Assembly (NCBI GenBank): GCA_001275005.1
Contig: JWZX01003286.1
Location: forward strand, 1 to 63,380
Source: Chrysochromulina tobinii
Taxonomy: Eukaryota > Haptophyta > Prymnesiales > Chrysochromulinaceae
Length of the DNA stretch: 63,380 bases
Direction of reading: 5' to 3'
The notes under the pieces were generated by a model that did not search any database, was not told the origin of the DNA, and saw nothing but the letters and a program-made list of their open reading frames with translations. This document shows positions 1-63,380 of this stretch, piece after piece (the stretch's first letter is position 1; each line of letters opens with the position of its first letter). The position numbers and the translations under genes are program-made.

Positions 1-3000
1 AATGAGCAGGATCTTGCGCACGCATTCGAAGATCTCGAACCAGTACATGCGGAGCTCGTAGCCAGCGGTTAGCTTGCGCTGCGTCGTCGGCAGCTCGTCA
101 CGTAGCTTTGCGAGGACTTTACCGGTGGCCTCGTGCGCTTCCACGGCCTTGCGCACCATCGCATCCGTCTCTTCTGGGGTGGCAGCGGCCTTCGCCTCGA
201 GCTTCGCGAGCGCAAAGTCCGTCTCCCGGGTGAGCTCGATGTGGCGCATCTCCTGGAGCTGGTGGCGCTCAAGGTGGAACATGAGCCCATAGAAGAGGGG
301 CACGCCGATGGGGTAGAGGATGAGCATGACGACGGCGTACACGGTGAAGCCCTGGTAGAATTCTCCCTCGCGGTCAATGGATCGGTCGGCTCGCATCAGG
401 TCCATGTACACCTCCCCGGGCTGGTTATAGGTCTCGCGCATGAAGAACATGAAGGTTATGGAAGAGCAGCTCGGGTAGACGAGGAAGATGATGAAAAACC
501 ACAGATCCGAGCATGCATCGGCGAGGAACGTAGCAGAGCATGCGCGCAGGACTGTGCTCGCGAAGGATAGCAGCAGCACGAGTATGATAGGCGTGGCCGT
601 CTTCAGAACGAGATCGAAGATGAAGTTATCCAGCAACGGAAGAACACATCCAAAGGGCAGCAAGTTGACTTGAATGTTGATGTTCTTGAGGCCCTCAAGG
701 ATGGTGGTGTAGAAGGCAGGGTACGATATGTCAAAGATCACGTCCAGCTGCGAAACAACCTGGCTCAGCGAGATCAAGATCCGGATCTTGACTCCAAGTG
801 AATTCACGACTGACGCGACCGTAGCGCCGACCGTAGCGCCAACCGCCGCCAACGTCGCCAGGTTATTGGCTTCTGTTATTGTGACCGTCCCAGCTGCCCC
901 TTGAATCGTGCCTTTGACCACCCCTTCGGTGACGGCCTTCTGAGCCAGGTGTTTAGCCCCTTGGTACTTTTCAACCCCCGCTTCCTCCTCCTTCTTGGGC
1001 GCGGCAGGGACCTTGGCCCCTCTGCGCTTCCAGAAGGCCGTGGCCAGCACGAGGGCGAGAAGAACGACCACGCCGCCGATGATGTAGAAGGTGATCGTCT
1101 CCATGGGATCGCCCGCGTCGGAGCACGATTGGCAAGGCTCTCCACGGCCGCCAAAGTGCAGCGGATCCTTCACACACAGATCGCACAGCGGCCCAGTGTG
1201 ACCGTCCGCGCACGATGCGTCGCCAGCGAGCCCGCCGCCGAGACACGCCTCCTCCAAGTCGCACATTCGAACGTACAGCGCCCTCGGATTTTGGCGCCAG
1301 TGGCCCGGCATGACGGGGATGGTGTCGAGCGTGACGCCCGGCGCGGTGCAGTTGGTCATCTCAGCGTTGGCATTCTCATGAAGGCTCACACAGGTCACAC
1401 ACTTGAAGGCATCTGGTGCGACGCGGCTGCTGTCGTTGGTAGCCCGCATCATCTCGGCGCGCGTGAGGTTGGCGAACGTGTTTGCCTTGCACACGCATTG
1501 GGAGACCGAGTCGGCGCCTTCCTGCACCGTGGTCGTCCCAGCCACAGGGCAGTCGAGGCACTTTTGGGGTTTAAGAGGGTTGCGGTCGGCGTTCTCGCCC
1601 GTCCAGTCCTTGTACGTGCCTATCTTGCACGCGTCGCAGCGCACGCCGCCGACGAGCTCGCGCCCAGCCGCACAGACGCATTGGGACACATTGCCCGCTG
1701 CATTGAGCTGCTGCACGAAGCTCTGCTCGCACAGGCATTGGCTGACGTTCGTGGCTGCGGTGCCATTGGTAGTTGAGAACTCGGGGCAGCGCAAGCAGGC
1801 TGTTTGGCTGGCGGCGTTTGTGGTCGGGTTGTAAAACCCCTTTTCACACGGAACCTCAATCCCGGCAGTGCACCAGAAGCCCCTCGGGCACACGCGTTGT
1901 CGAATGACAGTCTCGGTCTGCTGGACCACGGTTGCGGTGGGTGCCACGAGGTTGGTCACAGACACACCGAGAGCGGCGCCGAGGACCGCGGGATCGAGGT
2001 TGATGAGAGTAAAGGATGGGGCCACGATAGGCGGACCGCTCGTGGTGACATTGCTGGTGGGGTTGCTGGTGGTAGGATTGGTGATCACCGTCCGAACGAT
2101 GATGGTGTATGTCACGATGGTGGAGCCCGTCTGAAGCCGGCGCCCAGCTGCTGGTGGAGACGGCGACGCCGCCGAAAAGTTGAGCTGAAGGTCCTGCCAC
2201 GGAACGCCGAGCTGTGCGGCGATCGTCTGGCGATACTGAATCTGCAGGGAATCATTGTTCGAGAAGGACGAGAGTGGCGCGTTGAGCGAGAGAGAGCCCG
2301 TGATCGTCTCGACCGTTCGCGTCTCGACCGCGACCACCGGGTTCAGGCCGCCCGTTGGGAGAATGATGGGCTGGGAGCCGAAAGTCACGTTGTCGTTGAT
2401 GTACCCAGGGCACGAGAAGCCCGAAGGGCACGGGATGGGAAACACGCTCCCCGTCGGAGCCCAATAGCCAAAGCCGACCGGCACGCAGCCCGCCTCGGAC
2501 TCGAGACCCGTCCGATTGTTGAACTTTCCGCCAGGGCACGGCACAGGGGTGGAGGCGCCCTCGGCGCAGTAGTAGCCGGGCGTACACGGCTGGCAGGCCG
2601 TGTTGCCCGACATCGACGTGAACTTTCCTCTCGGGCACAGGTCGCACGATTGCGTCCCGGCGGCTGCGCTGAACGAGCCAGGTAGGCAGGGCCTGGGCGT
2701 GGCGGAGCCGACGGAGCAGCTCGTGCCCGCAGGGCAGACGATGCACTCGCTAAGGGAGCCGAGGTAGCCGGTGAGAGTGAGCACGGTCTGGTTCGCGTGG
2801 GTGCCGCCCGGGCAGGGCTGCGGCGCGCTCGCGCCCTCGACGCACAGGAAGCCCGGCGTGCACGGCTGGCAGGCCGTGTTGCCCGACGTCGACGTGAACT
2901 TTCCTCTCGGGCACAGGTCGCAAATGGACATGCCGTTTTGCGCAGCATACGAGCCGGGAAGGCATGCTTTGCAAGCCGAGGCCGCAGTCGATTGGGGCAC

Positions 3001-6000
3001 GGGGTTGGCTGTGCCAGCGGGGCAAGAGTGGCACGAGGTATTTGTCGACGATCCCTCGACAGGGTTGTAGGTGCCCGCAGGGCACTGTGAGAAGGTCAGG
3101 CTCAGGGCAGCAGCGCCAGCCATGGGGCAGAAGCCGCCGCGAGGGCAAGCCGAGCACGCGACCGAGCGCAACGTGGACGAATAGGTTCCTGGTGCGCAGG
3201 GTGTGCATGCGGTCGCACCAGACGTCGGGTTGTATGAGCCCGGGAGGCAGGGCAAGCACGTAGATGGATCAAAGAGGCCCTGGAAGCTCACGTACTCCCC
3301 CGGAGAGCAGGGGATGCAGCTGGTGCCTGTGGCCGCGTGGCGCTTGCCCGCGGGGCAGCGCGTGCACCGGGCTGCGCCGAGAACGCGCTCGCTGCCCTCC
3401 GTGCAAGCGACGCACGCGCCAGAGGCATCGCGCTGGGTGTGCTCCTCGCACTCGTAGCAGACGTCGGAGACGTCGTCGCGGCGTGAGGATGGAGACGGGC
3501 AGCGCACGCATCCGTTGCCGTAGCGGCTGCGTGCGGTGCCAGGGTCGGAGCACCTGATGTTGGGCAGCACTAGGCTGGGACTGGCGTCGTTATCCAAATA
3601 GTTTCCAAGCAGCACGTCGAGGTCGCCGTCGCCGTCGACATCCGCCGCCGCGATCGAGTACGTGGACGCGATGCCTAGCTCGATGCTCGTCGGGAACGTG
3701 CCGTCGCCCGCGTTGAGCAGCACTCGGCTTTGACTGAGACTGTTCCCAAGCAGCACGTCGAGGTCGCCGTCGCCGTCGACATCCGCCGCCGCGATCGAGT
3801 ACGTGGACGCGCTGCCACCGGGCAGCGCGATGCTCGTCGGGAAGGTGCCGCGGCCCGCGTTGAGCAGCACTCGGCTGGGGCTATTACTGCCATAGATCCC
3901 AAGCAGCACGTCGAGGTCGCCGTCGCCGTCGACGTCCGCCGCCGCGATCGAGAACGCGGTCGCGTAGCCGCCTGGCAGCTCGATGCTCGTCGGGAAGCTG
4001 CCGCCGCCCGCGTTGAGCAGCACTCGGCTGGGAGGGCCATAGTTCCCAAGCAGCACGTCGAGGTCGCCGTCGCCGTCGACGTCCGCCGCCGCGATCGAGT
4101 TCGTGTACGCGCTGTCACCGGGCAGCTCGATGCTCGTCGGGAAGCTGCCGCCGCCCGCGTTGAGCAGCACTTGGCTGGGACTGAGATAGTTCCCAAGCAG
4201 CACGTCGAGGTCGCCGTCGCCGTCGACGTCCGCCGCCGCGATCGAGTTCGTGTACGCGCTGCCGCCGGGCAGCTCGATGCTCGTCGGGAAGCTGCCGCCG
4301 CCCGCGTTGAGCAGCACTCTGGAAATGCCATAGTTCCCAAGCAGCACGTCGAGGTCGCCGTCGCCGTCGATGTCCGCCGCCGCTATCGAGCGCGTACCCG
4401 CGCTGCCGCCGGGCAGCTCGATGCTCGTCGGGAAGGTGCCACCGCCCGCGTTGAGCAGCACTCGGCTGGGACTGTTAGCGTTCCCAAGCAGCACGTCGAG
4501 GTCGCCGTCGCCGTCGACGTCCGCCGCCGCGATCGAGTACGTGTACGCGGAGCCGCCGGGCAGCGCGATGCGCGTCGGGAACGTGCCGCCGCCGCCCGCG
4601 TTGAGCAGCACTCGGGCTGGACCGATAAATGAGCCCATCTCCTTCCCAAGCAGCACGTCGAGGTCGCCGTCGCCGTCGACGTCCGCCGCCGCGATCGAGA
4701 GCGTGGACCTGCCGCCGGGCAGCTCGATCATCGTTGGGAACGTGCCGTCGCCCGCGTTGAGCAGCACTCGGCTGGGAATGTCATTGTTCCCAAGCAGCAC
4801 GTCGAGGTCGCCGTCGCCGTCGACGTCCGCCGCCGCGATCGAGGCCGTGTTCGTGCTGCCGCCGGGCAGCACGAGGCTCGTCCAGGAGGTGCCGCCGCCC
4901 GCGTTGAGCAGCACTTGGCTTGGATTGTAACGGTTCCCAAGCAGCACGTCGAGGTCGCCGTCGCCGTCGACGTCCGCCGCCGCGATCGAGTTCGTGTACG
5001 CGCTGCTGCCGGGCAGCGCGATGCTCGTCGGGAAGCTGCCGCCGCCCGCGTTGAGCAGCACTCGGCAGGGACTGCCATTGTGCCCAAGCAGCACGTCGAG
5101 GTCGCCGTCGCCGTCAACGTCCGCCGCCGCGATCGAGTACGTGTACGCGACGCCGCCGGGCAGCTCGATGCTCGTCGGGAAGCTGCCGCCGCCCGCGTTG
5201 AGCAGCACTCGGCTGGGACTGCCCTCGTTCCCAAGGAGCACGTCGAGGTCGCCGTCGCCGTCGACGTCCGCCGCCGCGATCGAGTGCGTGTTCGCGCTGC
5301 CGCCGGGCAGCTCGATGCTCGTCGGGAAGGTGCCGTCGCCTGCGTTGAGCAGCACTCGGCTGGGACTGCCATAGATCCCAAGCAGCACGTCGAGGTCGCC
5401 GTCGCCGTCGACGTCCGCCGCCGCGATCGAGTACGTGGACGCGCTGCCGCCGGGCAGCTCGATGCTCGTCGGGAAGCTGCCGCCGCCCGCGTTGAGCAGC
5501 ACTCGGCTGGGACTGCCACTGTTCCCAAGCAGCACGTCGAGGTCGCCGTCGCCGTCGACGTCCGCCGCCGCGATCGAGTACGTGTTCGCGCTGCCGCCGG
5601 GTAGGACGCGTTCCGCAAACTGAAGCACTGCCCCAGTGGTGCCCAGTGGTTCGTTCCCCGTTCTCGCCATGGGCTTGGGCAGGCGCAGGCATCCGGTCTC
5701 ATTGCTCAAAGAGGAGCACGCTGGCGGCAAGAGCGCCGCTCGGGCTCCCGGTGCGGGCTTCGCACGCGCGGGCCTGGGCATGGCGACACAGCCCACTTGC
5801 CCCGGTGCCGAGCAATTGGGCGGTGCGAACGCTGTCGGGCGGCCGCCAGGCTGGAGGTCCCGCACATAGTCCCGGGGGGGAGGGTACTGCCGTCGACCTT
5901 GGGTTGCCTCGAGAGCCCAGCCGGGCAGAGCCGGTCTGGGCGGCTGTGCTGGCGGTGCTGGTGGGCGTGCGGGTGGCAAGGGCGGCGAGGGCGGGGGCAG

Positions 6001-6336
6001 CGGGGGGCCCCAAGGTGGCGGTGGCGGCGGTGGGAGCGCAGGTGGACGCGGCGGCGGTGCCATGCCTGGTGGATAAGGCGGCAACACTCGAGGGCCGCAG
6101 TCGGTGCAGTCGGTGCCGTAGGTGCAGTACGAAAACTCGGATCCGGGTCCACCGTCGTTGCAGATGCCATTTGAGGCTTCAATGCACATCTCCGTGCAGG
6201 CCTGCGCGCTGGCGAAGCCCACCATCAGGGCGAGGAGGAGGATGCGGGCGAGCTGAGGTGCGGACCCAAAGCGGCCCGCAGAGCCGCGCCGAGCAGAGGG
6301 TCGGCACGAGGGAGAGGGCGGCGGCGGCCCGTGCAT
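1..6336 (-). CDS. Giant FG-GAP / GCC2-GCC3 Cys-rich membrane protein (3' end beyond window)
   Basis: The frame is open without an intron from an ATG at 6336 to the left edge (about 2,110 residues), so the C-terminus is missing. The order is: a hydrophobic leader ending near FASAQ; a Cys motif (CTEMCIEASNGICNDGGPGS) of a type I associate with algal surface proteins; a Pro-rich linker; then 14 FG-GAP/VCBS repeats at about residues 245-925, each with the calcium-binding-type core DVDGDGDLDVLLG. After these come roughly 800 residues of ephrin-receptor-like GCC2/GCC3 repeats (CPAGTY, CPRGKFTS, CQPCTPG). A first membrane helix (TFYIIGGVVVLLALVLATAF) lies near residue 1745 and several more follow before the edge, including PIILVLLLSFAS and VYAVVMLILYPIGVPLFYG. 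This architecture suggests a large cell-surface receptor or channel-like adhesion protein. The same frame stays open upstream of 6336 through another hydrophobic stretch, so the start could be further upstream. Ligand and function are not readable from sequence. Confidence 0.85.
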   Translation of the reverse strand, partial: MHGPPPPSPSCRPSARRGSAGRFGSAPQLARILLLALMVGFASAQACTEMCIEASNGICNDGGPGSEFSYCTYGTDCTDCGPRVLPPYPPGMAPPPRPPALPPPPPPPWGPPLPPPSPPLPPARPPAPPAQPPRPALPGWALEATQGRRQYPPPRDYVRDLQPGGRPTAFAPPNCSAPGQVGCVAMPRPARAKPAPGARAALLPPACSSLSNETGCLRLPKPMARTGNEPLGTTGAVLQFAERVLPGGSANTYSIAAADVDGDGDLDVLLGNSGSPSRVLLNAGGGSFPTSIELPGGSASTYSIAAADVDGDGDLDVLLGIYGSPSRVLLNAGDGTFPTSIELPGGSANTHSIAAADVDGDGDLDVLLGNEGSPSRVLLNAGGGSFPTSIELPGGVAYTYSIAAADVDGDGDLDVLLGHNGSPCRVLLNAGGGSFPTSIALPGSSAYTNSIAAADVDGDGDLDVLLGNRYNPSQVLLNAGGGTSWTSLVLPGGSTNTASIAAADVDGDGDLDVLLGNNDIPSRVLLNAGDGTFPTMIELPGGRSTLSIAAADVDGDGDLDVLLGKEMGSFIGPARVLLNAGGGGTFPTRIALPGGSAYTYSIAAADVDGDGDLDVLLGNANSPSRVLLNAGGGTFPTSIELPGGSAGTRSIAAADIDGDGDLDVLLGNYGISRVLLNAGGGSFPTSIELPGGSAYTNSIAAADVDGDGDLDVLLGNYLSPSQVLLNAGGGSFPTSIELPGDSAYTNSIAAADVDGDGDLDVLLGNYGPPSRVLLNAGGGSFPTSIELPGGYATAFSIAAADVDGDGDLDVLLGIYGSNSPSRVLLNAGRGTFPTSIALPGGSASTYSIAAADVDGDGDLDVLLGNSLSQSRVLLNAGDGTFPTSIELGIASTYSIAAADVDGDGDLDVLLGNYLDNDASPSLVLPNIRCSDPGTARSRYGNGCVRCPSPSSRRDDVSDVCYECEEHTQRDASGACVACTEGSERVLGAARCTRCPAGKRHAATGTSCIPCSPGEYVSFQGLFDPSTCLPCLPGSYNPTSGATACTPCAPGTYSSTLRSVACSACPRGGFCPMAGAAALSLTFSQCPAGTYNPVEGSSTNTSCHSCPAGTANPVPQSTAASACKACLPGSYAAQNGMSICDLCPRGKFTSTSGNTACQPCTPGFLCVEGASAPQPCPGGTHANQTVLTLTGYLGSLSECIVCPAGTSCSVGSATPRPCLPGSFSAAAGTQSCDLCPRGKFTSMSGNTACQPCTPGYYCAEGASTPVPCPGGKFNNRTGLESEAGCVPVGFGYWAPTGSVFPIPCPSGFSCPGYINDNVTFGSQPIILPTGGLNPVVAVETRTVETITGSLSLNAPLSSFSNNDSLQIQYRQTIAAQLGVPWQDLQLNFSAASPSPPAAGRRLQTGSTIVTYTIIVRTVITNPTTSNPTSNVTTSGPPIVAPSFTLINLDPAVLGAALGVSVTNLVAPTATVVQQTETVIRQRVCPRGFWCTAGIEVPCEKGFYNPTTNAASQTACLRCPEFSTTNGTAATNVSQCLCEQSFVQQLNAAGNVSQCVCAAGRELVGGVRCDACKIGTYKDWTGENADRNPLKPQKCLDCPVAGTTTVQEGADSVSQCVCKANTFANLTRAEMMRATNDSSRVAPDAFKCVTCVSLHENANAEMTNCTAPGVTLDTIPVMPGHWRQNPRALYVRMCDLEEACLGGGLAGDASCADGHTGPLCDLCVKDPLHFGGRGEPCQSCSDAGDPMETITFYIIGGVVVLLALVLATAFWKRRGAKVPAAPKKEEEAGVEKYQGAKHLAQKAVTEGVVKGTIQGAAGTVTITEANNLATLAAVGATVGATVASVVNSLGVKIRILISLSQVVSQLDVIFDISYPAFYTTILEGLKNINIQVNLLPFGCVLPLLDNFIFDLVLKTATPIILVLLLSFASTVLRACSATFLADACSDLWFFIIFLVYPSCSSITFMFFMRETYNQPGEVYMDLMRADRSIDREGEFYQGFTVYAVVMLILYPIGVPLFYGLMFHLERHQLQEMRHIELTRETDFALAKLEAKAAATPEETDAMVRKAVEAHEATGKVLAKLRDELPTTQRKLTAGYELRMYWFEIFECVRKILLI
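3560..5600 (-). repeat. 14 tandem ~147-bp coding repeats (FG-GAP units)
   Basis: The block coding for DVDGDGDLDVLLG recurs 14 times at about 147-bp spacing. Nucleotide identity is very high even at third codon positions; only the few codons between units vary. Such uniform copies point to recent expansion or homogenisation. This conservation also produces long spurious open frames on both strands here. Confidence 0.95.
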
Positions 6337-7847
6337 AGTGACGAGGACCGAGGCGCCAAGGTGCGCCGCAAACGCCTGGACGGCACCGTACAGAACCACA
6401 CAGAGCAGACCGAGCATCGCCAGCAGGCCGGGAAGAATGGCCGCGGCCGTCGCGACAAGGTTGGCACCCGTCGTGGACGAGCGCGCGTACGGCATGGGAC
6501 CCGGAGCCGTCTCGTGCGCCACCTCCGAGATTACCTCCGAGATTACCTCCGAGAACGGCATGGAACCCGGAGCCGTCTCGTGCGCCACCTCCGCGATGTT
6601 GACGTTGCTCTTTGCCTTGAAGGCATCAAGCAGCCCGCCCAGGTACCTGATGATGGAGACCATCAGCATTGTCTGGATATCGTCGAGCGTCGGGTGCATC
6701 TTCGCGCACTTCATTGGAGAGCGACTTCGTCGAGCGGCCGGCCAGAAGGTCTTGTCTTGCGAGGGCTGCGCGCAGGCACGAGAAACGTGTCAGCTGGGGC
6801 ACGGGCGTTGGAGTGGAAGCGGGCTGTGCGAGTGGCAGGCAATGGTGTGTGCGGTGTAGATGCAGGTGAGTGCTACACGGGTGAGTGGGCTGGCGTCGTG
6901 CGGGAGGCGGTGATGTGGTGGACCCGTGCCGAGAGGCGGCGCCGGCGTGGAGGCCGCGGTGGTGCTTGCTGTGGCTGTCATGGCGCCGATGACCAGGACG
7001 GAGTCGACGGGGCCGTTCTCGATGGCGAGCGGGTCGAGCAGTGCGCCGACGGGGCCGCTCCCTCGAGGACGACCGCGCCCGGCTCACAGGCACATGCGCC
7101 GCCTGGGCCAAGCGGCAGAGCCCGCGGGCGTGACGGCAGCCGGATCATCGTGACCGTGGTGTCGACGTCGCGCCTGCCGGTCGTGGCGCAGATTTCAAGG
7201 GCGCGGTGGCCGTCGAGCCCGACCGCTCGCAGCTGCGGCTGCCTGCACCGGGGGAGCAACGCGCAAGCCGTCAGCAAAACAGGCGAGGAGGCGCGCTAGC
7301 AAGTGCCGATGGCGAGCGCAAATTGTGTCGCGCGGAGGCTGGCGCGCCTCTCGGCGGGCTCGTAAGTTGGGGGGCAGGCGCGGCAGCGGACGGCGCGCGC
7401 GCGCGCGCGTGCACCTGCAGCATGTGCGCCGGTCTTGCGCGCCCGCGCGCAGCGGCAGGGCCGACCGAAAGCTGCGCGCGCTGCATGCGTTGCTGCCGGC
7501 CGGGCCGGGGGGCACACCTGCGTGCGAAGGGTTGGTGTCCCTGGGCTCGAAGAGGTTGGTGACGAGGTTGATCGCGGGGTGGGCCGTCTTGCCCGTGCTC
7601 TAGCGCCGCGGCGCGTGCATGGTGATGTGTGCGCGTGGGTGTTGTGCGTGCGCGGAGTGGAGTGGAGGGGCTGTTGTGTTGTCTCTTGTGGCGCGGCTGG
7701 GAGAAGAGGGCGGGACTCGGGCAGAGATTGCACCTCGAACTGAAGCGAATTTTGCACCTCGAACTGAAAGGCGTTGGCCTCCTGCTCGTCGAACGCCGCC
7801 GGCAAGGCGACGACGAGTGGTAATGCGACGATCAGAAGGCGCAGCAT
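6337..7847 (-). CDS. Unresolved multi-exon coding region upstream of the giant gene
   Basis: A possible signal peptide begins at 7847 (MLRLLIVALPLVVALPAAF). Protein-like exon fragments follow toward lower coordinates: one reading KTAHPAINLVTNLFEPRD near 7590-7500, one reading HRALEICATTGRRDVDTTV near 7220-7150, one reading LLDPLAIENGPVDSVLVIGA near 7050-6980, and a long one from about 6760 reading MHPTLDDIQTMLMVSIIRYL. The last stays open in the same frame as the giant gene downstream, through a hydrophobic segment (LLAMLGLLCVVLYGAVQAF). I could not make all intermediate phases agree, so the exon structure is only a sketch. It may be the 5' part of the giant gene or a separate secreted or membrane protein. 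No family was recognised. Confidence 0.4.
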
Positions 7848-8590
7848 GATCTCGAGGCTCTCGGGTTTGGTGTCTTGTAGTGTCAGCGAGGATGTAGCCT
7901 GCGTAGGAAGGCGGGCAGGCGGGTGGCGCGCGATGAGGCGCGCGAAGTCGATCGCAAGCGTGCGGCCACTGGGTTGGCTCGCTTACGTTCCAGCACAAGA
8001 AGGACCAGCAATGTGTTTCATGTTCTGAACAGTACAGTGCCGGTACCGGTACTGTACAGAAATCGCTACCATACAATACTGACCCGAGCGGCGCTGCGCT
8101 GAGCGCGCGCGCGCGCGCGCCGCGCGCTGCAGCTCTCATATAACGCGTGAGGAGTCCCTAACGCGTAAGGATTCAGTATGACCCTGTTACATGTATGATG
8201 TATCCCGACTCCGAACGCATGCGCACACAAGTGCGCACATCACGCTTACAACGCACGATGGAGTGCCACGTTGCAGGCTAGTTGCAGGCTGTTGCAGTCA
8301 AGTTCGCAAGATGACGCAGTACCTTCAACTAAGTGTGAAATAGTATCAGCAGAGGTATCAGAGGACCACCCGGGGCGGCATACGGTGGAGCCCAAAGGGC
8401 ATTAATTAAGTTACACCCCGAATCTATTCCTCTGTTGAAGGCCCACGCCCCGCCTCAACTTGCCTCAACACCTACATGTAATCCTGCTGCCCTCCCAATG
8501 CTACGCCAACCCCGGACCGCCGTACCGGTACCCTTCCATTCACACGTTCACGAGTTCGTTCACGCATCCCGTCCGCGCCAACGTTGGACA
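7848..8590. promoter_or_regulatory. Divergent intergenic region with ACCGGTAC palindromes
   Basis: This region separates the minus-strand leader at 7847 from the plus-strand ATG at 8591 and holds no convincing gene. It contains GTACCGGTACTGTAC-like palindromic sequence near 8042-8058 and TACCGGTAC again near 8522-8530. The same core occurs near other gene starts, for example near 19039, 31353 and 48166. A (GC)n run lies near 8106-8120. I see no TATA box. Confidence 0.35.
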
Positions 8591-9270
8591 ATGGCGGCGT
8601 GGATCACGAGTGCCATCCAGGAGACGGCGCTGCCAAATACGCCATGGAACCTGGTGGAGGTGGAGATGCTTGAGCGACTGGCCGCCATCCTCGCCGAGGA
8701 GCACCCAAAGTGGTGCGCGAAGGCGCCAGGCGAGATGTCTGCCGAGGAGTTGCTCAAGCCAGCGGCGGACGGCGCGAAGGCGATTCTGGCAGAGCAGGCC
8801 AAGCGCCTTTCTCGGCATCGTCAGACGTTGGAGAATATGGCAGTGCTCGCGTTGAGCGTCCACCGTACGAAGAACAGGCTCAAGAGCCAGGGTGCCAAGA
8901 ACTTAAAGGCGCAGCTCAAGCTGGCAGCGATCGCACGAGAGGAGGAGCGCGAGCGGGGGCAGGCCAAGGCGGACGAGGAGCGCAAGGCGCGGGCCGAACG
9001 GGCCAAGGCAAAGGCTGAGACGAAGGCAGCCAAGGCCGAGGCCAAAGGAAAGAAGAAGAACAAGGACGATACGGATGACGACGATGACGACGATGACGAC
9101 GATGATGACGACGACGACGACGACGATGACGATGACGACGACGACGACGACGAGGAGGAGGACGACGAGGACGACGACGATGACGACGATGACGATGACG
9201 AGGATGAGGATGAGGATGAGGACGATGAGGACGATGATGACGACGATGACGACGATGACGACGACGACGA

Positions 9271-9303
<33 letters not shown>

Positions 9304-12300
9304 AGACGACAAGGACGACGAGGACAAAGATCAGCTCAAGCCGCTCAAGCACGTGAAGCACCACGACGGCGCGCCCAATGCTGCGCTCACGATCGAGCAG
9401 AGCCGCAAGGATAGGCTATGGGTGAGCATCGTCACTGGTTACCAGCGAGCTGTTGATGTAGAGCGTGCGGCCTTTGCGCCCGGATGGTTATCCAAGATGC
9501 CTGAGGCTTACCTCAAGGGCCTCGAGGAGGCCGATGCGGCGCGCGCCAAGAAGGCGGCAGAGATGGCTGTGCCGGCAAAGTCGGGCAACGTGCAGGCCAA
9601 GTCGGGCAAGAAGGCAGCAGAGACGGCCGTCGACCTCAATGTGGACCCGAAGCTGCGTGGAGAGTTTCAGACTATCGAGGGCAACTTGTTGGCCATTGGG
9701 CAGCGGCTGAGTAAGAGGCGGTTCGTGCACGTGCGCCGACATCCTGAGGTGATGGAGAACCTGCAGCTCCTGTTTGCCTCTTATTGCCCTGATGACCTCT
9801 GAGTGTCCTGATTGCCTCTATTTGCCACTAATTGCCCTCTAATTGCCTCCTCGAGGCAGGTGTTAGAGAATCTGGAGCCGGTGGTCCGACGCGCCGTCGT
9901 GAGCAAGTCGGCCGTGAAGATGCTCACTGTGTTGCAGATGATTGACCCACCCGAGCTGACCGCGGAGGAGGCCGAGGCTCAGGCGGCGGCCATAGCGGCC
10001 AAGCCGGCCATCGGCTCAAAGTGGAAGAAGGTGTGATGGCCTCTTGATGGCCTCTTGATGGCCTCTTGATGGCCTCTTGATGGCCTCTTGATGGCCTCTT
10101 GATGGCCTCTTGATGGCCTCTTGATGGCATCTGATTGCATTTGAATTGCCTCTTGATGGCCTCTTGATGGCCTCTTGATGGCCTCTTGATGGCCTCTTGA
10201 TGGCATCTGATTGCATTTGAATTGCCTCTTGATGGCCTCTTGATGGCATCTGATTGCATTTGAATCGCCTCTTGAGTGCGCCCCGGAGCGCCCATAATCG
10301 CCATTCGAATGCCTCTGGTTCCACAGGTGGGCATTGGGTACTTGATTGCACTTGAGTGCATCCCTGATCGCCTTCGAACCCCTGTTTCCACAGGTTGGCA
10401 AGCGCAAGCCCGGAAAGGGGAAGGAGCTTGTGTGCGAAGTGCTCGCGACGGCGCTTAAGGCCAAGCAGACGTTCACACGAGAAGAGCTCACTCAGATGAG
10501 GCTCAAGGACCTCAAGGTCGACAGCTTCATCAAGGTGATTGCGATTGATTGCACTGGATTGCACCCAAATTAGGCTCAAGGTGATTGCGCTTGATTGCAC
10601 CCAAATTAGGCTCAAGGTGATTGCGCTTGATTGCACCCAAATTAGGCTCGGATGGTTTGTAGCCTTCGATGGCCTCCGATTGCAGGGCGGCGTTCAGTAC
10701 TTGATTGCACTTGATTGCACTTGATTGCACCTGTTTGCAGGTGGGCAACGAGTACTTCGAGCAGGCGGTCCCTCCGGACACAACATCCACTGATGCGGCC
10801 GGCACGGCCGGCACAGCCGGCGCCGCGCCCCTTTCATCCCAACGGCTACTGTTCGAGGCGCATGTGAAGCTCGTCGTCCAGCGGGCTCTCTGGCAGGAGG
10901 CCCGAACCAGGGTCCTCGCGCAGCAGCAGCAGCAGCAGGCGGAGGCGGCGGAGGCGGCGGCACTGGGCTTCTTGACAGCAACTGCAGCGACTGCAGCGAC
11001 TGCAGCTACAGCGACTGCAGCTGATGGGATGATTCGGCGAGGCACTGAGATGAAGACGACCTTCCACACCCTCAAGGGGCTGATCGGCGAGGCGGTGGCT
11101 GCTGGTCTCGCTGCGGTGATTTCACCTGCGTGTGATCCTGATCGCACCTGATTCACATGATGGCCTCCCTCATCTGGCACCCCTTGATTGCCTCCCTTGA
11201 TTGCCTCCCTTGATTGCCTCCCTTGATTGCCTCCCTCATCAGGTACCCTCGTTCAAGAGCAAGCTCTTGTCGATCAGCGGCATCGAGCTGCCCTCATCGC
11301 TGCGCGCCCAGGTGTGGCAGACGACGCTGCTCTTGCCCACCGAGCTCGAGCACTGCGAGCACCGATTGCGCGGCTCGACGCTCGCGGCGCTCGCGGCGGG
11401 CCACACGAGCTCGGGTCACTCGAGAGCCCTCTCCACCGCCGAGATGGCTGTGAACACCGCCGAGATGGCTGTGAAGCTCGAAGCCTCGACGGACCTCCCG
11501 ATGAGGATGCTCGCGCGCGGCCTGGCGATGTTTGACGAGCCCGCCCGCGCCGTCGTGGGCACAGGCGTCGTCGTGAGCGCCACCTCGCCGGCTTTGTTGA
11601 GCGGCAGCAGCGGCACCTCGGCGTCGCTCAGCAGCCGCAGCAGCTCCGACGCCATACGTGAGGAGACGGAAGGTCGAGCGTGCGCGCTCCTGCTGCAAGC
11701 TCATGAGTGCTCCGCCGCTGTCCCCATATCGTTGGGCTCGCTCGCCATCGCCATCGCCCTCGGCGTCCCCGCCCCGGAGCATCCCCACAAGGGGCAGCCG
11801 CTCGCCGATCGCCCCCGGCCGCCCCCAAAGCTCGCGCCGGTACAGCGCCCTCTCGAGCCCCCCTCCGTGGCGATGCTGCTACGTGCCCATTCCTTCGGCG
11901 TCGCCGAGTCGCGGCGCGCGGCGCAGCATCCAGAGAAGGGCGTGCAGGCCTTGCTTGAGCAGCGCTGGCCGCGCCTTCTCAAGCACCTGCATGCCATCTG
12001 CGCTCGGGAGGACCTGGCTGACGTGCATCGGCGCGCGAGGGCCATCGAGTATGGCGTGCAGGCGCCTCGGACCGAATTGCAGAAGGTGATTGACGAAGAG
12101 TGGCTGCTGCATGGCTTCGTGGGCGCCCTGCCTGTGAACGCGATGCTGTGGGCGTGGGACCAGTTCGCTCTCCAAGGGTGGTCCTTCGCCGCCGAGCTCG
12201 CCGCGTGCTGCTTCTGGCTGGTTCGGCTCGAGGTTCGACGGCTCGACCACGCGGGGGCCGGTGCGACAGAGCTACGAGGGGTGATGCGCACGCAGCTACG

Positions 12301-12436
12301 ACAGGAGGAACACACTCTCCATCAGCTCATGACGCTCCTCGCCCGCTCGAGTGAGCAGACGAGGTCGTCTACACCTGGGCAGGCGGTCGGTGCGCCCCCC
12401 CAGGTGATGATCCGCGTACCCTACTGCTTTCAGTGA
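8591..12436 (+). CDS. Asp-rich protein with a TBC (Rab-GAP)-like C-terminus, 5 exons
   Basis: Exons are 8591-9748, 9860-10030, 10394-10534, 10741-11115 and 11243-12436, all phase 0, giving 1,012 residues. The ATG at 8591 has a good context (ACAATGGCG). The N-terminal part is a helical K/A/E-rich region followed by a very long Asp/Glu run (about residues 160-245). A second charged region follows, and then a C-terminal part with TBC-domain-like signatures: GIELPSSLRAQVW resembles the G-IP-LR-VW motif, and EEWLLHGFVGALPVNAMLWA with WDQFALQGW resembles the last TBC helices. I do not see the Arg and Gln finger motifs clearly, so catalytic GAP activity is unproven. The introns carry TGATGGCCTCT-type minisatellites; introns 1 and 2 contain decayed copies of the following exon junction. 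Confidence 0.7.
9065..9325 (+). repeat. GAC/GAT/GAG codon microsatellite inside a CDS
   Basis: About 80 consecutive acidic codons (mostly Asp) form an imperfect trinucleotide repeat in exon 1 of the TBC-like gene. It gives long artefactual poly-Ser and poly-Val frames on the opposite strand. Such runs are length-variable. Confidence 0.95.
10031..10393 (+). repeat. Intron 2 minisatellite, TGATGGCCTCT units
   Basis: The intron opens GTGTGATGG and then holds about eight consecutive 11-bp units (TGATGGCCTCT), an interruption (TGGCATCTGATTGCATTTGA), and more units. Near its 3' end the region around CCACAG and the following exon start is present twice (10322-10340 and 10389-10405), offering two 3' splice sites. 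Confidence 0.9.
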
Positions 12437-12601
12437 GGGCCGCGCCGCGCAAGCAGCAACGATCCGATCGCGCAGCGGGTCGGGCCCGAGGGCTCAGAGT
12501 CGCACTGTGTGTAGTTCAACGTATCGACACGCATACGAACTAAGTTCTGAGACTTTGTATTCTCGTAGAAGTAGAAACTGGAATTTGGTCCTACGCTCGG
12601 A

Positions 12602-14173
12602 CTAGAGGGCGCGGGCAGCGTGAAGACGCATACGGTCTTCGAAGTCACCAAGGATCGCCTCCCAATCCCTCTCCATGTCGACGGCAAACCGCCGAGGGCT
12701 CGGGAGCACAGGGAGAGGCGGCAAAGATGACGGCGGCGCCATCGTTTTGAGGCCCAGATGAGGCACCATGTGAGTTAGCAGATGAGGAGCCTTGGCACTC
12801 AGCACTGGTTTCGCTGCCCCTTGGCCATGGAGCATGGCGGCTCGCTGGTGCCGTATTATCCTCTGGCGGGTGGTGGCTTTGAACGGCGCTTGTAAGTCGA
12901 CTTCGTGTGCATGCGAGGGCCGCATGTACCAGGTGTCTCGCTCCTGATACGGCCTCGGCGAGACTGCAGGCATACGGGGGAGACGCTTGGTGACGGCCAC
13001 CATGGGCAGCCTTTCGTCCTCATGTGACTGTGACTTTTCTTTAGGAGGCAGCTCCCTTCGCACCCTGCGCCCTTGGATGCCGGCGCGGGCGCGGGCCGTG
13101 ATGAGCTTCGCGGCCTTCCTTCGCTTTTCGACCTTACGCGCCCCGAATTTCCGCCGTCCATGAGCCTGGATCCGCGTGGCTGCCTTTTGGCGCTCCACCG
13201 CTTGGGCGTGGCGCTTGGCGCGGCGGCTCTTGGACTTCCGAGATTTGCGCTCGGACTTATCTGACGTGAGGGCCGGGTCGAATGTGACCGAGTCGAGCGA
13301 GCAGAGCTTGCCGCCCGCTTCGAAGCAGCTCGCCAGCAGGCGACGCAGAAACTCGGCGTATACGGCAGCGTCGATGATCGGTGTCCACAGGTCAGCTAGC
13401 TCGAAGAGACTTGCGAAGAAGACTTCCTGCGGCATGCCACCGCTCCTCTCGCTGTCGCCGAGGTCCTCTATCCAATCCTCCGCGACCGTCGCCTTCGCCT
13501 CGTCGTAATTCCACGTGTCAAGGAGGAGCTTGTGGAATCGAAGGAAGATGATCTCGTACCCCTCTCGCCGGAGCACGGGCTCTGCCGCGTCTTCCGTGAG
13601 GAGCCCGTTCGCTTTAACCGCCGCCCACCACGCGTGCAGTGCCGCACGCACGCTCTCGTCAGACTTGAGGTGGTGGCGCACCTTCAAGTTCTCCGCAGTT
13701 GAGAGGTCCACGTCTCCCTGCTGCCAGAATTCCACAGCGTTGAGCTCGGCCTCGGAGGAGGCTTGCACCACAACGCGCCCTGCGGCTATTTTGGCGCGGA
13801 GCTCCTCTTGCGTCGTCTCGATCCGCTTGTCTCCGACCACCCTCGCTACTTGGGCTCGGGTCAAGACCCCGACTTTGAGCTTGTGCAAATATCCGGCGTG
13901 CTGCTGATGGCCATCGCAAAGCGCAGCGTCGATCGCCTTGGCAAAGCAGTTGGACACGGCCAGCTGCAGCCTCACCGTCTTCGATACGCGGGACCAGAGG
14001 AGCCGTGGACTTCGTAGGTGTGTCTTTCCGGGCTGGGCCGAAGTCTCCCCAGTCTCCGTCGGAGCCGCGCCGAACCTGACGCGGAACCTGACGCCGCCCT
14101 CCATGCAACCGCTTTCGAGGATGTCGTCCTCTAGTCTCTTCGCCGCGAAGCGCACAATCAGAAAGCCGCACCT
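12602..14173 (-). CDS. IQ-motif protein, possibly flagellar
   Basis: One open frame runs from about 14173, where a TTCACAG acceptor-like site precedes RCGFLIVRFAAKRL, to a stop at 12602. The first in-frame ATG inside it is at 14104; a 5' exon upstream is possible. The central region (AALHAWWAAVKANGLL, then EIIFLRFHKLLLDTWNYDEA and WIEDLGDSERSGGMPQEVFF) looks like a conserved helical domain of protist proteins with calmodulin-binding tails. It is followed by a very basic segment with an IQ motif (AATRIQAHGRRKFGARK), where calmodulin or a light chain would bind. The C-terminus is Pro/Arg-rich. The assignment to a flagellar role is inference from the type of domain and from other axonemal genes in the window; there is no direct proof. 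Confidence 0.65.
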   Translation of the reverse strand, partial: RCGFLIVRFAAKRLEDDILESGCMEGGVRFRVRFGAAPTETGETSAQPGKTHLRSPRLLWSRVSKTVRLQLAVSNCFAKAIDAALCDGHQQHAGYLHKLKVGVLTRAQVARVVGDKRIETTQEELRAKIAAGRVVVQASSEAELNAVEFWQQGDVDLSTAENLKVRHHLKSDESVRAALHAWWAAVKANGLLTEDAAEPVLRREGYEIIFLRFHKLLLDTWNYDEAKATVAEDWIEDLGDSERSGGMPQEVFFASLFELADLWTPIIDAAVYAEFLRRLLASCFEAGGKLCSLDSVTFDPALTSDKSERKSRKSKSRRAKRHAQAVERQKAATRIQAHGRRKFGARKVEKRRKAAKLITARARAGIQGRRVRRELPPKEKSQSHEDERLPMVAVTKRLPRMPAVSPRPYQERDTWYMRPSHAHEVDLQAPFKATTRQRIIRHQRAAMLHGQGAAKPVLSAKAPHLLTHMVPHLGLKTMAPPSSLPPLPVLPSPRRFAVDMERDWEAILGDFEDRMRLHAARAL

Positions 14174-14556
14174 CTGTGAATCAGACTTCGGACTGTGAAC
14201 ATACACACAACTCAGGTTGTAGCGCTAAGGAAAACAAGACCTCGCCCATCCACCACTGCGCACTCTGGTCCCGCCTCTCGGGTTCCGCACTCCCCTGCGT
14301 CCCTGTCCGCGGTCTGGAGGACTCTCGGCTACTCATCGGCACTGCCGCTGGTCGCCTGGTCCGTGGTCCCGTAACGGTCCCATGGTTATCTCTGGTCCCG
14401 GTATGAGTAGTGTACCGCCCCCCCCCCCCATTTGGAGCGTGGCCTGATGAGATCCCTCAGCCGACCTATCGGGCAGCTTTCACCGCAGCTCACGCACGCG
14501 CCGCCATAACATGCAAACAATCAGAGTGCTCCCCTCCATGGGCACATTTCATTAAG

Positions 14557-17500
14557 TCAAGCGCCTGCGCGAGCGCATGCACAGCTCACCTCAATGGGCA
14601 CGTCCGCCGTCTTGAGCGCGTTTCTCAGCTTCTCCTCCACGGCCGCTAAGCGCGGATTGGAAGTCGCCCCCCGGCTTACGGCACCCGCACCGACTCGCGA
14701 CCGAAGGCAGTTACGCATGCCAGCCAGAGCCCATGGGTTGTCGGGGAAGAGCTGCAAGTCTTCTTCGTAGACCTTGAGCGCGCGGTCGTAGAGTCCTTGC
14801 TCGGTCAGCAACGCCCCGAGCGTCTGGCGCACCTGATGAGGGAGGGCCATGTGGTCCAACCAGATGCACACAGGAGGGGCATATGATGCAATCCGGATGC
14901 ACTCCGGAGGGCCGCGAGCGTCTGGCGCACCTTAGGAATCATCATATGGCAATCCGTCGCGCAATCCGTCGCAATCAGTCCTCATTACCGACATCAGCCA
15001 TCCGTGCGGCTCGTCATACGGCAGGGCATCAAAGAGGCCAATGCCCCCTTCGAGGGCGCCAAATGCGTCTTCGAAGCTCGGCTCCTCCGCTGCCTCGCTG
15101 TGATTCACACCAAAGTAGCCCGCTGCGCGCAACTCAGCTTCGTCGAAGCCCTGTGGACGAGTGGAGACGATCAGAGGCCAGATAAGTGGCCAGCAGAGGC
15201 CATCAGAGGCCATCAGAGGCCATCAGAGGCCATCAGAGGCCATCAGAGGGGTCGTCGAAGGCCATCAGAGGGGTCGTCGAGGAGGCGCACCGCCAAACGT
15301 GCCTCCTCGAGTGGCACTCGCGCGCCCAAGAAGACGCGAGCGGAGTAGCCGGCCTGCTTGAGGTCATCGTCCGAGTAGCCGTTGGCACGATCCTCGAGAA
15401 GAGAGGCTATCTGGCGCGCCGAGATCTCCGCGGCACGATAGAGCAGCTCACCTTCGAGGGCGCAAACAAAGGGCGAATTAGGTCAATCAGAGGCAATCAG
15501 AGGGCTGATTAGGGCAATCAGAGGCAATCAGAGGCAATTAGGTCAATCAGAGGCGATTAGGTCAATCAGAGGCAATCAGAGGCGATCAGAGGCAATCAGA
15601 GGCAATCAGCTGACCTTCGAGCACGCGCTCCGCAATCGCCGCCATCTGGGTCAGGTCCACATTGTGGTGCTTGCGATCCCCGAACCGGATGGCTGCATTG
15701 CATGCAAGGAACCTTTGCTGCTCCACCTTGGCCTCGGCGAGCGTGTGTGCCAGGGTGGAGCAGCAACTCGGCATCGCCGGCTCCGCGCGCCCTTGTATGG
15801 CAGGTGACTTGGGATCCGCCTTTCTTTTTATGGAAGCGAGTCCCGTCCTCCGTCCCGCCAACACACCATGCGCGAGCCCACGCGCGAAGTGCGAGAAGAG
15901 CGTCTTGGTCACGTAGAGCGAGGGGTCGGTTGGCAGCGGCATGGCGAGGACCTCTTCCCAACAACCAAATCGCACGAGCACCATCAACGGCACGGCGGCG
16001 TACGCTTCAAAGAAGGTGGCGAGCATAGGGTGTGAACGGAGCCGCGCCTCTGTGAACAATTTGTCGATCTCGGCCGCCGCCTCGCGCGCCGTCGCCTGGT
16101 TGCCCGCGTACCTGATGAGGGAATCCAACCCACGCGCTCGATGAGGGAGGCAATCCCGTGCAATCCGAGGGCCCTAATGAGGGAGGCAATCCCGAGCAAT
16201 CCGAGGGCCCTCCGCCCACGTACATGGCCGCCCACACGCAGAATTCGAGGTTGTGCACCAAGTAGCCCGTGTAGATCGAGAAGCGCTCGGGAGAGCGCGC
16301 GAGTAGCGCGAGGTCGGCCTTGTACCTGATGAGGGAGGGCAATCGCTGACCATCCATGGCAATCAGTAGTCATCAGTGCGCGAGCAGCCAAGGTTGGTCT
16401 TGTACCCGAGGACGTTACAGCGCATCGCCATCAGTGGCCATCAGTGGCCATCATTGGTCTCAATGCCTTGTACCCGAGGACGTTACAGCGCATCGCTTGC
16501 TCATAGTTGCCCACTTGGATGTCCAGATGGGTGGGCATGTGCACCAGGTGCCCTGCACCGGTAGCGTCTCCACGACGGACGACTTCGGCCGCACGCCAAT
16601 CAAAGGCGCTCACCTGCAATCAGCCGGGGGGTCAGTCAGCGGGGTCAGTCCATGTGGCAATCAGTCCCATTCAAAGGCGCTCACCTGCAATCAGCCGAGG
16701 GTCAGCCGGGGGCAGTCAATGTGGCAGTCAGTCCCATTCAAAGGCGCTCACCGGCCCCATCTCGTTCAGATGGATCTTGAGGTGGCAGAGCCAGACGTGC
16801 TCGAGACATGCGCCAAGGCCGCGGTCGATGGCGTCCTTCGCGCGCAGTCCAATCGGCTTGAGCTTCTTGTCCGCAGAGTACCTAGCGGACAGGTGCACAG
16901 AGAGGTCATCAGGGGTCATCAGGGGTCATCAGGGGTCATCAGGGGTCATCAGGGGTCATCAGAGGTCATCAGAGGCCATCAGAGGCCATCAGAGGCCATC
17001 TGCCCGCAGAGAGGCACTCAGGGCAGAAGAAGACCGGTGAGGGTTCGTCACGCCGGCTGTGTACCAGTTAGGCGTCGCCACGCCAGCGTTCTTCGTGTAC
17101 AGATCCCAAGGGGCCAGGCACATGCAGGCCTCTGCATAAATGGCCTGCACGTCCGCATCGCGCGGGTACGCGTCGGCCACTTGCGCCATCGCGGCCATGT
17201 AGCGCTCCTGTAGTTGCGGCGTCGTATCGAGCGGCGGGTACTCGTACCGCGTGGCGAGAGCCTCAATGAGTGCTCGCTCGCGCGCTGTGCACGGCTTGCC
17301 ACCATCAAGGAGCGCGAGCGCGGTCTGGATCGCCTTGACGGCCACATTGAGGCTCGGGTAGCCCTCGGGCTGCGCGGCGACCGCGAAGTAGCCCGACTGC
17401 GCGCTGAAATTGTAGTCGGGACCGTGGGCAAGTGCCAGGCCCCAGTGCCCCATGGCGCAGTCCGCGTCTGCCACGATCGCACTTGAGAAGCAGAAAGCCG

Positions 17501-17816
17501 CCTCCTCGCGGTGAAAACCCGCGAGCCACACCCAGCCACGGTCAAACCAGCGCTGCGCCACGGCCGAAGACGTGCTCACCGGCTGGTGGTAGGCTCCGAG
17601 CTTGGCAGCGTAGCCGTCCAGCGGTGGAAGATCGGGATTGAGCATCTCGGCAATTGCACGAATCGGGTCGGCTGGCCGCGAGGCGAGCACGCGGTTGATG
17701 GCCTCCTTGATGGCAGCCTCGACATTGTGCGCGGACAGGTACGCGCGCGCGTCCGCCGGCATCGATTCGATACTCTTCCGTGTATTCGAGTCGTGAGCGC
17801 TCGCTTCGCCCCCCAT
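14557..17816 (-). CDS. Dpy-30 motif plus TPR protein, 8 exons
   Basis: Exons in transcription order are 17816-17035, 16881-16752, 16613-16474, 16325-16224, 16111-15615, 15451-15291, 15150-14989 and 14832-14557; the phases agree and give 749 residues. The first ATG is at 17816. Near the N-terminus lies a Dpy-30-type dimerisation motif (YLSAHNVEAAIKEAINRVLA then SRPADPI), which in other proteins docks onto amphipathic helices. The rest resembles TPR proteins shared by bacteria and algae: AQRWFDRGWVWLAGFHREEA, ADCAMGHWGLALAHGPDYNF, HLVHMPTHLDIQVGNYEQAM, and a final TPR (YDRALKVYEEDLQLFPDNPW). Two short L-x-AGY motifs (DLKQAGYSARVF, AELRAAGYFG) sit just before the last TPR. At least five of the seven introns contain copies of the neighbouring exon edge. 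Partner and pathway are unknown. Confidence 0.8.
16474..16760 (-). repeat. Exon-edge copies across introns 2 and 3 of the Dpy-30/TPR gene
   Basis: Reading the minus strand, the block GTGAGCGCCTTTGA occurs three times: at the start of intron 2 (16751), in the middle (16684) and at the true start of exon 3 (16613). The two upstream copies are followed by GACTGATTGCC-like filler, and the last two are each preceded by GATTGCAG. At the other end of exon 3, the 30-bp end including TGTAACGTCCTCGGGTACAA is repeated inside intron 3 (near 16400-16430). Confidence 0.9.
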
Positions 17817-17980
17817 ATCAGCGGCGGCTTCGCCTTCGTGGGGCACAGTCGTGGTTCGTCAAAATCCAAAGTTTTTGCACGGAAAACAAAAACAGGTGAC
17901 GGAACTCGAATGGCTCGAAGGGTCGAGACGTTTGTGAAGCCAGCCGCCTTGTGGCGGGCACACCGCTCACAGGCATTCAG

Positions 17981-19054
17981 TCACCTCCTTTGATTTTGAC
18001 GCAAAGCTGCACGCGATGCCGCCGTGGCCTTGCGAGAGGGCTTCAGAACAGCCCCATCAGAAAGCATCTGGGCACTTGCGCAGTCACTCAACTCAGTCCC
18101 ATGCTGTGCGTTGGAAGTCGGAAGGGTACTTGTGAGCGCGTCGGGGTTCACAAATGGCCCGCGCCGCGGTGCATGGGTCGCACGTGCGAGTGCGATCAGC
18201 CACTCGCGATTCCCATCCCCACCTGTAATGGGCGACTCCATCGAGCCAACAACGTTGCAGCCCTCCAACTCATTGGAGGCGAAGTCGACAACGCCCTCGA
18301 GTACGCGCAGCTGCAGATCCAAATCGCCGAGGACGCCCTTGCCCTTGTTGAGCGCCGACCGGCCCTCCTCGCCCAGCTGCGAACCCACTTCAAATTGCGG
18401 TTTGACGAGGGCGATGAGCCGAGCCCTTGGCGAAGCGGCATCCAGGAGCGGCCAGAGCGCCGGGAGGACAAGCAGCAAAGAGATAAAGCTGACATCGACG
18501 ACGATGGTCTCGTATGAGGCCAGCGGCAGCTGTTCGGCTTTCAGATGGCGAGCGTTGACTCCTTCGATCGATGCGAGCAAACGATCATCAGAAGCGAGCT
18601 TTGGGTGCAGCTGACCATGGCCGCAGTCAACACACACAGCTCTGGCGGCACCGGCGCTGAGCAGGCAGTCGGTGAAGCCGCCAGTCGAAGCACCGACGTC
18701 AAGGATCGTCGCGCCAGCCACGTCAACTTTAAATGTGTCTAGCGCTGCGCGAAGCTTCTCGCCCGATCTCGAGACGAAGCGTCCCGCAGCAGCACAACTG
18801 ACTCTCAGCTCTGCATCATCGTCACACACGAAGGCAGATTTTGTCACAACCACGCCATTCACGGCAACATGGCCAGCTAAAATTGCCGTCTTTGCCAGAG
18901 TGCGAGAGGCGCAGAGCCCGCGGGATACCAGCGCCGCGTCCAGCCTTTCGGCCACGGCTGTCGCGCAGAGAAGAAGGACTGCTCCCCTCATCAAAACTCC
19001 TCGAGCGAACAGCAGTGCGCGACCACGACGACGCGGATTACCGGTACATTGCAT
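17981..19054 (-). CDS. tlyA: TlyA/FtsJ-type S4-domain rRNA 2'-O-methyltransferase
   Basis: The ORF is intronless, 357 residues from ATG 19054; a second ATG at 18991 starts a hydrophobic leader (MRGAVLLLCATAVA). After the leader comes an S4 RNA-binding domain (ERLDAALVSRGLCASRTLAK, then AGHVAVNG). It is followed by a Rossmann methyltransferase of FtsJ type with the SAM motif ILDVGASTGGFTDCLL, the motif VCVDCGHGQLHPKL and VDVSFISLLLVLPAL. This layout is that of bacterial TlyA, which 2'-O-methylates 16S/23S rRNA; the old name haemolysin A does not describe this activity. With a leader peptide, a role on plastid (or mitochondrial) rRNA is the likeliest reading, but I see no clear ASAF motif. The C-terminal tail is Ser/Ala/Arg-rich. 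An ACCGGTAC site lies just upstream. Confidence 0.88.
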   Translation of the reverse strand: MQCTGNPRRRGRALLFARGVLMRGAVLLLCATAVAERLDAALVSRGLCASRTLAKTAILAGHVAVNGVVVTKSAFVCDDDAELRVSCAAAGRFVSRSGEKLRAALDTFKVDVAGATILDVGASTGGFTDCLLSAGAARAVCVDCGHGQLHPKLASDDRLLASIEGVNARHLKAEQLPLASYETIVVDVSFISLLLVLPALWPLLDAASPRARLIALVKPQFEVGSQLGEEGRSALNKGKGVLGDLDLQLRVLEGVVDFASNELEGCNVVGSMESPITGGDGNREWLIALARATHAPRRGPFVNPDALTSTLPTSNAQHGTELSDCASAQMLSDGAVLKPSRKATAASRAALRQNQRR

Positions 19055-19249
19055 GTTCCCTTTTTATGCTTTTATTGGTTTCATACATGGCCACATGAAT
19101 GCTCCGGGGGTCCCGCATGCGAGAGCGCACCTCCAAATCATTTTCGTCTATGAAACCTTCGAGAGCAGAGAGCACAGTAGCCGCACCGCGTCGGACGAAT
19201 CATCGAATCTCCTTAGGGCAGCCTTGCGGATAAGAGAACGAGAGACATT

Positions 19250-21618
19250 TCACCCATGCACTACGCCCGCCCTCACGAGCGAGCGCACCCACCCGTCGCC
19301 CGCAGGCCTGCTGTCCTCAATGGGCCCGTTGCGCAAGATGGCGGCGCACGGGCCGCAGACACGCCGCACCGCCGCGTCGTCCCAGCGAGCGTCCGACTCG
19401 CGCAGCGGTGCGCCCCACACATGACGCTGCCGGCGCACGGCCACGTGCCGGATCGGGTTCGCCAGTCGGGCCAGGGGAAGCCAACGCTCGCACAGCGCGC
19501 ACCTGATGAACGGGGCAATCAGCATGCAATCAGGGAGGCAATCAGCATGCAATCAGGTAGGCCAGGGGAAGCCAACGCTCGCACAGCGCGCACCTGATGA
19601 ACGGGGCAATCAGCATGCAATCAGGGAGGCAATCAGCATGCAATCAGGGAGGCCAGGGGGAGCCAACGCTCGCACAGCGCGCACTCATCAAACTCCCGCG
19701 CTCCTCTTCCAACCAGACTCCCCACAGGGTTCCCCACAGGGCTGGGGTCTCGGCGAGCTCCAATGACGCTCGGCACGGCGCCATCGCCGCTCGGCACGGC
19801 GCAATACGGGGATGGCGGCCGCGCCCTAAACGGGGATGGCGGCCGCACGGCGCTCCACGGGGATGACGGCCGGCACGCTGTCCCAGTGGTGCTCGAGACG
19901 GCGCTCGTAACGGCAGGCGTCCCGTAAGACTCCCCAGTGGCGCCCGGCACGGCGCCCGCGAAGGCGCTCGTAACGGCGCTCCACGGTCCAGACGTACCGG
20001 CACCCCTCGCACGACTGACGAAACTTGCCGAGGGCGCTCCAGTGCTGCGGTCGGTCGCGCGCTGTGTCGAGCGGCTCTCCGGCGTGCTGCTGCTGGCATG
20101 GGGCAGCGCCGCCCCAGCGCCGCCTGTAGCCGGAGCGCGGACTGCATGCAGAACCGGGGAGGCGTCGTCGCCACCCCAGCCGCCGCCGCCACCCCAGCCA
20201 TAGCCGCTACCAAAGCTGTCGCCGCCACCAAGGCTGTCGCCGCCACCAAAGCTGTCGCCGCCACCCCAGCCGCCGCCGCTGCCCCAGCCGCCGCTCTCCG
20301 CTCGAGGCGTGCACACCGCTTCTCGCGTCGGCGCGACGCGCGTGGACGCCGTCCCGGGCGTCTGCGCCGTCCCGGGCGTCTGCGCCGTCCCGGGCGTTCG
20401 CGCCGTCCCGGGCATGGGCGCCGTCCCGGGCATGGGCGCCATCCCGGGCACATGCGGCTCCTCCTCCCAGTACCGGCGACGAAGCCCGGAGATCGCTGCC
20501 AGATGATCCTCGCGACGAAGCCCGGAGATCGCTGCCAGATGATCCTCGAGCTGGGCGCCGTGCCGGGCGATCCCGAGGGAGTCGGCGAGCCCTGCCGCAA
20601 GGGCGCGCTCAGAGTCCGCGGGCGTGCGCGCGAACGGAGTCGCCCGGCACGGCGCCGCTATGCCAGCGAGGAGGGGGCCAGCGACCGCTCCGCCGCCGTG
20701 GACGGCTGCGGCGAGCAGCGGGCTGCCGTTGCAGCTGTTGCTCCGCTGGCGCCGCACCGCCGCCAGTAGGGCCGAAAGGCTGCCCTCGGCCGCCGCGTCG
20801 GCCCACGCCGCCACTGCCCGATCGGCAGCCGCCTCTGCCCAGGAAGCGAGCACCTCGCCCGTGTGGGCGACATGTTGGGCGACCTCGCCCTCGCCCTCAA
20901 CGCCCTTGATCTCCAAGCGCGCCCTGTCGACCGCCTGCTCAAAGGCATCGAGCGCCTGCCAGTGCACCTCCTCCTGCTCGCGCCGCTGCTGCCAGCTCGA
21001 CAGCCGCGCGGCTCGCATCGAAATCTCCGGAGTCGAGGTGGAGCGCAGCCACGGGCGCCACGGTGCGCCCTCCCGCTGGAGAGCGCTCTCGGTCACCGCG
21101 GCCCAGTACGCGCCGTGCTGAGCACCGAGTTCGTGCTCGAGCATCTGCACCCGCCAATGGCGCGCGGACGCGGGCCGAGCACTGGAGCCCGTCACGACGA
21201 AGCGCTCCCGACGACGTTGCTTGGGGCTCGTGGAGACTGCGGCCGAGGCTGCGGCACGTGCGCACGTCGGCGGCCAGGGATCGCGCTCAGCCTCTTCTGC
21301 GGAAGACCCGTCGCCGCGTCCTGCTTTTGCCGAATGGCGCGTGCCCAGGTGTGCAGCCACCCACGCCCGCGCGGTCGGCATCGAATACATTTTCTCCGCG
21401 TGCAGTGCAGAGCGGCATCCGCTCTGCGACATCTCAGCTCGTCCCACGAGGTATGCGTCCATGGTCGCGTGCCGCTGCCGTGCGAGGTCGGCGCGTTTGA
21501 TGTGATCCTCGTGTCGCGCGCGCCGAGCACTCTGAGACCCGCTCATTCTCGCCCGGTCCGGCTTCTGATCCTCTTGCATGTGTAGAGCCACCCTTTTTCC
21601 GTTACGTGTGTGAATCAT
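19250..21618 (-). CDS. Low-complexity protein with a C-terminal CxxC pair, 2 exons
   Basis: Exon 1 is 21618-19685 and exon 2 is 19502-19250, joined in phase 2, giving 728 residues. The N-terminal half is Arg/Ala-rich with helical stretches (SWQQRREQEEVHWQALDAFE). The middle holds Met/Thr-Pro-Gly-Thr-Ala repeats and Gly/Trp-rich repeats (GGGDSFGGGDSLGGGDSFG). The C-terminus has two CxxC pairs, ECALCERWLPLA and VCGPCAAIL, about 55 residues apart, spaced like a small zinc-binding module. I do not recognise the family. The junction falls in the first CxxC motif, where the exon edge is present three times (next entry). Confidence 0.6.
19468..19684 (-). repeat. Two-plus copies of a 91-bp tandem repeat spanning intron and exon edge
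   Basis: The segment coding for CALCERWLPLA is present three times at a 91-bp period (plus-strand CCAGGGG at 19471, 19562 and 19653). Each of the two upstream copies is followed by CTGATTGCATGCTGATTGCC filler and TTCATCAG. The first copy supplies the 5' splice site (GATGA|GTGCGC) and the last starts exon 2 (TTCATCAG|GTGCGC). Confidence 0.93.
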
Positions 21619-21696
21619 TCTGAGTGTGAATGAATGAGAGCCCTTAGGCCCTTTGTGTGAATCATTCTTTGCGTGGCGCACCCACGGCGCCGCCAC

Positions 21697-22183
21697 CGGA
21701 GGGTCTGGCGACCAGAGTGCAGAGAATGGCCCCCCTGCAGAAGGGTTGAGGTTTACCTTCAGGTCCTCGCACGCCTCGGCGCCACGGCTCGGCGCGGTCT
21801 CGTCTCGATAGACTCAGAAGGACTAAATCAAGTACTACGTAGTTTTGTCATCTGTGTTGTGGCGTTGTGCAGTGGGTCTCGTGCGTCTTCACAGAATTGC
21901 GACGGGCGAGCCAACGTGTTCATTTACACAGAGCACACCGCACGCGAAGACCTCCCGAACCGTCCGTGGAACAAGGTCGCACACGCGAACTCCGAACACA
22001 CGGCACATCCATGTTGGCAGCACCTTTACAGTGCCGTACTGCACACGCATGGGGCGTGTGCGCGAGGCGCGACCGGGACCACTGAGAGGACCTCCGAGAG
22101 GCGCACGAGCGGCCGCGCTGCTCGTGCCAGCGTGCGATGGCAGCGGCCGGCGGCGCCATCGAGGGGCGCGCTCAGAATGGCGC
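21697..22183. other. Intergenic, no gene seen
   Basis: About 490 bp lie between the 5' end of the CxxC-protein gene and the 3' end of the SAM-carrier gene. Base composition is lower in GC than its surroundings near 21830-21950. I see no conserved frame and no repeat. Confidence 0.5.
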
Positions 22184-23059
22184 TCAGAGCATGAACTTCG
22201 GCTTCGCGCCCCACGCCCCGCTCTTCCACAGAAGGTCTTGCGCCTTTTCGTACGCTCCGAAGAAGACGAACCCGCCGATCGTGATCCAGCCGAAGCGCGG
22301 GACGACGCCTGCGAAGAGCGCGCCGGCGCCGTCCTCGGCGACGATCGTGCGCAGGCCTCGGAGCGTGCCGAGCCCGCTGTAGAGCTCGCCCTCCTTCGTC
22401 TTTCGTCCGAGCATCATGCGCGTCTTGACCACGTCGAGCGGACACGTGGCGACGCCCGCAATGGCGCCGGAGAAGGAGCCGCACAGCGCACCCTGGGTGG
22501 GCGTTGTTTCGTGGCCCTGGGTGAAGGCCAACATGCGTTTGAGCCCTTCATACAGCGGGAACTGAATGAATGAGAACGGGATTTCCCGAGCGACGGTCGT
22601 CCAGTAGCCGATGAAGAAGGTCGAGATGCCCGACTCGGCAAAGATCTTGGGGACCGCCTCCCAAAATGTGGCGTATTGGCCGACCTGCATTCGCTGCGTC
22701 ACCACCTGTGTCGGCACGCGGACCAGGCACGCGGCCACCTCGCCGCAGCTCGCCGAGAAGGCGGGATGCAGACAGTGCTCCTTGCCGCCATTGAACGCCG
22801 CAAGCCGCGGCTTCATGCCCTCGTAGGCGGAGAAGAACATCGCCGCGCCCGGCGCCGCCCCGAGCGCAGTTGCCACCACGCCGCGGTACACGCCGCGAAA
22901 GCCGCCGTTCTTCCAGAAGCCACCCTCTGCTTGGAGCCGTGTCTTGAGCGTGTCGAGCGGAAACATGAAGACGTCGACTGAGGTGCCCGCGCAGCCGCCA
23001 GCGATAAGCGCGAGCGTGAAAGGCGGAGCGACCGCTCGCTCCTTCTCCGACTCGGCCAT
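22184..23059 (-). CDS. Mitochondrial carrier, S-adenosylmethionine carrier-like (SLC25A26 type)
   Basis: This intronless ORF of 291 residues is the normal length for a mitochondrial carrier. It holds the three-fold repeated signature: PLDTLKTRLQAEGGF in repeat 1, RVPTQVVTQRMQVGQY in repeat 2 and PLDVVKTRMMLGRKT in repeat 3, each at the end of an odd-numbered helix. The short N-terminus, the loop FWKNGGFRGVYRGVVATALG and the PTQVVTQRMQ form of the second signature are typical of the SAM carriers SAMC/SLC25A26. These bring S-adenosylmethionine into mitochondria, and in plants also plastids, in exchange for S-adenosylhomocysteine. The substrate is inferred from family resemblance. It could serve organellar methyltransferases such as the TlyA-like enzyme nearby, though that link is only suggestive. 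Confidence 0.87.
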   Translation of the reverse strand: MAESEKERAVAPPFTLALIAGGCAGTSVDVFMFPLDTLKTRLQAEGGFWKNGGFRGVYRGVVATALGAAPGAAMFFSAYEGMKPRLAAFNGGKEHCLHPAFSASCGEVAACLVRVPTQVVTQRMQVGQYATFWEAVPKIFAESGISTFFIGYWTTVAREIPFSFIQFPLYEGLKRMLAFTQGHETTPTQGALCGSFSGAIAGVATCPLDVVKTRMMLGRKTKEGELYSGLGTLRGLRTIVAEDGAGALFAGVVPRFGWITIGGFVFFGAYEKAQDLLWKSGAWGAKPKFML

Positions 23060-23278
23060 GGATGCAATTCACGGAGCCTTGCGAAAAGGTCAGTTGAATC
23101 GACACACTCGAACGCTCGAGCGACGCGCTGCGCTGGTACCGTGCACCCACTCCAAACGGTGTATGCCGTGTTCATCCGATCTCGTGAAACTTAGTTTCCA
23201 CACCACTGTGACGGCGAGAGCGAGCGCAGAAGTCGCGAGCATGACGAGAGAGATTTTCCCATTAGACCATTATTAGAC

Positions 23279-23444
23279 CATCTGGCCGACTCAGATCGTC
23301 GACCGACACACGTAGACAAGACATTGACCGATTTTGACCGATACAGACGTCTACACATGATCATCTGGCCGACTCAGATCGTCGACCGACACACGTAGAC
23401 AAGACATTGACCGATTTTGACCGATACAGACGTCTACACATGAT
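23279..23444. repeat. 83-bp perfect direct repeat in intergenic DNA
   Basis: The block beginning CATCTGGCCGACTCAGATCG is present twice head to tail (23279 and 23362) with no difference that I can see. It lies between the SAM carrier 5' end and the purple acid phosphatase 3' end. No gene is evident in 23060-23538. Confidence 0.93.
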
Positions 23445-23538
23445 TGCATGCTTGTGTTCATTACATGCCGTCACACTGGCATCGGGTGGCATGATGTTTA
23501 GGACACCCCGAGACAGTGGAACCGCGCCTATGGCCAGG

Positions 23539-25658
23539 TCACGCGGGGGCGCTTGTGCTGCGAGCCTCCTTACAAACCTGCCTATTCCGCACCACCCACG
23601 CGTCGTCCAGCACAGCAGAGTCATTGTTACGCGTCCACGTGAGGCGCATGTGAGTGCAGTTCAGCGCGTCCACCACGTAGAACCCACAGCTGCCCACGCC
23701 GCTCCATGCCACCAGACCCGTCTTGTTGTTCACGGCGGTGGGCTCTAGCATGGCGCCGGCTGAGCCGCTGATGATGTACACGGGCGCGTCCTCCGTGACC
23801 TTGTACTTGTACACGGGGGGCGTGCGCTGAGACTGGTGGATGTGCCCGTTGGCCACGAGGTCGACCTTGTACTTGTAAAATAGGTCCTCCATCCACGCCA
23901 GGTAGCCGTCCTGCAACGGCTGTTCAGCACCCGTGAGGGAGTACACTTCCCTGTGGAACGTGACCACCAGCCACGGCGTCAACGTGCGGTCCACCGCCGC
24001 CAACGCGCCCTCTAAGAACGCGCGCTGGGGTGAGCCCGGCGCCACGCTGTGTTCTGAGGACAGCATCACGACGCTCACGGAGCCTGTGGAGAAGGCGTAC
24101 CAAAAGATCTTGTTCCCATTGGCGGGCGCGCGGAAGCGTCGCTCCGTGCCGACGCCGCACTCGCCTAGCGAGTCCACGTCACCATCGAACCACGACGGCA
24201 TGTCCCTGTGAACGCCGCCGGACACGCCGGACGGGTCGTTCGGGCTAGGATACCTGTAGTCGTACTCGTGGTTGCCCACGCTGACCATGTACGGCACACG
24301 CGAGCCCACGCGCCCCATCATGCTCATCCACGCGTCCCACAAGAAGATGGCGCCCTTTGCGTACCCCAGGTCGCCAAAGTGCAGAACAAAGTCGAGGGGC
24401 TCTCCCGCGTCGATGCGTGCGCGCAGCCGCTGGGCGGTGCCAACGGCGCCCGGCCCGCCATCGGGAGTGTCCTTGTGCGTGTCGTAGGTGAGGGTATACC
24501 CTGTCACGCTCATATCCCCAAATGCGGCAAAGGTGGTCCTCGCGGCGGGCGAGAGCGTTGCGCCTGTGACAAAGGTGATTTCGTCACCCGCAAACTCGCC
24601 AGCCACAGCGCGCGCGTAGTAGCGTGTCGAGGGCGCCAGGCCCCGTATGGTGGCGTGGTGAAACACGCCCGGCCACTGCCAAAAGTCCACCGACGTGGTG
24701 TTTGCGGGCGCGTTGCACAGGTCCGCCGCGCCGTACGTGGTAGACTCAATGTCGGTGGCGTTAAACGAGTACATCCCCGGCACGGTGCCCACCATCACGC
24801 TCACGTACCCTCCGTCCCCGTACATGCTGGAATTGGTCGTGAAGCTCACTATCATCGAGTGCTGCGTGTCCTCGCCGCCGTACGCAACGTGCGTGTGGAA
24901 GGGGTGCGTGGCCCAAGGCAGTCCCGCCCACGTCAGCGGCGCGCTCACACCGAGCGTCTCCCCCGAAGGCCACAGCGGCTGCTTCCCACGATAATATCGG
25001 AATTCGTTGTCGCAGCGCGAACGGAAAATGGTAAAGTTGTAGGCGCCTGCGCCGGACGCCCATCCCTTGAAAAAGTCCACCGGCGCGTACTCGATGTAGT
25101 CCTCGATTGGACTTCCCACACACACTTGCCCCACCCAGTCGGTGGTCTGGTTCACGGCGCCGGTCTCGAATTTCCAGGTCACGGTGACGTTGGCCGGGTC
25201 CGACGTGAGCGGCGTGGAGGGGGTTATAGCAATGCTGACCGCCGGCACCACGGGCAGCGCGGATGGTTTTGCAAAGCCGTCAAAGCCATCCGCCTTCACG
25301 AACCCGCAGTCCACGTTGCGCTTGTAGTAGCCGCTGCCGGTGTCACACGTGGGGCCGTCGCCGCACTTGAAGGAAAAGCCCGCGCAGCTTGCGTTGGCGC
25401 AGCAAACTGCCTGCGCGGAGGCCAGCGCGAGCCCAGAAAATGAGCCCAAGTTGCCCGCGGCGCCGCCGCATGCCTCCCAGTAGCCGCCCGCGGAGCGAGC
25501 GAGGTTGCACGCGCCGCCTCCTGAGCGGGTGAGAGCGGGCGCGGCGGCGAGCTCCGACCGCAGGGTGGCGCGGCGTGCGAGCGCGGCAGCGCCGTCGTGA
25601 AGGCCGCCCAACGAGCGGCGTTCGTGGGCATTGCGAGGGACAGGATCATGAACAACAT
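23539..25658 (-). CDS. Secreted purple acid phosphatase with N-terminal Apple/PAN-like module
   Basis: The frame from about 25611 to the stop at 23539 (690 codons) carries all five metallophosphoesterase motifs of purple acid phosphatases: FGDMSVTGY, LHFGDLGYAKG, SVGNHEYDY, VVTFHREVYS and VANGHIHQSQR. These would bind the Fe-metal centre and cleave phosphate monoesters. Before the catalytic domain come a fibronectin-like region and a Cys-rich stretch (VCCANASCAGFSFKCGDGPT) like a PAN/Apple module. The frame has no ATG near its start. A good signal peptide (MLFMILSLAMPTNAA) begins at 25658 but in another frame, so an indel or a small unrecognised intron lies between about 25520 and 25611. It probably scavenges phosphate from organic P outside the cell. 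Confidence 0.85.
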
Positions 25659-26238
25659 CGCAGAAATCCGCAGCGCCTCACATTCACATTAACACATCCA
25701 ATGAGCGAAACTTCTTCAGAGAGCGATGCATTTCGACTCGCGATCCGACGTGCGACGTGAAAGAAATACTGCACGAGCTGAATGAGCTGCACCCAACTTG
25801 GGAGATCGGTGCCAAGGAGGGCAGATGCGCGATAAGAAGCGGCTAACCCTACATGTAACACACAGAAGGGGCGGACCGGACACGGCACACGCGATCGCGA
25901 ACATAGACCTCATAGAAACCATGAGAACACGTGTCAGTCAGACGCTCGGGGCACTCTCGCGCCCAGATACCGGATTACCGGTTCACATACACATGCAAGG
26001 ACGGACAGGGCACAGGGGGACATATACATACCGTCTCGAGACACAACACACAAAGAATAGACAAGAGTCAATAGACCACGGAAAATCGGAATTCGGAATA
26101 GACCCCTCAGGAGTAGAGACTGCGTCTCAGCCCCGCCGTTGCCCCGCCGGTAAACCGATTCGCCTTCACACGGCCACGCACACGTTCTCAATACACGCAA
26201 ATCGCCAAATGGGGATTTACGTGTATACCAGCGAAATT
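25659..26238. other. Intergenic, no gene seen
   Basis: The 580 bp between the phosphatase 5' end and the PC-esterase 3' end has mixed composition with many CACA/ACAC-rich stretches. No conserved frame, repeat or structural RNA was recognised. Confidence 0.5.
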
Positions 26239-27843
26239 CTAACGGCATTGATGCGATTCTCGGGTGCACGCCCGCAGCGCGCCGAGCAAGTTCTGTGCGT
26301 GGGCCTCGGCGAGTGCTCCGAAAGGGTGCTGGTTGCCACAAGGTGAGCTTTTCATGCGAGGCAGCGCCCTGTGCGTCTGCTCTACATCGAGCCACAACCA
26401 GCCGAGTGAGCGGCTAACGTTACGAAAAATGTCGCGAAGCGCCCGGGTCGCGACGAAGTACCGACTGGGCCAGTTGTGTATTGGCCAGCTGCCGTTTGCA
26501 GGCTCGAAAAAGGGACGTCCCAAGAGGTGTCTTGCCAAGACGCCACGGGAATCCGAAGCAGTCTCATTGGACAACGCGCACGGCCAGTTGCCATAGGCGA
26601 TACGCACGGGGGGGGGCTCGCTGCCTGGGCGGTTGGTTGCAAGCGCCGTATCAAGTCGCGCAAGGACTCGCCTGTACCCGTTCACCACGCTGTTGTAGTT
26701 GGGTCCCCTGCTCAGCGACATGGGCCATGCGCCATAGCCGACTATCATAGCGGTGGGCCCGTGTTGCACGGGCAGCAGTGCTGTGCCACCCCCTTCGGCA
26801 CCTTGCGCCCGCTTGAGGATTTCGTCAAGTCGCTTCAGCGCCTGCTCGCTCATCAGTGGCAATTAGTGGCAATCAGTGACTTGACTCTCATTGACACTCG
26901 GTGGCAATCAGTGACCATCGGTAGCAATCAGTGGAAATCAGTGGAAATCAGTGAAGCTCGCCTGTTCGCTCATCGCCTCCGTAGCATACCAGAGGAAGGT
27001 GAGCCGCACGCCTTGCTCACTGGCGCCGTGGCGGTGACGGTGGGCCGTCGTGGCACCCCTCGCGTCGTGCCACTCAAAGTCCAAGATGCACCCAGGCTTC
27101 ACGCCTGCCCTGTCGGAAGCTGAAGTCATATCGTCGCCGACACACTCCCCCCGGACCAGCGATTTGCACCTTGCGTACGCACTGTTGATCGTGTTAGCCT
27201 GGCAAAACGGGCTTTGCAGCGGTATTCGATGGTTTGGCCAGCCCGCGGGTAGGAGGGTGCCCTGTGGAGCGCCGCCGAGGAGGCTGATGAGTGAAGCATA
27301 CAAAAAGCGAGCGCGAGAGTCGCCGACGACGAGGATCCACTGCCCGCGCAGTGCGTGAATGCTGTTCGTGGTCCTCGAGGAATTGGGTGGCACACCTGGG
27401 TCTGCGAAAGAAGGAAGCTCCCATCGCCACCCGTCGGCCGAGGTTGGAGAATCATCGCTTCGCACCCATTTTCCCTTGAACGCGAGGCGATCGAGAAGAT
27501 TTTGGTGCTGGGACTCTCGTGGGCAATTGTGACGATGAAAGGTGCCAGCACACGTGCCAGCTGGTCTGCGACTAAAGTTCGTCGCCACATTCTGGAAGCA
27601 CGGCTCACACACATACTTGTAGCAAGATGCACGCGTGTTTCGGCAACACGTCATCGTGGAGTTCAGCAGCCTGCGCGGAAAGATGGACAAAGAAGATGCC
27701 GGTCGCAGGCATGGCTCGACGTTTTGGGGGCTCATCGACGCTCCATTTTTTTGCCAGAGTGCATCAATCTCGACGTTTTTGCAAGAGTGCTCGCTGAGTG
27801 TGATTACAAGTTGTTTTTGTGAGGCGGTTTGGTCCAAATGCAT
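26239..27843 (-). CDS. PC-esterase/GDSL-like protein, 2 exons with a GC-AG junction
   Basis: Exon 1 is 27843-26962 and exon 2 is 26841-26239, both phase 0, about 494 residues. The key motif is WILVVGDSRARFLYASLISL, the GDSR block found in PC-esterases (TBL/CASD1-like sugar O-acyltransferases) with the catalytic Ser. Near the C-terminus LDVEQTHRALP could be the D-x-x-H partner block. The first ATG is at 27843; no clear signal peptide is visible, so a 5' exon may be missing. The junction is AGCGAACAG|GCGAGC to GCGAGCAG|GCGCTG: the frame is kept only with a GC donor. The donor-side sequence ATGAGCGAACAGGCG is repeated at the acceptor. The likely role is modification of extracellular or Golgi glycans, by inference. 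Confidence 0.65.
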
Positions 27844-28093
27844 GCATATTGAAAGCAAACTTTGGGGCGGTCACCATTCGGCGTGTGGGTGCCGCCGATG
27901 AATTAACCGATGAATTTCTTCGCCGCACCTGCCGGCCTTGACAGCTCTGTAGGAAATTCTTAGGTAGGGAGGCAGAGTGATCAAAGAAGAACATCGCTGC
28001 ATGATCCAGGATGTGTCGTCGTCGAGCTTTTTCTCGCGCTGGCATCGCGGCGGCACCGATTCCGGTGCTGATCAACCCTCTCTACGACGCGCG

Positions 28094-28798
28094 TTACATC
28101 AGTGCGTTTGAGTTGTCGCGTGCCTGATCGCGTGACTTGTATTGGTAGGTTGCGACGGGCAGCGCATCGCACACATATGCTTGGATGGCTCCATCGCGCT
28201 GCGTCCTGCACGCGCTTTTGGGTAGCACACAGACCACGACACCGAGGTTGTCACGGCCACTGCCCTTCAGGCGAGGCCACCAAGGGCTATGGGTTCGGTC
28301 CAGCCGTCGGCAATCTTTGGCAACTGGTGCAAACACAGCTGCTGTGCCCTTGCCAGGCTTTTCTTGAAGCCCGTCCAGAAGAAAGCAGCGCACATGGCTG
28401 GCGCTCTCCGTGCCGTGGTACCCCAATGTGAAGTCATTAGGGCCGAGGTCAGGGTACCTTGCGGAAAATGCGGCCAGCACTGACCACGTGATATCCCATG
28501 GCTGCTCGTCCCGGTCGAAAGACTGTCGATGCTCCGGACGCCACAGGTGCGGGTTCAGACTGAGTAACATGCCGTCGCATCTATCTGCACGTTCAACAGC
28601 CTGCAGCACAGCACCCTGAAATCGAACCATATCGACTTTCATCAAGCCTTCGATGCGGAGCGAGTCGCCCGCTCTCCCTGGGCCGACCGAGGCCGAAAGC
28701 ACATTTATGAAAACGTTTCTGGTCCGAATCGTTACTACATGCATTCTACGGTAACGAACATAAACGAATCGACGACAAAAACGGAAAAGAGATTGCAT
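28094..28798 (-). CDS. Unknown protein with an ART-like YHGT motif
   Basis: The open frame ends at 28094. In-frame ATGs are at 28798 and 28642, and I cannot choose between them; the frame upstream of 28798 enters an inverted repeat and is probably not coding. The better-conserved-looking part is WDITWSVLAAFSARYPDLGP and DFTLGYHGTESASHVRCFLL. Its layout (YHGT, then a short helix and GLQEKPGKG) recalls the nucleotide-binding start of ADP-ribosyltransferase folds. That resemblance is weak and the catalytic Glu is not identified. No neighbours help to assign a role. Confidence 0.4.
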   Translation of the reverse strand: MQSLFRFCRRFVYVRYRRMHVVTIRTRNVFINVLSASVGPGRAGDSLRIEGLMKVDMVRFQGAVLQAVERADRCDGMLLSLNPHLWRPEHRQSFDRDEQPWDITWSVLAAFSARYPDLGPNDFTLGYHGTESASHVRCFLLDGLQEKPGKGTAAVFAPVAKDCRRLDRTHSPWWPRLKGSGRDNLGVVVCVLPKSACRTQRDGAIQAYVCDALPVATYQYKSRDQARDNSNALM

Positions 28799-28894
28799 GT
28801 TGGAAGAAAACTGGAGTAATTTGCGCTTGTTTAGATACATGTACATGTATTTGTACCTGTGTGTTTCGACAAGAAGGAAGTTCAAGCTTGAGGT

Positions 28895-29107
28895 GTGTGG
28901 TCCACAGCCCCACACATCCCAATTGACATGTCCACAGCTCGAACGGCTGGGCTTCTGATTACTTCTGATGTCCTGCGCCACTGTAGCACCACTGGATGAA
29001 CTTCATTACTAATCCAAGTGAGCCTGCAGCTCATCCAGTGGCAGGACATACTTTCTGATAATTCTGAAGCCCAGCCGTTCGAGCTGCGTGGTTCCTGTGG
29101 ACCACAC
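28895..29107. repeat. Long inverted repeat (hairpin of about 213 nt)
   Basis: The ends are GTGTGGTCCACA (28895-28906) and TGTGGACCACAC (29096-29107). Inside, CAGCTCGAACGGCTGGGCTT (from 28935) pairs with AAGCCCAGCCGTTCGAGCTG (to about 29087). The arms continue through GATGTCCTGC with GCAGGACAT and then ACTGGATGA with TCATCCAGT, leaving a short loop. It looks like a fold-back/MITE-like element or a hairpin RNA source. Confidence 0.85.
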
Positions 29108-29494
29108 CGTTCCCGGCATTCCAAATTCGACTACCGGATCGACTATCCGGATACCCACTTACCCCCGCCCCTATTGATCACCCTTTAGCCTTTTTCGTGC
29201 TTCGCGCTTCGCTGAGGCTTAAGAAGGGGTCAGCGATCAGTTTAACTTCGAGATGATGATGTTGATGAAATCCATGTTGCTACGGTACTACACCCGGTTG
29301 GTGCGCCGAATCCGCTCCGCTTACGTTACTCTCTTGATCGTCCTGCGGACCCACGGGGTACGAACCCCACGTCCGACCGGCGCGCCTCGAGTACGAGCCG
29401 AGCAGTTGCAGTAACGAGGACGTAAACGGTATCGTCGGTTAAAGAAAAAGTTTTGTGAGAATCCTTGTGAACAAACATAACAGATTCAAACCAT
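29108..29494. other. Intergenic, no supported gene
   Basis: Only a short minus-strand frame (29326-29526) is present. A GGGG-TTCGTA-CCCC hairpin near 29357-29372 on the minus strand resembles a tRNA T-arm, but no cloverleaf could be built around it. Confidence 0.4.
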
Positions 29495-31040
29495 TCACAG
29501 ACGTAGTCGCGGTACAAAATGGCCACCGTGGACGAACACGCCCGCCTCGTCGTGTTTGCCCTGGGCCAGCAGCAGCCCCCCCAGATTAATCATTGACTCG
29601 AGGGTGTCCCGATGACGATCGCCGAAGCGTCGCACGCCTCGCCGCGAGACACTCGCGGTACAACACGCCCGCCTCGTCGAAATTGCCCTGGTCCTGCAGC
29701 AGACTTGCCAGATTATTGATCGAGGCGAGGGTGCTCGGATGACGTTCGCCGAGCGTCGCACGCTTCGCCTCAAGCGCCTCGCGCAGCACCACGCCCGCCT
29801 CGTCGAGCTTGCCCTGGGCCAGCAGCAGCCCCCCCAGATTATTCATCGAGATGAGGGTGTCCGGATGGCGACCGCCGAGGGTCGCACGGCTCGCCTCGAG
29901 CGCATCGCGGAACAACACGCCCGCCTCGTCGAGCTTGCCCTGGGCCTGCAGCAGCGTCGCCAGCCGATCCTGCAGCGCCGACGTCGCCCGCGCCTTGCGC
30001 GGCATGCGCATGAGCGCCGCGCGGCCCTTCGCCGCGAGCCACTCGCGCAGCGACGCGCACACCGTCGCCGTCACCGCGCCGATGCCGCCCTCGAGCTTTG
30101 CCACCTCGGCCAGGATGTAGTCGCGATCCTCGATCTTGGTGATCTGCGCTTCGGTTGCATCAATGCCATTCACGATGCCCGCAATCTCATCAAAGTTGTC
30201 AGTCAGCAGCTCCTCGAAGCCATCCACGTCCGCAGGCGCGAGCACCACGTGCAGCTTCGCGCCCTTGGCGAGCGCCTTGACGAGCTCCAACAAGCACCAC
30301 GCGCGCGTCATCGCGCCCGGCCCGCGGCGCATCAAGCGTGCGGGCGGCTCGCCGCGCTCGGGCAGCAAAAAGGGCTGGTTGGGCGCGCGCCACTTGGCCG
30401 TGAGCGGCGAGCAGTACAGGATGATCTCGCTGATGGCCGCCATCGCATCGGCAAACACGTGGTCCGTGTCCTCCTTGCGCGCCTTGCGCTCCTCGCTGCC
30501 CCGGGGAGAGCGGCCAGATTCAAACTCGCCCGAGAGCAGCGTCTGCGAGGCCGCAAAGATGTCGATCCACACGTAGCGCGTCACGCCGTCGGCGGCCTCG
30601 AGCTCGGCCAGCCTGCGCTCGATGGCATCGAGCATGTCGCCCAGCTTCGTGCCCTCCCACGAGTACGAGAAGAAGGTGGTCGCGAGACCCACGAGCGCGT
30701 CCACAACCTCGCCACGTGCCTCCGCCGTGAGCGCGAGCGACTCGATGAGCGAGAGCCCCGTCGAGCGCGTGAGCGCGCACACGCTCCATTCGAAGCCCTC
30801 CTTCTTGATCAGGTCGCCCACCAGCATGCCGAGCGCGCCGCGCGCGTGGTAGAAGCGCCGGATGGCGCGCAGCATCTTGCGGGTGATGCCGCGCCGGCCG
30901 CTCGGCAGGCGGCGCGCGTGCGGGCACACCGGCACTTTGAGCGTGCCCTTGGGCACGCGCGCCGCCACGATCGCGTCTAATAGCGCGTCGGCGAGGGAGT
31001 CGGGATCGCTCCGGATCGATGCCGACAATGCACAACCCAT
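29495..31040 (-). CDS. Lipid-anchored TIR-like plus kinesin-light-chain-type TPR protein, frameshifted 3' end
   Basis: From ATG 31040 the protein starts MGCALSAS, a typical N-myristoylation site with an adjacent Cys for palmitoylation, so membrane attachment is likely. A middle domain has TTFFSYSWEGTKLGDMLDAI, YVWIDIFAAS and AWCLLELVKALAKGAKLHVV, which matches the pattern of TIR-like signalling domains in algal proteins. The C-terminus has kinesin-light-chain-type TPRs: LATLLQAQGKLDEAGVLFRD, LGGLLLAQGKLDEAGVVLRE, LASLLQDQGNFDEAGVLYRE. In the next repeat the frame breaks near 29640; the continuation (INLGGLLLAQGKHDEAGVF) is in a neighbouring frame and decays by 29495. A one-base indel from sequencing, or a decaying terminal repeat, would explain this. 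TIR enzymes can cleave NAD; I cannot identify the catalytic Glu. Confidence 0.7.
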
Positions 31041-32023
31041 TATCCAATAGTATCCCTTGTGGAGACCACGAGACCTCCCAATCTTTTCGGCGAAGATGCA
31101 GTTTTTCGGCCGCTGCGCCTACGCGGCGCCTCGGCACCGCCGCGGCGCCTCACCGTCGCCATGGATTTGGCTTTATGGTTTTGTGTGCGGCGCAACTTTA
31201 AAAGAAAGTCAAGTGACAAGTCGCAGGACTCAATGAAACAACAGACACCGGACGGAAGAATACAATGCACGGAAGCCTTTAAATCGAAGAAATCGAATGA
31301 CTTGACTTGACTTGAATTGACAATTGTAGCCGGTGGAACGCCGAGCGTTAATGTACCGGTACCAGCGGTACTGTAGGAATTTCCTAGTCCGCTCCTAGCA
31401 CTCAGGGTAACTTGGGGTAATTTTTGGTACGGGGTAATGAGCCCTAGTTAATGAACCAGTGAGGCCCCGAGGGTGGGGCGACGTTGAGAGCAACCCCGGA
31501 GCTCGAGCGGTGCGGGTGCGTTACAATGTACATGGTTGCCGAAAGGTGATAGGTGTCTGTCACAATCCTCATGGAGTATCGAGACTATGCGTCTATGCGG
31601 TTGCGGACCACGGTGTATCTACTTGTTGTATGTTAACGGTTGTCGGTTGCTCGGTACTTCGTGCCCGCCGGGGCCTCGCGCTCGCCCGGCGCGCGGCGCG
31701 GCCCCGGGCGGGGGGTTTACGGGGGTCGTTGTTCGGCGTCGTTGTCGTTACGACTATCGACTTACGATTACGTCATGGATTACGTTTAGGTGTTTCCGGC
31801 GCACATTTCCATTTGCATGTACACATGTTCTGAATGTGTTTGAAATGGTTGCATGTACACATTCAAACACAGAGTGGGACCTCCCCACGAATGCGTATGA
31901 GTCACACTGTCTGGGACGGGGCCGGCGACATGGGCGGCGGGGACGTGCAGCGCGCTGCTTGCGCACGTCGCCCTGGCTCACTGCAGAGCCGGCAACGAAC
32001 TCCTGTCGACGGCATCGCCACTC
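31041..32023. other. Intergenic, no gene; TGACT/TGAAT microsatellite
   Basis: About 980 bp with AT-richer stretches. A short run of TGACT units is at 31298-31320. GTACCGGTACCAGCGGTACT at 31352 contains the ACCGGTAC core. Open frames on both strands look non-coding. Confidence 0.5.
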
Positions 32024-32654
32024 TCAATGGGCATCGCCGAGCATCGACTCGAACTCCGTCCACGTGACGACGCCATCGCCATCCATATCAAGCTGCTCCA
32101 GCACGTACCAGTCCCCGCTGCCGCCAGCGGCCTCCAGAAGGCCCTGGAGTTCCGTGTCTATGGCGAGCTTCTTTTTGAGCTCCGCCTGCGAGATTGTGCC
32201 GCTGCCATCGGTGTCGATGCTATCAAACACGCTCTTGAGGTATGCTCGCAGCTGCGGGTTGCCGCCCATCGCCGCCACCTCATCGTCATCCAGGTCATCC
32301 TGGTCATAGCCATTCCCCACCTCGTCGTCTGCTGCCTCGTCAACGTTCGCCGCGATGCCTTTGAAGAAATCGCGCGCAAAATGGAAGACGTCCTCCGGCT
32401 GTTCGACGAGCGCCGCCGAGATGTAGTCGTTGAGCAGCTGCTTGACCTCTGGATGGTCGTCAAGGTAGGCGTTATTCTCCTTGACGATGGCGGCCTCGCG
32501 CGCCTGCGCACGTGCGCCCGGGCAAGAGACACGGTGTCAGCAATCGCACGACGGCAGCACCCTTTACAGCAGCAGCGCGCAGGGCCGAGGTGCAGTGGCC
32601 ACGAACCTCCCGCTCCGCCACCAGGTCCATGATGGGATGGAAGCCGAAGAGCTC
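32024..32654 (-). CDS. RIIa-domain plus EF-hand protein (5' end unresolved)
   Basis: Two exons are clear: 32654-32607 (ELFGFHPIMDLVAERE) and 32503-32024. The second encodes an RIIa-type dimerisation/docking motif (YLDDHPEVKQLLNDYISAAL then EQPEDVFHFARDFF). An acidic linker and two EF-hands follow: one canonical loop in DSIDTDGSGTISQAELKKKL and one in EQLDMDGDGVVTWTEFESML. RIIa domains dock on AKAP-like helices and are frequent in radial-spoke and other axonemal proteins, and the EF-hands imply calcium control. The gene is divergent from the RING gene at 32814. A short exon further upstream probably carries the start; an internal ATG lies in exon 32654-32607. The flagellar role is inference. 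Confidence 0.75.
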
Positions 32655-32813
32655 CTACAAAACGCACTTCGCTCGACACGGCGTTTTTGCCGTGAGGAGC
32701 CGGGATACACGTACCTCTCGTTAGCGCGAATCCGTTCGACGAAGAAACGGGGATTCGTCTAGGGGATTGCACGCAAACTTGCACGCCGTGGAATTCTTGC
32801 GCCTCACACCTCA

Positions 32814-35306
32814 ATGTTGGCGGGCTCTGCCGCGGACGCGACGGCCGCGGACGCGACGGCACCGGACGCGACGCTGGTGGACGCGACACTGGGGGACGTG
32901 ACGCTTGCGGGCGCCACGTGCATAGAGGTCAACATAGAGGACAAGCTGTGCATCATCTGCATGGCGGAGCCGCGGGCCGTGCGCTTTGCACCTTGCGGGC
33001 ACGCCAATTCGTGCGAGGAGTGCTGCCTCAAGCTGATCCAGCACTCGCTGCGCAAGAGGCTCCAGTGCCCGGAGTGCAAGCAGACCATCGAGCAGATCGA
33101 GAGCCAGAGGAGGCTTGCGGCGAGCGACACGCCGATCGCCCGCCAGGCCCAGCTTCACCGCCGTCTCCTCGAGCGCCGATCTCGTCACGATCGACGAGTA
33201 TCTCGAGGCGGAGCTCGCCTCGAGCGACTCGGCGCGCGCGGCGCTCGCGCAGCGGGCCAAGGAGCACTGGACCGAGGCGCTCAACCCGAGCGAGCTGCCA
33301 TGGCCGACGGCGCTCTCGGGCGCTGCGGGCCTGATGTTGCCGTTGCGCCCCTGGCCGGTGGCGCGCTGGATGACGGTGGTGCTCGCGCTCGCGCTGATGG
33401 GCGCGTACGTGTGGGGCTGCGTGGCCGTCTTCCTCGCGTCGGACGACTTTGAAGAGTATCTGCGCAAGCACAAGTTCGACCTAAAGGTGACGCAGGTAGA
33501 AGGCTTTGCGGGTCCGGTGACTGCGCTCATCATCCATGGGCAGCGCTGCGGCCTCAAGTTCACGCCTTGCCTCCAGGTGCTGCCCGACCCGACGGCGCAC
33601 CAGCGCTGGTGGGGCCTGGTGCCAGAGAACGTCGTCGGGCAGGTGACCTCGGGCGTGGACGTGCTGCGCCAAACTCGCAAGGGTCTCTTCTACCTCACGT
33701 TGATCATGGGCTTGTCGGCGGTGGCGCAGCCCCTCATCTCGGCGTGCCGCAACAAGCCGCAGGTGATGCATGCACTCGGTTGGCTCCTTTGAGTGGCCAC
33801 TGATTGCATATGATTGCATCTGATTGCATCTGATTGCATCTGATTGCCCCCCTCATTTGGCCACGTGCCCAGATGGTGGGCGAGTTGAGCAACGCAGGCA
33901 TCCACGCGATGGCGGGCATGGCGCTGATGGCTTCCTTATATGGCATGTTCTGGGACCGCGAGCACAACCTGGTGATCATCAACTACGTGCCCGGCGCCGG
34001 GTACGCGTGGTTCATTATATGGATGCTCATCGTGTGCCTACTCCTCGTAACGGCATTTCTCAAGAGGAGCTGGACTGCCCTCCTCGGCTTCGTCACGTGC
34101 GATCTCCCTTGATTGCCACTAATGAGCTGGACTGCCCTCCTCGGCTTCGTCACGTGCGATCTCCCTTGATTGCCACTAATGAGCTGGACTGCCCACCTCG
34201 GCTTCGTCACGTGCGTGCTGTTCCTCTGATGACCACTGCGGAGCTCTGATGGCCTCTTGATTGACACTGATGACCTCTGATGACTCCTCCTCGGCTTCGT
34301 CAGCGCGACGCTCTATTGGCTCTTCTGGCTGATGATCCCTCTACTCGGGTACACGTGGTTCTTTGCGTGGAAGTTCGTCGATACCGTCGCCGCGCAAGAG
34401 GCGCAAATCGAGCACGGCGAGCTCAGGCATGCCCGATGGATGGCGATTGGATAGCGATTGATATCGATTGATGACTGCGAGCTCAGGCATATTCGTATGC
34501 CATTCTCGACCAGCACCACCGGCTCGAGTGCGATTGATTGAGACTGATTGCCCCCTCCTCTCCGCTCGCAGGCATATGCCCTTCTCGGAGGTGTGTGATG
34601 ACCTCTGATGATGACCTCTGATTGCGTCCCTCATCAGGCATATGCCCTTCTCGGCCGACGCCGCCGCGCGCCTCGGCCCCCCCTTCGCCCTGTGTGCGTA
34701 CCTCGGGTTCACTTGCTGGGCGGGCGCGTTGGTCGTCTCGATCCTCTCGTACATGCGACACCTCACGCTGCTCCAGACCGACGACCAGTACAGGCAGGCC
34801 GTCTTCCTCGATGCGATGCGGGTGAGGCATGCTCTCGACGCCTGTAAACTTGCCTGCCTGCATGCACTCGAGCAGGCATGCACTCGAGGCATGCATGTCT
34901 GAGGACACGCGGATCGCTGGCTGCCCTATATAGGACACATAGGGCATGCATGCATGTCTGAGGACACGCGGATCGCTGGCTGCCCTCAGATTGCGGTTGA
35001 TTGCGACTGATTGCGGCTGATTGCGATTGATTGCGATGGATTCGATTGATTGCGACTGATTGCGACTGATTGCGACTGATTGTGACTGATGCCCCCCCTC
35101 ATTCTCTCCGCTCGCAGGCGCGCAGTGGCGCCCCGCAGGGGCAGCAAGTCATCACGCTGATGGCCGTGCGGGAGATCCAACGGGAGATTCAACGGCAGAG
35201 CGAGCGGCGGGCAGCGGCGGCGGCGGTGAGCCGCGGCGGTGTGTATGAGAGGCTCGGCACGCCGAATGACGCACCGAGCGGCGGCGGCCATTCCGAACTC
35301 GTCTAG
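32814..35306 (+). CDS. RING-finger multi-membrane protein, 6 exons with a frameshift in exon 1
   Basis: The first part from ATG 32814 has an A/T/D-rich leader and a C3HC4 RING: CIICMAEPRAVRFAPCGHAN, then CEECCLKLI and CPECKQTIE. This is the kind that recruits a ubiquitin-conjugating enzyme. From about 33130-33180 the convincing frame moves to a neighbouring one (DLVTIDEYLEAELASSDSAR, then WMTVVLALALMGAYVWGCVA) with no possible intron between, so an indel is present. Exons are about 32814-33762, 33873-34096, 34304-34426, 34638-34821 and 35118-35306. At least five membrane helices are visible, including HAMAGMALMASLYGMF, FIIWMLIVCLLLVTAF and CWAGALVVSILSYM. Intron 3 appears to be GC-AG. It is probably a membrane E3 ligase. 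Confidence 0.7.
34079..34302 (+). repeat. Exon-edge block repeated four times across intron 2 of the RING gene
   Basis: The sequence around CTCCTCGGCTTCGTCA occurs at 34079 (end of the exon), near 34137, near 34194 (one change) and at 34286 (end of the intron). Between the first three, TTGATTGCCACTAATGAGC filler is repeated. The first copy continues CGTGCG and forms the donor; the last continues GCGCGA and forms the acceptor. Confidence 0.92.
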
Positions 35307-37299
<1,993 letters not shown>

Positions 37300-37341
37300 A
37301 TACCCCGAGGTTCGACAACGAGCCCCGACCCCCAAAACCCC

Positions 37342-37357
37342 GGTGTTTTTTAACACC
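37342..37357 (+). terminator. Histone 3' stem-loop
   Basis: GGTGTT-TTTT-AACACC forms a perfect 6-bp stem with a 4-base U-rich loop, the size of the histone mRNA stem-loop bound by SLBP. It is preceded by AAAACCCC and followed by ACCCA, like the flanks in animal histone genes. Confidence 0.88.
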
Positions 37358-37556
37358 ACCCATATTCACAGGAAAAGCCCCAACGAAATGCCAACTGTGA
37401 CATTTCACTTTGTACCATTGTAACCTTTCCAAGCGTGTACCGTGTGTGTGCCGGCGCCCCCCGGTGTCTTTTCGCCGGGAAAGCCGACGGGGACGAAAAC
37501 AAGTTCCGCAGTAAAAGACTAGGGAGGCCTTTCTGGGCACGCACCAGTCATCACTC

Positions 37557-40376
37557 ATGGGCGCCTGCTGCTCCAGCGCACCCGCACTGCCCGAGGATGC
37601 CCGAGGATGGTGGATCCTCCAGCGTGGGCGAGGCCGCTTCGTCCGCACCATCTCGATGCCTTTTTGGGGGCGCATCTTCGTGCCCGTCGTCGTGGTCCAA
37701 ATGATAGTGCTCATCACCTTGAACACTGTGGTCGCCGTGCTGCTGAACGACTGCCTCGCAACGATGCTGACGGTGCTGTCGTCCCTCGGGACTGTCTTCA
37801 TGACCTACTTTGCTGTCGAGGCCGTGCGCACGGACAACATCTACCAGTGAGCGCTCGCCCCGCGCCCGACACGTGCCCAAGGCCAGTCTTCGCACCAAAG
37901 CACCAAAACGTGTGTGCCTCGCGCAGGTTGGCCGCGTACGCCGGCGCCTCGATCGCCTTCGTCGCCGCCTACGTGCCTTCGATTATCGGCAACGACGGGG
38001 CCACTCAGTACTTCAACGAGCACCTGCCCAAGACGACAATGAACGAGGTTCACCTTCTCTCGTTCATCTCGATTTGTGTGGCGTGCTCACTGCAGCTGTG
38101 CGCGCTCGCCCTCCCCCCATCCCCCCCCGCCCCCCATCCCCACCCCTGCCGCGCGCTACTCCTCTGCGCCCTGGCGACGCGCACGCGCACGCATGCTCGC
38201 GCTCGGGCGGCGGCCGGGGTGACTGCGTGGAAGAATTATGCGTGAACGGAGGCGTGACACCTGCCTTGCGCGGTGGTGCGCCCGTGCCGTAATTGGGATC
38301 ATCCTATCCAACAGCTGACCGACGCCGATCCGCTCTCCTCACACCCTTCCTCCTCACCTCTGTGATGGCATTCTGCTCCTTCCTAAGCTGACCCCCTCCC
38401 ATGGCTCATCTCGGATATAATCTCGGATATAATCTCGGATATAATCTCGGATGGGCTGTCCCCGCTCCCTCCTCTGTTCCCTCTCGCTCCCATCCCTGAC
38501 GCCCACTCTATCTCGCGCAGGCTCGGCTTCGGCCTCGCCATTCTCACCTACTGCCACCGCGAGCGCGTGCCCGGCTTCGGCATGCGCACGTACAAGAAGG
38601 TGGGCGCCGACCCCGCCCTGCTCGCATGCTACCAGCGCTACCAGCAGTTCTGCTCCTTCCTCAAGCTCGACTGGCTCTTCCAGATAGCTCTCGTTGGGAT
38701 TGCGGTCTTGGGTCTCACCGAGGGCGAGTGGCAGTGGTGGATCACCGTGGGCGTCCAGCTGCCCTACACGCTCCTCTGGTTGCCGTGGGGGTTAATCGCG
38801 GTGCGGCGCGAGTCTTCAGTGCTCATCGGACTCCTTTTGGTCGCCGCGTGCGCACAGCCACCGCTCTATGCCGTGCTACTGGTGACGCATAGGCCGCCGT
38901 TCGAGCCTCCGTCGCCACCGCCATTGCCGCCGTCGCCGCCGCCATTGCTGCCGCCGGTGCTGCCGCCGCCGCCGCTGCCGCCGTTGCTTTCGCTGCCGCT
39001 GCAGCTGCCCTCGGCATTCCCCACAGTCGCCTCGCTGCCCTCTGCCGCAGCTGCCTCGTCGGCATTCCCCACAGTCGCCTCGACGGCAGAGGTGTCGCGC
39101 TCCATCCGCGGTGGCTGGCGCGCCATCCACGCCTCCGCGATTGACGAAATGGACGAAATTGACAAACCTGACGGTGGCTGGGGCGCCGTCGCCGCCTCCG
39201 CCGTCCCCACCGTCGGCGCGGCCGCCGCCACTGCCGGCTTCGGCCAATCGACGGATATGGGCCTCGGCCACCTTCAGTTTCGTCAATTACGTCAGTTACG
39301 CCAATCGACGAATACGGGCCTCGGCCAAACTACGCCGTCCTTGGCGCAGTGCACGTTGCGACTTCGGCGGAGCACATTCCCCTTTGCATCCGTCGGTCTC
39401 GACTTGCTGTACGGGATCGCGCTGCTGAGCCGCTTGCTCACTGTCATCTTCGGGGTCCTGGCGTGGCGCAACTTTGGCAAGGGACTCGCGGTGCGCGTGC
39501 ACCGTGGCCGAGGCGACGACGACGCTCCGTCCGCGCTCCTCCTCAGCCACGGCTCCGCACCAGTGCCGAGTGAGGGCAGTTATATGATGGCGCATCCGGA
39601 CGGCGTGTCGTGCGGCGTGCATCGAACAAGCTCGTGTGGCAGCAGCTACGCCGCCGGCGGTAGCAGCTACAGGGCGTCTTCACTTGTTCGGATGCTCTCT
39701 TGCGGCGCTCTCTCGTCGCAGCCTTCCGAGCTGCGGGACGACCCTCATCGGGACGACTCTGCCTGTCCGGGCGCGCGATCGGATCTGCAGCCGATGCTGA
39801 CGCTAGGGAGTCGGGCGAGCACACGCGGCAGCCAAACCTCCGAGGTGCGCGCCTCCTTGATGGGAGATTTGGTGGAGATGGATGGGGAGAGGGAGATTGA
39901 TTCGGAGATATGGGAGCTGAGGGAGATTGAGGGAGATTGAGGCGCCTCCTTGAGGGCTCTTCGTCGTGCGCCTCAATCTCATGCTCGGAGATCGCATCTC
40001 GAATCTCGAGATCGCATCGCATCCCTCGCAGGTGCGCGGCTCGATCGACCGCAGCGTGAGCTGGGCCAACGGCGACCCCGATGCTCCCCCTGACGCCCAG
40101 AACGACGGGCCCGCCGATGGCCGCACTTCGCTCCGCGATGTTGGTTCCTTCGACCGCGACATGGACCGCGACACGGACCCATACAACGGCGGCGGCGACG
40201 GCTATAGCCCGCGCGCGGCGAGGATGCTCCTGGCGCTTGCCGCCGACGAGGGATCTCCGCAGCAGCAGGGGCTGGCCTCGTTCTACTCCACCCTGCCAAA
40301 CCTAACACAACTCAGCCGAGGAGCGTCGCTCACGGAGAGATTCGACGAGGTGGGACGTGAGCGGTCAAAAGTGTGA
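37557..40376 (+). CDS. Acylated multi-membrane protein with Pro-rich loop, 4 exons
   Basis: Exons are 37557-37846, 37927-38097, 38521-39844 and 40032-40376; phases agree and give 709 residues. It starts MGACCSS, predicting myristoylation and palmitoylation. Membrane helices include IFVPVVVVQMIVLITLNTVV, AAYAGASIAFVAAYVPSIIG, LLSFISICVACSLQLLGFGL, IALVGIAVLGL and LLYGIALLSRLLTVIFGVL. Exon 3 contains a long poly-Pro/Ser/Ala loop. The C-terminal tail is Ser/Asp/Arg-rich and cytosolic-looking. I do not recognise the family. Intron 2 carries four copies of TCTCGGATATAA (38409-38452). Intron 3 begins with GTGCGCGCCTCC, a decayed copy of exon 4's start GTGCGCGGCTCG. Confidence 0.65.
38409..38452 (+). 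repeat. 12-bp repeat (TCTCGGATATAA) inside an intron
   Basis: Four consecutive units occur in intron 2 of the multi-membrane gene. This filler differs from the TGATGRCC type seen in most other introns. Confidence 0.9.
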
Positions 40377-40455
40377 GGGGGCGATCGCCCTGTAACAACA
40401 CGTTCACACCACAGAAACTACTGTACGTTTCAATCTATAGGGATTTTTGGAGTGA

Positions 40456-41116
40456 ATGCGGGCCCTGGCGATGGCGATCATCATCTCGATCGTCACGGCG
40501 GATACCGACCTGACCTTGCACAAGGCCCTCAAGGCGAGGATGTCCGATGAGGATTTGCTGCAGCTCATCAATCTCGAGGCATGCCAAGCGAAGGACCCAA
40601 ACGGGATGACGCCTCTGCACATTGCGGCAGCGTGGAAAGCGTCCGAAGATGTGATTGCGAAGCTGATCGAGGTGTGGCCGGAGGCGCTGAAAGTTCCACG
40701 ATTCGGTCCTGGGGGTGCTGCCACTACATTTGGCGCCTAGGGACAGTGCGTCTGACGCTGCGGTCCTTCAGATGCTGAAGGCCTACCCGGCTGCTGCCTC
40801 GGAACAGGACGCGGATGGCAACATGCCGCTGCACCGGTCGATTGTCCAGAAGGCTTCGGAGCGCACCATCTTGCGACTCCTCAAAGCCAATCCGGCCGCC
40901 GTCTCGCACCCGAATCACGCGCTCGATCTGCCTCTCCATATGGCCGCTGAGAACAAGCCGTCGGACGTTGTGATCAACAGGTTAGTTGACGGGTTTCCAG
41001 AGGGTCTGAAGACACAGAGCGGCAGTGGCCACGTGCCTTCCGCCCTGGCGCACGATGAGCGAGTCAAGGCAGCCCTGGAGCGGGCCAAGGCGCGACTGCC
41101 AAAAGACGAGGTGTAG
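40456..41116 (+). CDS. Ankyrin-repeat protein with a one-base frame change
   Basis: The first part starts at ATG 40456 and encodes NGMTPLHIAAAWKASEDVIA; its frame ends at 40740. The rest lies in a neighbouring frame: LPLHLAPRDSASDAAVLQML, GNMPLHRSIVQKASERTILR and DLPLHMAAENKPSDVVINRL, stopping at 41116. The change falls at a GGGGG run near 40711, so a sequencing indel is the simplest cause; a recent pseudogene is the alternative. About four ankyrin-type repeats of the variant common in protists (PLH-A at the start, LL-A-P at the end) are visible. Ankyrin repeats bind proteins; the partner is unknown. Confidence 0.7.
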
Positions 41117-41590
41117 ACTTGTGAGGACGGAGAGACGGTCTCTGCATTGGCATCGCTGGCGCGACGGCGGCTTGGTTATCCGATACATGACAAGCTTGCT
41201 CTTCTTGCGTCGCAGAGGCCCACTCGAGGCTCTTGTAACTAACTTAGATTCAGGATGTAGGCTGCTGCGCTCGCCTTTTTCAGGGTTATCTATACTTGAA
41301 ATTGATATACTAGCTAGCAGCTCGGTCAAGTCATTAAGCGCAAGTCGCTCAACACTCAGTCAACTATCTCATCTCTCAAGTCTGAAGTCAAGTCAATGAT
41401 ACATGATACACAAGATGTGTGATAAGGGCATCATGCAAGATGGTAGGAGAACAAAATCAAGAGAAAATCTCAACATTTTCTTCAACAGACGCCGCAACCA
41501 TAGGAAGGTCTCACCCACAGAGTGCTGGCCAGCATGCTGGCCAAGAGTGGCCGCTTGCGGGCGGACACCTGCTATCCGCTAGCCTCCCCG
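41117..41590. other. Convergent intergenic region, no gene
   Basis: AT-richer than its surroundings, with AGTCAAGT words near 41325-41396. It separates the 3' ends of the ankyrin and glycosyltransferase-like genes. Confidence 0.5.
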
Positions 41591-42955
41591 CTAGCGCATG
41601 CAGCTTCGCGATGCGTTTGGCCATCTTGGATCGCCCTTGTACAACCATCTTGGTTCGATAATGGGTTCCCCTGTCAAATGATTGATAATGGGTTCACCTG
41701 TCGAATGATTGATGGACCACCCTGTCAAATACACGGGGAAGCCTCGCAGAACGAGGGGTACGCTCCGCAAGTTCAACCGGAAAGACTTCAGGCCCTCTGC
41801 TCCAAACGAGGGGCTTCCCGATTGGAACAGAGGACTGTGCATGCGTTTTGTTGGCAACGGCCGTATTCTCATCCGCCCTCTGCTCCAAACCGTATTCTCA
41901 TCGACAGTGCCGTCGCCGAAGCCGGAATTGTTGCAAAGGGCGGCGTACGCAGGGTTTCCAGCGACGTTCGGCTTGTTCGGAACCTCGCATGGCAGATTCA
42001 AGCCGCGAGTGATGTTGGATGAGATCGTCATCAAAATATGGGAAAGCAAGACAGTGTATTCTTGCTCTCTCTCGGAGAGTGTGCGATTTGGGACGGTTGC
42101 CTCGAAGAAACGGTGCTCCGCGAAGTACGCCGCTCCAAAACGCCGTGGTACCAGCGCGAACTGGTCGTCGGGTATCATGAAGCATCCTCCACAGGACGCG
42201 CAGCGCAGGTGGTATGCGGATTGCGCCTGCTCGGAGAACCAAAACGCGTTCGGATCAAAGCACAAATCCCGTGCGCGCAGAGAGACGGCATTGCGCTCGA
42301 GGAGCGCCTCAACGGGGAAGGGCTGGATCCAAAAGAGATCCGGGCGCGCAAAGAGAAAAAAGTCGTAGACACTCGAGCCCGGGGCACATATAGACTCGCT
42401 CCAGCGAAGTGCTGCTTTGCTCGCGTGCTGCCCTCTTTGCAGTAAGGCAGTGACCTCGGCCGAAGTCTGGTCTCGCAGCTTTGGCACGCAAGCGAGCTCT
42501 CGTTGCAGCGCGCGTTGAAAGCATTCGGCTTCTCGTTGGAAGCCTGCAAAGCTTCGGCCTTGCTGGCGAAGCTGGAGATCCCCAACAGCGGACAGATGCA
42601 CCACGCGCAGGCCCGTGAGGACGTTGCTCTTCAACTCTGTGGGCAGATCCTTATCGAGGCACATGATTGTCTCGACCAGCACCCCAGAGGCCGCTAGAGG
42701 CTCAATGAGGTGCTCACGCATGCTCCTCCACGTCTGGTTGAATGAACGGTACGAGCCAAGGACAAGAGCGCACACCTGTAGGGGCTTGCATCTGTGATTC
42801 TGTGCATGGGCCGCGTGATCTGACTGCTTGTGTGCATTGACTGCCGGCCCTTGGTCTAGGGTGGGTGGGCGGGAAAGATAGTCCTCATCGAAGAAAGGGT
42901 TGCCCGGAGCAGGCGCCGGGATGACGACAGACAGAAGTGGGGCTGGAGCAGCCAT
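41591..42955 (-). CDS. Glycosyltransferase-like protein A
   Basis: An intronless ORF of 454 residues from ATG 42955. The core pattern is VCALVLGSYRSFNQTWRSMR (a Rossmann-like first strand), YDFFLFARPDLFWIQPFPVE and CFMIPDDQFALVPRRFGAAY. This order (strand, R-x-D with a nearby hydrophobic run, then D-D-Q and a wall of aromatic residues) is what I expect for a nucleotide-sugar-dependent transferase family in algae. The 55053-57318 gene has the same FMRPDLAILVPL block. No clear membrane anchor is seen. Near the 3' end a block around TTTGGAGCAGAGGGC is duplicated, so the last ~80 codons may have changed recently. Acceptor and sugar are unknown. Confidence 0.55.
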   Translation of the reverse strand: MAAPAPLLSVVIPAPAPGNPFFDEDYLSRPPTLDQGPAVNAHKQSDHAAHAQNHRCKPLQVCALVLGSYRSFNQTWRSMREHLIEPLAASGVLVETIMCLDKDLPTELKSNVLTGLRVVHLSAVGDLQLRQQGRSFAGFQREAECFQRALQRELACVPKLRDQTSAEVTALLQRGQHASKAALRWSESICAPGSSVYDFFLFARPDLFWIQPFPVEALLERNAVSLRARDLCFDPNAFWFSEQAQSAYHLRCASCGGCFMIPDDQFALVPRRFGAAYFAEHRFFEATVPNRTLSEREQEYTVLLSHILMTISSNITRGLNLPCEVPNKPNVAGNPAYAALCNNSGFGDGTVDENTVWSRGRMRIRPLPTKRMHSPLFQSGSPSFGAEGLKSFRLNLRSVPLVLRGFPVYLTGWSINHSTGEPIINHLTGEPIIEPRWLYKGDPRWPNASRSCMR

Positions 42956-42981
42956 TTTATTTGAAACAACTAACGATCGTA

Positions 42982-43015
42982 ACTCAAATCAAGTCAAGTC
43001 AAGTCAAGTCAAGTC
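42982..43015. repeat. CAAGT pentanucleotide repeat
   Basis: About five AAGTC units lie just upstream of the glycosyltransferase-like gene start and just before the GT25-like frame. A related run is at 31298-31320. Confidence 0.85.
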
Positions 43016-43141
43016 CGTGAATTGCATTGCATGCACACACAGAAATGGCAGTGATGCGAAACTGATGCGAAGAAGCACGGTTGCGAACCCAACTTGGAGC
43101 CTCTCTTGTGGACTCTCTCGCATTCTGCGGCTCACTGCGGC

Positions 43142-43975
43142 ATGTCCACATCGTGCGCTAGCGTCTTCTCGCCGAAGCTCGTTGCCCCAAAGGCACGCCC
43201 CATGGACAACATGCGGCCATGTGAGTGCGGTAAAACTTGCCCGGCTCTCTCGAATGATACGGCAACGTCGCTCCTGCTGCCAATGCCGATTGCGATGATC
43301 ATCTCTAACCAGCACAAATGCTTCGAGCGGGCGAGAGCTCAAGCCATCCGCGGCGGCTTTGATGGCAACCGCGTGCATCGCGTGCCTGCTGAATTCGTGG
43401 ACGACAACGAGACGGTCCTCGCATGCTGCCCAAGGGGCAAATGTGGCCAAGGACGAAGGTCGAAGCCGTCGCGCAGATCCCACATCGATGGCATCGCACG
43501 CGCGCATCGGCGGGCGTGGAAGTACGTGGGAGCTGTGGCGATGCCGGCCGTCATATTCGAGGATGATATAGAATACATCGGCGAGCCGGCTGACAGCGCA
43601 TATGCAGTCCGTCGGTGCCTCGTCGCGGGCAGCTGTGACGCCGCATACCTCGGCGTCGCTGTGAACTCGTGGCTGCTCTCGCATGCATACCTGGTCACGC
43701 CACGCGCTGCCTCGCTCCTCCTCAACCTCACCAGGGAGCAATGCAACTTCCACGGGCAAGACTACACGCTTCAGGCCCTCTGCACCGGTGGGGCGAAGCG
43801 CGTGCACCTCGACTGCCATCTCCCACCCCGGGGCGCGTATCGACGAGATATGGTGGGGTGGGGCCTTTTTGTCCAAAACCAGCGCCGAGTGCCCTCGTAC
43901 ATGCGGCTCGTCAACGACGCGCGCGGCCACAGCAATTACTCGCGCGAGCAGGCTGAGAATTTCATGCGGTGTTGA
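43142..43975 (+). CDS. GT25-family glycosyltransferase-like protein
   Basis: From ATG 43142 this encodes 277 residues in one exon. The GT25-type features are the initial MPIAMIISNQHKCFERARAQ, then HRRAWKYVGAVAMPAVIFED with FEDDIEY as the metal/nucleotide motif, and DAAYLGVAVNSWLLSHAYLV followed by TPRAASLLL, which is how these enzymes end their first domain. GT25 enzymes move galactose or similar sugars (LPS synthesis, collagen Hyl-galactosyltransferase). A signal anchor is not obvious; the frame is also open upstream to 43094 without an ATG. The opposite strand has a long spurious frame. Confidence 0.75.
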   Translation: MSTSCASVFSPKLVAPKARPMDNMRPCECGKTCPALSNDTATSLLLPMPIAMIISNQHKCFERARAQAIRGGFDGNRVHRVPAEFVDDNETVLACCPRGKCGQGRRSKPSRRSHIDGIARAHRRAWKYVGAVAMPAVIFEDDIEYIGEPADSAYAVRRCLVAGSCDAAYLGVAVNSWLLSHAYLVTPRAASLLLNLTREQCNFHGQDYTLQALCTGGAKRVHLDCHLPPRGAYRRDMVGWGLFVQNQRRVPSYMRLVNDARGHSNYSREQAENFMRC

Positions 43976-44680
43976 ACACCTTTGATTCGTGAACGGACGT
44001 CGGAAACGAGTACTGCGGAAACGGAATACTGCCGACGATACTAAAACGCGGCTCGCCAGACTTTCGCTTCCGATCTGGATCAAAATGTTGACGACGTGAC
44101 AATAATCAATTTCTTCGTGCGCGGGCAACCCAAGAGCGCGATAACGTAATAGGAATAGCGATCGTGTTAACCTACGGTGGCCGATGCCCCCGTGACTGTG
44201 CCGCTGTCAGTTGCGTTGCGCGGTTGTCCCGCGTCGGCCGCTGTCCGCAGGATCCCGCGGATCCATCATCATGTGGACGCCGATGTTACCGCGGCCGATG
44301 TGCATTTATGATTTAATTGCACCGAGCCGATGTGAACCCCTATAAAACGTACAAATCTCGCAAATGCTCGACCTCGAGGTCGAGCATATTGCTCGGTAAT
44401 GTGTCTTTAGTATTTTTTATAGCAGCTATATCGTTGTTCACGCCAGCGCGTCCTCGTACACCTCGAGTCACCAGTCGGCGTCCACGCGCAAGCCGCAGCT
44501 CAAGCGTGCGGCCGCTCTGGCCCTTTGGCCTAGGTCCGCCCCCCGCGCGCCTCTCTCGTCCGAGATCATCCAAGAACGAAAAAGAACGAAACCTGGGCTG
44601 TATCTCGGCTGCATCTCTGCCTCTCCGTCGAGCTGTGCATGTCCGTGCCACTCCGAGTGCGTGCGCGCTCAGCTGTACGC
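43976..44680. other. Convergent intergenic region, no gene
   Basis: About 700 bp between the GT25-like 3' end and the DUF1499 gene 3' end. A short palindrome CTCGACCTCGAGGTCGAG lies at 44368-44385. No conserved frame. Confidence 0.5.
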
Positions 44681-47120
44681 TCAGTCGCAGAAGAGCGTAC
44701 AGCTGAGGCCCGCGTCCGGCGGGCACGCGCAGCTCCATCCATGGGATGCAAAGAGCTGCCCACGCACGCGAAGCAGCCGAGCTCGGTTGCGCTGTGTGGC
44801 CGTCTCCGGAGTGGAGAACGGCCAGGGCGCGCCCGAGGCGGAGGCGCGAAACGAGACCGACGAGCCCGCAATCACGAACTCGATTTCGTCCGTCACAACC
44901 GGAAGGCCCAGCGGCCCAGCGGCGAACTGCGCGGTCACACGTCGGGCGCCGTTGGCAGCAGAGGCCACGCGAATCTCAGTGCCTCCCTCGGATCGAAGCG
45001 CCCTTTGGAGCTGAACCGCCGCGGCGTCCGCGCCAAGCGAACTCGGGACTGTCCAGGGCACCATGTACGCGGTGCGCGCCGCCGTGGCCATCGCCCTATC
45101 CGACTGCAGGCAGCCGGGCTCGCTGGGCTTGCACGCACGCGGCGCGATCGAGACGCCCGACACGGCGCTCGCGCTGCCGCCCTGCGCGCCAGCACCGCCC
45201 GACACGGCGCCGCCCGACACGGCGCCCGCCAACAGCGCGGCCGTTGGCGGCGGAGGCGGCGTCATAAAGTAGGCGGGCGGCGCGGGCGGATTGAAGCCGA
45301 AGAGCCCTCCGAGCGCTTCGAACTGCGCCTTGCGTGCGGACTCGAAGTAATTCTTCTCATTCCGATCGGCACGCGCGCGCTGAAGCGACGCTTCGAGGGC
45401 CGCACTCCCGCTCGATGACGCACCTGCATGCAATGAGGGAGGCCATCAGTGGCCATCAGTGGCCATCAGTGGCCATCAGCGGCCATCAGTGGCCATCAGA
45501 GGACGCACCTGCCCAATTAGCGGGCGGAGGCGGTAATCAGTGGCAATCAGTTGGCAATCATTTGCAATCAGAGGAAGTACCTGCCCAATTAGCGGGCGGA
45601 GGCGGCGGCGACGGAGCGAGGCTACTTGAACGCTTTACAGCGAACGCATCGGGGCGCACGCCGAAAAAGGTACCCACGCCCTCCGCACCAGCCCCTGCCC
45701 GGGGCAGTACTGCCGCCGCGTCCAGCGCATCGGCGGCGGGTGGCGGCAGCGGCGGCGGCTGTGAATAGAAGACCGGAGGTGGGAGCGGCGGTCGCAAACC
45801 CAGCATAGCTCCAACGGCTTCGAACTGCGCCTCACGCGCCGCTCGGAAGTAATCAAAGGGCGCCGCCGGCGGCGGCGGAGTGATGTCGCCTGTGACGAAA
45901 GGGGCAGCCGAAAAGTCAGTGGCTCTCAAGTGCAATCAGCTCAAGTGCAATCAGCTCAAGTGCAATCAGCTCAAGTGCAATCAGCTCAAGTGCAATCAGC
46001 TCAAGTGCAATCAGCTCAAGTGCAATCAGCTCAAGTGCAATCAGCTCAAGTGCAATCAGCTCAAGTGCAATCAGCTCAAGCGCAACGCTGGGCCGTCACC
46101 AGCGACAGAAGGGCCACCGAAGAGACCACCAATGGCCTTGAACTGCGCCCGCCGCGCCGCGTCGAAATAGCTCTCGCCCTCACGCCGTGTGTCCACAGGT
46201 GCCATGATCGCCACCGGCGCCGGCGTAGGGGGCGGAGCCGTCGCTGTGGGCACTGGCGTCGCAGCAGGCACTGGCGTCGCAGCAGGCTTCACGGTGAACG
46301 CATCGGGGCGAACGCCGAAAAAGGTACCCACGCCCTCCGCACCGGCCCCTGCCCGGGGCGGTACTCCTGGCACAGCTGTCGCAGCCAAGGGCGGTGGCAC
46401 GACGCGAAAGGAATCAGGTGAAAGGCCGAACAAGGTCGGGCCTTTTGATGTGGCCTGGCCGGGTGGTGTGAAGGTGGGCGGGCTCGCTTCCGGGGCGGCG
46501 GGTGGCGCGGGCCAGCTAGGAGTCGTGAATGTATCCGGCGACAGCCCAAAGAACGTTGGCGGCGATGGCTTGGGTGAGGGAGGTGTTGAGGGAGGTGTCA
46601 CGGGCGGCGGTGCGAGCTTAGGCATCGAGGGCGGTGATGGCAGAGTCAGCGCAGGCGCCGGCGGTGCGGAAAGCGGTGGCGCATGGGGCGGCGGAGGTGG
46701 AAGCGGCACCTGCGCAGGTGGTGCCACTAATGGCACCGTTGCAACCGTGTCGGCCAGGGCAGCCGGCTGCTTCTTGAGAAGAGTCCGAGCGGCGCGCTCC
46801 GAGTCGGCCTGCTCGTCCGCTGCGCGGCGCCGCCTCTCCACATCATCAAGAATGCGCTTGGTGTCTGGCAAGAGCTCGTCTCCGCCAAGATCGCTCAGAT
46901 ACTCGCGCAGCGAGATGCTGGCAAGCAGCTCGATCGGCAGCGACTGCACGACGACCTCGGACGGCGACGCGTGCGCCGGCAGTATAGGTGCGCCAAGCAC
47001 ACCGACAGATGCCGCGGCGGACCTCAGCCACGTCCGTCTAGACAGGCGAGGGTAGCTGAACGCGCTCGCGCCGCGCAAGCTGAGCACGAGCACCGCCAGT
47101 GCCGCGCCGCGCAGCGGCAT
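44681..47120 (-). CDS. Thylakoid-lumen DUF1499 protein with repeated modules, 3 exons
   Basis: Exons are 47120-46100, 45889-45581 and 45423-44681; phases agree and give 690 residues. The N-terminus MPLRGAALAVLVLSLRGASAF is an ER signal with the ASAF plastid-cleavage motif of red secondary plastids. It is followed by a second, twin-arginine lumen signal (SRRTWLRSAAASVGVLGAPI then LPAHA). So the protein should pass into the thylakoid lumen by the Tat route. A long Pro-rich region contains repeats of FFGLSPDTF / FFGVRPDAF. Each exon end or start holds a copy of a module: YFDAARRAQFKAIGGLFG, YFRAAREAQFEAVGAMLG, YFESARKAQFEALGGLFG. The C-terminus (GCLQSDRAMATAARTAYMVP to NRARLLRVRGQL) fits DUF1499. 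The ATG at 47120 is chosen because it gives the signal peptide. Confidence 0.8.
45424..45610 (-). repeat. Exon-edge duplication in intron 2 of the DUF1499 gene
   Basis: On the minus strand, the exon 2 end including CCCGCTAATTGGGCAG is present exactly again in the intron (45510-45535). There it is followed by GTGCGTCCTCTG, close to exon 3's start GTGCGTCATCG. TGATGGCCAC units fill the rest. Confidence 0.92.
45925..46080 (-). repeat. 10 x 15-bp minisatellite in intron 1
   Basis: CTCAAGTGCAATCAG (plus strand) is repeated ten times without change. On the sense strand each unit reads CTGATTGCACTTGAG, with a branch-point-like CTGAT. Confidence 0.97.
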
Positions 47121-47274
47121 TTCCCCTCGAAGCATGGAGCACGCACACCACACTTTAGAGAGTGTGATGTTGAGCTCTGACTTTGGAGATTATCGATCCT
47201 CGCATGGAAGATTTTCTCGCGCGCTGAGGCGTACGTCGAAAATGTTAAGAACTCACTTCTCCGGGCGACTCCCG

Positions 47275-48162
47275 TCACCCCAACGACCAGCCAAAATGTG
47301 TCTGCGTAGTACTTCTCGGCGATGGTGGCGGCGATTGCGAATCGAGAGAAACGGCCACCACCGTCGCCGTCGCCGCCTCCGCTACCGCCGTCGCCGTCGC
47401 CGCCACCACCGTTGTTGTCGCCACCGTCGCCGCCTCCACCGCCGCCGGCACCGCTGCCGGCGTCGCCTTTCCGTGATGGCACGGCGCACCCATCGCGAGC
47501 GCGCCTTCCTCCTCGGCGCATGCCGCGCACTTGCAGATCTTGGTCTTGGCCTTGCCTTCGCGCTTGCTGCACCATGGGTCACAGCTTGCGAACGATGCGT
47601 TAGCCGGCCCGTCGCTCGCCTTCAAGTTGGACGAGAACGTGTCCGGGCTGCTGGCCGGAGCTGGAGGCTGTGGAGGTACAGGAGGAAGTGGTGGCACTGC
47701 CGCCGGTATTAAGGGGCTGGGGGGCACCATCGGCCCGCAAGCAAGTCCCTTGGCCTGGAGGTCTCCTTGCATGTACCAGCTTTTGTGGCATGGCTCCAGG
47801 CATCGGCACGAGTAGTTCCATTGACCAGTCGCTGCGTCCCTGATGGGGCACATGGTCGTATAGCCGTTGCCACAAGCGAACAACCCCGCACAGTGCCCCG
47901 CCACGGTCATGGTCGAGTTGTCGATGCACCCGAAGCGCCCGCCGCCTTTGGTGGAAAATTGTGCCCGCCCGTCTGGGTAGCAAGGCGTCGATTTGCTCGT
48001 CCGGCGGACCAGACGGACGAAGCAACCCGAATAGCCATTTCCCGTGGCTTCGGACTCCAGGGGTATGATCGAGTGTGCGCTGGTCGGCGGCGATAACCAG
48101 GAGAGCAGCCACCACAGACGAAGCGTCGGCGCTCTGCGCCTTCCTGACGAAGACTCCACCAT
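47275..48162 (-). CDS. Secreted Cys-rich hypothetical protein
   Basis: ATG 48162 gives 295 residues beginning MVESSSGRRRAPTLRLWWLL, a signal-anchor or signal peptide ending near PTSAHS. The middle is Cys-rich (CFVRLVRR, CYPDGRAQF, GCIDNSTMTVAGHCAGLFAC, CPIRDAATGQWNYSCRCLEP) with several potential disulfides. A Pro-rich linker, a second Cys cluster (SCDPWCSKREGKAKTKICKC) and a long Ala/Val/Thr tail follow. I do not recognise the family. It is transcribed divergently from the Deltex gene; GTACCGGTAGCTTTAGCACC is just upstream. A frame also open to 48231 adds 23 residues, which I exclude because it spoils the signal peptide. Confidence 0.55.
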   Translation of the reverse strand: MVESSSGRRRAPTLRLWWLLSWLSPPTSAHSIIPLESEATGNGYSGCFVRLVRRTSKSTPCYPDGRAQFSTKGGGRFGCIDNSTMTVAGHCAGLFACGNGYTTMCPIRDAATGQWNYSCRCLEPCHKSWYMQGDLQAKGLACGPMVPPSPLIPAAVPPLPPVPPQPPAPASSPDTFSSNLKASDGPANASFASCDPWCSKREGKAKTKICKCAACAEEEGALAMGAPCHHGKATPAAVPAAVEAATVATTTVVAATATAVAEAATATVVAVSLDSQSPPPSPRSTTQTHFGWSLG

Positions 48163-48432
48163 TGTACCGGTAGCTTTAGCACCGTAAACGACGCGGCGCG
48201 AAACACGAAATTGCAATCCAGTAGTTTCCAATAAGTTAGCGTCGCGCGTCGTGACCCTTTACTTGTTGCCATGATCTCAAAACCCGAAAATCTCAACCCC
48301 GGTCCTTCTTGCTGACCTTTACGCGTACCTTTCAACTGACCCTTTCTCAAATTTCCCACAAGCGGATAACTTGAGTGCCCTGCAGCCTCGCCCCACGAAC
48401 TCGAGCGGAGGGGGTGGAACACGAGCTGACCC

Positions 48433-49749
48433 ATGGCCGCATCTTCAGTTTCTTCACCTGCCGCCTGGTCCTGGCTCGACGACGGCGACCGATGGAAGCC
48501 ATACGAGGGCGCCTTGGCCGCGAGCATCGAGGCAGCCTTCGGGGACGCAAATCGCGGCACGGTGGACCTGCACGCCGTCAGTACAGGAGCGAGAGTTTCA
48601 GGCAGACACAGCTCCACTTACGTCATCAACTTCGACGAAATGATGCAATACAACATGAGCACAAAGTTCGGTCGGCCCGTCCGTCGCGATGTCCCGGCCG
48701 ATCCGGCCGTCGATGGCACGTGGGAGTGGCAGGACACGGACAGCAGCTGGAAGGCGTACCATCCGTCTGCCTGCGGCCAGATCGCCCTCGCCCATCGCGC
48801 GGGCCGCCAAGGCACTCTCCTGTACGCCGGCCGCTGGAACTACTGGGTGGAGTTTAGTCGTTCGGTGCAGATCAACCAGAGCACGCACACCGAGCGGCCC
48901 ATCCGCCACCGCGCCGGAGGGCAGCACGGGTGGATGGCCCTGCGCGGCGCAGTCCAAGGCATCTCTTCCGTATCGGCGAGGGCAGTGTCACATGCAGCTG
49001 GCATAGTGACTACACTAGGCGCCGCACTGGCGCCACAGGCATCCGGCTCGGCGCGCGACCGGCCGCTGCCCTGGCAACTCGAATTTCGTCCAAGCACGAG
49101 CGGCAGCCTCGACCTGGCGTCAGTGACGCATTGGACTGTTCTCGCGCCCGGAGAATGGGCGGCCGGCGCCACTGATCCGGTCATGTTCACCGAGCTGGGC
49201 GAGGACGATGAGGTGGTGGTGCGCCTGCCGTGCTGCACGGCGGCCGTGCCGTGCATCTTCAATAAGTCGACGCTCGAGGCGGCCTTCCGCACGCAGGGGA
49301 AATGCCCGAGCTGCGGCACGGCGTATGGGTTGCCTGGCCCGCAACCCGCGGGCACCATGTCGGCCAAGCTCGGGGCCTTCGACTGTGAGGGCCACCCGGG
49401 TGTAGGGACCATCGAGATCGATTACACCTTCTCCCACGGTATCCAGCTGCCGCAGCATCCGAACCCAGGCATGCCATACTCGGGCACGCATCGTAAGGCT
49501 TACGTGCCCAATGACGCCGACGGGCGGCGCGCGCTACGGCTGCTCGAGGCCGCGTTCATGCAAGGCCAAACCTTCCGGATCGGCAAGTCAGTGACCACGG
49601 GTGAAGAGAACACGACCGTCTGGTGCATCCATCAGAAGACGCGCACCGACGGCGGGCCCACGCGGCACGGGTACCCTGACCCCGAGTTCCTGCAGCGGCT
49701 GCAGAGCGAGTGCGCGGCCGCTAACGTCAGGGGAGCGCTCGAGATCTGA
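48433..49749 (+). CDS. Deltex-type E3 ubiquitin ligase (two WWE domains, RING-like, DTC)
   Basis: An intronless ORF of 438 residues. Two WWE modules come first: AWSWLDDGDRWKPYEGALAA to about residue 78, and GTWEWQDTDSSWKAYHPSAC to about residue 160. A Cys pattern follows (LPCCTAAVPCIFNKSTLEAA, then GKCPSCGTAYG), a short RING-like zinc site. The last ~130 residues are a full Deltex C-terminal domain: GTIEIDYTFSHGIQLPQHPN, PGMPYSGTHRKAYVPND, FRIGKSVTTGEENTTVW and GGPTRHGYPDPEFLQRLQSE. WWE domains bind ADP-ribose-containing chains; DTC domains of animal Deltex bind ADP-ribose/NAD and help modify ubiquitin. So this protein likely links ADP-ribosylation and ubiquitination. Only the domain match is seen; activity is inferred. 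Confidence 0.92.
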   Translation: MAASSVSSPAAWSWLDDGDRWKPYEGALAASIEAAFGDANRGTVDLHAVSTGARVSGRHSSTYVINFDEMMQYNMSTKFGRPVRRDVPADPAVDGTWEWQDTDSSWKAYHPSACGQIALAHRAGRQGTLLYAGRWNYWVEFSRSVQINQSTHTERPIRHRAGGQHGWMALRGAVQGISSVSARAVSHAAGIVTTLGAALAPQASGSARDRPLPWQLEFRPSTSGSLDLASVTHWTVLAPGEWAAGATDPVMFTELGEDDEVVVRLPCCTAAVPCIFNKSTLEAAFRTQGKCPSCGTAYGLPGPQPAGTMSAKLGAFDCEGHPGVGTIEIDYTFSHGIQLPQHPNPGMPYSGTHRKAYVPNDADGRRALRLLEAAFMQGQTFRIGKSVTTGEENTTVWCIHQKTRTDGGPTRHGYPDPEFLQRLQSECAAANVRGALEI

Positions 49750-50525
49750 GCGAGAGGCTGTGAGGCATGTGCAGGAGGCTATTTCACATGAGACCGGTAC
49801 AATGTGCTCCCCGGGGTTCGTCATATGCTATTTCACATGAGAGTCAGAGTTGTGTGCTCTCTGCCGGTTCGTCTATGCTCTGTTGCGTGTTGCGTGTTGG
49901 GAGTACTCTGTGCTTACGGTGTGTTCTTGAGCGTGTGTAAGCGTGTCGCGCGACACAGGGTCGCGCATAATCAGGGTGTGTGAAAGTGTGGCTGCGGTGT
50001 AAAAGTGCTGTTTCGAAGTGCGTGTCGCGTGCACCGGCGGGGGGACGCGGGCGGGAGGTGGCCGGCCGGCGGCCGCTTCGCCGCCATGTTCGCCGCTAAG
50101 TAGCCGCTGGGGTGTCATTGTGGGGTTGTGTGTTTTCTGTGTTTATTGGGCATCCTACACCCCACGCCGCCACAATTGCGCCGCCCGACCGCGGTTGTGT
50201 CGCGCCCGGTTACAATTGTATCCATAGCGCATAGGATTTTACCGCGCGAGAGATTCCTCGCGAGTCGGCTGTTCCCGCGGCCTTACCGCCTATACTTGGC
50301 TTTGGCCTTTGCGCTTTATGGGATTATGGCGCTACATGTGCCGGAATGCTGGCGGGGCGCTTTAAACGCGTTGCTTTTTGTCCACATGTCAAAAGCAATG
50401 AAGCCGCCTGAACTCCGGAAGTATTTCGACAACTTGGGGGGTAACAACTTCGGTGAGAGTGTGCGGCTTTTCACGCGGCTTCTCGCCGACTATTGATGAC
50501 GTCGGCTGCAATCGCCGGCTAGCCG
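49750..50525 (+). other. Intergenic with one weak small ORF
   Basis: A plus-strand frame at 50128-50496 (122 codons) ends MKPPELRKYFDNLGGNNFG and contains a hydrophobic stretch (LYLALAFALYGIMAL). Composition is lower in GC than nearby genes. It has no recognisable relatives and ends 29 bp before the MsrA ATG. It could be a small membrane protein or an untranslated leader; I would not call it a gene. Confidence 0.25.
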
Positions 50526-51176
50526 ATGCATCGCTCGACCTCCTCGCTCGCTGCTGTGCTGCTGACGGCCGCATGCAGCAGTGGCTATGGTGGCAAGACG
50601 CCAGGCGAACGGCAGCTTGAGGCGTTGCGGCGGCAACAGGCGATCTCCGCGAACGGCGAGCAGCAGCCGGTGACCGAGGGTCCACAGGAGCTGTACGTGG
50701 CAGCGGGCTGCTTCTGGGGTGTGGAGCTCGCCTTCGCACGTGTCCCCGGCGTTGTCGCCACAGAGGTCGGGTACGTTGGTGGCCACACACCGAATCCCAC
50801 GTACCGTGACATCTCGCGAGGCGATACCATGCACGCCGAAACCGTCAAGGTGACGTACGATCCTGAGTTGGTGTCGCTCGAGACGCTCTTCAACGTCTTC
50901 TTCGACGTGCACGACCCAACGACCAAGAATCGGCAGGGCAATGACGTCGGGACGCAGTATCGCTCGGCCATCTTTTACAGAAGTGAAGCTATGCGCGCCG
51001 CTGCGCACGCTGCCATCGAGCGCGAGCAGATGAGGCTGGGCGGGAAGGTGGCGACGACTCTCGAAAAAATCGACGGTGCCTTCACCCCAGCAGAGGACTA
51101 CCATCAGGCGTACTTAGCGAAGGGGGGCCAAAGCGCTGCCAAGGGCGAAGAGGCTCCCATCCGATGCTACGGGTGA
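50526..51176 (+). CDS. msrA: Peptide methionine-S-sulfoxide reductase MsrA
   Basis: Intronless, 216 residues. The catalytic motif is AAGCFWGVELAF, where the Cys attacks methionine sulfoxide. Further family blocks are EVGYVGGHTPNPTYRDI, MHAETVKVTYDP, FFDVHDPTTKNRQGNDVGTQ, YRSAIFY and AEDYHQAYL. A C-terminal Cys (IRCYG) could act as the resolving residue. It restores oxidised Met in proteins using thioredoxin. The first ~45 residues (MHRSTSSLAAVLLTAACSSG) look like a leader with a lipobox-like LTAAC, so secretory or organelle targeting is likely; which organelle is not clear. Confidence 0.95.
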   Translation: MHRSTSSLAAVLLTAACSSGYGGKTPGERQLEALRRQQAISANGEQQPVTEGPQELYVAAGCFWGVELAFARVPGVVATEVGYVGGHTPNPTYRDISRGDTMHAETVKVTYDPELVSLETLFNVFFDVHDPTTKNRQGNDVGTQYRSAIFYRSEAMRAAAHAAIEREQMRLGGKVATTLEKIDGAFTPAEDYHQAYLAKGGQSAAKGEEAPIRCYG

Positions 51177-51577
51177 ACTCTGCGGGTGAAGACTGAAGTT
51201 GAGTTAGTTAGAAGTGGAGGTCGAGCGGTGTGGAGCCCCTTGGCGTATCGGATGGCGCCAGCTGTTCCGGTAGCACCCCGGTGTGATTTGGAACATGGGA
51301 AGTTGGACCAAACTAGGGAGCAAAATGCTTTCTCACCAGGTCACCAGCATGATCCATGAATCAAACTCTCGTGATTTCTCGTGAGCATTTTGCAAGCCCA
51401 AATTGCTCTCGTCATCGAGTGGGCGTGCGTGCAGCGGACGCACGACGCGGACGGCGGCCTGACGATGACGACGGCCGACGGCAATTACGGTGGACTTTTG
51501 TGAACTCGTGTGTTGTGAATTCATAAGGTTCTCATGTGTGTGGCCGAGAGCGAGCGAGCCGTGTGCGTGAGCGAGAG
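51177..51577. other. Intergenic, no gene
   Basis: About 400 bp between MsrA and the carotenoid oxygenase start; GAGCGAGC-type repeats lie just before ATG 51578. Confidence 0.5.
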
Positions 51578-54430
51578 ATGCGCGTTTTATGCTGGCTAAC
51601 GGCAGTAAGCTCCTCGGCACATGCATTTAGTGTCGCGTCCATGCATGGGCGGCGGTCCATGCACACGTATCGTGATCTGAACTCGCATCGAGTCGCCATG
51701 GACGCGGGTGTGCACGACCGAGTGGAGGTGGGTGCTGCTGAGGAGGGTTTTGCGGCCTGGTGGGAGGATTCCACCGAGGAGGTGAGCGATCGCGCCTGCA
51801 CTGTCGAAGGAAAGCTTCCCGATTGGCTCGTCGGGCGGCTCGTCCGCAACGGCCCAGGCCAGTGGCGCTCGGGCGATGGGTCACGAAGCTACTCACACGC
51901 GTTCGACGGGCTTGCAAAGCTGGTGTGCTTTGACGTAGCTGCGGATGGCGTCGTCCGCTTCTCAACGCGCTTCCTGCGCACCGAATGGCACCGGCAGATG
52001 GCGAATGGTAAGATGCCGCCTAGCGTCACAGTCGGGCCTGTGACGCCGGCCTGGAATCCAGTCGAGGGCCTGACGGCCGCACTGACTGGACCGGACTTCG
52101 ACAACGCACCGGTGAACATCCACCGGCTCGGAGGCAGCGACCGGTGGGTAGCGGTGACAGATGCACCCGCGCTGATCGAGTTCGACCCACGGACGCTCGA
52201 GACACGAGGGCGACTCGATGCCAACGCCACGCCGATCGCCGGAGCCTCGCGGTGGTTTGGGCAGGTGTTGCTCGTTACCTTTGATGGCCTCTCATGGCCT
52301 CTGATGACCTCTGATGACCTCTGATGGCCTCTGATGACCTCTGATGGCCTCTGATGGCTTCTGATGGCTTCTTATGACCTCTTCGATTGCCTCTAATGCC
52401 CTTCACTGACTCGGGCAGATCGTGCCCGCCCTCTAATGATCTCCGATTGCCTCAAATGACCTTCGATTGCTTCTAATGACTCGGGCAGATCGTGCCCGGC
52501 CTTGAGGCCTTCTCAACTGCTCATCCGCAACGGCACCCGAAGACGGGAGAGACGCTGAATTATCACCTCGAGCTCCGGCCGGTTGGTGGGCCCATCGCGC
52601 ATATCGTCGCCACGTCCGCGTCCGACAACCACGAGCAGCCCCTCAGCCGTCGCATCATTGGGTCCATCGAGTTCGAAAAGTGTGGGATCAAGGTGTGACT
52701 GTGATCGTGAATGGTTGGCTGTGAATGGCTGGCTGTGGAAGGGTGATTGCCCCAGGGATTCCACACGCCCATCGCCCTCCTAGCGTCGCCGCTGACGCCA
52801 CCTGCTCTCTCGTCTCGTGGGTCTCGTGGGCAAGGGCATACCTTATGTCCACTCTTTCGGCGTGTCGGAGAATTATGTGGTGCGCTTCCCGCTCACTCAT
52901 CACTGATGGCCACTGATGACTTCTCATGACCTCGGATGACCTCTGATGACCTCTGGTGGCGGCCACTGATGAGCTCTGATGAGCTCTGATGAGCTCTGAT
53001 GAGCTCTGAGGATTCTCTGATGAGCTCTGATGGCCTCCCTCATCAGGTACTCGTCCTCTTCCCGCTCACAATCCCCTTCGAGAAGCTTGCCAACGGTAAG
53101 GGCTTCCTGCCTCAGCTCTGATGACCTCTGATGACCTCTGATGACGTCCCTCATCAGGCAAGGGCTTCCTGCCTCAGCTCTGATGAGCTCTGATGACCTC
53201 TATGAGCTCTGATGATCACTCTGACCTCTGATGACCACTCATAACCTTTGATGACCTCTGATGACCTCTGATGACGTCCCTCATCAGGCAAGGGCTTCCT
53301 GCCTCAGCTCGAGTGGGACGCCTCGGCGGGCAGCCAAGTGGTCGTTTGGGACATCCGTGGCAATCCGCTTCGTCAGGCCAAGATTGCAACCTCGTGGCGT
53401 GCGGAGCCGTGCTGGGCGTACCATGTGATCAACGTGTTTGACGAGAACGGACTGATCACGATCGACCTCAATGCGTACCGCGAGCCCCACATCGCAACGG
53501 GGCCGCATGGATTCGCGTATGTTGAGAGCCTCTGATGGCTCCCGAGTGCCTATGATGGCCTCTCTGAGGACCTTTCTGATGACTTCCCTCATCAGGTACC
53601 TCGAAAACATGCAAGGTGGCCCAAGCGCGCTCGCAAAGCAGATACGCGACGGCGGCTACTTGCGCATGCAGGTGACCTCTGACGACCTCTGACGACCTCT
53701 GATGACCTCTGACGACCTCTGACGACCTCTGATGACCTCTGATGACCTCTGATGACCTCTGATGACCTCTGATGACCTCTGATGGCTTCTGATGACCTCT
53801 AATGACCTCTGATGACCTCTGATGGCTGTCTACTTGCACATGCAGGTGAACGACTTCGGCGATCCCACGCCCACACGGAAGGCCTCATGTTCCTGGCTCG
53901 ATATGGTCGATGAGTTAGGGCTCAATTGGACTTTCGAACTCGTGCGCGTGAACGACGCGTACACTGGTCGGCGCCATCGATACGCGTACGGCTTCACGGG
54001 CTTCAATAATCATCAGGGCCCTGGGGGGGGCAACCGGTTTGGCCCCGGCGGCGCGGTGGTCAAGATGGACACGGAGGCCAACCCACCAGCCGGCCCGCCA
54101 CCAAGCTCGATCAAGCCGCGAGTCAAGGGGCTGTTTGAGGGCGAAGAGGCACGAGGAGAGCAGCCCTCAAGGGCCCGAGCCGCCGCCCCTCCCAAGCCAT
54201 CCGTCAGCTGCTGGTCGTCGGCGACCGTCTTCCCTTCGGAGCCCGTGTTCGTGGGTCGCCCGGGTGCATCTGCGGAGGACGACGGCGTGTTACTCTTCCT
54301 CGGGTACGATACGTTGCGCCGAGAGTCGTTCATGGGCGTGCTGGACGCCGCGGACATGAGCGAGCTGGCGCGGGTGCATGCGGGCTCGCGCTGCTGCGTA
54401 TCCTTTCATGGGCAATGGATACCGGCCTGA
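51578..54430 (+). CDS. Carotenoid cleavage oxygenase (RPE65/BCO/CCD family), 7 exons
   Basis: Exons are 51578-52264, 52489-52692, 52835-52879, 53047-53095, 53288-53516, 53596-53671 and 53846-54430; all phases agree and give 624 residues. The four iron-binding His of the family are each in the expected block: TAHPQRHPKTGE (exon 2), IPYVHSFGVSENYVV (exon 3), CWAYHVINVFDENG (exon 5) and SFHGQWIP (exon 7). Other family blocks are WLVGRLVRNGPGQW, HAFDGLAKL and DDGVLLFLGYDTLRRESFMG. The N-terminus is leader-like (MRVLCWLTAVSSSAHAFSVA, again ending in an ASAF-like HAFS), suggesting plastid targeting. It cleaves a double bond in a carotenoid or apocarotenoid. Every intron shows at least a trace of neighbouring exon sequence. 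Confidence 0.93.
53091..53310 (+). repeat. Triplicated exon edge in intron 4 of the carotenoid oxygenase
   Basis: The block AAGGGCTTCCTGCCTCAGCT occurs at 53096, 53158 and 53288 with near-perfect identity. Copy 1 begins GTA and is the donor; copies 2 and 3 begin GCA after CCCTCATCAG. The filler between is TGATGACCTC units. Confidence 0.96.
53672..53845 (+). repeat. Intron 6 minisatellite (TGACGACCTC / TGATGACCTC)
   Basis: About 14 ten-base units fill the intron. Its last 20 bases, ending CTACTTGCACATGCAG, copy the end of exon 6 (CTACTTGCGCATGCAG). Confidence 0.95.
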
Positions 54431-55052
54431 TCCCTGAACTTAAAATGTGAGGCGTCTGGCGTGTCGAATTTAGAGAGTATACAAGCTCTGCTTTGGTGAG
54501 AGTTCAGAGTATGTGTTCCAAGACAATGCAAAATAATCGATAAACTCCGAGTTACGTCCGACGGACTGAGAATTCCTCTGACGCGGCGAAAGGTGTAAGG
54601 CCAAAGGAGAGTGTCCGGTCATTGTGGGCAATAATGCAAAATCCAAAAAGCGGCCATAACCCTTAACCGAAGACGTAACCGAAGGCAACTCATTAGGAGT
54701 TTCGTCCTTCATCCGTCTCCACGGAACAGGGAAGTGAAGGAGTAGATTCGCGCGTCGTTCCTGCCCCCCCTCCCCGTGTGTGTATGGAAGAGACGGCGAA
54801 GCAGCAATTGAGTAATAGCCCACGATGAAGCCCACGAGAGACGAGTACACATTTCGACTCCGTACTTGATGTGTTGAGCTGTTGACCAGGGTGAGCGGAG
54901 CCGTCTGTTCCAAACTGTAATCCCGTTACGTTTGATGTTTGTGTGTTGTGTGTTTTGGGTTTTCGGTTGAGTTAGTGCCTACGCTCGTCCCAATGTTCTT
55001 CGTTCTCGCGTCCGGCCTTGGGTCCGGACGTTACAGATGCGCCGCGTCTGGC
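54431..55052. other. Convergent intergenic region, no gene
   Basis: About 620 bp, AT-richer than the genes, with no conserved frame or repeat seen. Confidence 0.5.
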
Positions 55053-57318
55053 TCATGTGTCGTCACGCGGCTTGTTCGTCGGGTTGGCGTAGGTGAGCTT
55101 GGAGCAGCCTCTGACGCCACCGACGTTGTAGAGACTCGGGTGTGGACGGAGCCCGCTCGCCGTCGTCGAGTACCGGTAGAGCCCTTCTGCGAGCATTTGG
55201 CAGATGAAGCCGGTAGGCGCCATGTCGGGCACTTTGGGGCGCACGATGGGCATGACACTTAGCCCGCCCTGGTCCAGGGCTTGGTCTCGGAAGCTCACAT
55301 TCGAGCTCGCCGCGAGCTCATCGAAGAGTTTCTCCGAGCCGCTTTCGAAGCGCACGGCACACGAGCGGAAGACGTCGAGCGCGCGGCCGAACGCGCCGTC
55401 GAGGGCGCGCCGTGGTATCCACACAATCCAGTCGCCCATTCGGCGCGCCGTGTCGAGCGGATGGAAGCAGTGCGGGAGCAGCGGCACGAGGATAGCGAGG
55501 TCCGGTCTCATAAAGAGCACGGACTCAAAGAGCTGGGCGCCGTCGTGGGCGCCACCGGCATCGTCGAACTCGTCCGGGCATCCGAGCTGCTTGCAATGGA
55601 GAGATCTCCGCGCCTCGTGCTCCAAGATCAGCCGGTAGATCGCGTGCCGACTTGCAAGCTGAAGTGGGTCGTGGGTGGGAGGCAGTCAGAGCTGATGAGA
55701 AAGGCGATCAGAGCTTGCTTCATTAATAGATCAGCCGCTAGATTGCGTGCGGGGCGGCTCGCAAGCTGTGTCCGAGAGGGCCATCAATCGAGAGGCCATG
55801 AAGAGGCCGCCATCAGAGGCCATCAGAGGCCAAGCATCAGAGGCCATCAGAGAACCATCAGAGGCCATCAGAGGCCATCAGAGGCCCCATGTTCACCTGT
55901 CCCAGGGCCGTCGGTAGGGCGCACACGTTGATGTACGTGTCGCACGGCGAGCGCGGGGGGACGCGAGGATGACGAATGTACTCACAGTCAGGCACCCTTC
56001 GTATCACATCGACTGTGGCAGTAGCAGGCCCGCGTATGCTCCCATCAAAGTTCATCAGCATGCCATCGCTGTCGACGAGCTCGACATTGTCAGGCGCTGC
56101 CCCGAGCACCTCGAGAGCGACCACAACCCTTCTGTGAATTAGGCTGTGGATGTGATGCTGCTGCTCCGCGGCAGCCGTTGGCGTCGGCGGCGTCGGTGAC
56201 GTCACAGTCGGTGGCGCCTGATGTGTTCGGTGGCCACCGTGCTGCACTGGCCGGTCGTCATGGAGCCGCAGGTGTGCAAACACCGTCGTGCGAGCACCCA
56301 CGGCGTCGATGAGATGGCCGCGCACAGTCGTGTACACGAGCTGATGCGCAAACGTGCGCGCCAGCCCCCCCAGCCCGAGGGCCAGGCGAGGCACGCGCGA
56401 GGGCTTTCCCTCCAGGGTGGTGCACACGGCGCGAGCCATCGCCCTGCAAGAAGCTGCATCCGTCCCCACATCCGTCCCGACATCCGTTCCGTTGACCTCT
56501 GGAGAGATACTCCGTTGAGTGCTCGCCGTGCTCGTCGTGTACAAGAAAGGGCTGTTCGCCCTAGGGCTCGCTCCCCCCGCGCTCACGACACGTGAACCGG
56601 CACGTGAGCCATTATGTGGCCCGTCACGATGCTGCCTATGAACGGCGTGGCCAGCGAGCCGCTTCATTTCGTCTGGAGCGAAGCGCCGTGGAGGGCACCC
56701 GAGCCTCGAGGCGTGCGCGGGGGTCGCATTCTGGAACGCACGGCACTCCGTCTCAGATGGAGGAAGCGGCAGTGCGACCGCGAGCAACGGATCCTGTAGC
56801 ACGGACACTGGGCGGCGCGCTGCCCGTGACGGCGCCTCCTGCGCTGCCCGTGCTAATGGGCGAGATTCGACGCGAGATGTCGAGGCACCGTCACGGGCGC
56901 CAGGGCCGAGTAGGAGAGTGTCTGCGTCGGCTCGAGCATACCAGTGGAAGTGGCCATGGCTGCGAGAACCATCCCACTTGTAGAAGCAATACGGCCAGAG
57001 CGGCTGGGTCCACAGGAGGTTAGGGCTCGTCTGCACGAAGATGGCGTTTACAGGTGTCTTGGTGTGGGCCTCTTGCGCCACCGTAGCTTCGAGGCAAGCA
57101 CGCGCAAAGTCGCGGCCGCTTGCGTTCTGTTCTCGCAATGGCAGCAGTACGCTCCGCACGCCCAGGCTACCGAGCAAGTTGATGCGAGACGAGGCGATGG
57201 ACAGTGGAGACGCTTCAGACGGTATGCACATCGCCACGACTGGGATCGCGAACGACGCGCAAACCGCGCGTGGTGCCGTCTCGCGTGATTCGGCGCCGTG
57301 AGCTGGGAGCGCGGGCAT
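55053..57318 (-). CDS. Glycosyltransferase-like protein B, 2 exons
   Basis: Exon 1 is 57318-55897 and exon 2 is 55658-55053, both phase 0, 675 residues. The N-terminal part has FAIPVVAMCIPSEASPL and GHFHWYARADADTLLLGPG, which resembles the W-x-K-A-D-D-D-T block of fringe/C1GALT-type transferases with DAD as the metal motif. After a low-complexity region, LALGLGGLARTFAHQLVYTT, TVFAHLRLHDD and VELVDSDGMLMN resemble a second transferase-like domain. Exon 2 has FESVLFMRPDLAILVPLLPH and MGDWIVWIPRRALDGAFGRA, the same pattern as the gene at 41591-42955. The middle of exon 1 may include unrecognised introns, because its composition is not protein-like. Substrates are unknown. Confidence 0.5.
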
Positions 57319-57612
57319 GGCGCTCGGTGTCGGCGCGCGCGCGCGCAAGTCGCAGCCTACGCCGCTGAAAACTGCACGCTAGCTGCACGCTTGCTCGGTC
57401 CGCGGAGAGGAGTGATTTTATAGTTCTTTGCATTGCGCCGTTTGGCTCGGCGACGCGGACGGAAAGGAACGAAACTGCAAACTGCATCACGTCAAAAGAC
57501 AAAACGGATATGCATGCTCTTTGCATGCTCTGAATCGAATGCGAACCAAAACAGGGTGGGATCTGGGAAGCATGGCCTTACATACGCTTCAGTGAGAGAA
57601 CGACGCGTTCAA

Positions 57613-58533
57613 TCATAGCTCATCTTGTCGTGTGTGGATGTCGTCCCAAGCGGGTGCATGGCTTGCCGTGGGTTCGTCCTGTGCAGCTTCGCGCCCCGCG
57701 ACGTTGCGCGCCGCCGCAATCTTGAAGCCATCCGAGGTATCCACGAGGCTGCTCGACCCCAGGCCCAGGCTCGAGAGAAGCTCCCACGCCTCTTCCACAC
57801 CAAGGGAGGCGAGTAGATCGTTCAATCGGTGCAAGGTGCCAGGCCGCTGGTCACTCAGGTCCGCTACGAGGTCGTCGTCCTCGGCGCACTTGAGCTGGAA
57901 CTCGTAGGTATCAACCGAGCCCCAGTCCTGGAAGCCGCGATGCACGCGCACGCCCACCACCGTGCTCTCCCTGCGGCAGGTCGCCGATCGTGTCTCCTTG
58001 AGCGCGTCGAAAGGCAGACCCACCACCGAGCGCCACTCTCGATCGCAGCGCAGCTTGAAATTGTACATGTCGCGGCCCTCGCCGCGCCCGCGCATCACCT
58101 GCAAGCCGGTGAGTGCCGTGCCCGCAGGACATACGGCCGCCCCATGCTCGGAGGCCTTCGTGTCGAACCGCATGCCCATCCACCCTGTGAGTGCCCCGTG
58201 CGAGCCACACCGAAGTTGGAAGTCGAACAGCTCACGACTGCCGCTGCGCTTCGTGTGCCCAGATTTGACGGCAAGGCCGGTTACCGCGAGGCCCTCCGGA
58301 CACCTCATCTCTTTCGTTTCGCAGTGCCCGTCGCGCTGCTTCCCATGGCGGCCTGACAGCCACGACTCTGCCCAAGCAAAGAAGGCCACGATCCCAGCGT
58401 GCTCCTGGCAGTCCTCGGAGAAGCGGAGCCCGAGCCGATCGGTCCAACCAGCCCAAGAGTCGTCCGTCATGCCGGCAGCTACTATCACGAGCATGAAGAA
58501 CACGGAGGCCTCGCTTCTGAAGAGACGTCGCAT
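57613..58533 (-). CDS. Secreted dermatopontin-like repeat protein
   Basis: Intronless, 306 residues, with a signal peptide (MRRLFRSEASVFFMLVIVAA). Four repeats of a ~50-residue unit follow, each ending in a D-x-Y/F-x-F/L-Q/K-L-(R/K)-C pattern: LAVTGLAVKSGHTKRSGSRE with FDFQLRC, TALTGLQVMRGRGEGRDMYN with FKLRC, and TVVGVRVHRGFQDWGSVDTY with EFQLKC. The pattern of a Cys start, G-L-x-V and a final C is like dermatopontin/tyrosine-rich matrix proteins. The C-terminal ~80 residues are helical and not repeat-like. It is probably extracellular; a partner is not evident. Confidence 0.65.
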   Translation of the reverse strand: MRRLFRSEASVFFMLVIVAAGMTDDSWAGWTDRLGLRFSEDCQEHAGIVAFFAWAESWLSGRHGKQRDGHCETKEMRCPEGLAVTGLAVKSGHTKRSGSRELFDFQLRCGSHGALTGWMGMRFDTKASEHGAAVCPAGTALTGLQVMRGRGEGRDMYNFKLRCDREWRSVVGLPFDALKETRSATCRRESTVVGVRVHRGFQDWGSVDTYEFQLKCAEDDDLVADLSDQRPGTLHRLNDLLASLGVEEAWELLSSLGLGSSSLVDTSDGFKIAAARNVAGREAAQDEPTASHAPAWDDIHTRQDEL

Positions 58534-58741
58534 TCGCTCATCAAACTAAATCGGGCAAGTATTAGTGTGGACCTAGGCGTGAGAAGGTGACTCTCGCTGT
58601 AGAGGACCCCCGCCGAATTGCCTATCTTTCAGTGCTTCGTCACCGAACTTCCGACGAATGGATGCAACGTTTGATGCAAAGTCCGGCGCCGCGCCGCAGA
58701 GTCGTGGCGCCGCCGCGTCAGTCGTGCTCGCTGCTCGAAAC

Positions 58742-60331
58742 ATGACGCGGGCCGTGCTCCTGGCTGTGACCTTGGCTGCACCGCTGCGCGTTCACGGCGC
58801 GCCCGTGGTGACATCGAGCGGCGCGGCGACTGCGCCTCGTTCGTATGCTGTCATCTTCGACGGCGGGTCCACAGGCACTCGCGTCCACGTCTTCTCCTGG
58901 CTGAGCGGCCCGCAAGCCGGGCCAACAATTGACGGCCTGCCGGACGTGCGCGCGGAGCCCGGCGGCCACTTAAAGGTGAAGCCGGGCATCTCAAGCTTCG
59001 AGAGCAACCCCGAGGAGGCGGGCGCCTCCATCCTGCCCCTCATCGAGCTCGCCGAGCGCGTCGTTCCGCGCGAGGAGCACAGCCGCACGCTGGTCATGCT
59101 GCGTGCCACCGCTGGCATGCGCCTCGTCTCGCGCCGGCGCGCGCAGCGCGTCTACGCGTCGCTCTACGAGGCAGTCGCGCGCCGAAACACCTTCACTAGC
59201 ACGCGCCGGCAGCACTTCGGGACGCTCTCGGGCGATGACGAGGGCGTCTTCGGCTGGCTGAGCGCCAACTATCTGCTGCGCCGCTCGGGGCGCATCCCAC
59301 AGATGGGCGCGGTCGGCGCGCTCGACCTCGGCGGCGGCTCCACTCAGATCACGCTGCAGGCACCTCCGAGCTTGCATCTGGATCTCCGCTCGCAGATTGA
59401 CCCTCGACACGCGGGCGATAGCCTCGCGCGGCCGAGCACTCAGCGCGAGCCGTCGCCGCCCTCGGTGGCTCTGCCGAGTGGCGAGGTCTTCGTCTTCACC
59501 CACTCGCACCTAGGCTTTGGCAACAAGGCCGTCCTCGCCTCCCTGACTGAGGCGGAGGCAGCCTCGTGCCTCGCCGCGGGTGTGAATACCAGTTGGGAAC
59601 CCTGTAACCTCACCTCGACCAGCATGCAAGTGCTCACCACGGCGCCTTGCCCCCTTCCCCGCAGGTGTGAATACCAGTTGGGAACCGTGTAACCGCTCGA
59701 GAGACTACCAGCGCTTCCTCCAGCGAGGCGCGAGGCCCATCACGCTGCTGGGCAAGGGATCGTTTGCTCACTGCGACGCGGCCGTGCGCCGACAGGTACG
59801 TTGATTGCCACTGATTGCCATTGATTGCCACTGATTGCCTGTCGGGCACGATGGATTGCCCTTGGGCGCGACGATGCAGGTACGTTGATTGCCACTGATG
59901 ATCGGCCTTGCATGCATGCGCTCACCACGGCGCCTCCCCGAGCGCCCCGATGCCTTGCGCCGACAGCTCGCCACCTTTGATTGCCACTGATGATCTGCCT
60001 TGCATGCAAGTGCTCACTGCGACGCGGCCGTGTGCGGACAGCTCGCCACCTTTGATTGCCACTGATGATCTGCCTTGCATGCATGGGCTCACTGCGACGC
60101 GGCCGTGTGCGGACAGCTCGCCACCTTTGACCGCCAAGGCCAACCAGCGGTGCATGCTCCCATTCCCCACAGCCATGGCCTCGCCCCGCAGCCGCCGCGG
60201 TTCGTGGCGATGAGCCTCTTTTTCTACGTGAAGCACTTCGCGCACGTCGCAGGCCACATCCCTGAGCACCAGCCGAGCGGTGGCGGTGCGGTGGATGCTG
60301 CGGCTGCGTCTGCGTCGGCTGCTGGAGCGGC

Positions 60332-60365
<34 letters not shown>

Positions 60366-60998
60366 AGCTCGAGGAGCACGAGCGCGAGCGCCGCGATGCT
60401 CGAGCAGGTACGTTGATTGCCACTGATGATCTGCCTTGCATGCATGCGCTCACCACGGCGCCTCACCGAGCGCCGCGATGCTCGAGCAGGCGGCCTGCGC
60501 GCTGTGTGACGATCTGACTTGCGTGCATGTGCTCACCACGGCGCTCCCATGCTCGAGCAGGCGGCCCGCGCGCTGTGTGAGTATGACGACGCACGGCTCC
60601 GGACTCTCGTCGGGAAGGATCCGCTCACGACCGAGGATGCTCTGATGTGGCGATGCTTTGACCTGACGTACGCCGCGCGCCTGCTCACCGACGGCTACGG
60701 ATTCGACCCGAACGCTCCCGTCATCGACTTCATGGGCGACGTCGACGGCGTCGAGGTGGAGTGGACGCTAGGAGCGTTGCTCAACGAGCTGATGCTCCTG
60801 GCTGAGGCCAACGGCTTTGCCGGCCACGCTAGCCACGGCGGCAGCGGTGCGGGCGGCGGCTTCGGGGCCTCGAAGGTGCTTGCCTTGCTAGCGGCAGCGC
60901 TGGCCGCGTTCTTTCTCTTGCCACGCGTCTGCGGTGAGACGCGCCGCTTGATCCGTCTCCGAGGCGGAGGGCGCGCTCAGCTGCTCAACAAGTGGTGA
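58742..60998 (+). CDS. GDA1/CD39-family apyrase (NTPDase), 4 exons
   Basis: Exons are 58742-59579, 59665-59795, 60117-60407 and 60561-60998; phases agree and give 565 residues. The signal peptide is MTRAVLLAVTLAAPLRVHG. The apyrase-conserved regions are AVIFDGGSTGTRVHVF (ACR1), MLRATAGMR (ACR2), GDDEGVFGWLSANYL (ACR3) and GALDLGGGSTQITL (ACR4). A poly-Gly run is in exon 3 and one membrane helix at the C-terminus (VLALLAAALAAFFLLPRVC). These enzymes hydrolyse nucleoside di- and triphosphates in the Golgi lumen or outside the cell; the C-terminal anchor suits either. All three introns contain exon-edge copies. ATG 58742 is chosen because it gives the signal peptide. Confidence 0.92.
59580..60560 (+). 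repeat. Exon-edge copies in the three CD39 introns
   Basis: Intron 1 starts with a 30-bp copy (59580) of exon 2's start (59665) with one mismatch; it begins GTGTGAATACCAGTTGGGAA. Intron 2 holds CTCACTGCGACGCGGCCGTG at about 60014 and 60089 besides exon 2 (59767). Intron 3 holds GCGCCGCGATGCTCGAGCAG again near 60471. A second filler type (CTTGCATGCAAGTGCTCAC) recurs between the copies. Confidence 0.94.
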
Positions 60999-61398
60999 CA
61001 CGTCGCACTCACCCGAAGTGCGCGTCTTGCATGGGTGCAACGTGGTCGGGTTGCGGTCCGACTGTGCGGCGCGGTGCGGTATAATTAATCGGATTGCTCC
61101 GGTTCCCGCTCCAGACCGCTGCCGTCGCACCCGACCGTCACCCAATTTTTTCTTAAGCGCGCCTACCTCGTACCTGGAGCTGTACCGTGGCATACCGCAT
61201 ACGCCAGCGACCGGCCCGCGCAAGCCGCTGCTGCGCAGCGGGGCCAGGCCCGCGGTTTCGTACGATTTCGTCACGTCACGGATGCCAACACACGCTAACC
61301 GTGTGAAGGCGGCTACACATGCACTTTGACGCCCACCTCCGTTGATTCAATCCTATAGCGCCAAGCTGCTAACGTGCACCATCTGCGGAGTGAAGCTC

Positions 61399-61944
61399 CT
61401 ATCCATCGACGCCGGCCAGCCAATCGAGCCCTTGTCGCTGGCACTTTTCACGGAAGCGTTGCAACCAGCGCTCGAGAGTGTTGAGAGGCATCTCCACTTT
61501 GAGCTCACCCGCCAAATTGACCGTGACGGCAAAGGATGTGAGGTAGTTGTACAGGTCCTGGCCTATGCGCCGGCCCGCCTCCAGCACCTCAGCGCTCACG
61601 CGCTCCGCGGGAAGTGCAGCAAGGGACGCCGTGGGCTCAAGCGAGACGCCAAATTGTACGGTGGTCGGCATGGCGTCACCGGCTGTCCAGACATAGCGCG
61701 TCTTGAACAGTGCGCTCGGCGCTTCTGAGGTCACCGGCCCGAGGTAGTGCCACTTTTCGAAGGGAGCCGAGGCGATGTGGCAGCCGAGCGCCATCCCGGG
61801 CGGCAGCGGCTGCGAGATGAAGCACGCGAGCTCGTTGATCGGCGTAGCGTTCGTGACTTCAATGACCCAACGGTTGGTGTCGACCTGCCGGAAGGCGCTC
61901 GCATTGATGATCGGTAAGCCCGGCACGAAGCAGCTGAAGGACAT
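61399..61944 (-). CDS. Hikeshi / OPI10-family nuclear import carrier
   Basis: From ATG 61944 the protein is 181 residues, close to human Hikeshi (197). It begins MSFSCFVPGLPIINASAFRQ and continues DTNRWVIEVTNATPINELAC (beta-strand and N-linker), FEKWHYLGPVTSEAPSALFK and VQFGVSLEPTASLAALPAER, and ends with helical GQDLYNYLTSFAVTVNLAGE and LERWLQRFREKCQRQGLDWL. Those blocks are the family pattern. In animals Hikeshi brings HSP70 into the nucleus under heat stress; the role here is by homology. The frame is open further upstream to 62199, but that part is basic low-complexity and lacks conservation. The gene is divergent from the DNAI1 gene. Confidence 0.88.
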   Translation of the reverse strand: MSFSCFVPGLPIINASAFRQVDTNRWVIEVTNATPINELACFISQPLPPGMALGCHIASAPFEKWHYLGPVTSEAPSALFKTRYVWTAGDAMPTTVQFGVSLEPTASLAALPAERVSAEVLEAGRRIGQDLYNYLTSFAVTVNLAGELKVEMPLNTLERWLQRFREKCQRQGLDWLAGVDG

Positions 61945-62269
61945 TAGTCCAGAAACACCACGCGCGACCGTCAACGCGGGCGCGCGCGGCGGCCGCCCGA
62001 CGCTCGTGCGAGAGAGCCCCGAAAGGGAGCTTCTGGACGCGCCGGCGCCGGGCGCCGCCGAAGGGGCGCCCTTTCGATGCATACGCTCGCTTTTCCACGA
62101 AGCCCGTCTGCAAGAAGTCAGCGAAATCCTCCCTATAGGAGAGTTGCATTTTGTGTGTCGCCGATGAAATTTGCAATCACCGACCGCGCCGTTGCACACG
62201 TCGGGTCAGCCTGTTTTCTCGTTGCGAGTCCTCGCGGCGTCTTGCCAAGGTTGCTGACCCAAGGCTCCG

Positions 62270-63138
62270 ATGCCGCCTAAGAAGAAGAAGGCTGCCGAGC
62301 CCGAGCCGGTGGCGGTGGCGGCCCCCGAGACCTCTGGCGAGGAATCCAACGAGCGCTATGTGCCTGGCGCGAACGACTGGGAGCCCGCAAAGATCTACGT
62401 CCGACCAAAGGAGCAGCTGCAGCTCTCTGACAAGGAGCTAAAAGAGGAGTTCACCCGGATCCTGAAGGCGGACAATCCGGAGGTTTGCCTGCGCGGGGAG
62501 CATGGCGTCAAGCAAAAGACGCTCATCCGCTTCTCTCACAAGGAGAAGTGCTACAAGGTGGACGGGACCATTGAGCAGGCGGAGGTGCACTTTGCGCAGG
62601 AGGGCATCCTCCTAGATGTCAAGTCGGACGAGGCGAAGAAGCAGAAGGAGAAGGAGGACGACGAGAAGGCGGCGCAGGCTCGCCAGATTGAGCTGGCCCA
62701 TCAGGAGGGCGGCGACGGCGGCGACGGCGACGAGACGAATCTACGCAACCAGTTCAACTTCTCGGAGCGCGCGTCGCAGACGCTCAACAACGCGCTGCGC
62801 GAACGGGGCACGATGACGGAGCCGCCGCCGTCGGTCGAGTACTCGTCGCAGTGCACGCAGTGGGAGATGTACGACGCGTACATGGAGGATCTCGAACGAA
62901 AGAAGGAGCTAGAAGGCAAAAAGTCGAAAAAGGGTGGCGCCCCTAAGAAGGCGACAAACCAGGCGCAGCAGAAGGGGTCGGAGGACGTGGTGCACACGGC
63001 GGCGATGGCGCACGCTGCCAAGATCCTCGAGCGCATGTGCAACCAGAACACCTTTAGCGACGTCACCGAGGACTTCAAGTTCTGGGAAGACCAGTCGGAC
63101 CTTTACCGTGATGAGGGCACGCTTCTACCTCTCTGGCG
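62270..63138 (+). CDS. Axonemal outer-arm dynein intermediate chain 1 (DNAI1/ODA9-like), 5' exon only
   Basis: The first exon runs from ATG 62270 to a GCG|GTAAGT donor at 63139 (phase 2, 289 full codons); the rest is beyond the window. The N-terminus is lysine-rich (MPPKKKKAAEPEP). Family blocks are YVRPKEQLQLSDKELKEEFT, RFSHKEKCYKVDGTIEQAEV, NQFNFSERASQTLNNALRER, SSQCTQWEMYDAYMEDLERK and CNQNTFSDVTEDFKFWEDQS. In this family the N-terminus binds light chains and the docking complex; the WD40 propeller follows and should lie to the right. This shows that the organism builds motile flagella. Confidence 0.92.
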
Positions 63139-63380
63139 GTAAGTGATGCTCGACCGACCGACATCGCACGGCCGGCCGCCCCCGCCCTCCATCGCGACCG
63201 GCTTCGCTGCCCGCCCTTGGTGACCCCCCTTTTGGTCGGGCGCCCACGGCGACGCCTTGCGTCGGGCGCCCACCGCGGCGCCTTAATCGAGCGCCCGCGG
63301 CGGCGCGATTGCTCCTCCGGCCTCGCCCGCCGCCTCGCGCACCCCTCACCACGCCGCCCCCCTCTCACGCCCCCCCCCCT
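63139..63380 (+). other. Intron 1 of the dynein gene (partial)
   Basis: Begins GTAAGTGATGC and is C-rich (CCGCC, CCCCCC) to the window end. No exon start is visible. Confidence 0.7.

Follow-up and report, generated by a model that had tools for sequence, protein, structure and literature searches.

How new introns arise is an old question. Among published sources, mass production is known from introners with short target duplications, and gains by break repair are known as scattered cases. Introners leave direct repeats of 3-9 bp and often have inverted ends according to the parts of PMC9860276 used here, and the repeats measure 3-5 nt in Amoebophrya in the excerpts of PMC7789003. In a Cryptococcus population, repeat expansion multiplied an intron (excerpts of PMC2395259). 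The passages of PMC8355091 available to us describe overhang fill-in that duplicates a target in tandem, and report that TMEJ duplications are larger and show microhomology more often. Those of PMC11782384 give direct repeats of 4-30 bp (mean 11.4) at all 213 introns examined, with repeats of at least 16 bp being 71-86% similar; repeats at every intron are a warning that weak repeats are easily found near introns. Among open full-text titles and abstract openings, a body from which subscription papers are mostly absent, we found none on filler such as that described below, or on target duplications this long as a class.

We analysed a 63,380-nt stretch of Chrysochromulina tobinii DNA (the window; contig C2127 of assembly G000, a draft of 53.15 Mb in 2253 contigs). 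It contains a gene for a carotenoid oxygenase of the RPE65 family (51698..54430, + strand), which we joined by hand from seven exons and six introns. The joined exons encode 584 residues that match PF03055 (RPE65; E = 4.4e-83). Environmental proteins match this product, the best five at 64-68% identity, and all six junctions are gap-free in the alignment to the best relatives (...RWFGQ/IVPGLEAFSTAHPQ..., ...GIK/GIPYVHSFGVSENYV/VLVLFPLTIPFEKLAN/GKGFLPQLEWD..., ...HGFAY/LENMQGG... and ...GGYLRMQ/VNDFGDPTPTRKA...). This is homology support for the predicted splicing. Elsewhere the window holds a 147-bp tandem repeat of ~13.6 copies (3598-5601), an 83-bp unit duplicated without mismatch (23279-23444), a frame with WWE and Deltex C-terminal domains (48433-49749, +) and an intron-free purple acid phosphatase frame (23542-25611, -). 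The 99% match of the phosphatase represents 87 sequences, all from a single source, which suggests that metagenomes often contain this species.

Intron 4 of the oxygenase gene (53096..53287, +; GTAAGG...CATCAG) was placed by protein continuity. The original prediction had described an exon edge present three times, and we found the starts of its ~24-nt copies at 53096, 53158 and 53288 (GTAAGG or GCAAGG). Target copy 1 (53095..53118, +; GGTAAGGGCTTCCTGCCTCAGCTC) contains the donor, copy 2 (53157..53180, +; GGCAAGGGCTTCCTGCCTCAGCTC) is intronic, and copy 3 (53287..53310, +) is the start of exon 5, its first G being part of the acceptor CAG. The target GGYAAGGGCTTCCTGCCTCAGCTC thus appears at the donor (GGT...), mid-intron (GGC...) and at the exon 5 start (GGC...). 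Copy 1 reads GGTAAGGGC... and copies 2 and 3 read GGCAAGGGC..., with a T at the donor where the latter two have C; an exact 20-mer (AAGGGCTTCCTGCCTCAGCT) starts at 53098, 53160 and 53290. The space separating copies 1 and 2 (53119..53156, +; 3' end CCCTCATCA) and that separating copies 2 and 3 (53181..53286, +) both consist of TGATGACCTC-type units closing with GACGTCCCTCATCAG. These are TGATKRCCTC-like decamers whose final letters are CCCTCATCAG. The spaces hold filler decamers, as had been claimed, and the proposed layout, with the donor inside the first target copy and the filler end as acceptor, is supported.

Joining 53095 to 53288 gives ...FEKLANGKGFLPQLEWDAS..., and this reading restores GKGFLPQLEWD exactly, as foreseen, and aligns without a gap to the relatives. 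Intron 4 has the GT-AG ends and the restored reading of a spliceosomal intron. Keeping the intron, or using the acceptor at 53157, reads ...NGKGFLPQL and then stops; the suggested alternative use of the middle acceptor (53157/53158) thus leads to a stop in the computed reading. Copies 2 and 3 each come after a CATCAG filler end, and copy 1 comes after exon sequence. The units at 53116..53180 (+) and 53246-53310 agree at all but one of their 65 positions (64/65), which argues that copies 2 and 3 arose by tandem duplication. The original prediction had left open two events or an expansion. The single difference between the 65-nt units favours expansion, and of the two histories the better one has copy 1 marking the original insertion, with a filler end and its exon edge later duplicated in tandem to give copies 2 and 3. 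The simplest history for intron 4 would be one insertion with target duplication, then one expansion.

The event had also been called recent, and this is supported at the protein level only, where relatives of 64-68% identity and the database protein P0131 cross the site without an intron. P0001-P0009 read through it in the alignment of close relatives (P0001 on a contig of 12,924 bases), as do P0130, P0132 and P0133; P0010, P0011 and P0012 end before the site and are uninformative there. P0008, P0009, P0130, P0132 and P0133 look genomic, their readings breaking elsewhere as other introns would cause. P0131 (68 aa, JGI, contig of 1357 bases) has 66 residues equal to the window's reading. Its reading opens with VGK, encoded by the final 9 nt of intron 2 (GTG at 52826), and continues across the positions of introns 3 and 4, neither of which it contains. 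On a plain reading, P0131 would be genomic DNA of the same species that lacks introns 3 and 4, a candidate intron-less allele; a transcript that keeps intron 2 is a possible alternative. At the protein level, P0131 and the relatives are candidates for the intron-free ancestral state. After RQAK (residue 66) P0131 departs from the window's reading, possibly at another intron, and the window has none there. The almost identical proteins P0005 and P0007 differ by an insertion near the intron 6 site, perhaps an allelic or a splicing difference.

The other introns of the gene vary in these features. Intron 6 (53672..53845, +) is filler between target copies at 53656-53675 and 53830-53849 (19/20 identical), and the second copy supplies its acceptor. 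Intron 1 (52265..52488, +) is filler whose acceptor edge ACTCGGGCAGATCGTGCCCG is present twice (52409 and 52479). Intron 3 (52880..53046, +) is also filler, with a target match of score 12 only (12 nt), a score that 3-4% of mismatched pairs reach. Intron 5 (53517..53595, +) is short filler without clear target copies, and intron 2 (52693..52834, +), in whose last 9 nt P0131 starts, has no decamer array. Among the six introns, long target copies were found in introns 4 and 6 only.

We observed filler patterns throughout the genome. The decamer pair TGATKRCCTCTGATKRCCTC has 2041 + 1970 matches (4011) and the acceptor end YCCCTCATCAGG has 1110 + 1205 (2315), compared to 0 and 4, respectively, for the reversed patterns. 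At 36 exact acceptor ends in the sample described below, the preceding unit is conserved too, and the next base is G in 31 and GT follows in 24. The decamer resembles the branch site and pyrimidine tract of a putative 3' splice signal. Filler bodies vary in length and unit order between matches, and the counts are of sequence patterns. As far as patterns show, the filler plan is a genome-wide habit. Acceptor ends also occur at a regular spacing of ~70-77 nt (contig C107 of G000, 2614-2769; also C205, C158, C156 and C172), and given this spacing, units with exon edges may have expanded in many genes. A second type of filler end, CCCTCATTGCATGCAG, replaces CCCTCATCAG before exon edges that start with GT (L021:9548-9652; C33 12611-12808, the L045 piece). 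A viral carrier was considered and rejected: five viral contigs had one match each to a 20-mer pattern, and a search of viral contigs with P0004 confirmed none for the enzyme. The strand of the filler, scored from the codons of the flanks of 50 arrays, was sense in 25 and antisense in 9 by more than 5 units, which was too weak to use.

We surveyed a sample of 283,803 nt of the ~53 Mb for repeat-filler-repeat structures; it is non-random and consists of the window, of twenty 10-kb stretches taken from evenly numbered contigs, and of pieces derived from searches. Of 52 filler arrays, 50 were tested and 2 lay too close to an end. When the 100-nt flank upstream of an array was matched without gaps to the downstream one, the best score was at least 20 in 15 of 50 true pairs, compared to 0.13% of 750 pairs from different loci. 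Flank matching around filler arrays thus exceeds chance. Exon starts were repeated upstream with a score of at least 18 at 10 of 63 testable acceptor-like sites (65 found), some of the 10 being later duplications, and at 0 of 504 controls.

An exhaustive repeat search gave 79 raw rows, of which 50 passed filters for filler density and simplicity and 43 were non-redundant. Six with copies longer than 60 nt or holding at least 2 filler units were removed, which left 37 rows at ~31 places by our own count, under filters chosen after the rows had been seen. Rows overlap at 34067-34302 of the window (four), L008 3396-3625 (three) and C33c 350 (two). Target copies are 14-39 nt long (median 27), identical in 18 of 37 pairs and non-identical in 19, and the filler between them measures 29-232 nt. 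The inserts are thus flanked by direct target repeats, as in staggered-break repair. Direct repeats are common across the sample generally, filler or not, and this counts against a repair origin. Exact non-filler direct repeats of at least 16 nt occur at 166 places, with a spacer that is free of filler motifs in 107 and has few in 29. The spacer holds at least 3 filler motifs at 30 of the 166; among 80-nt windows, 3.7% belong to this class and 82% to the motif-free one (107/166 of the places).

Eight more repeat-filler-repeats are described here from elsewhere in the window. A lossless GT-AG intron is possible at 60385..60490 (+; 24-nt identical copies), 59765..60041 (+; 31-nt copies, 29/31) and 16600..16752 (-; 15-nt identical copies). 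At 45495..45605 (-), 39-nt copies (37/39) have AG/GT within the copy. The place at 19469..19684 (-) has a third copy (34 nt), its donor in copy 1 and the acceptor TTCATCAG. The four rows at 34067..34302 (+) are nested, with copies of 14-35 nt. The 20-nt identical copies at 34569..34654 (+) have no GT at the donor position, and no lossless GT-AG was found for the 30-nt identical copies at 16399..16496 (-). Outside the window, L017:9816-9945 has 34-nt copies (33 identical) with 62 nt of pure filler between them and lacks GT-AG at matching offsets.

If an insertion with target duplication is to leave the message unchanged, donor and acceptor must lie at an equal offset of both copies. We found that 19 of the 37 rows (16 places, own count) permit lossless GT-AG, compared to 2.0 rows on average and at most 6 over 52 shifted control offsets. 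An earlier version limited to offsets inside the copies gave 15/37 (control mean 1.66, maximum 7, 56 offsets). In four rows, intron 4 among them, copy 1 supplies the donor and the filler the acceptor. In eight, including intron 6 (three rows being one place), the acceptor comes from the copy 2 end, and in seven both sites are inside the target (two being one place). Lossless GT-AG was absent from the other 18 of the 37 rows, another point against a repair origin; some of these are probably later duplications inside introns, and the rest are unexplained.

We measured junction microhomology as bases shared with the expected filler continuation, excluding rows with a filler motif in the target ends. 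It was 1.43 nt at the right junction compared to 0.43 nt when permuted (18 rows; 0/2000 permutations) and 0.78 compared to 0.41 nt at the left (16 rows; P = 0.0005); the rows behind this and the splice test are not all independent, a few sharing a junction. A first version that included filler-holding targets gave 1.44 compared to 0.41 (right, 22 rows) and 1.17 compared to 0.51 (left, 20 rows). Intron 4 itself scored high at the left (1.99) and low at the right (0.33, a value computed with the copy from AAGG, 3 nt inside the true target), and the poor right junction counts against repair. The first and last 12 filler positions carry at most 0.23 bits per position (37 rows, splice classes mixed; in the CATCAG class, the choice of search itself fixes the 3' end). 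Microhomology at both junctions and variable ends are signs of end joining, as in staggered-break repair.

These data suggest that intron 4 is a recently gained spliceosomal intron, made when filler was inserted at a widely staggered break by microhomology-guided repair synthesis, a reading to which we assign a probability of roughly 0.58. The gain of intron 4 is well supported; the actual splicing, the break, the polymerase, the source of the filler, a branch-site role for the decamer and the status of P0131 as an intron-less allele are what we infer. In the proposed sequence of events, a widely staggered break (about 15-40 nt) would open an uninterrupted exon, and a polymerase guided by a few shared bases would jump to copy filler from other introns, bringing in tandem decamers (each with a CTGAT resembling a branch site and a pyrimidine run) that end in approximately TGATKRCCTCCCTCATCAG. 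Fill-in of both overhangs would duplicate the target, here ~24 nt of exon, together with the insertion. The first target copy would then provide the donor GT and the filler the acceptor; the protein would be unchanged because splicing removes exactly what the insertion added. A later tandem duplication of filler end and exon edge would give the third copy.

The filler could instead be an introner, that is a non-autonomous DNA transposon family with its own 3' splice site, whose donor comes from an unusually long target duplication. Filler and acceptor end are indeed shared at thousands of places, and the Symbiodinium introners in the passages of PMC9860276 bring a 3' splice site with them, their donor coming from the duplicated target. 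With 2315 matches, the common acceptor end YCCCTCATCAGG has the appearance of a mobile element's fixed terminus, which counts against repair; it is the best argument for mobility, yet also what selection on splicing would preserve. A 7-nt inverted match (CTGATGA/TCATCAG) is present at some array ends, and as a transposon end it was not upheld in the filler-end analysis. We consider an introner unlikely, although worth keeping in view, because the target copies are variable and long (14-39 nt, median 27) against the 3-9 bp of the same passages, fixed or inverted ends are absent over 37 rows (≤0.23 bits), the acceptor of 8 of the 37 rows comes from the target rather than the filler, and the junctions show microhomology. 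Retroposition, in which a spliced-out intron RNA is copied by reverse transcription at a nick in the target, would account for CATCAG-type elements that start variably and stop exactly at the intron 3' end. Long, variable duplications such as those seen here are usual for target-primed insertion. The eight rows that take the acceptor from the target have filler without a fixed 3' end, and we regard this route as improbable.

Alternatively, intron 4 may be old, with filler and exon-edge copies having arisen inside it later by slippage or unequal exchange. Copies 2 and 3 are such a duplication, and excerpts of two papers describe polymorphic introns formed via repeat expansion in Cryptococcus (PMC2395259) and a potato intron made by tandem duplication across an intron-exon border (PMC4974935). 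Such an origin seems quite improbable, as copy 1 is preceded by exon rather than filler, duplication of an edge would not yield one filler between two target copies, and the relatives and P0131 have no intron at the site. We give hardly any credence to an assembly artefact within the repeat. The assembly is a draft of 2253 contigs in which near-identical 65-nt units are easily misassembled, and the copy number inside intron 4 could be wrong; an artefact would not explain a plan found at ~31 places, the copies differing from each other in 19 of the 37 rows, or a protein that is restored when intron 4 is removed.

Insertion by repair at a staggered break shares traits with several described systems, compared here with the published excerpts at hand. 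As with introners (PMC9860276, PMC7789003), related insertions appear to make many introns in one genome, and splice sites come partly from the target duplication with the protein unchanged; unlike them, the copies here are 14-39 nt and the body is a tandem-decamer array of variable length without fixed ends. In intron gain by staggered-break repair, filled-in ends likewise leave direct repeats around an insert that becomes an intron, but the excerpted cases have short repeats and mutually unrelated inserts, whereas here the copies are long and one filler family is shared. AGGT tandem-duplication introns, as excerpted, also draw donor and acceptor from two exon copies at equal offset (as in 7/37 rows here), but there the duplicated exon piece is itself the intron, whereas here 29-232 nt of filler intervene. 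Tandem units that include exon edges recall Cryptococcus (passages of PMC2395259), and repeat expansion of that type is likely the step behind copies 2 and 3; in those passages an intron that is already there is multiplied, and the first one is not produced in this way. The small tandem duplications at staggered breaks in PMC8355091 similarly arise by fill-in of complementary overhangs, and the passages at hand contain neither introns nor shared filler, both present here. Compared to the repeats in the excerpts of PMC11782384, the copies here are longer, nearer to identity and tested against mismatched pairs.

We tentatively suggest, at somewhat less than even odds, that this lineage makes introns wholesale by DNA repair, with microhomology-guided synthesis at widely staggered exon breaks copying tandem units of branch site and pyrimidine tract out of introns already present and duplicating 14-39 nt of exon each time, and that the process is so recent that presence/absence alleles remain (P0131, which lacks introns 3 and 4 of the gene). 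Each product would then bring a 3' splice signal and two exon copies that offer a lossless intron. Many introns of this single genome remain legible, with filler, target copies and splice sites all distinguishable, and about half have identical copies. Duplication length, end variability and junction microhomology let transposition be told from repair synthesis in such a genome. Overall, these introns hint at a population where alleles with and without an intron may occur side by side.
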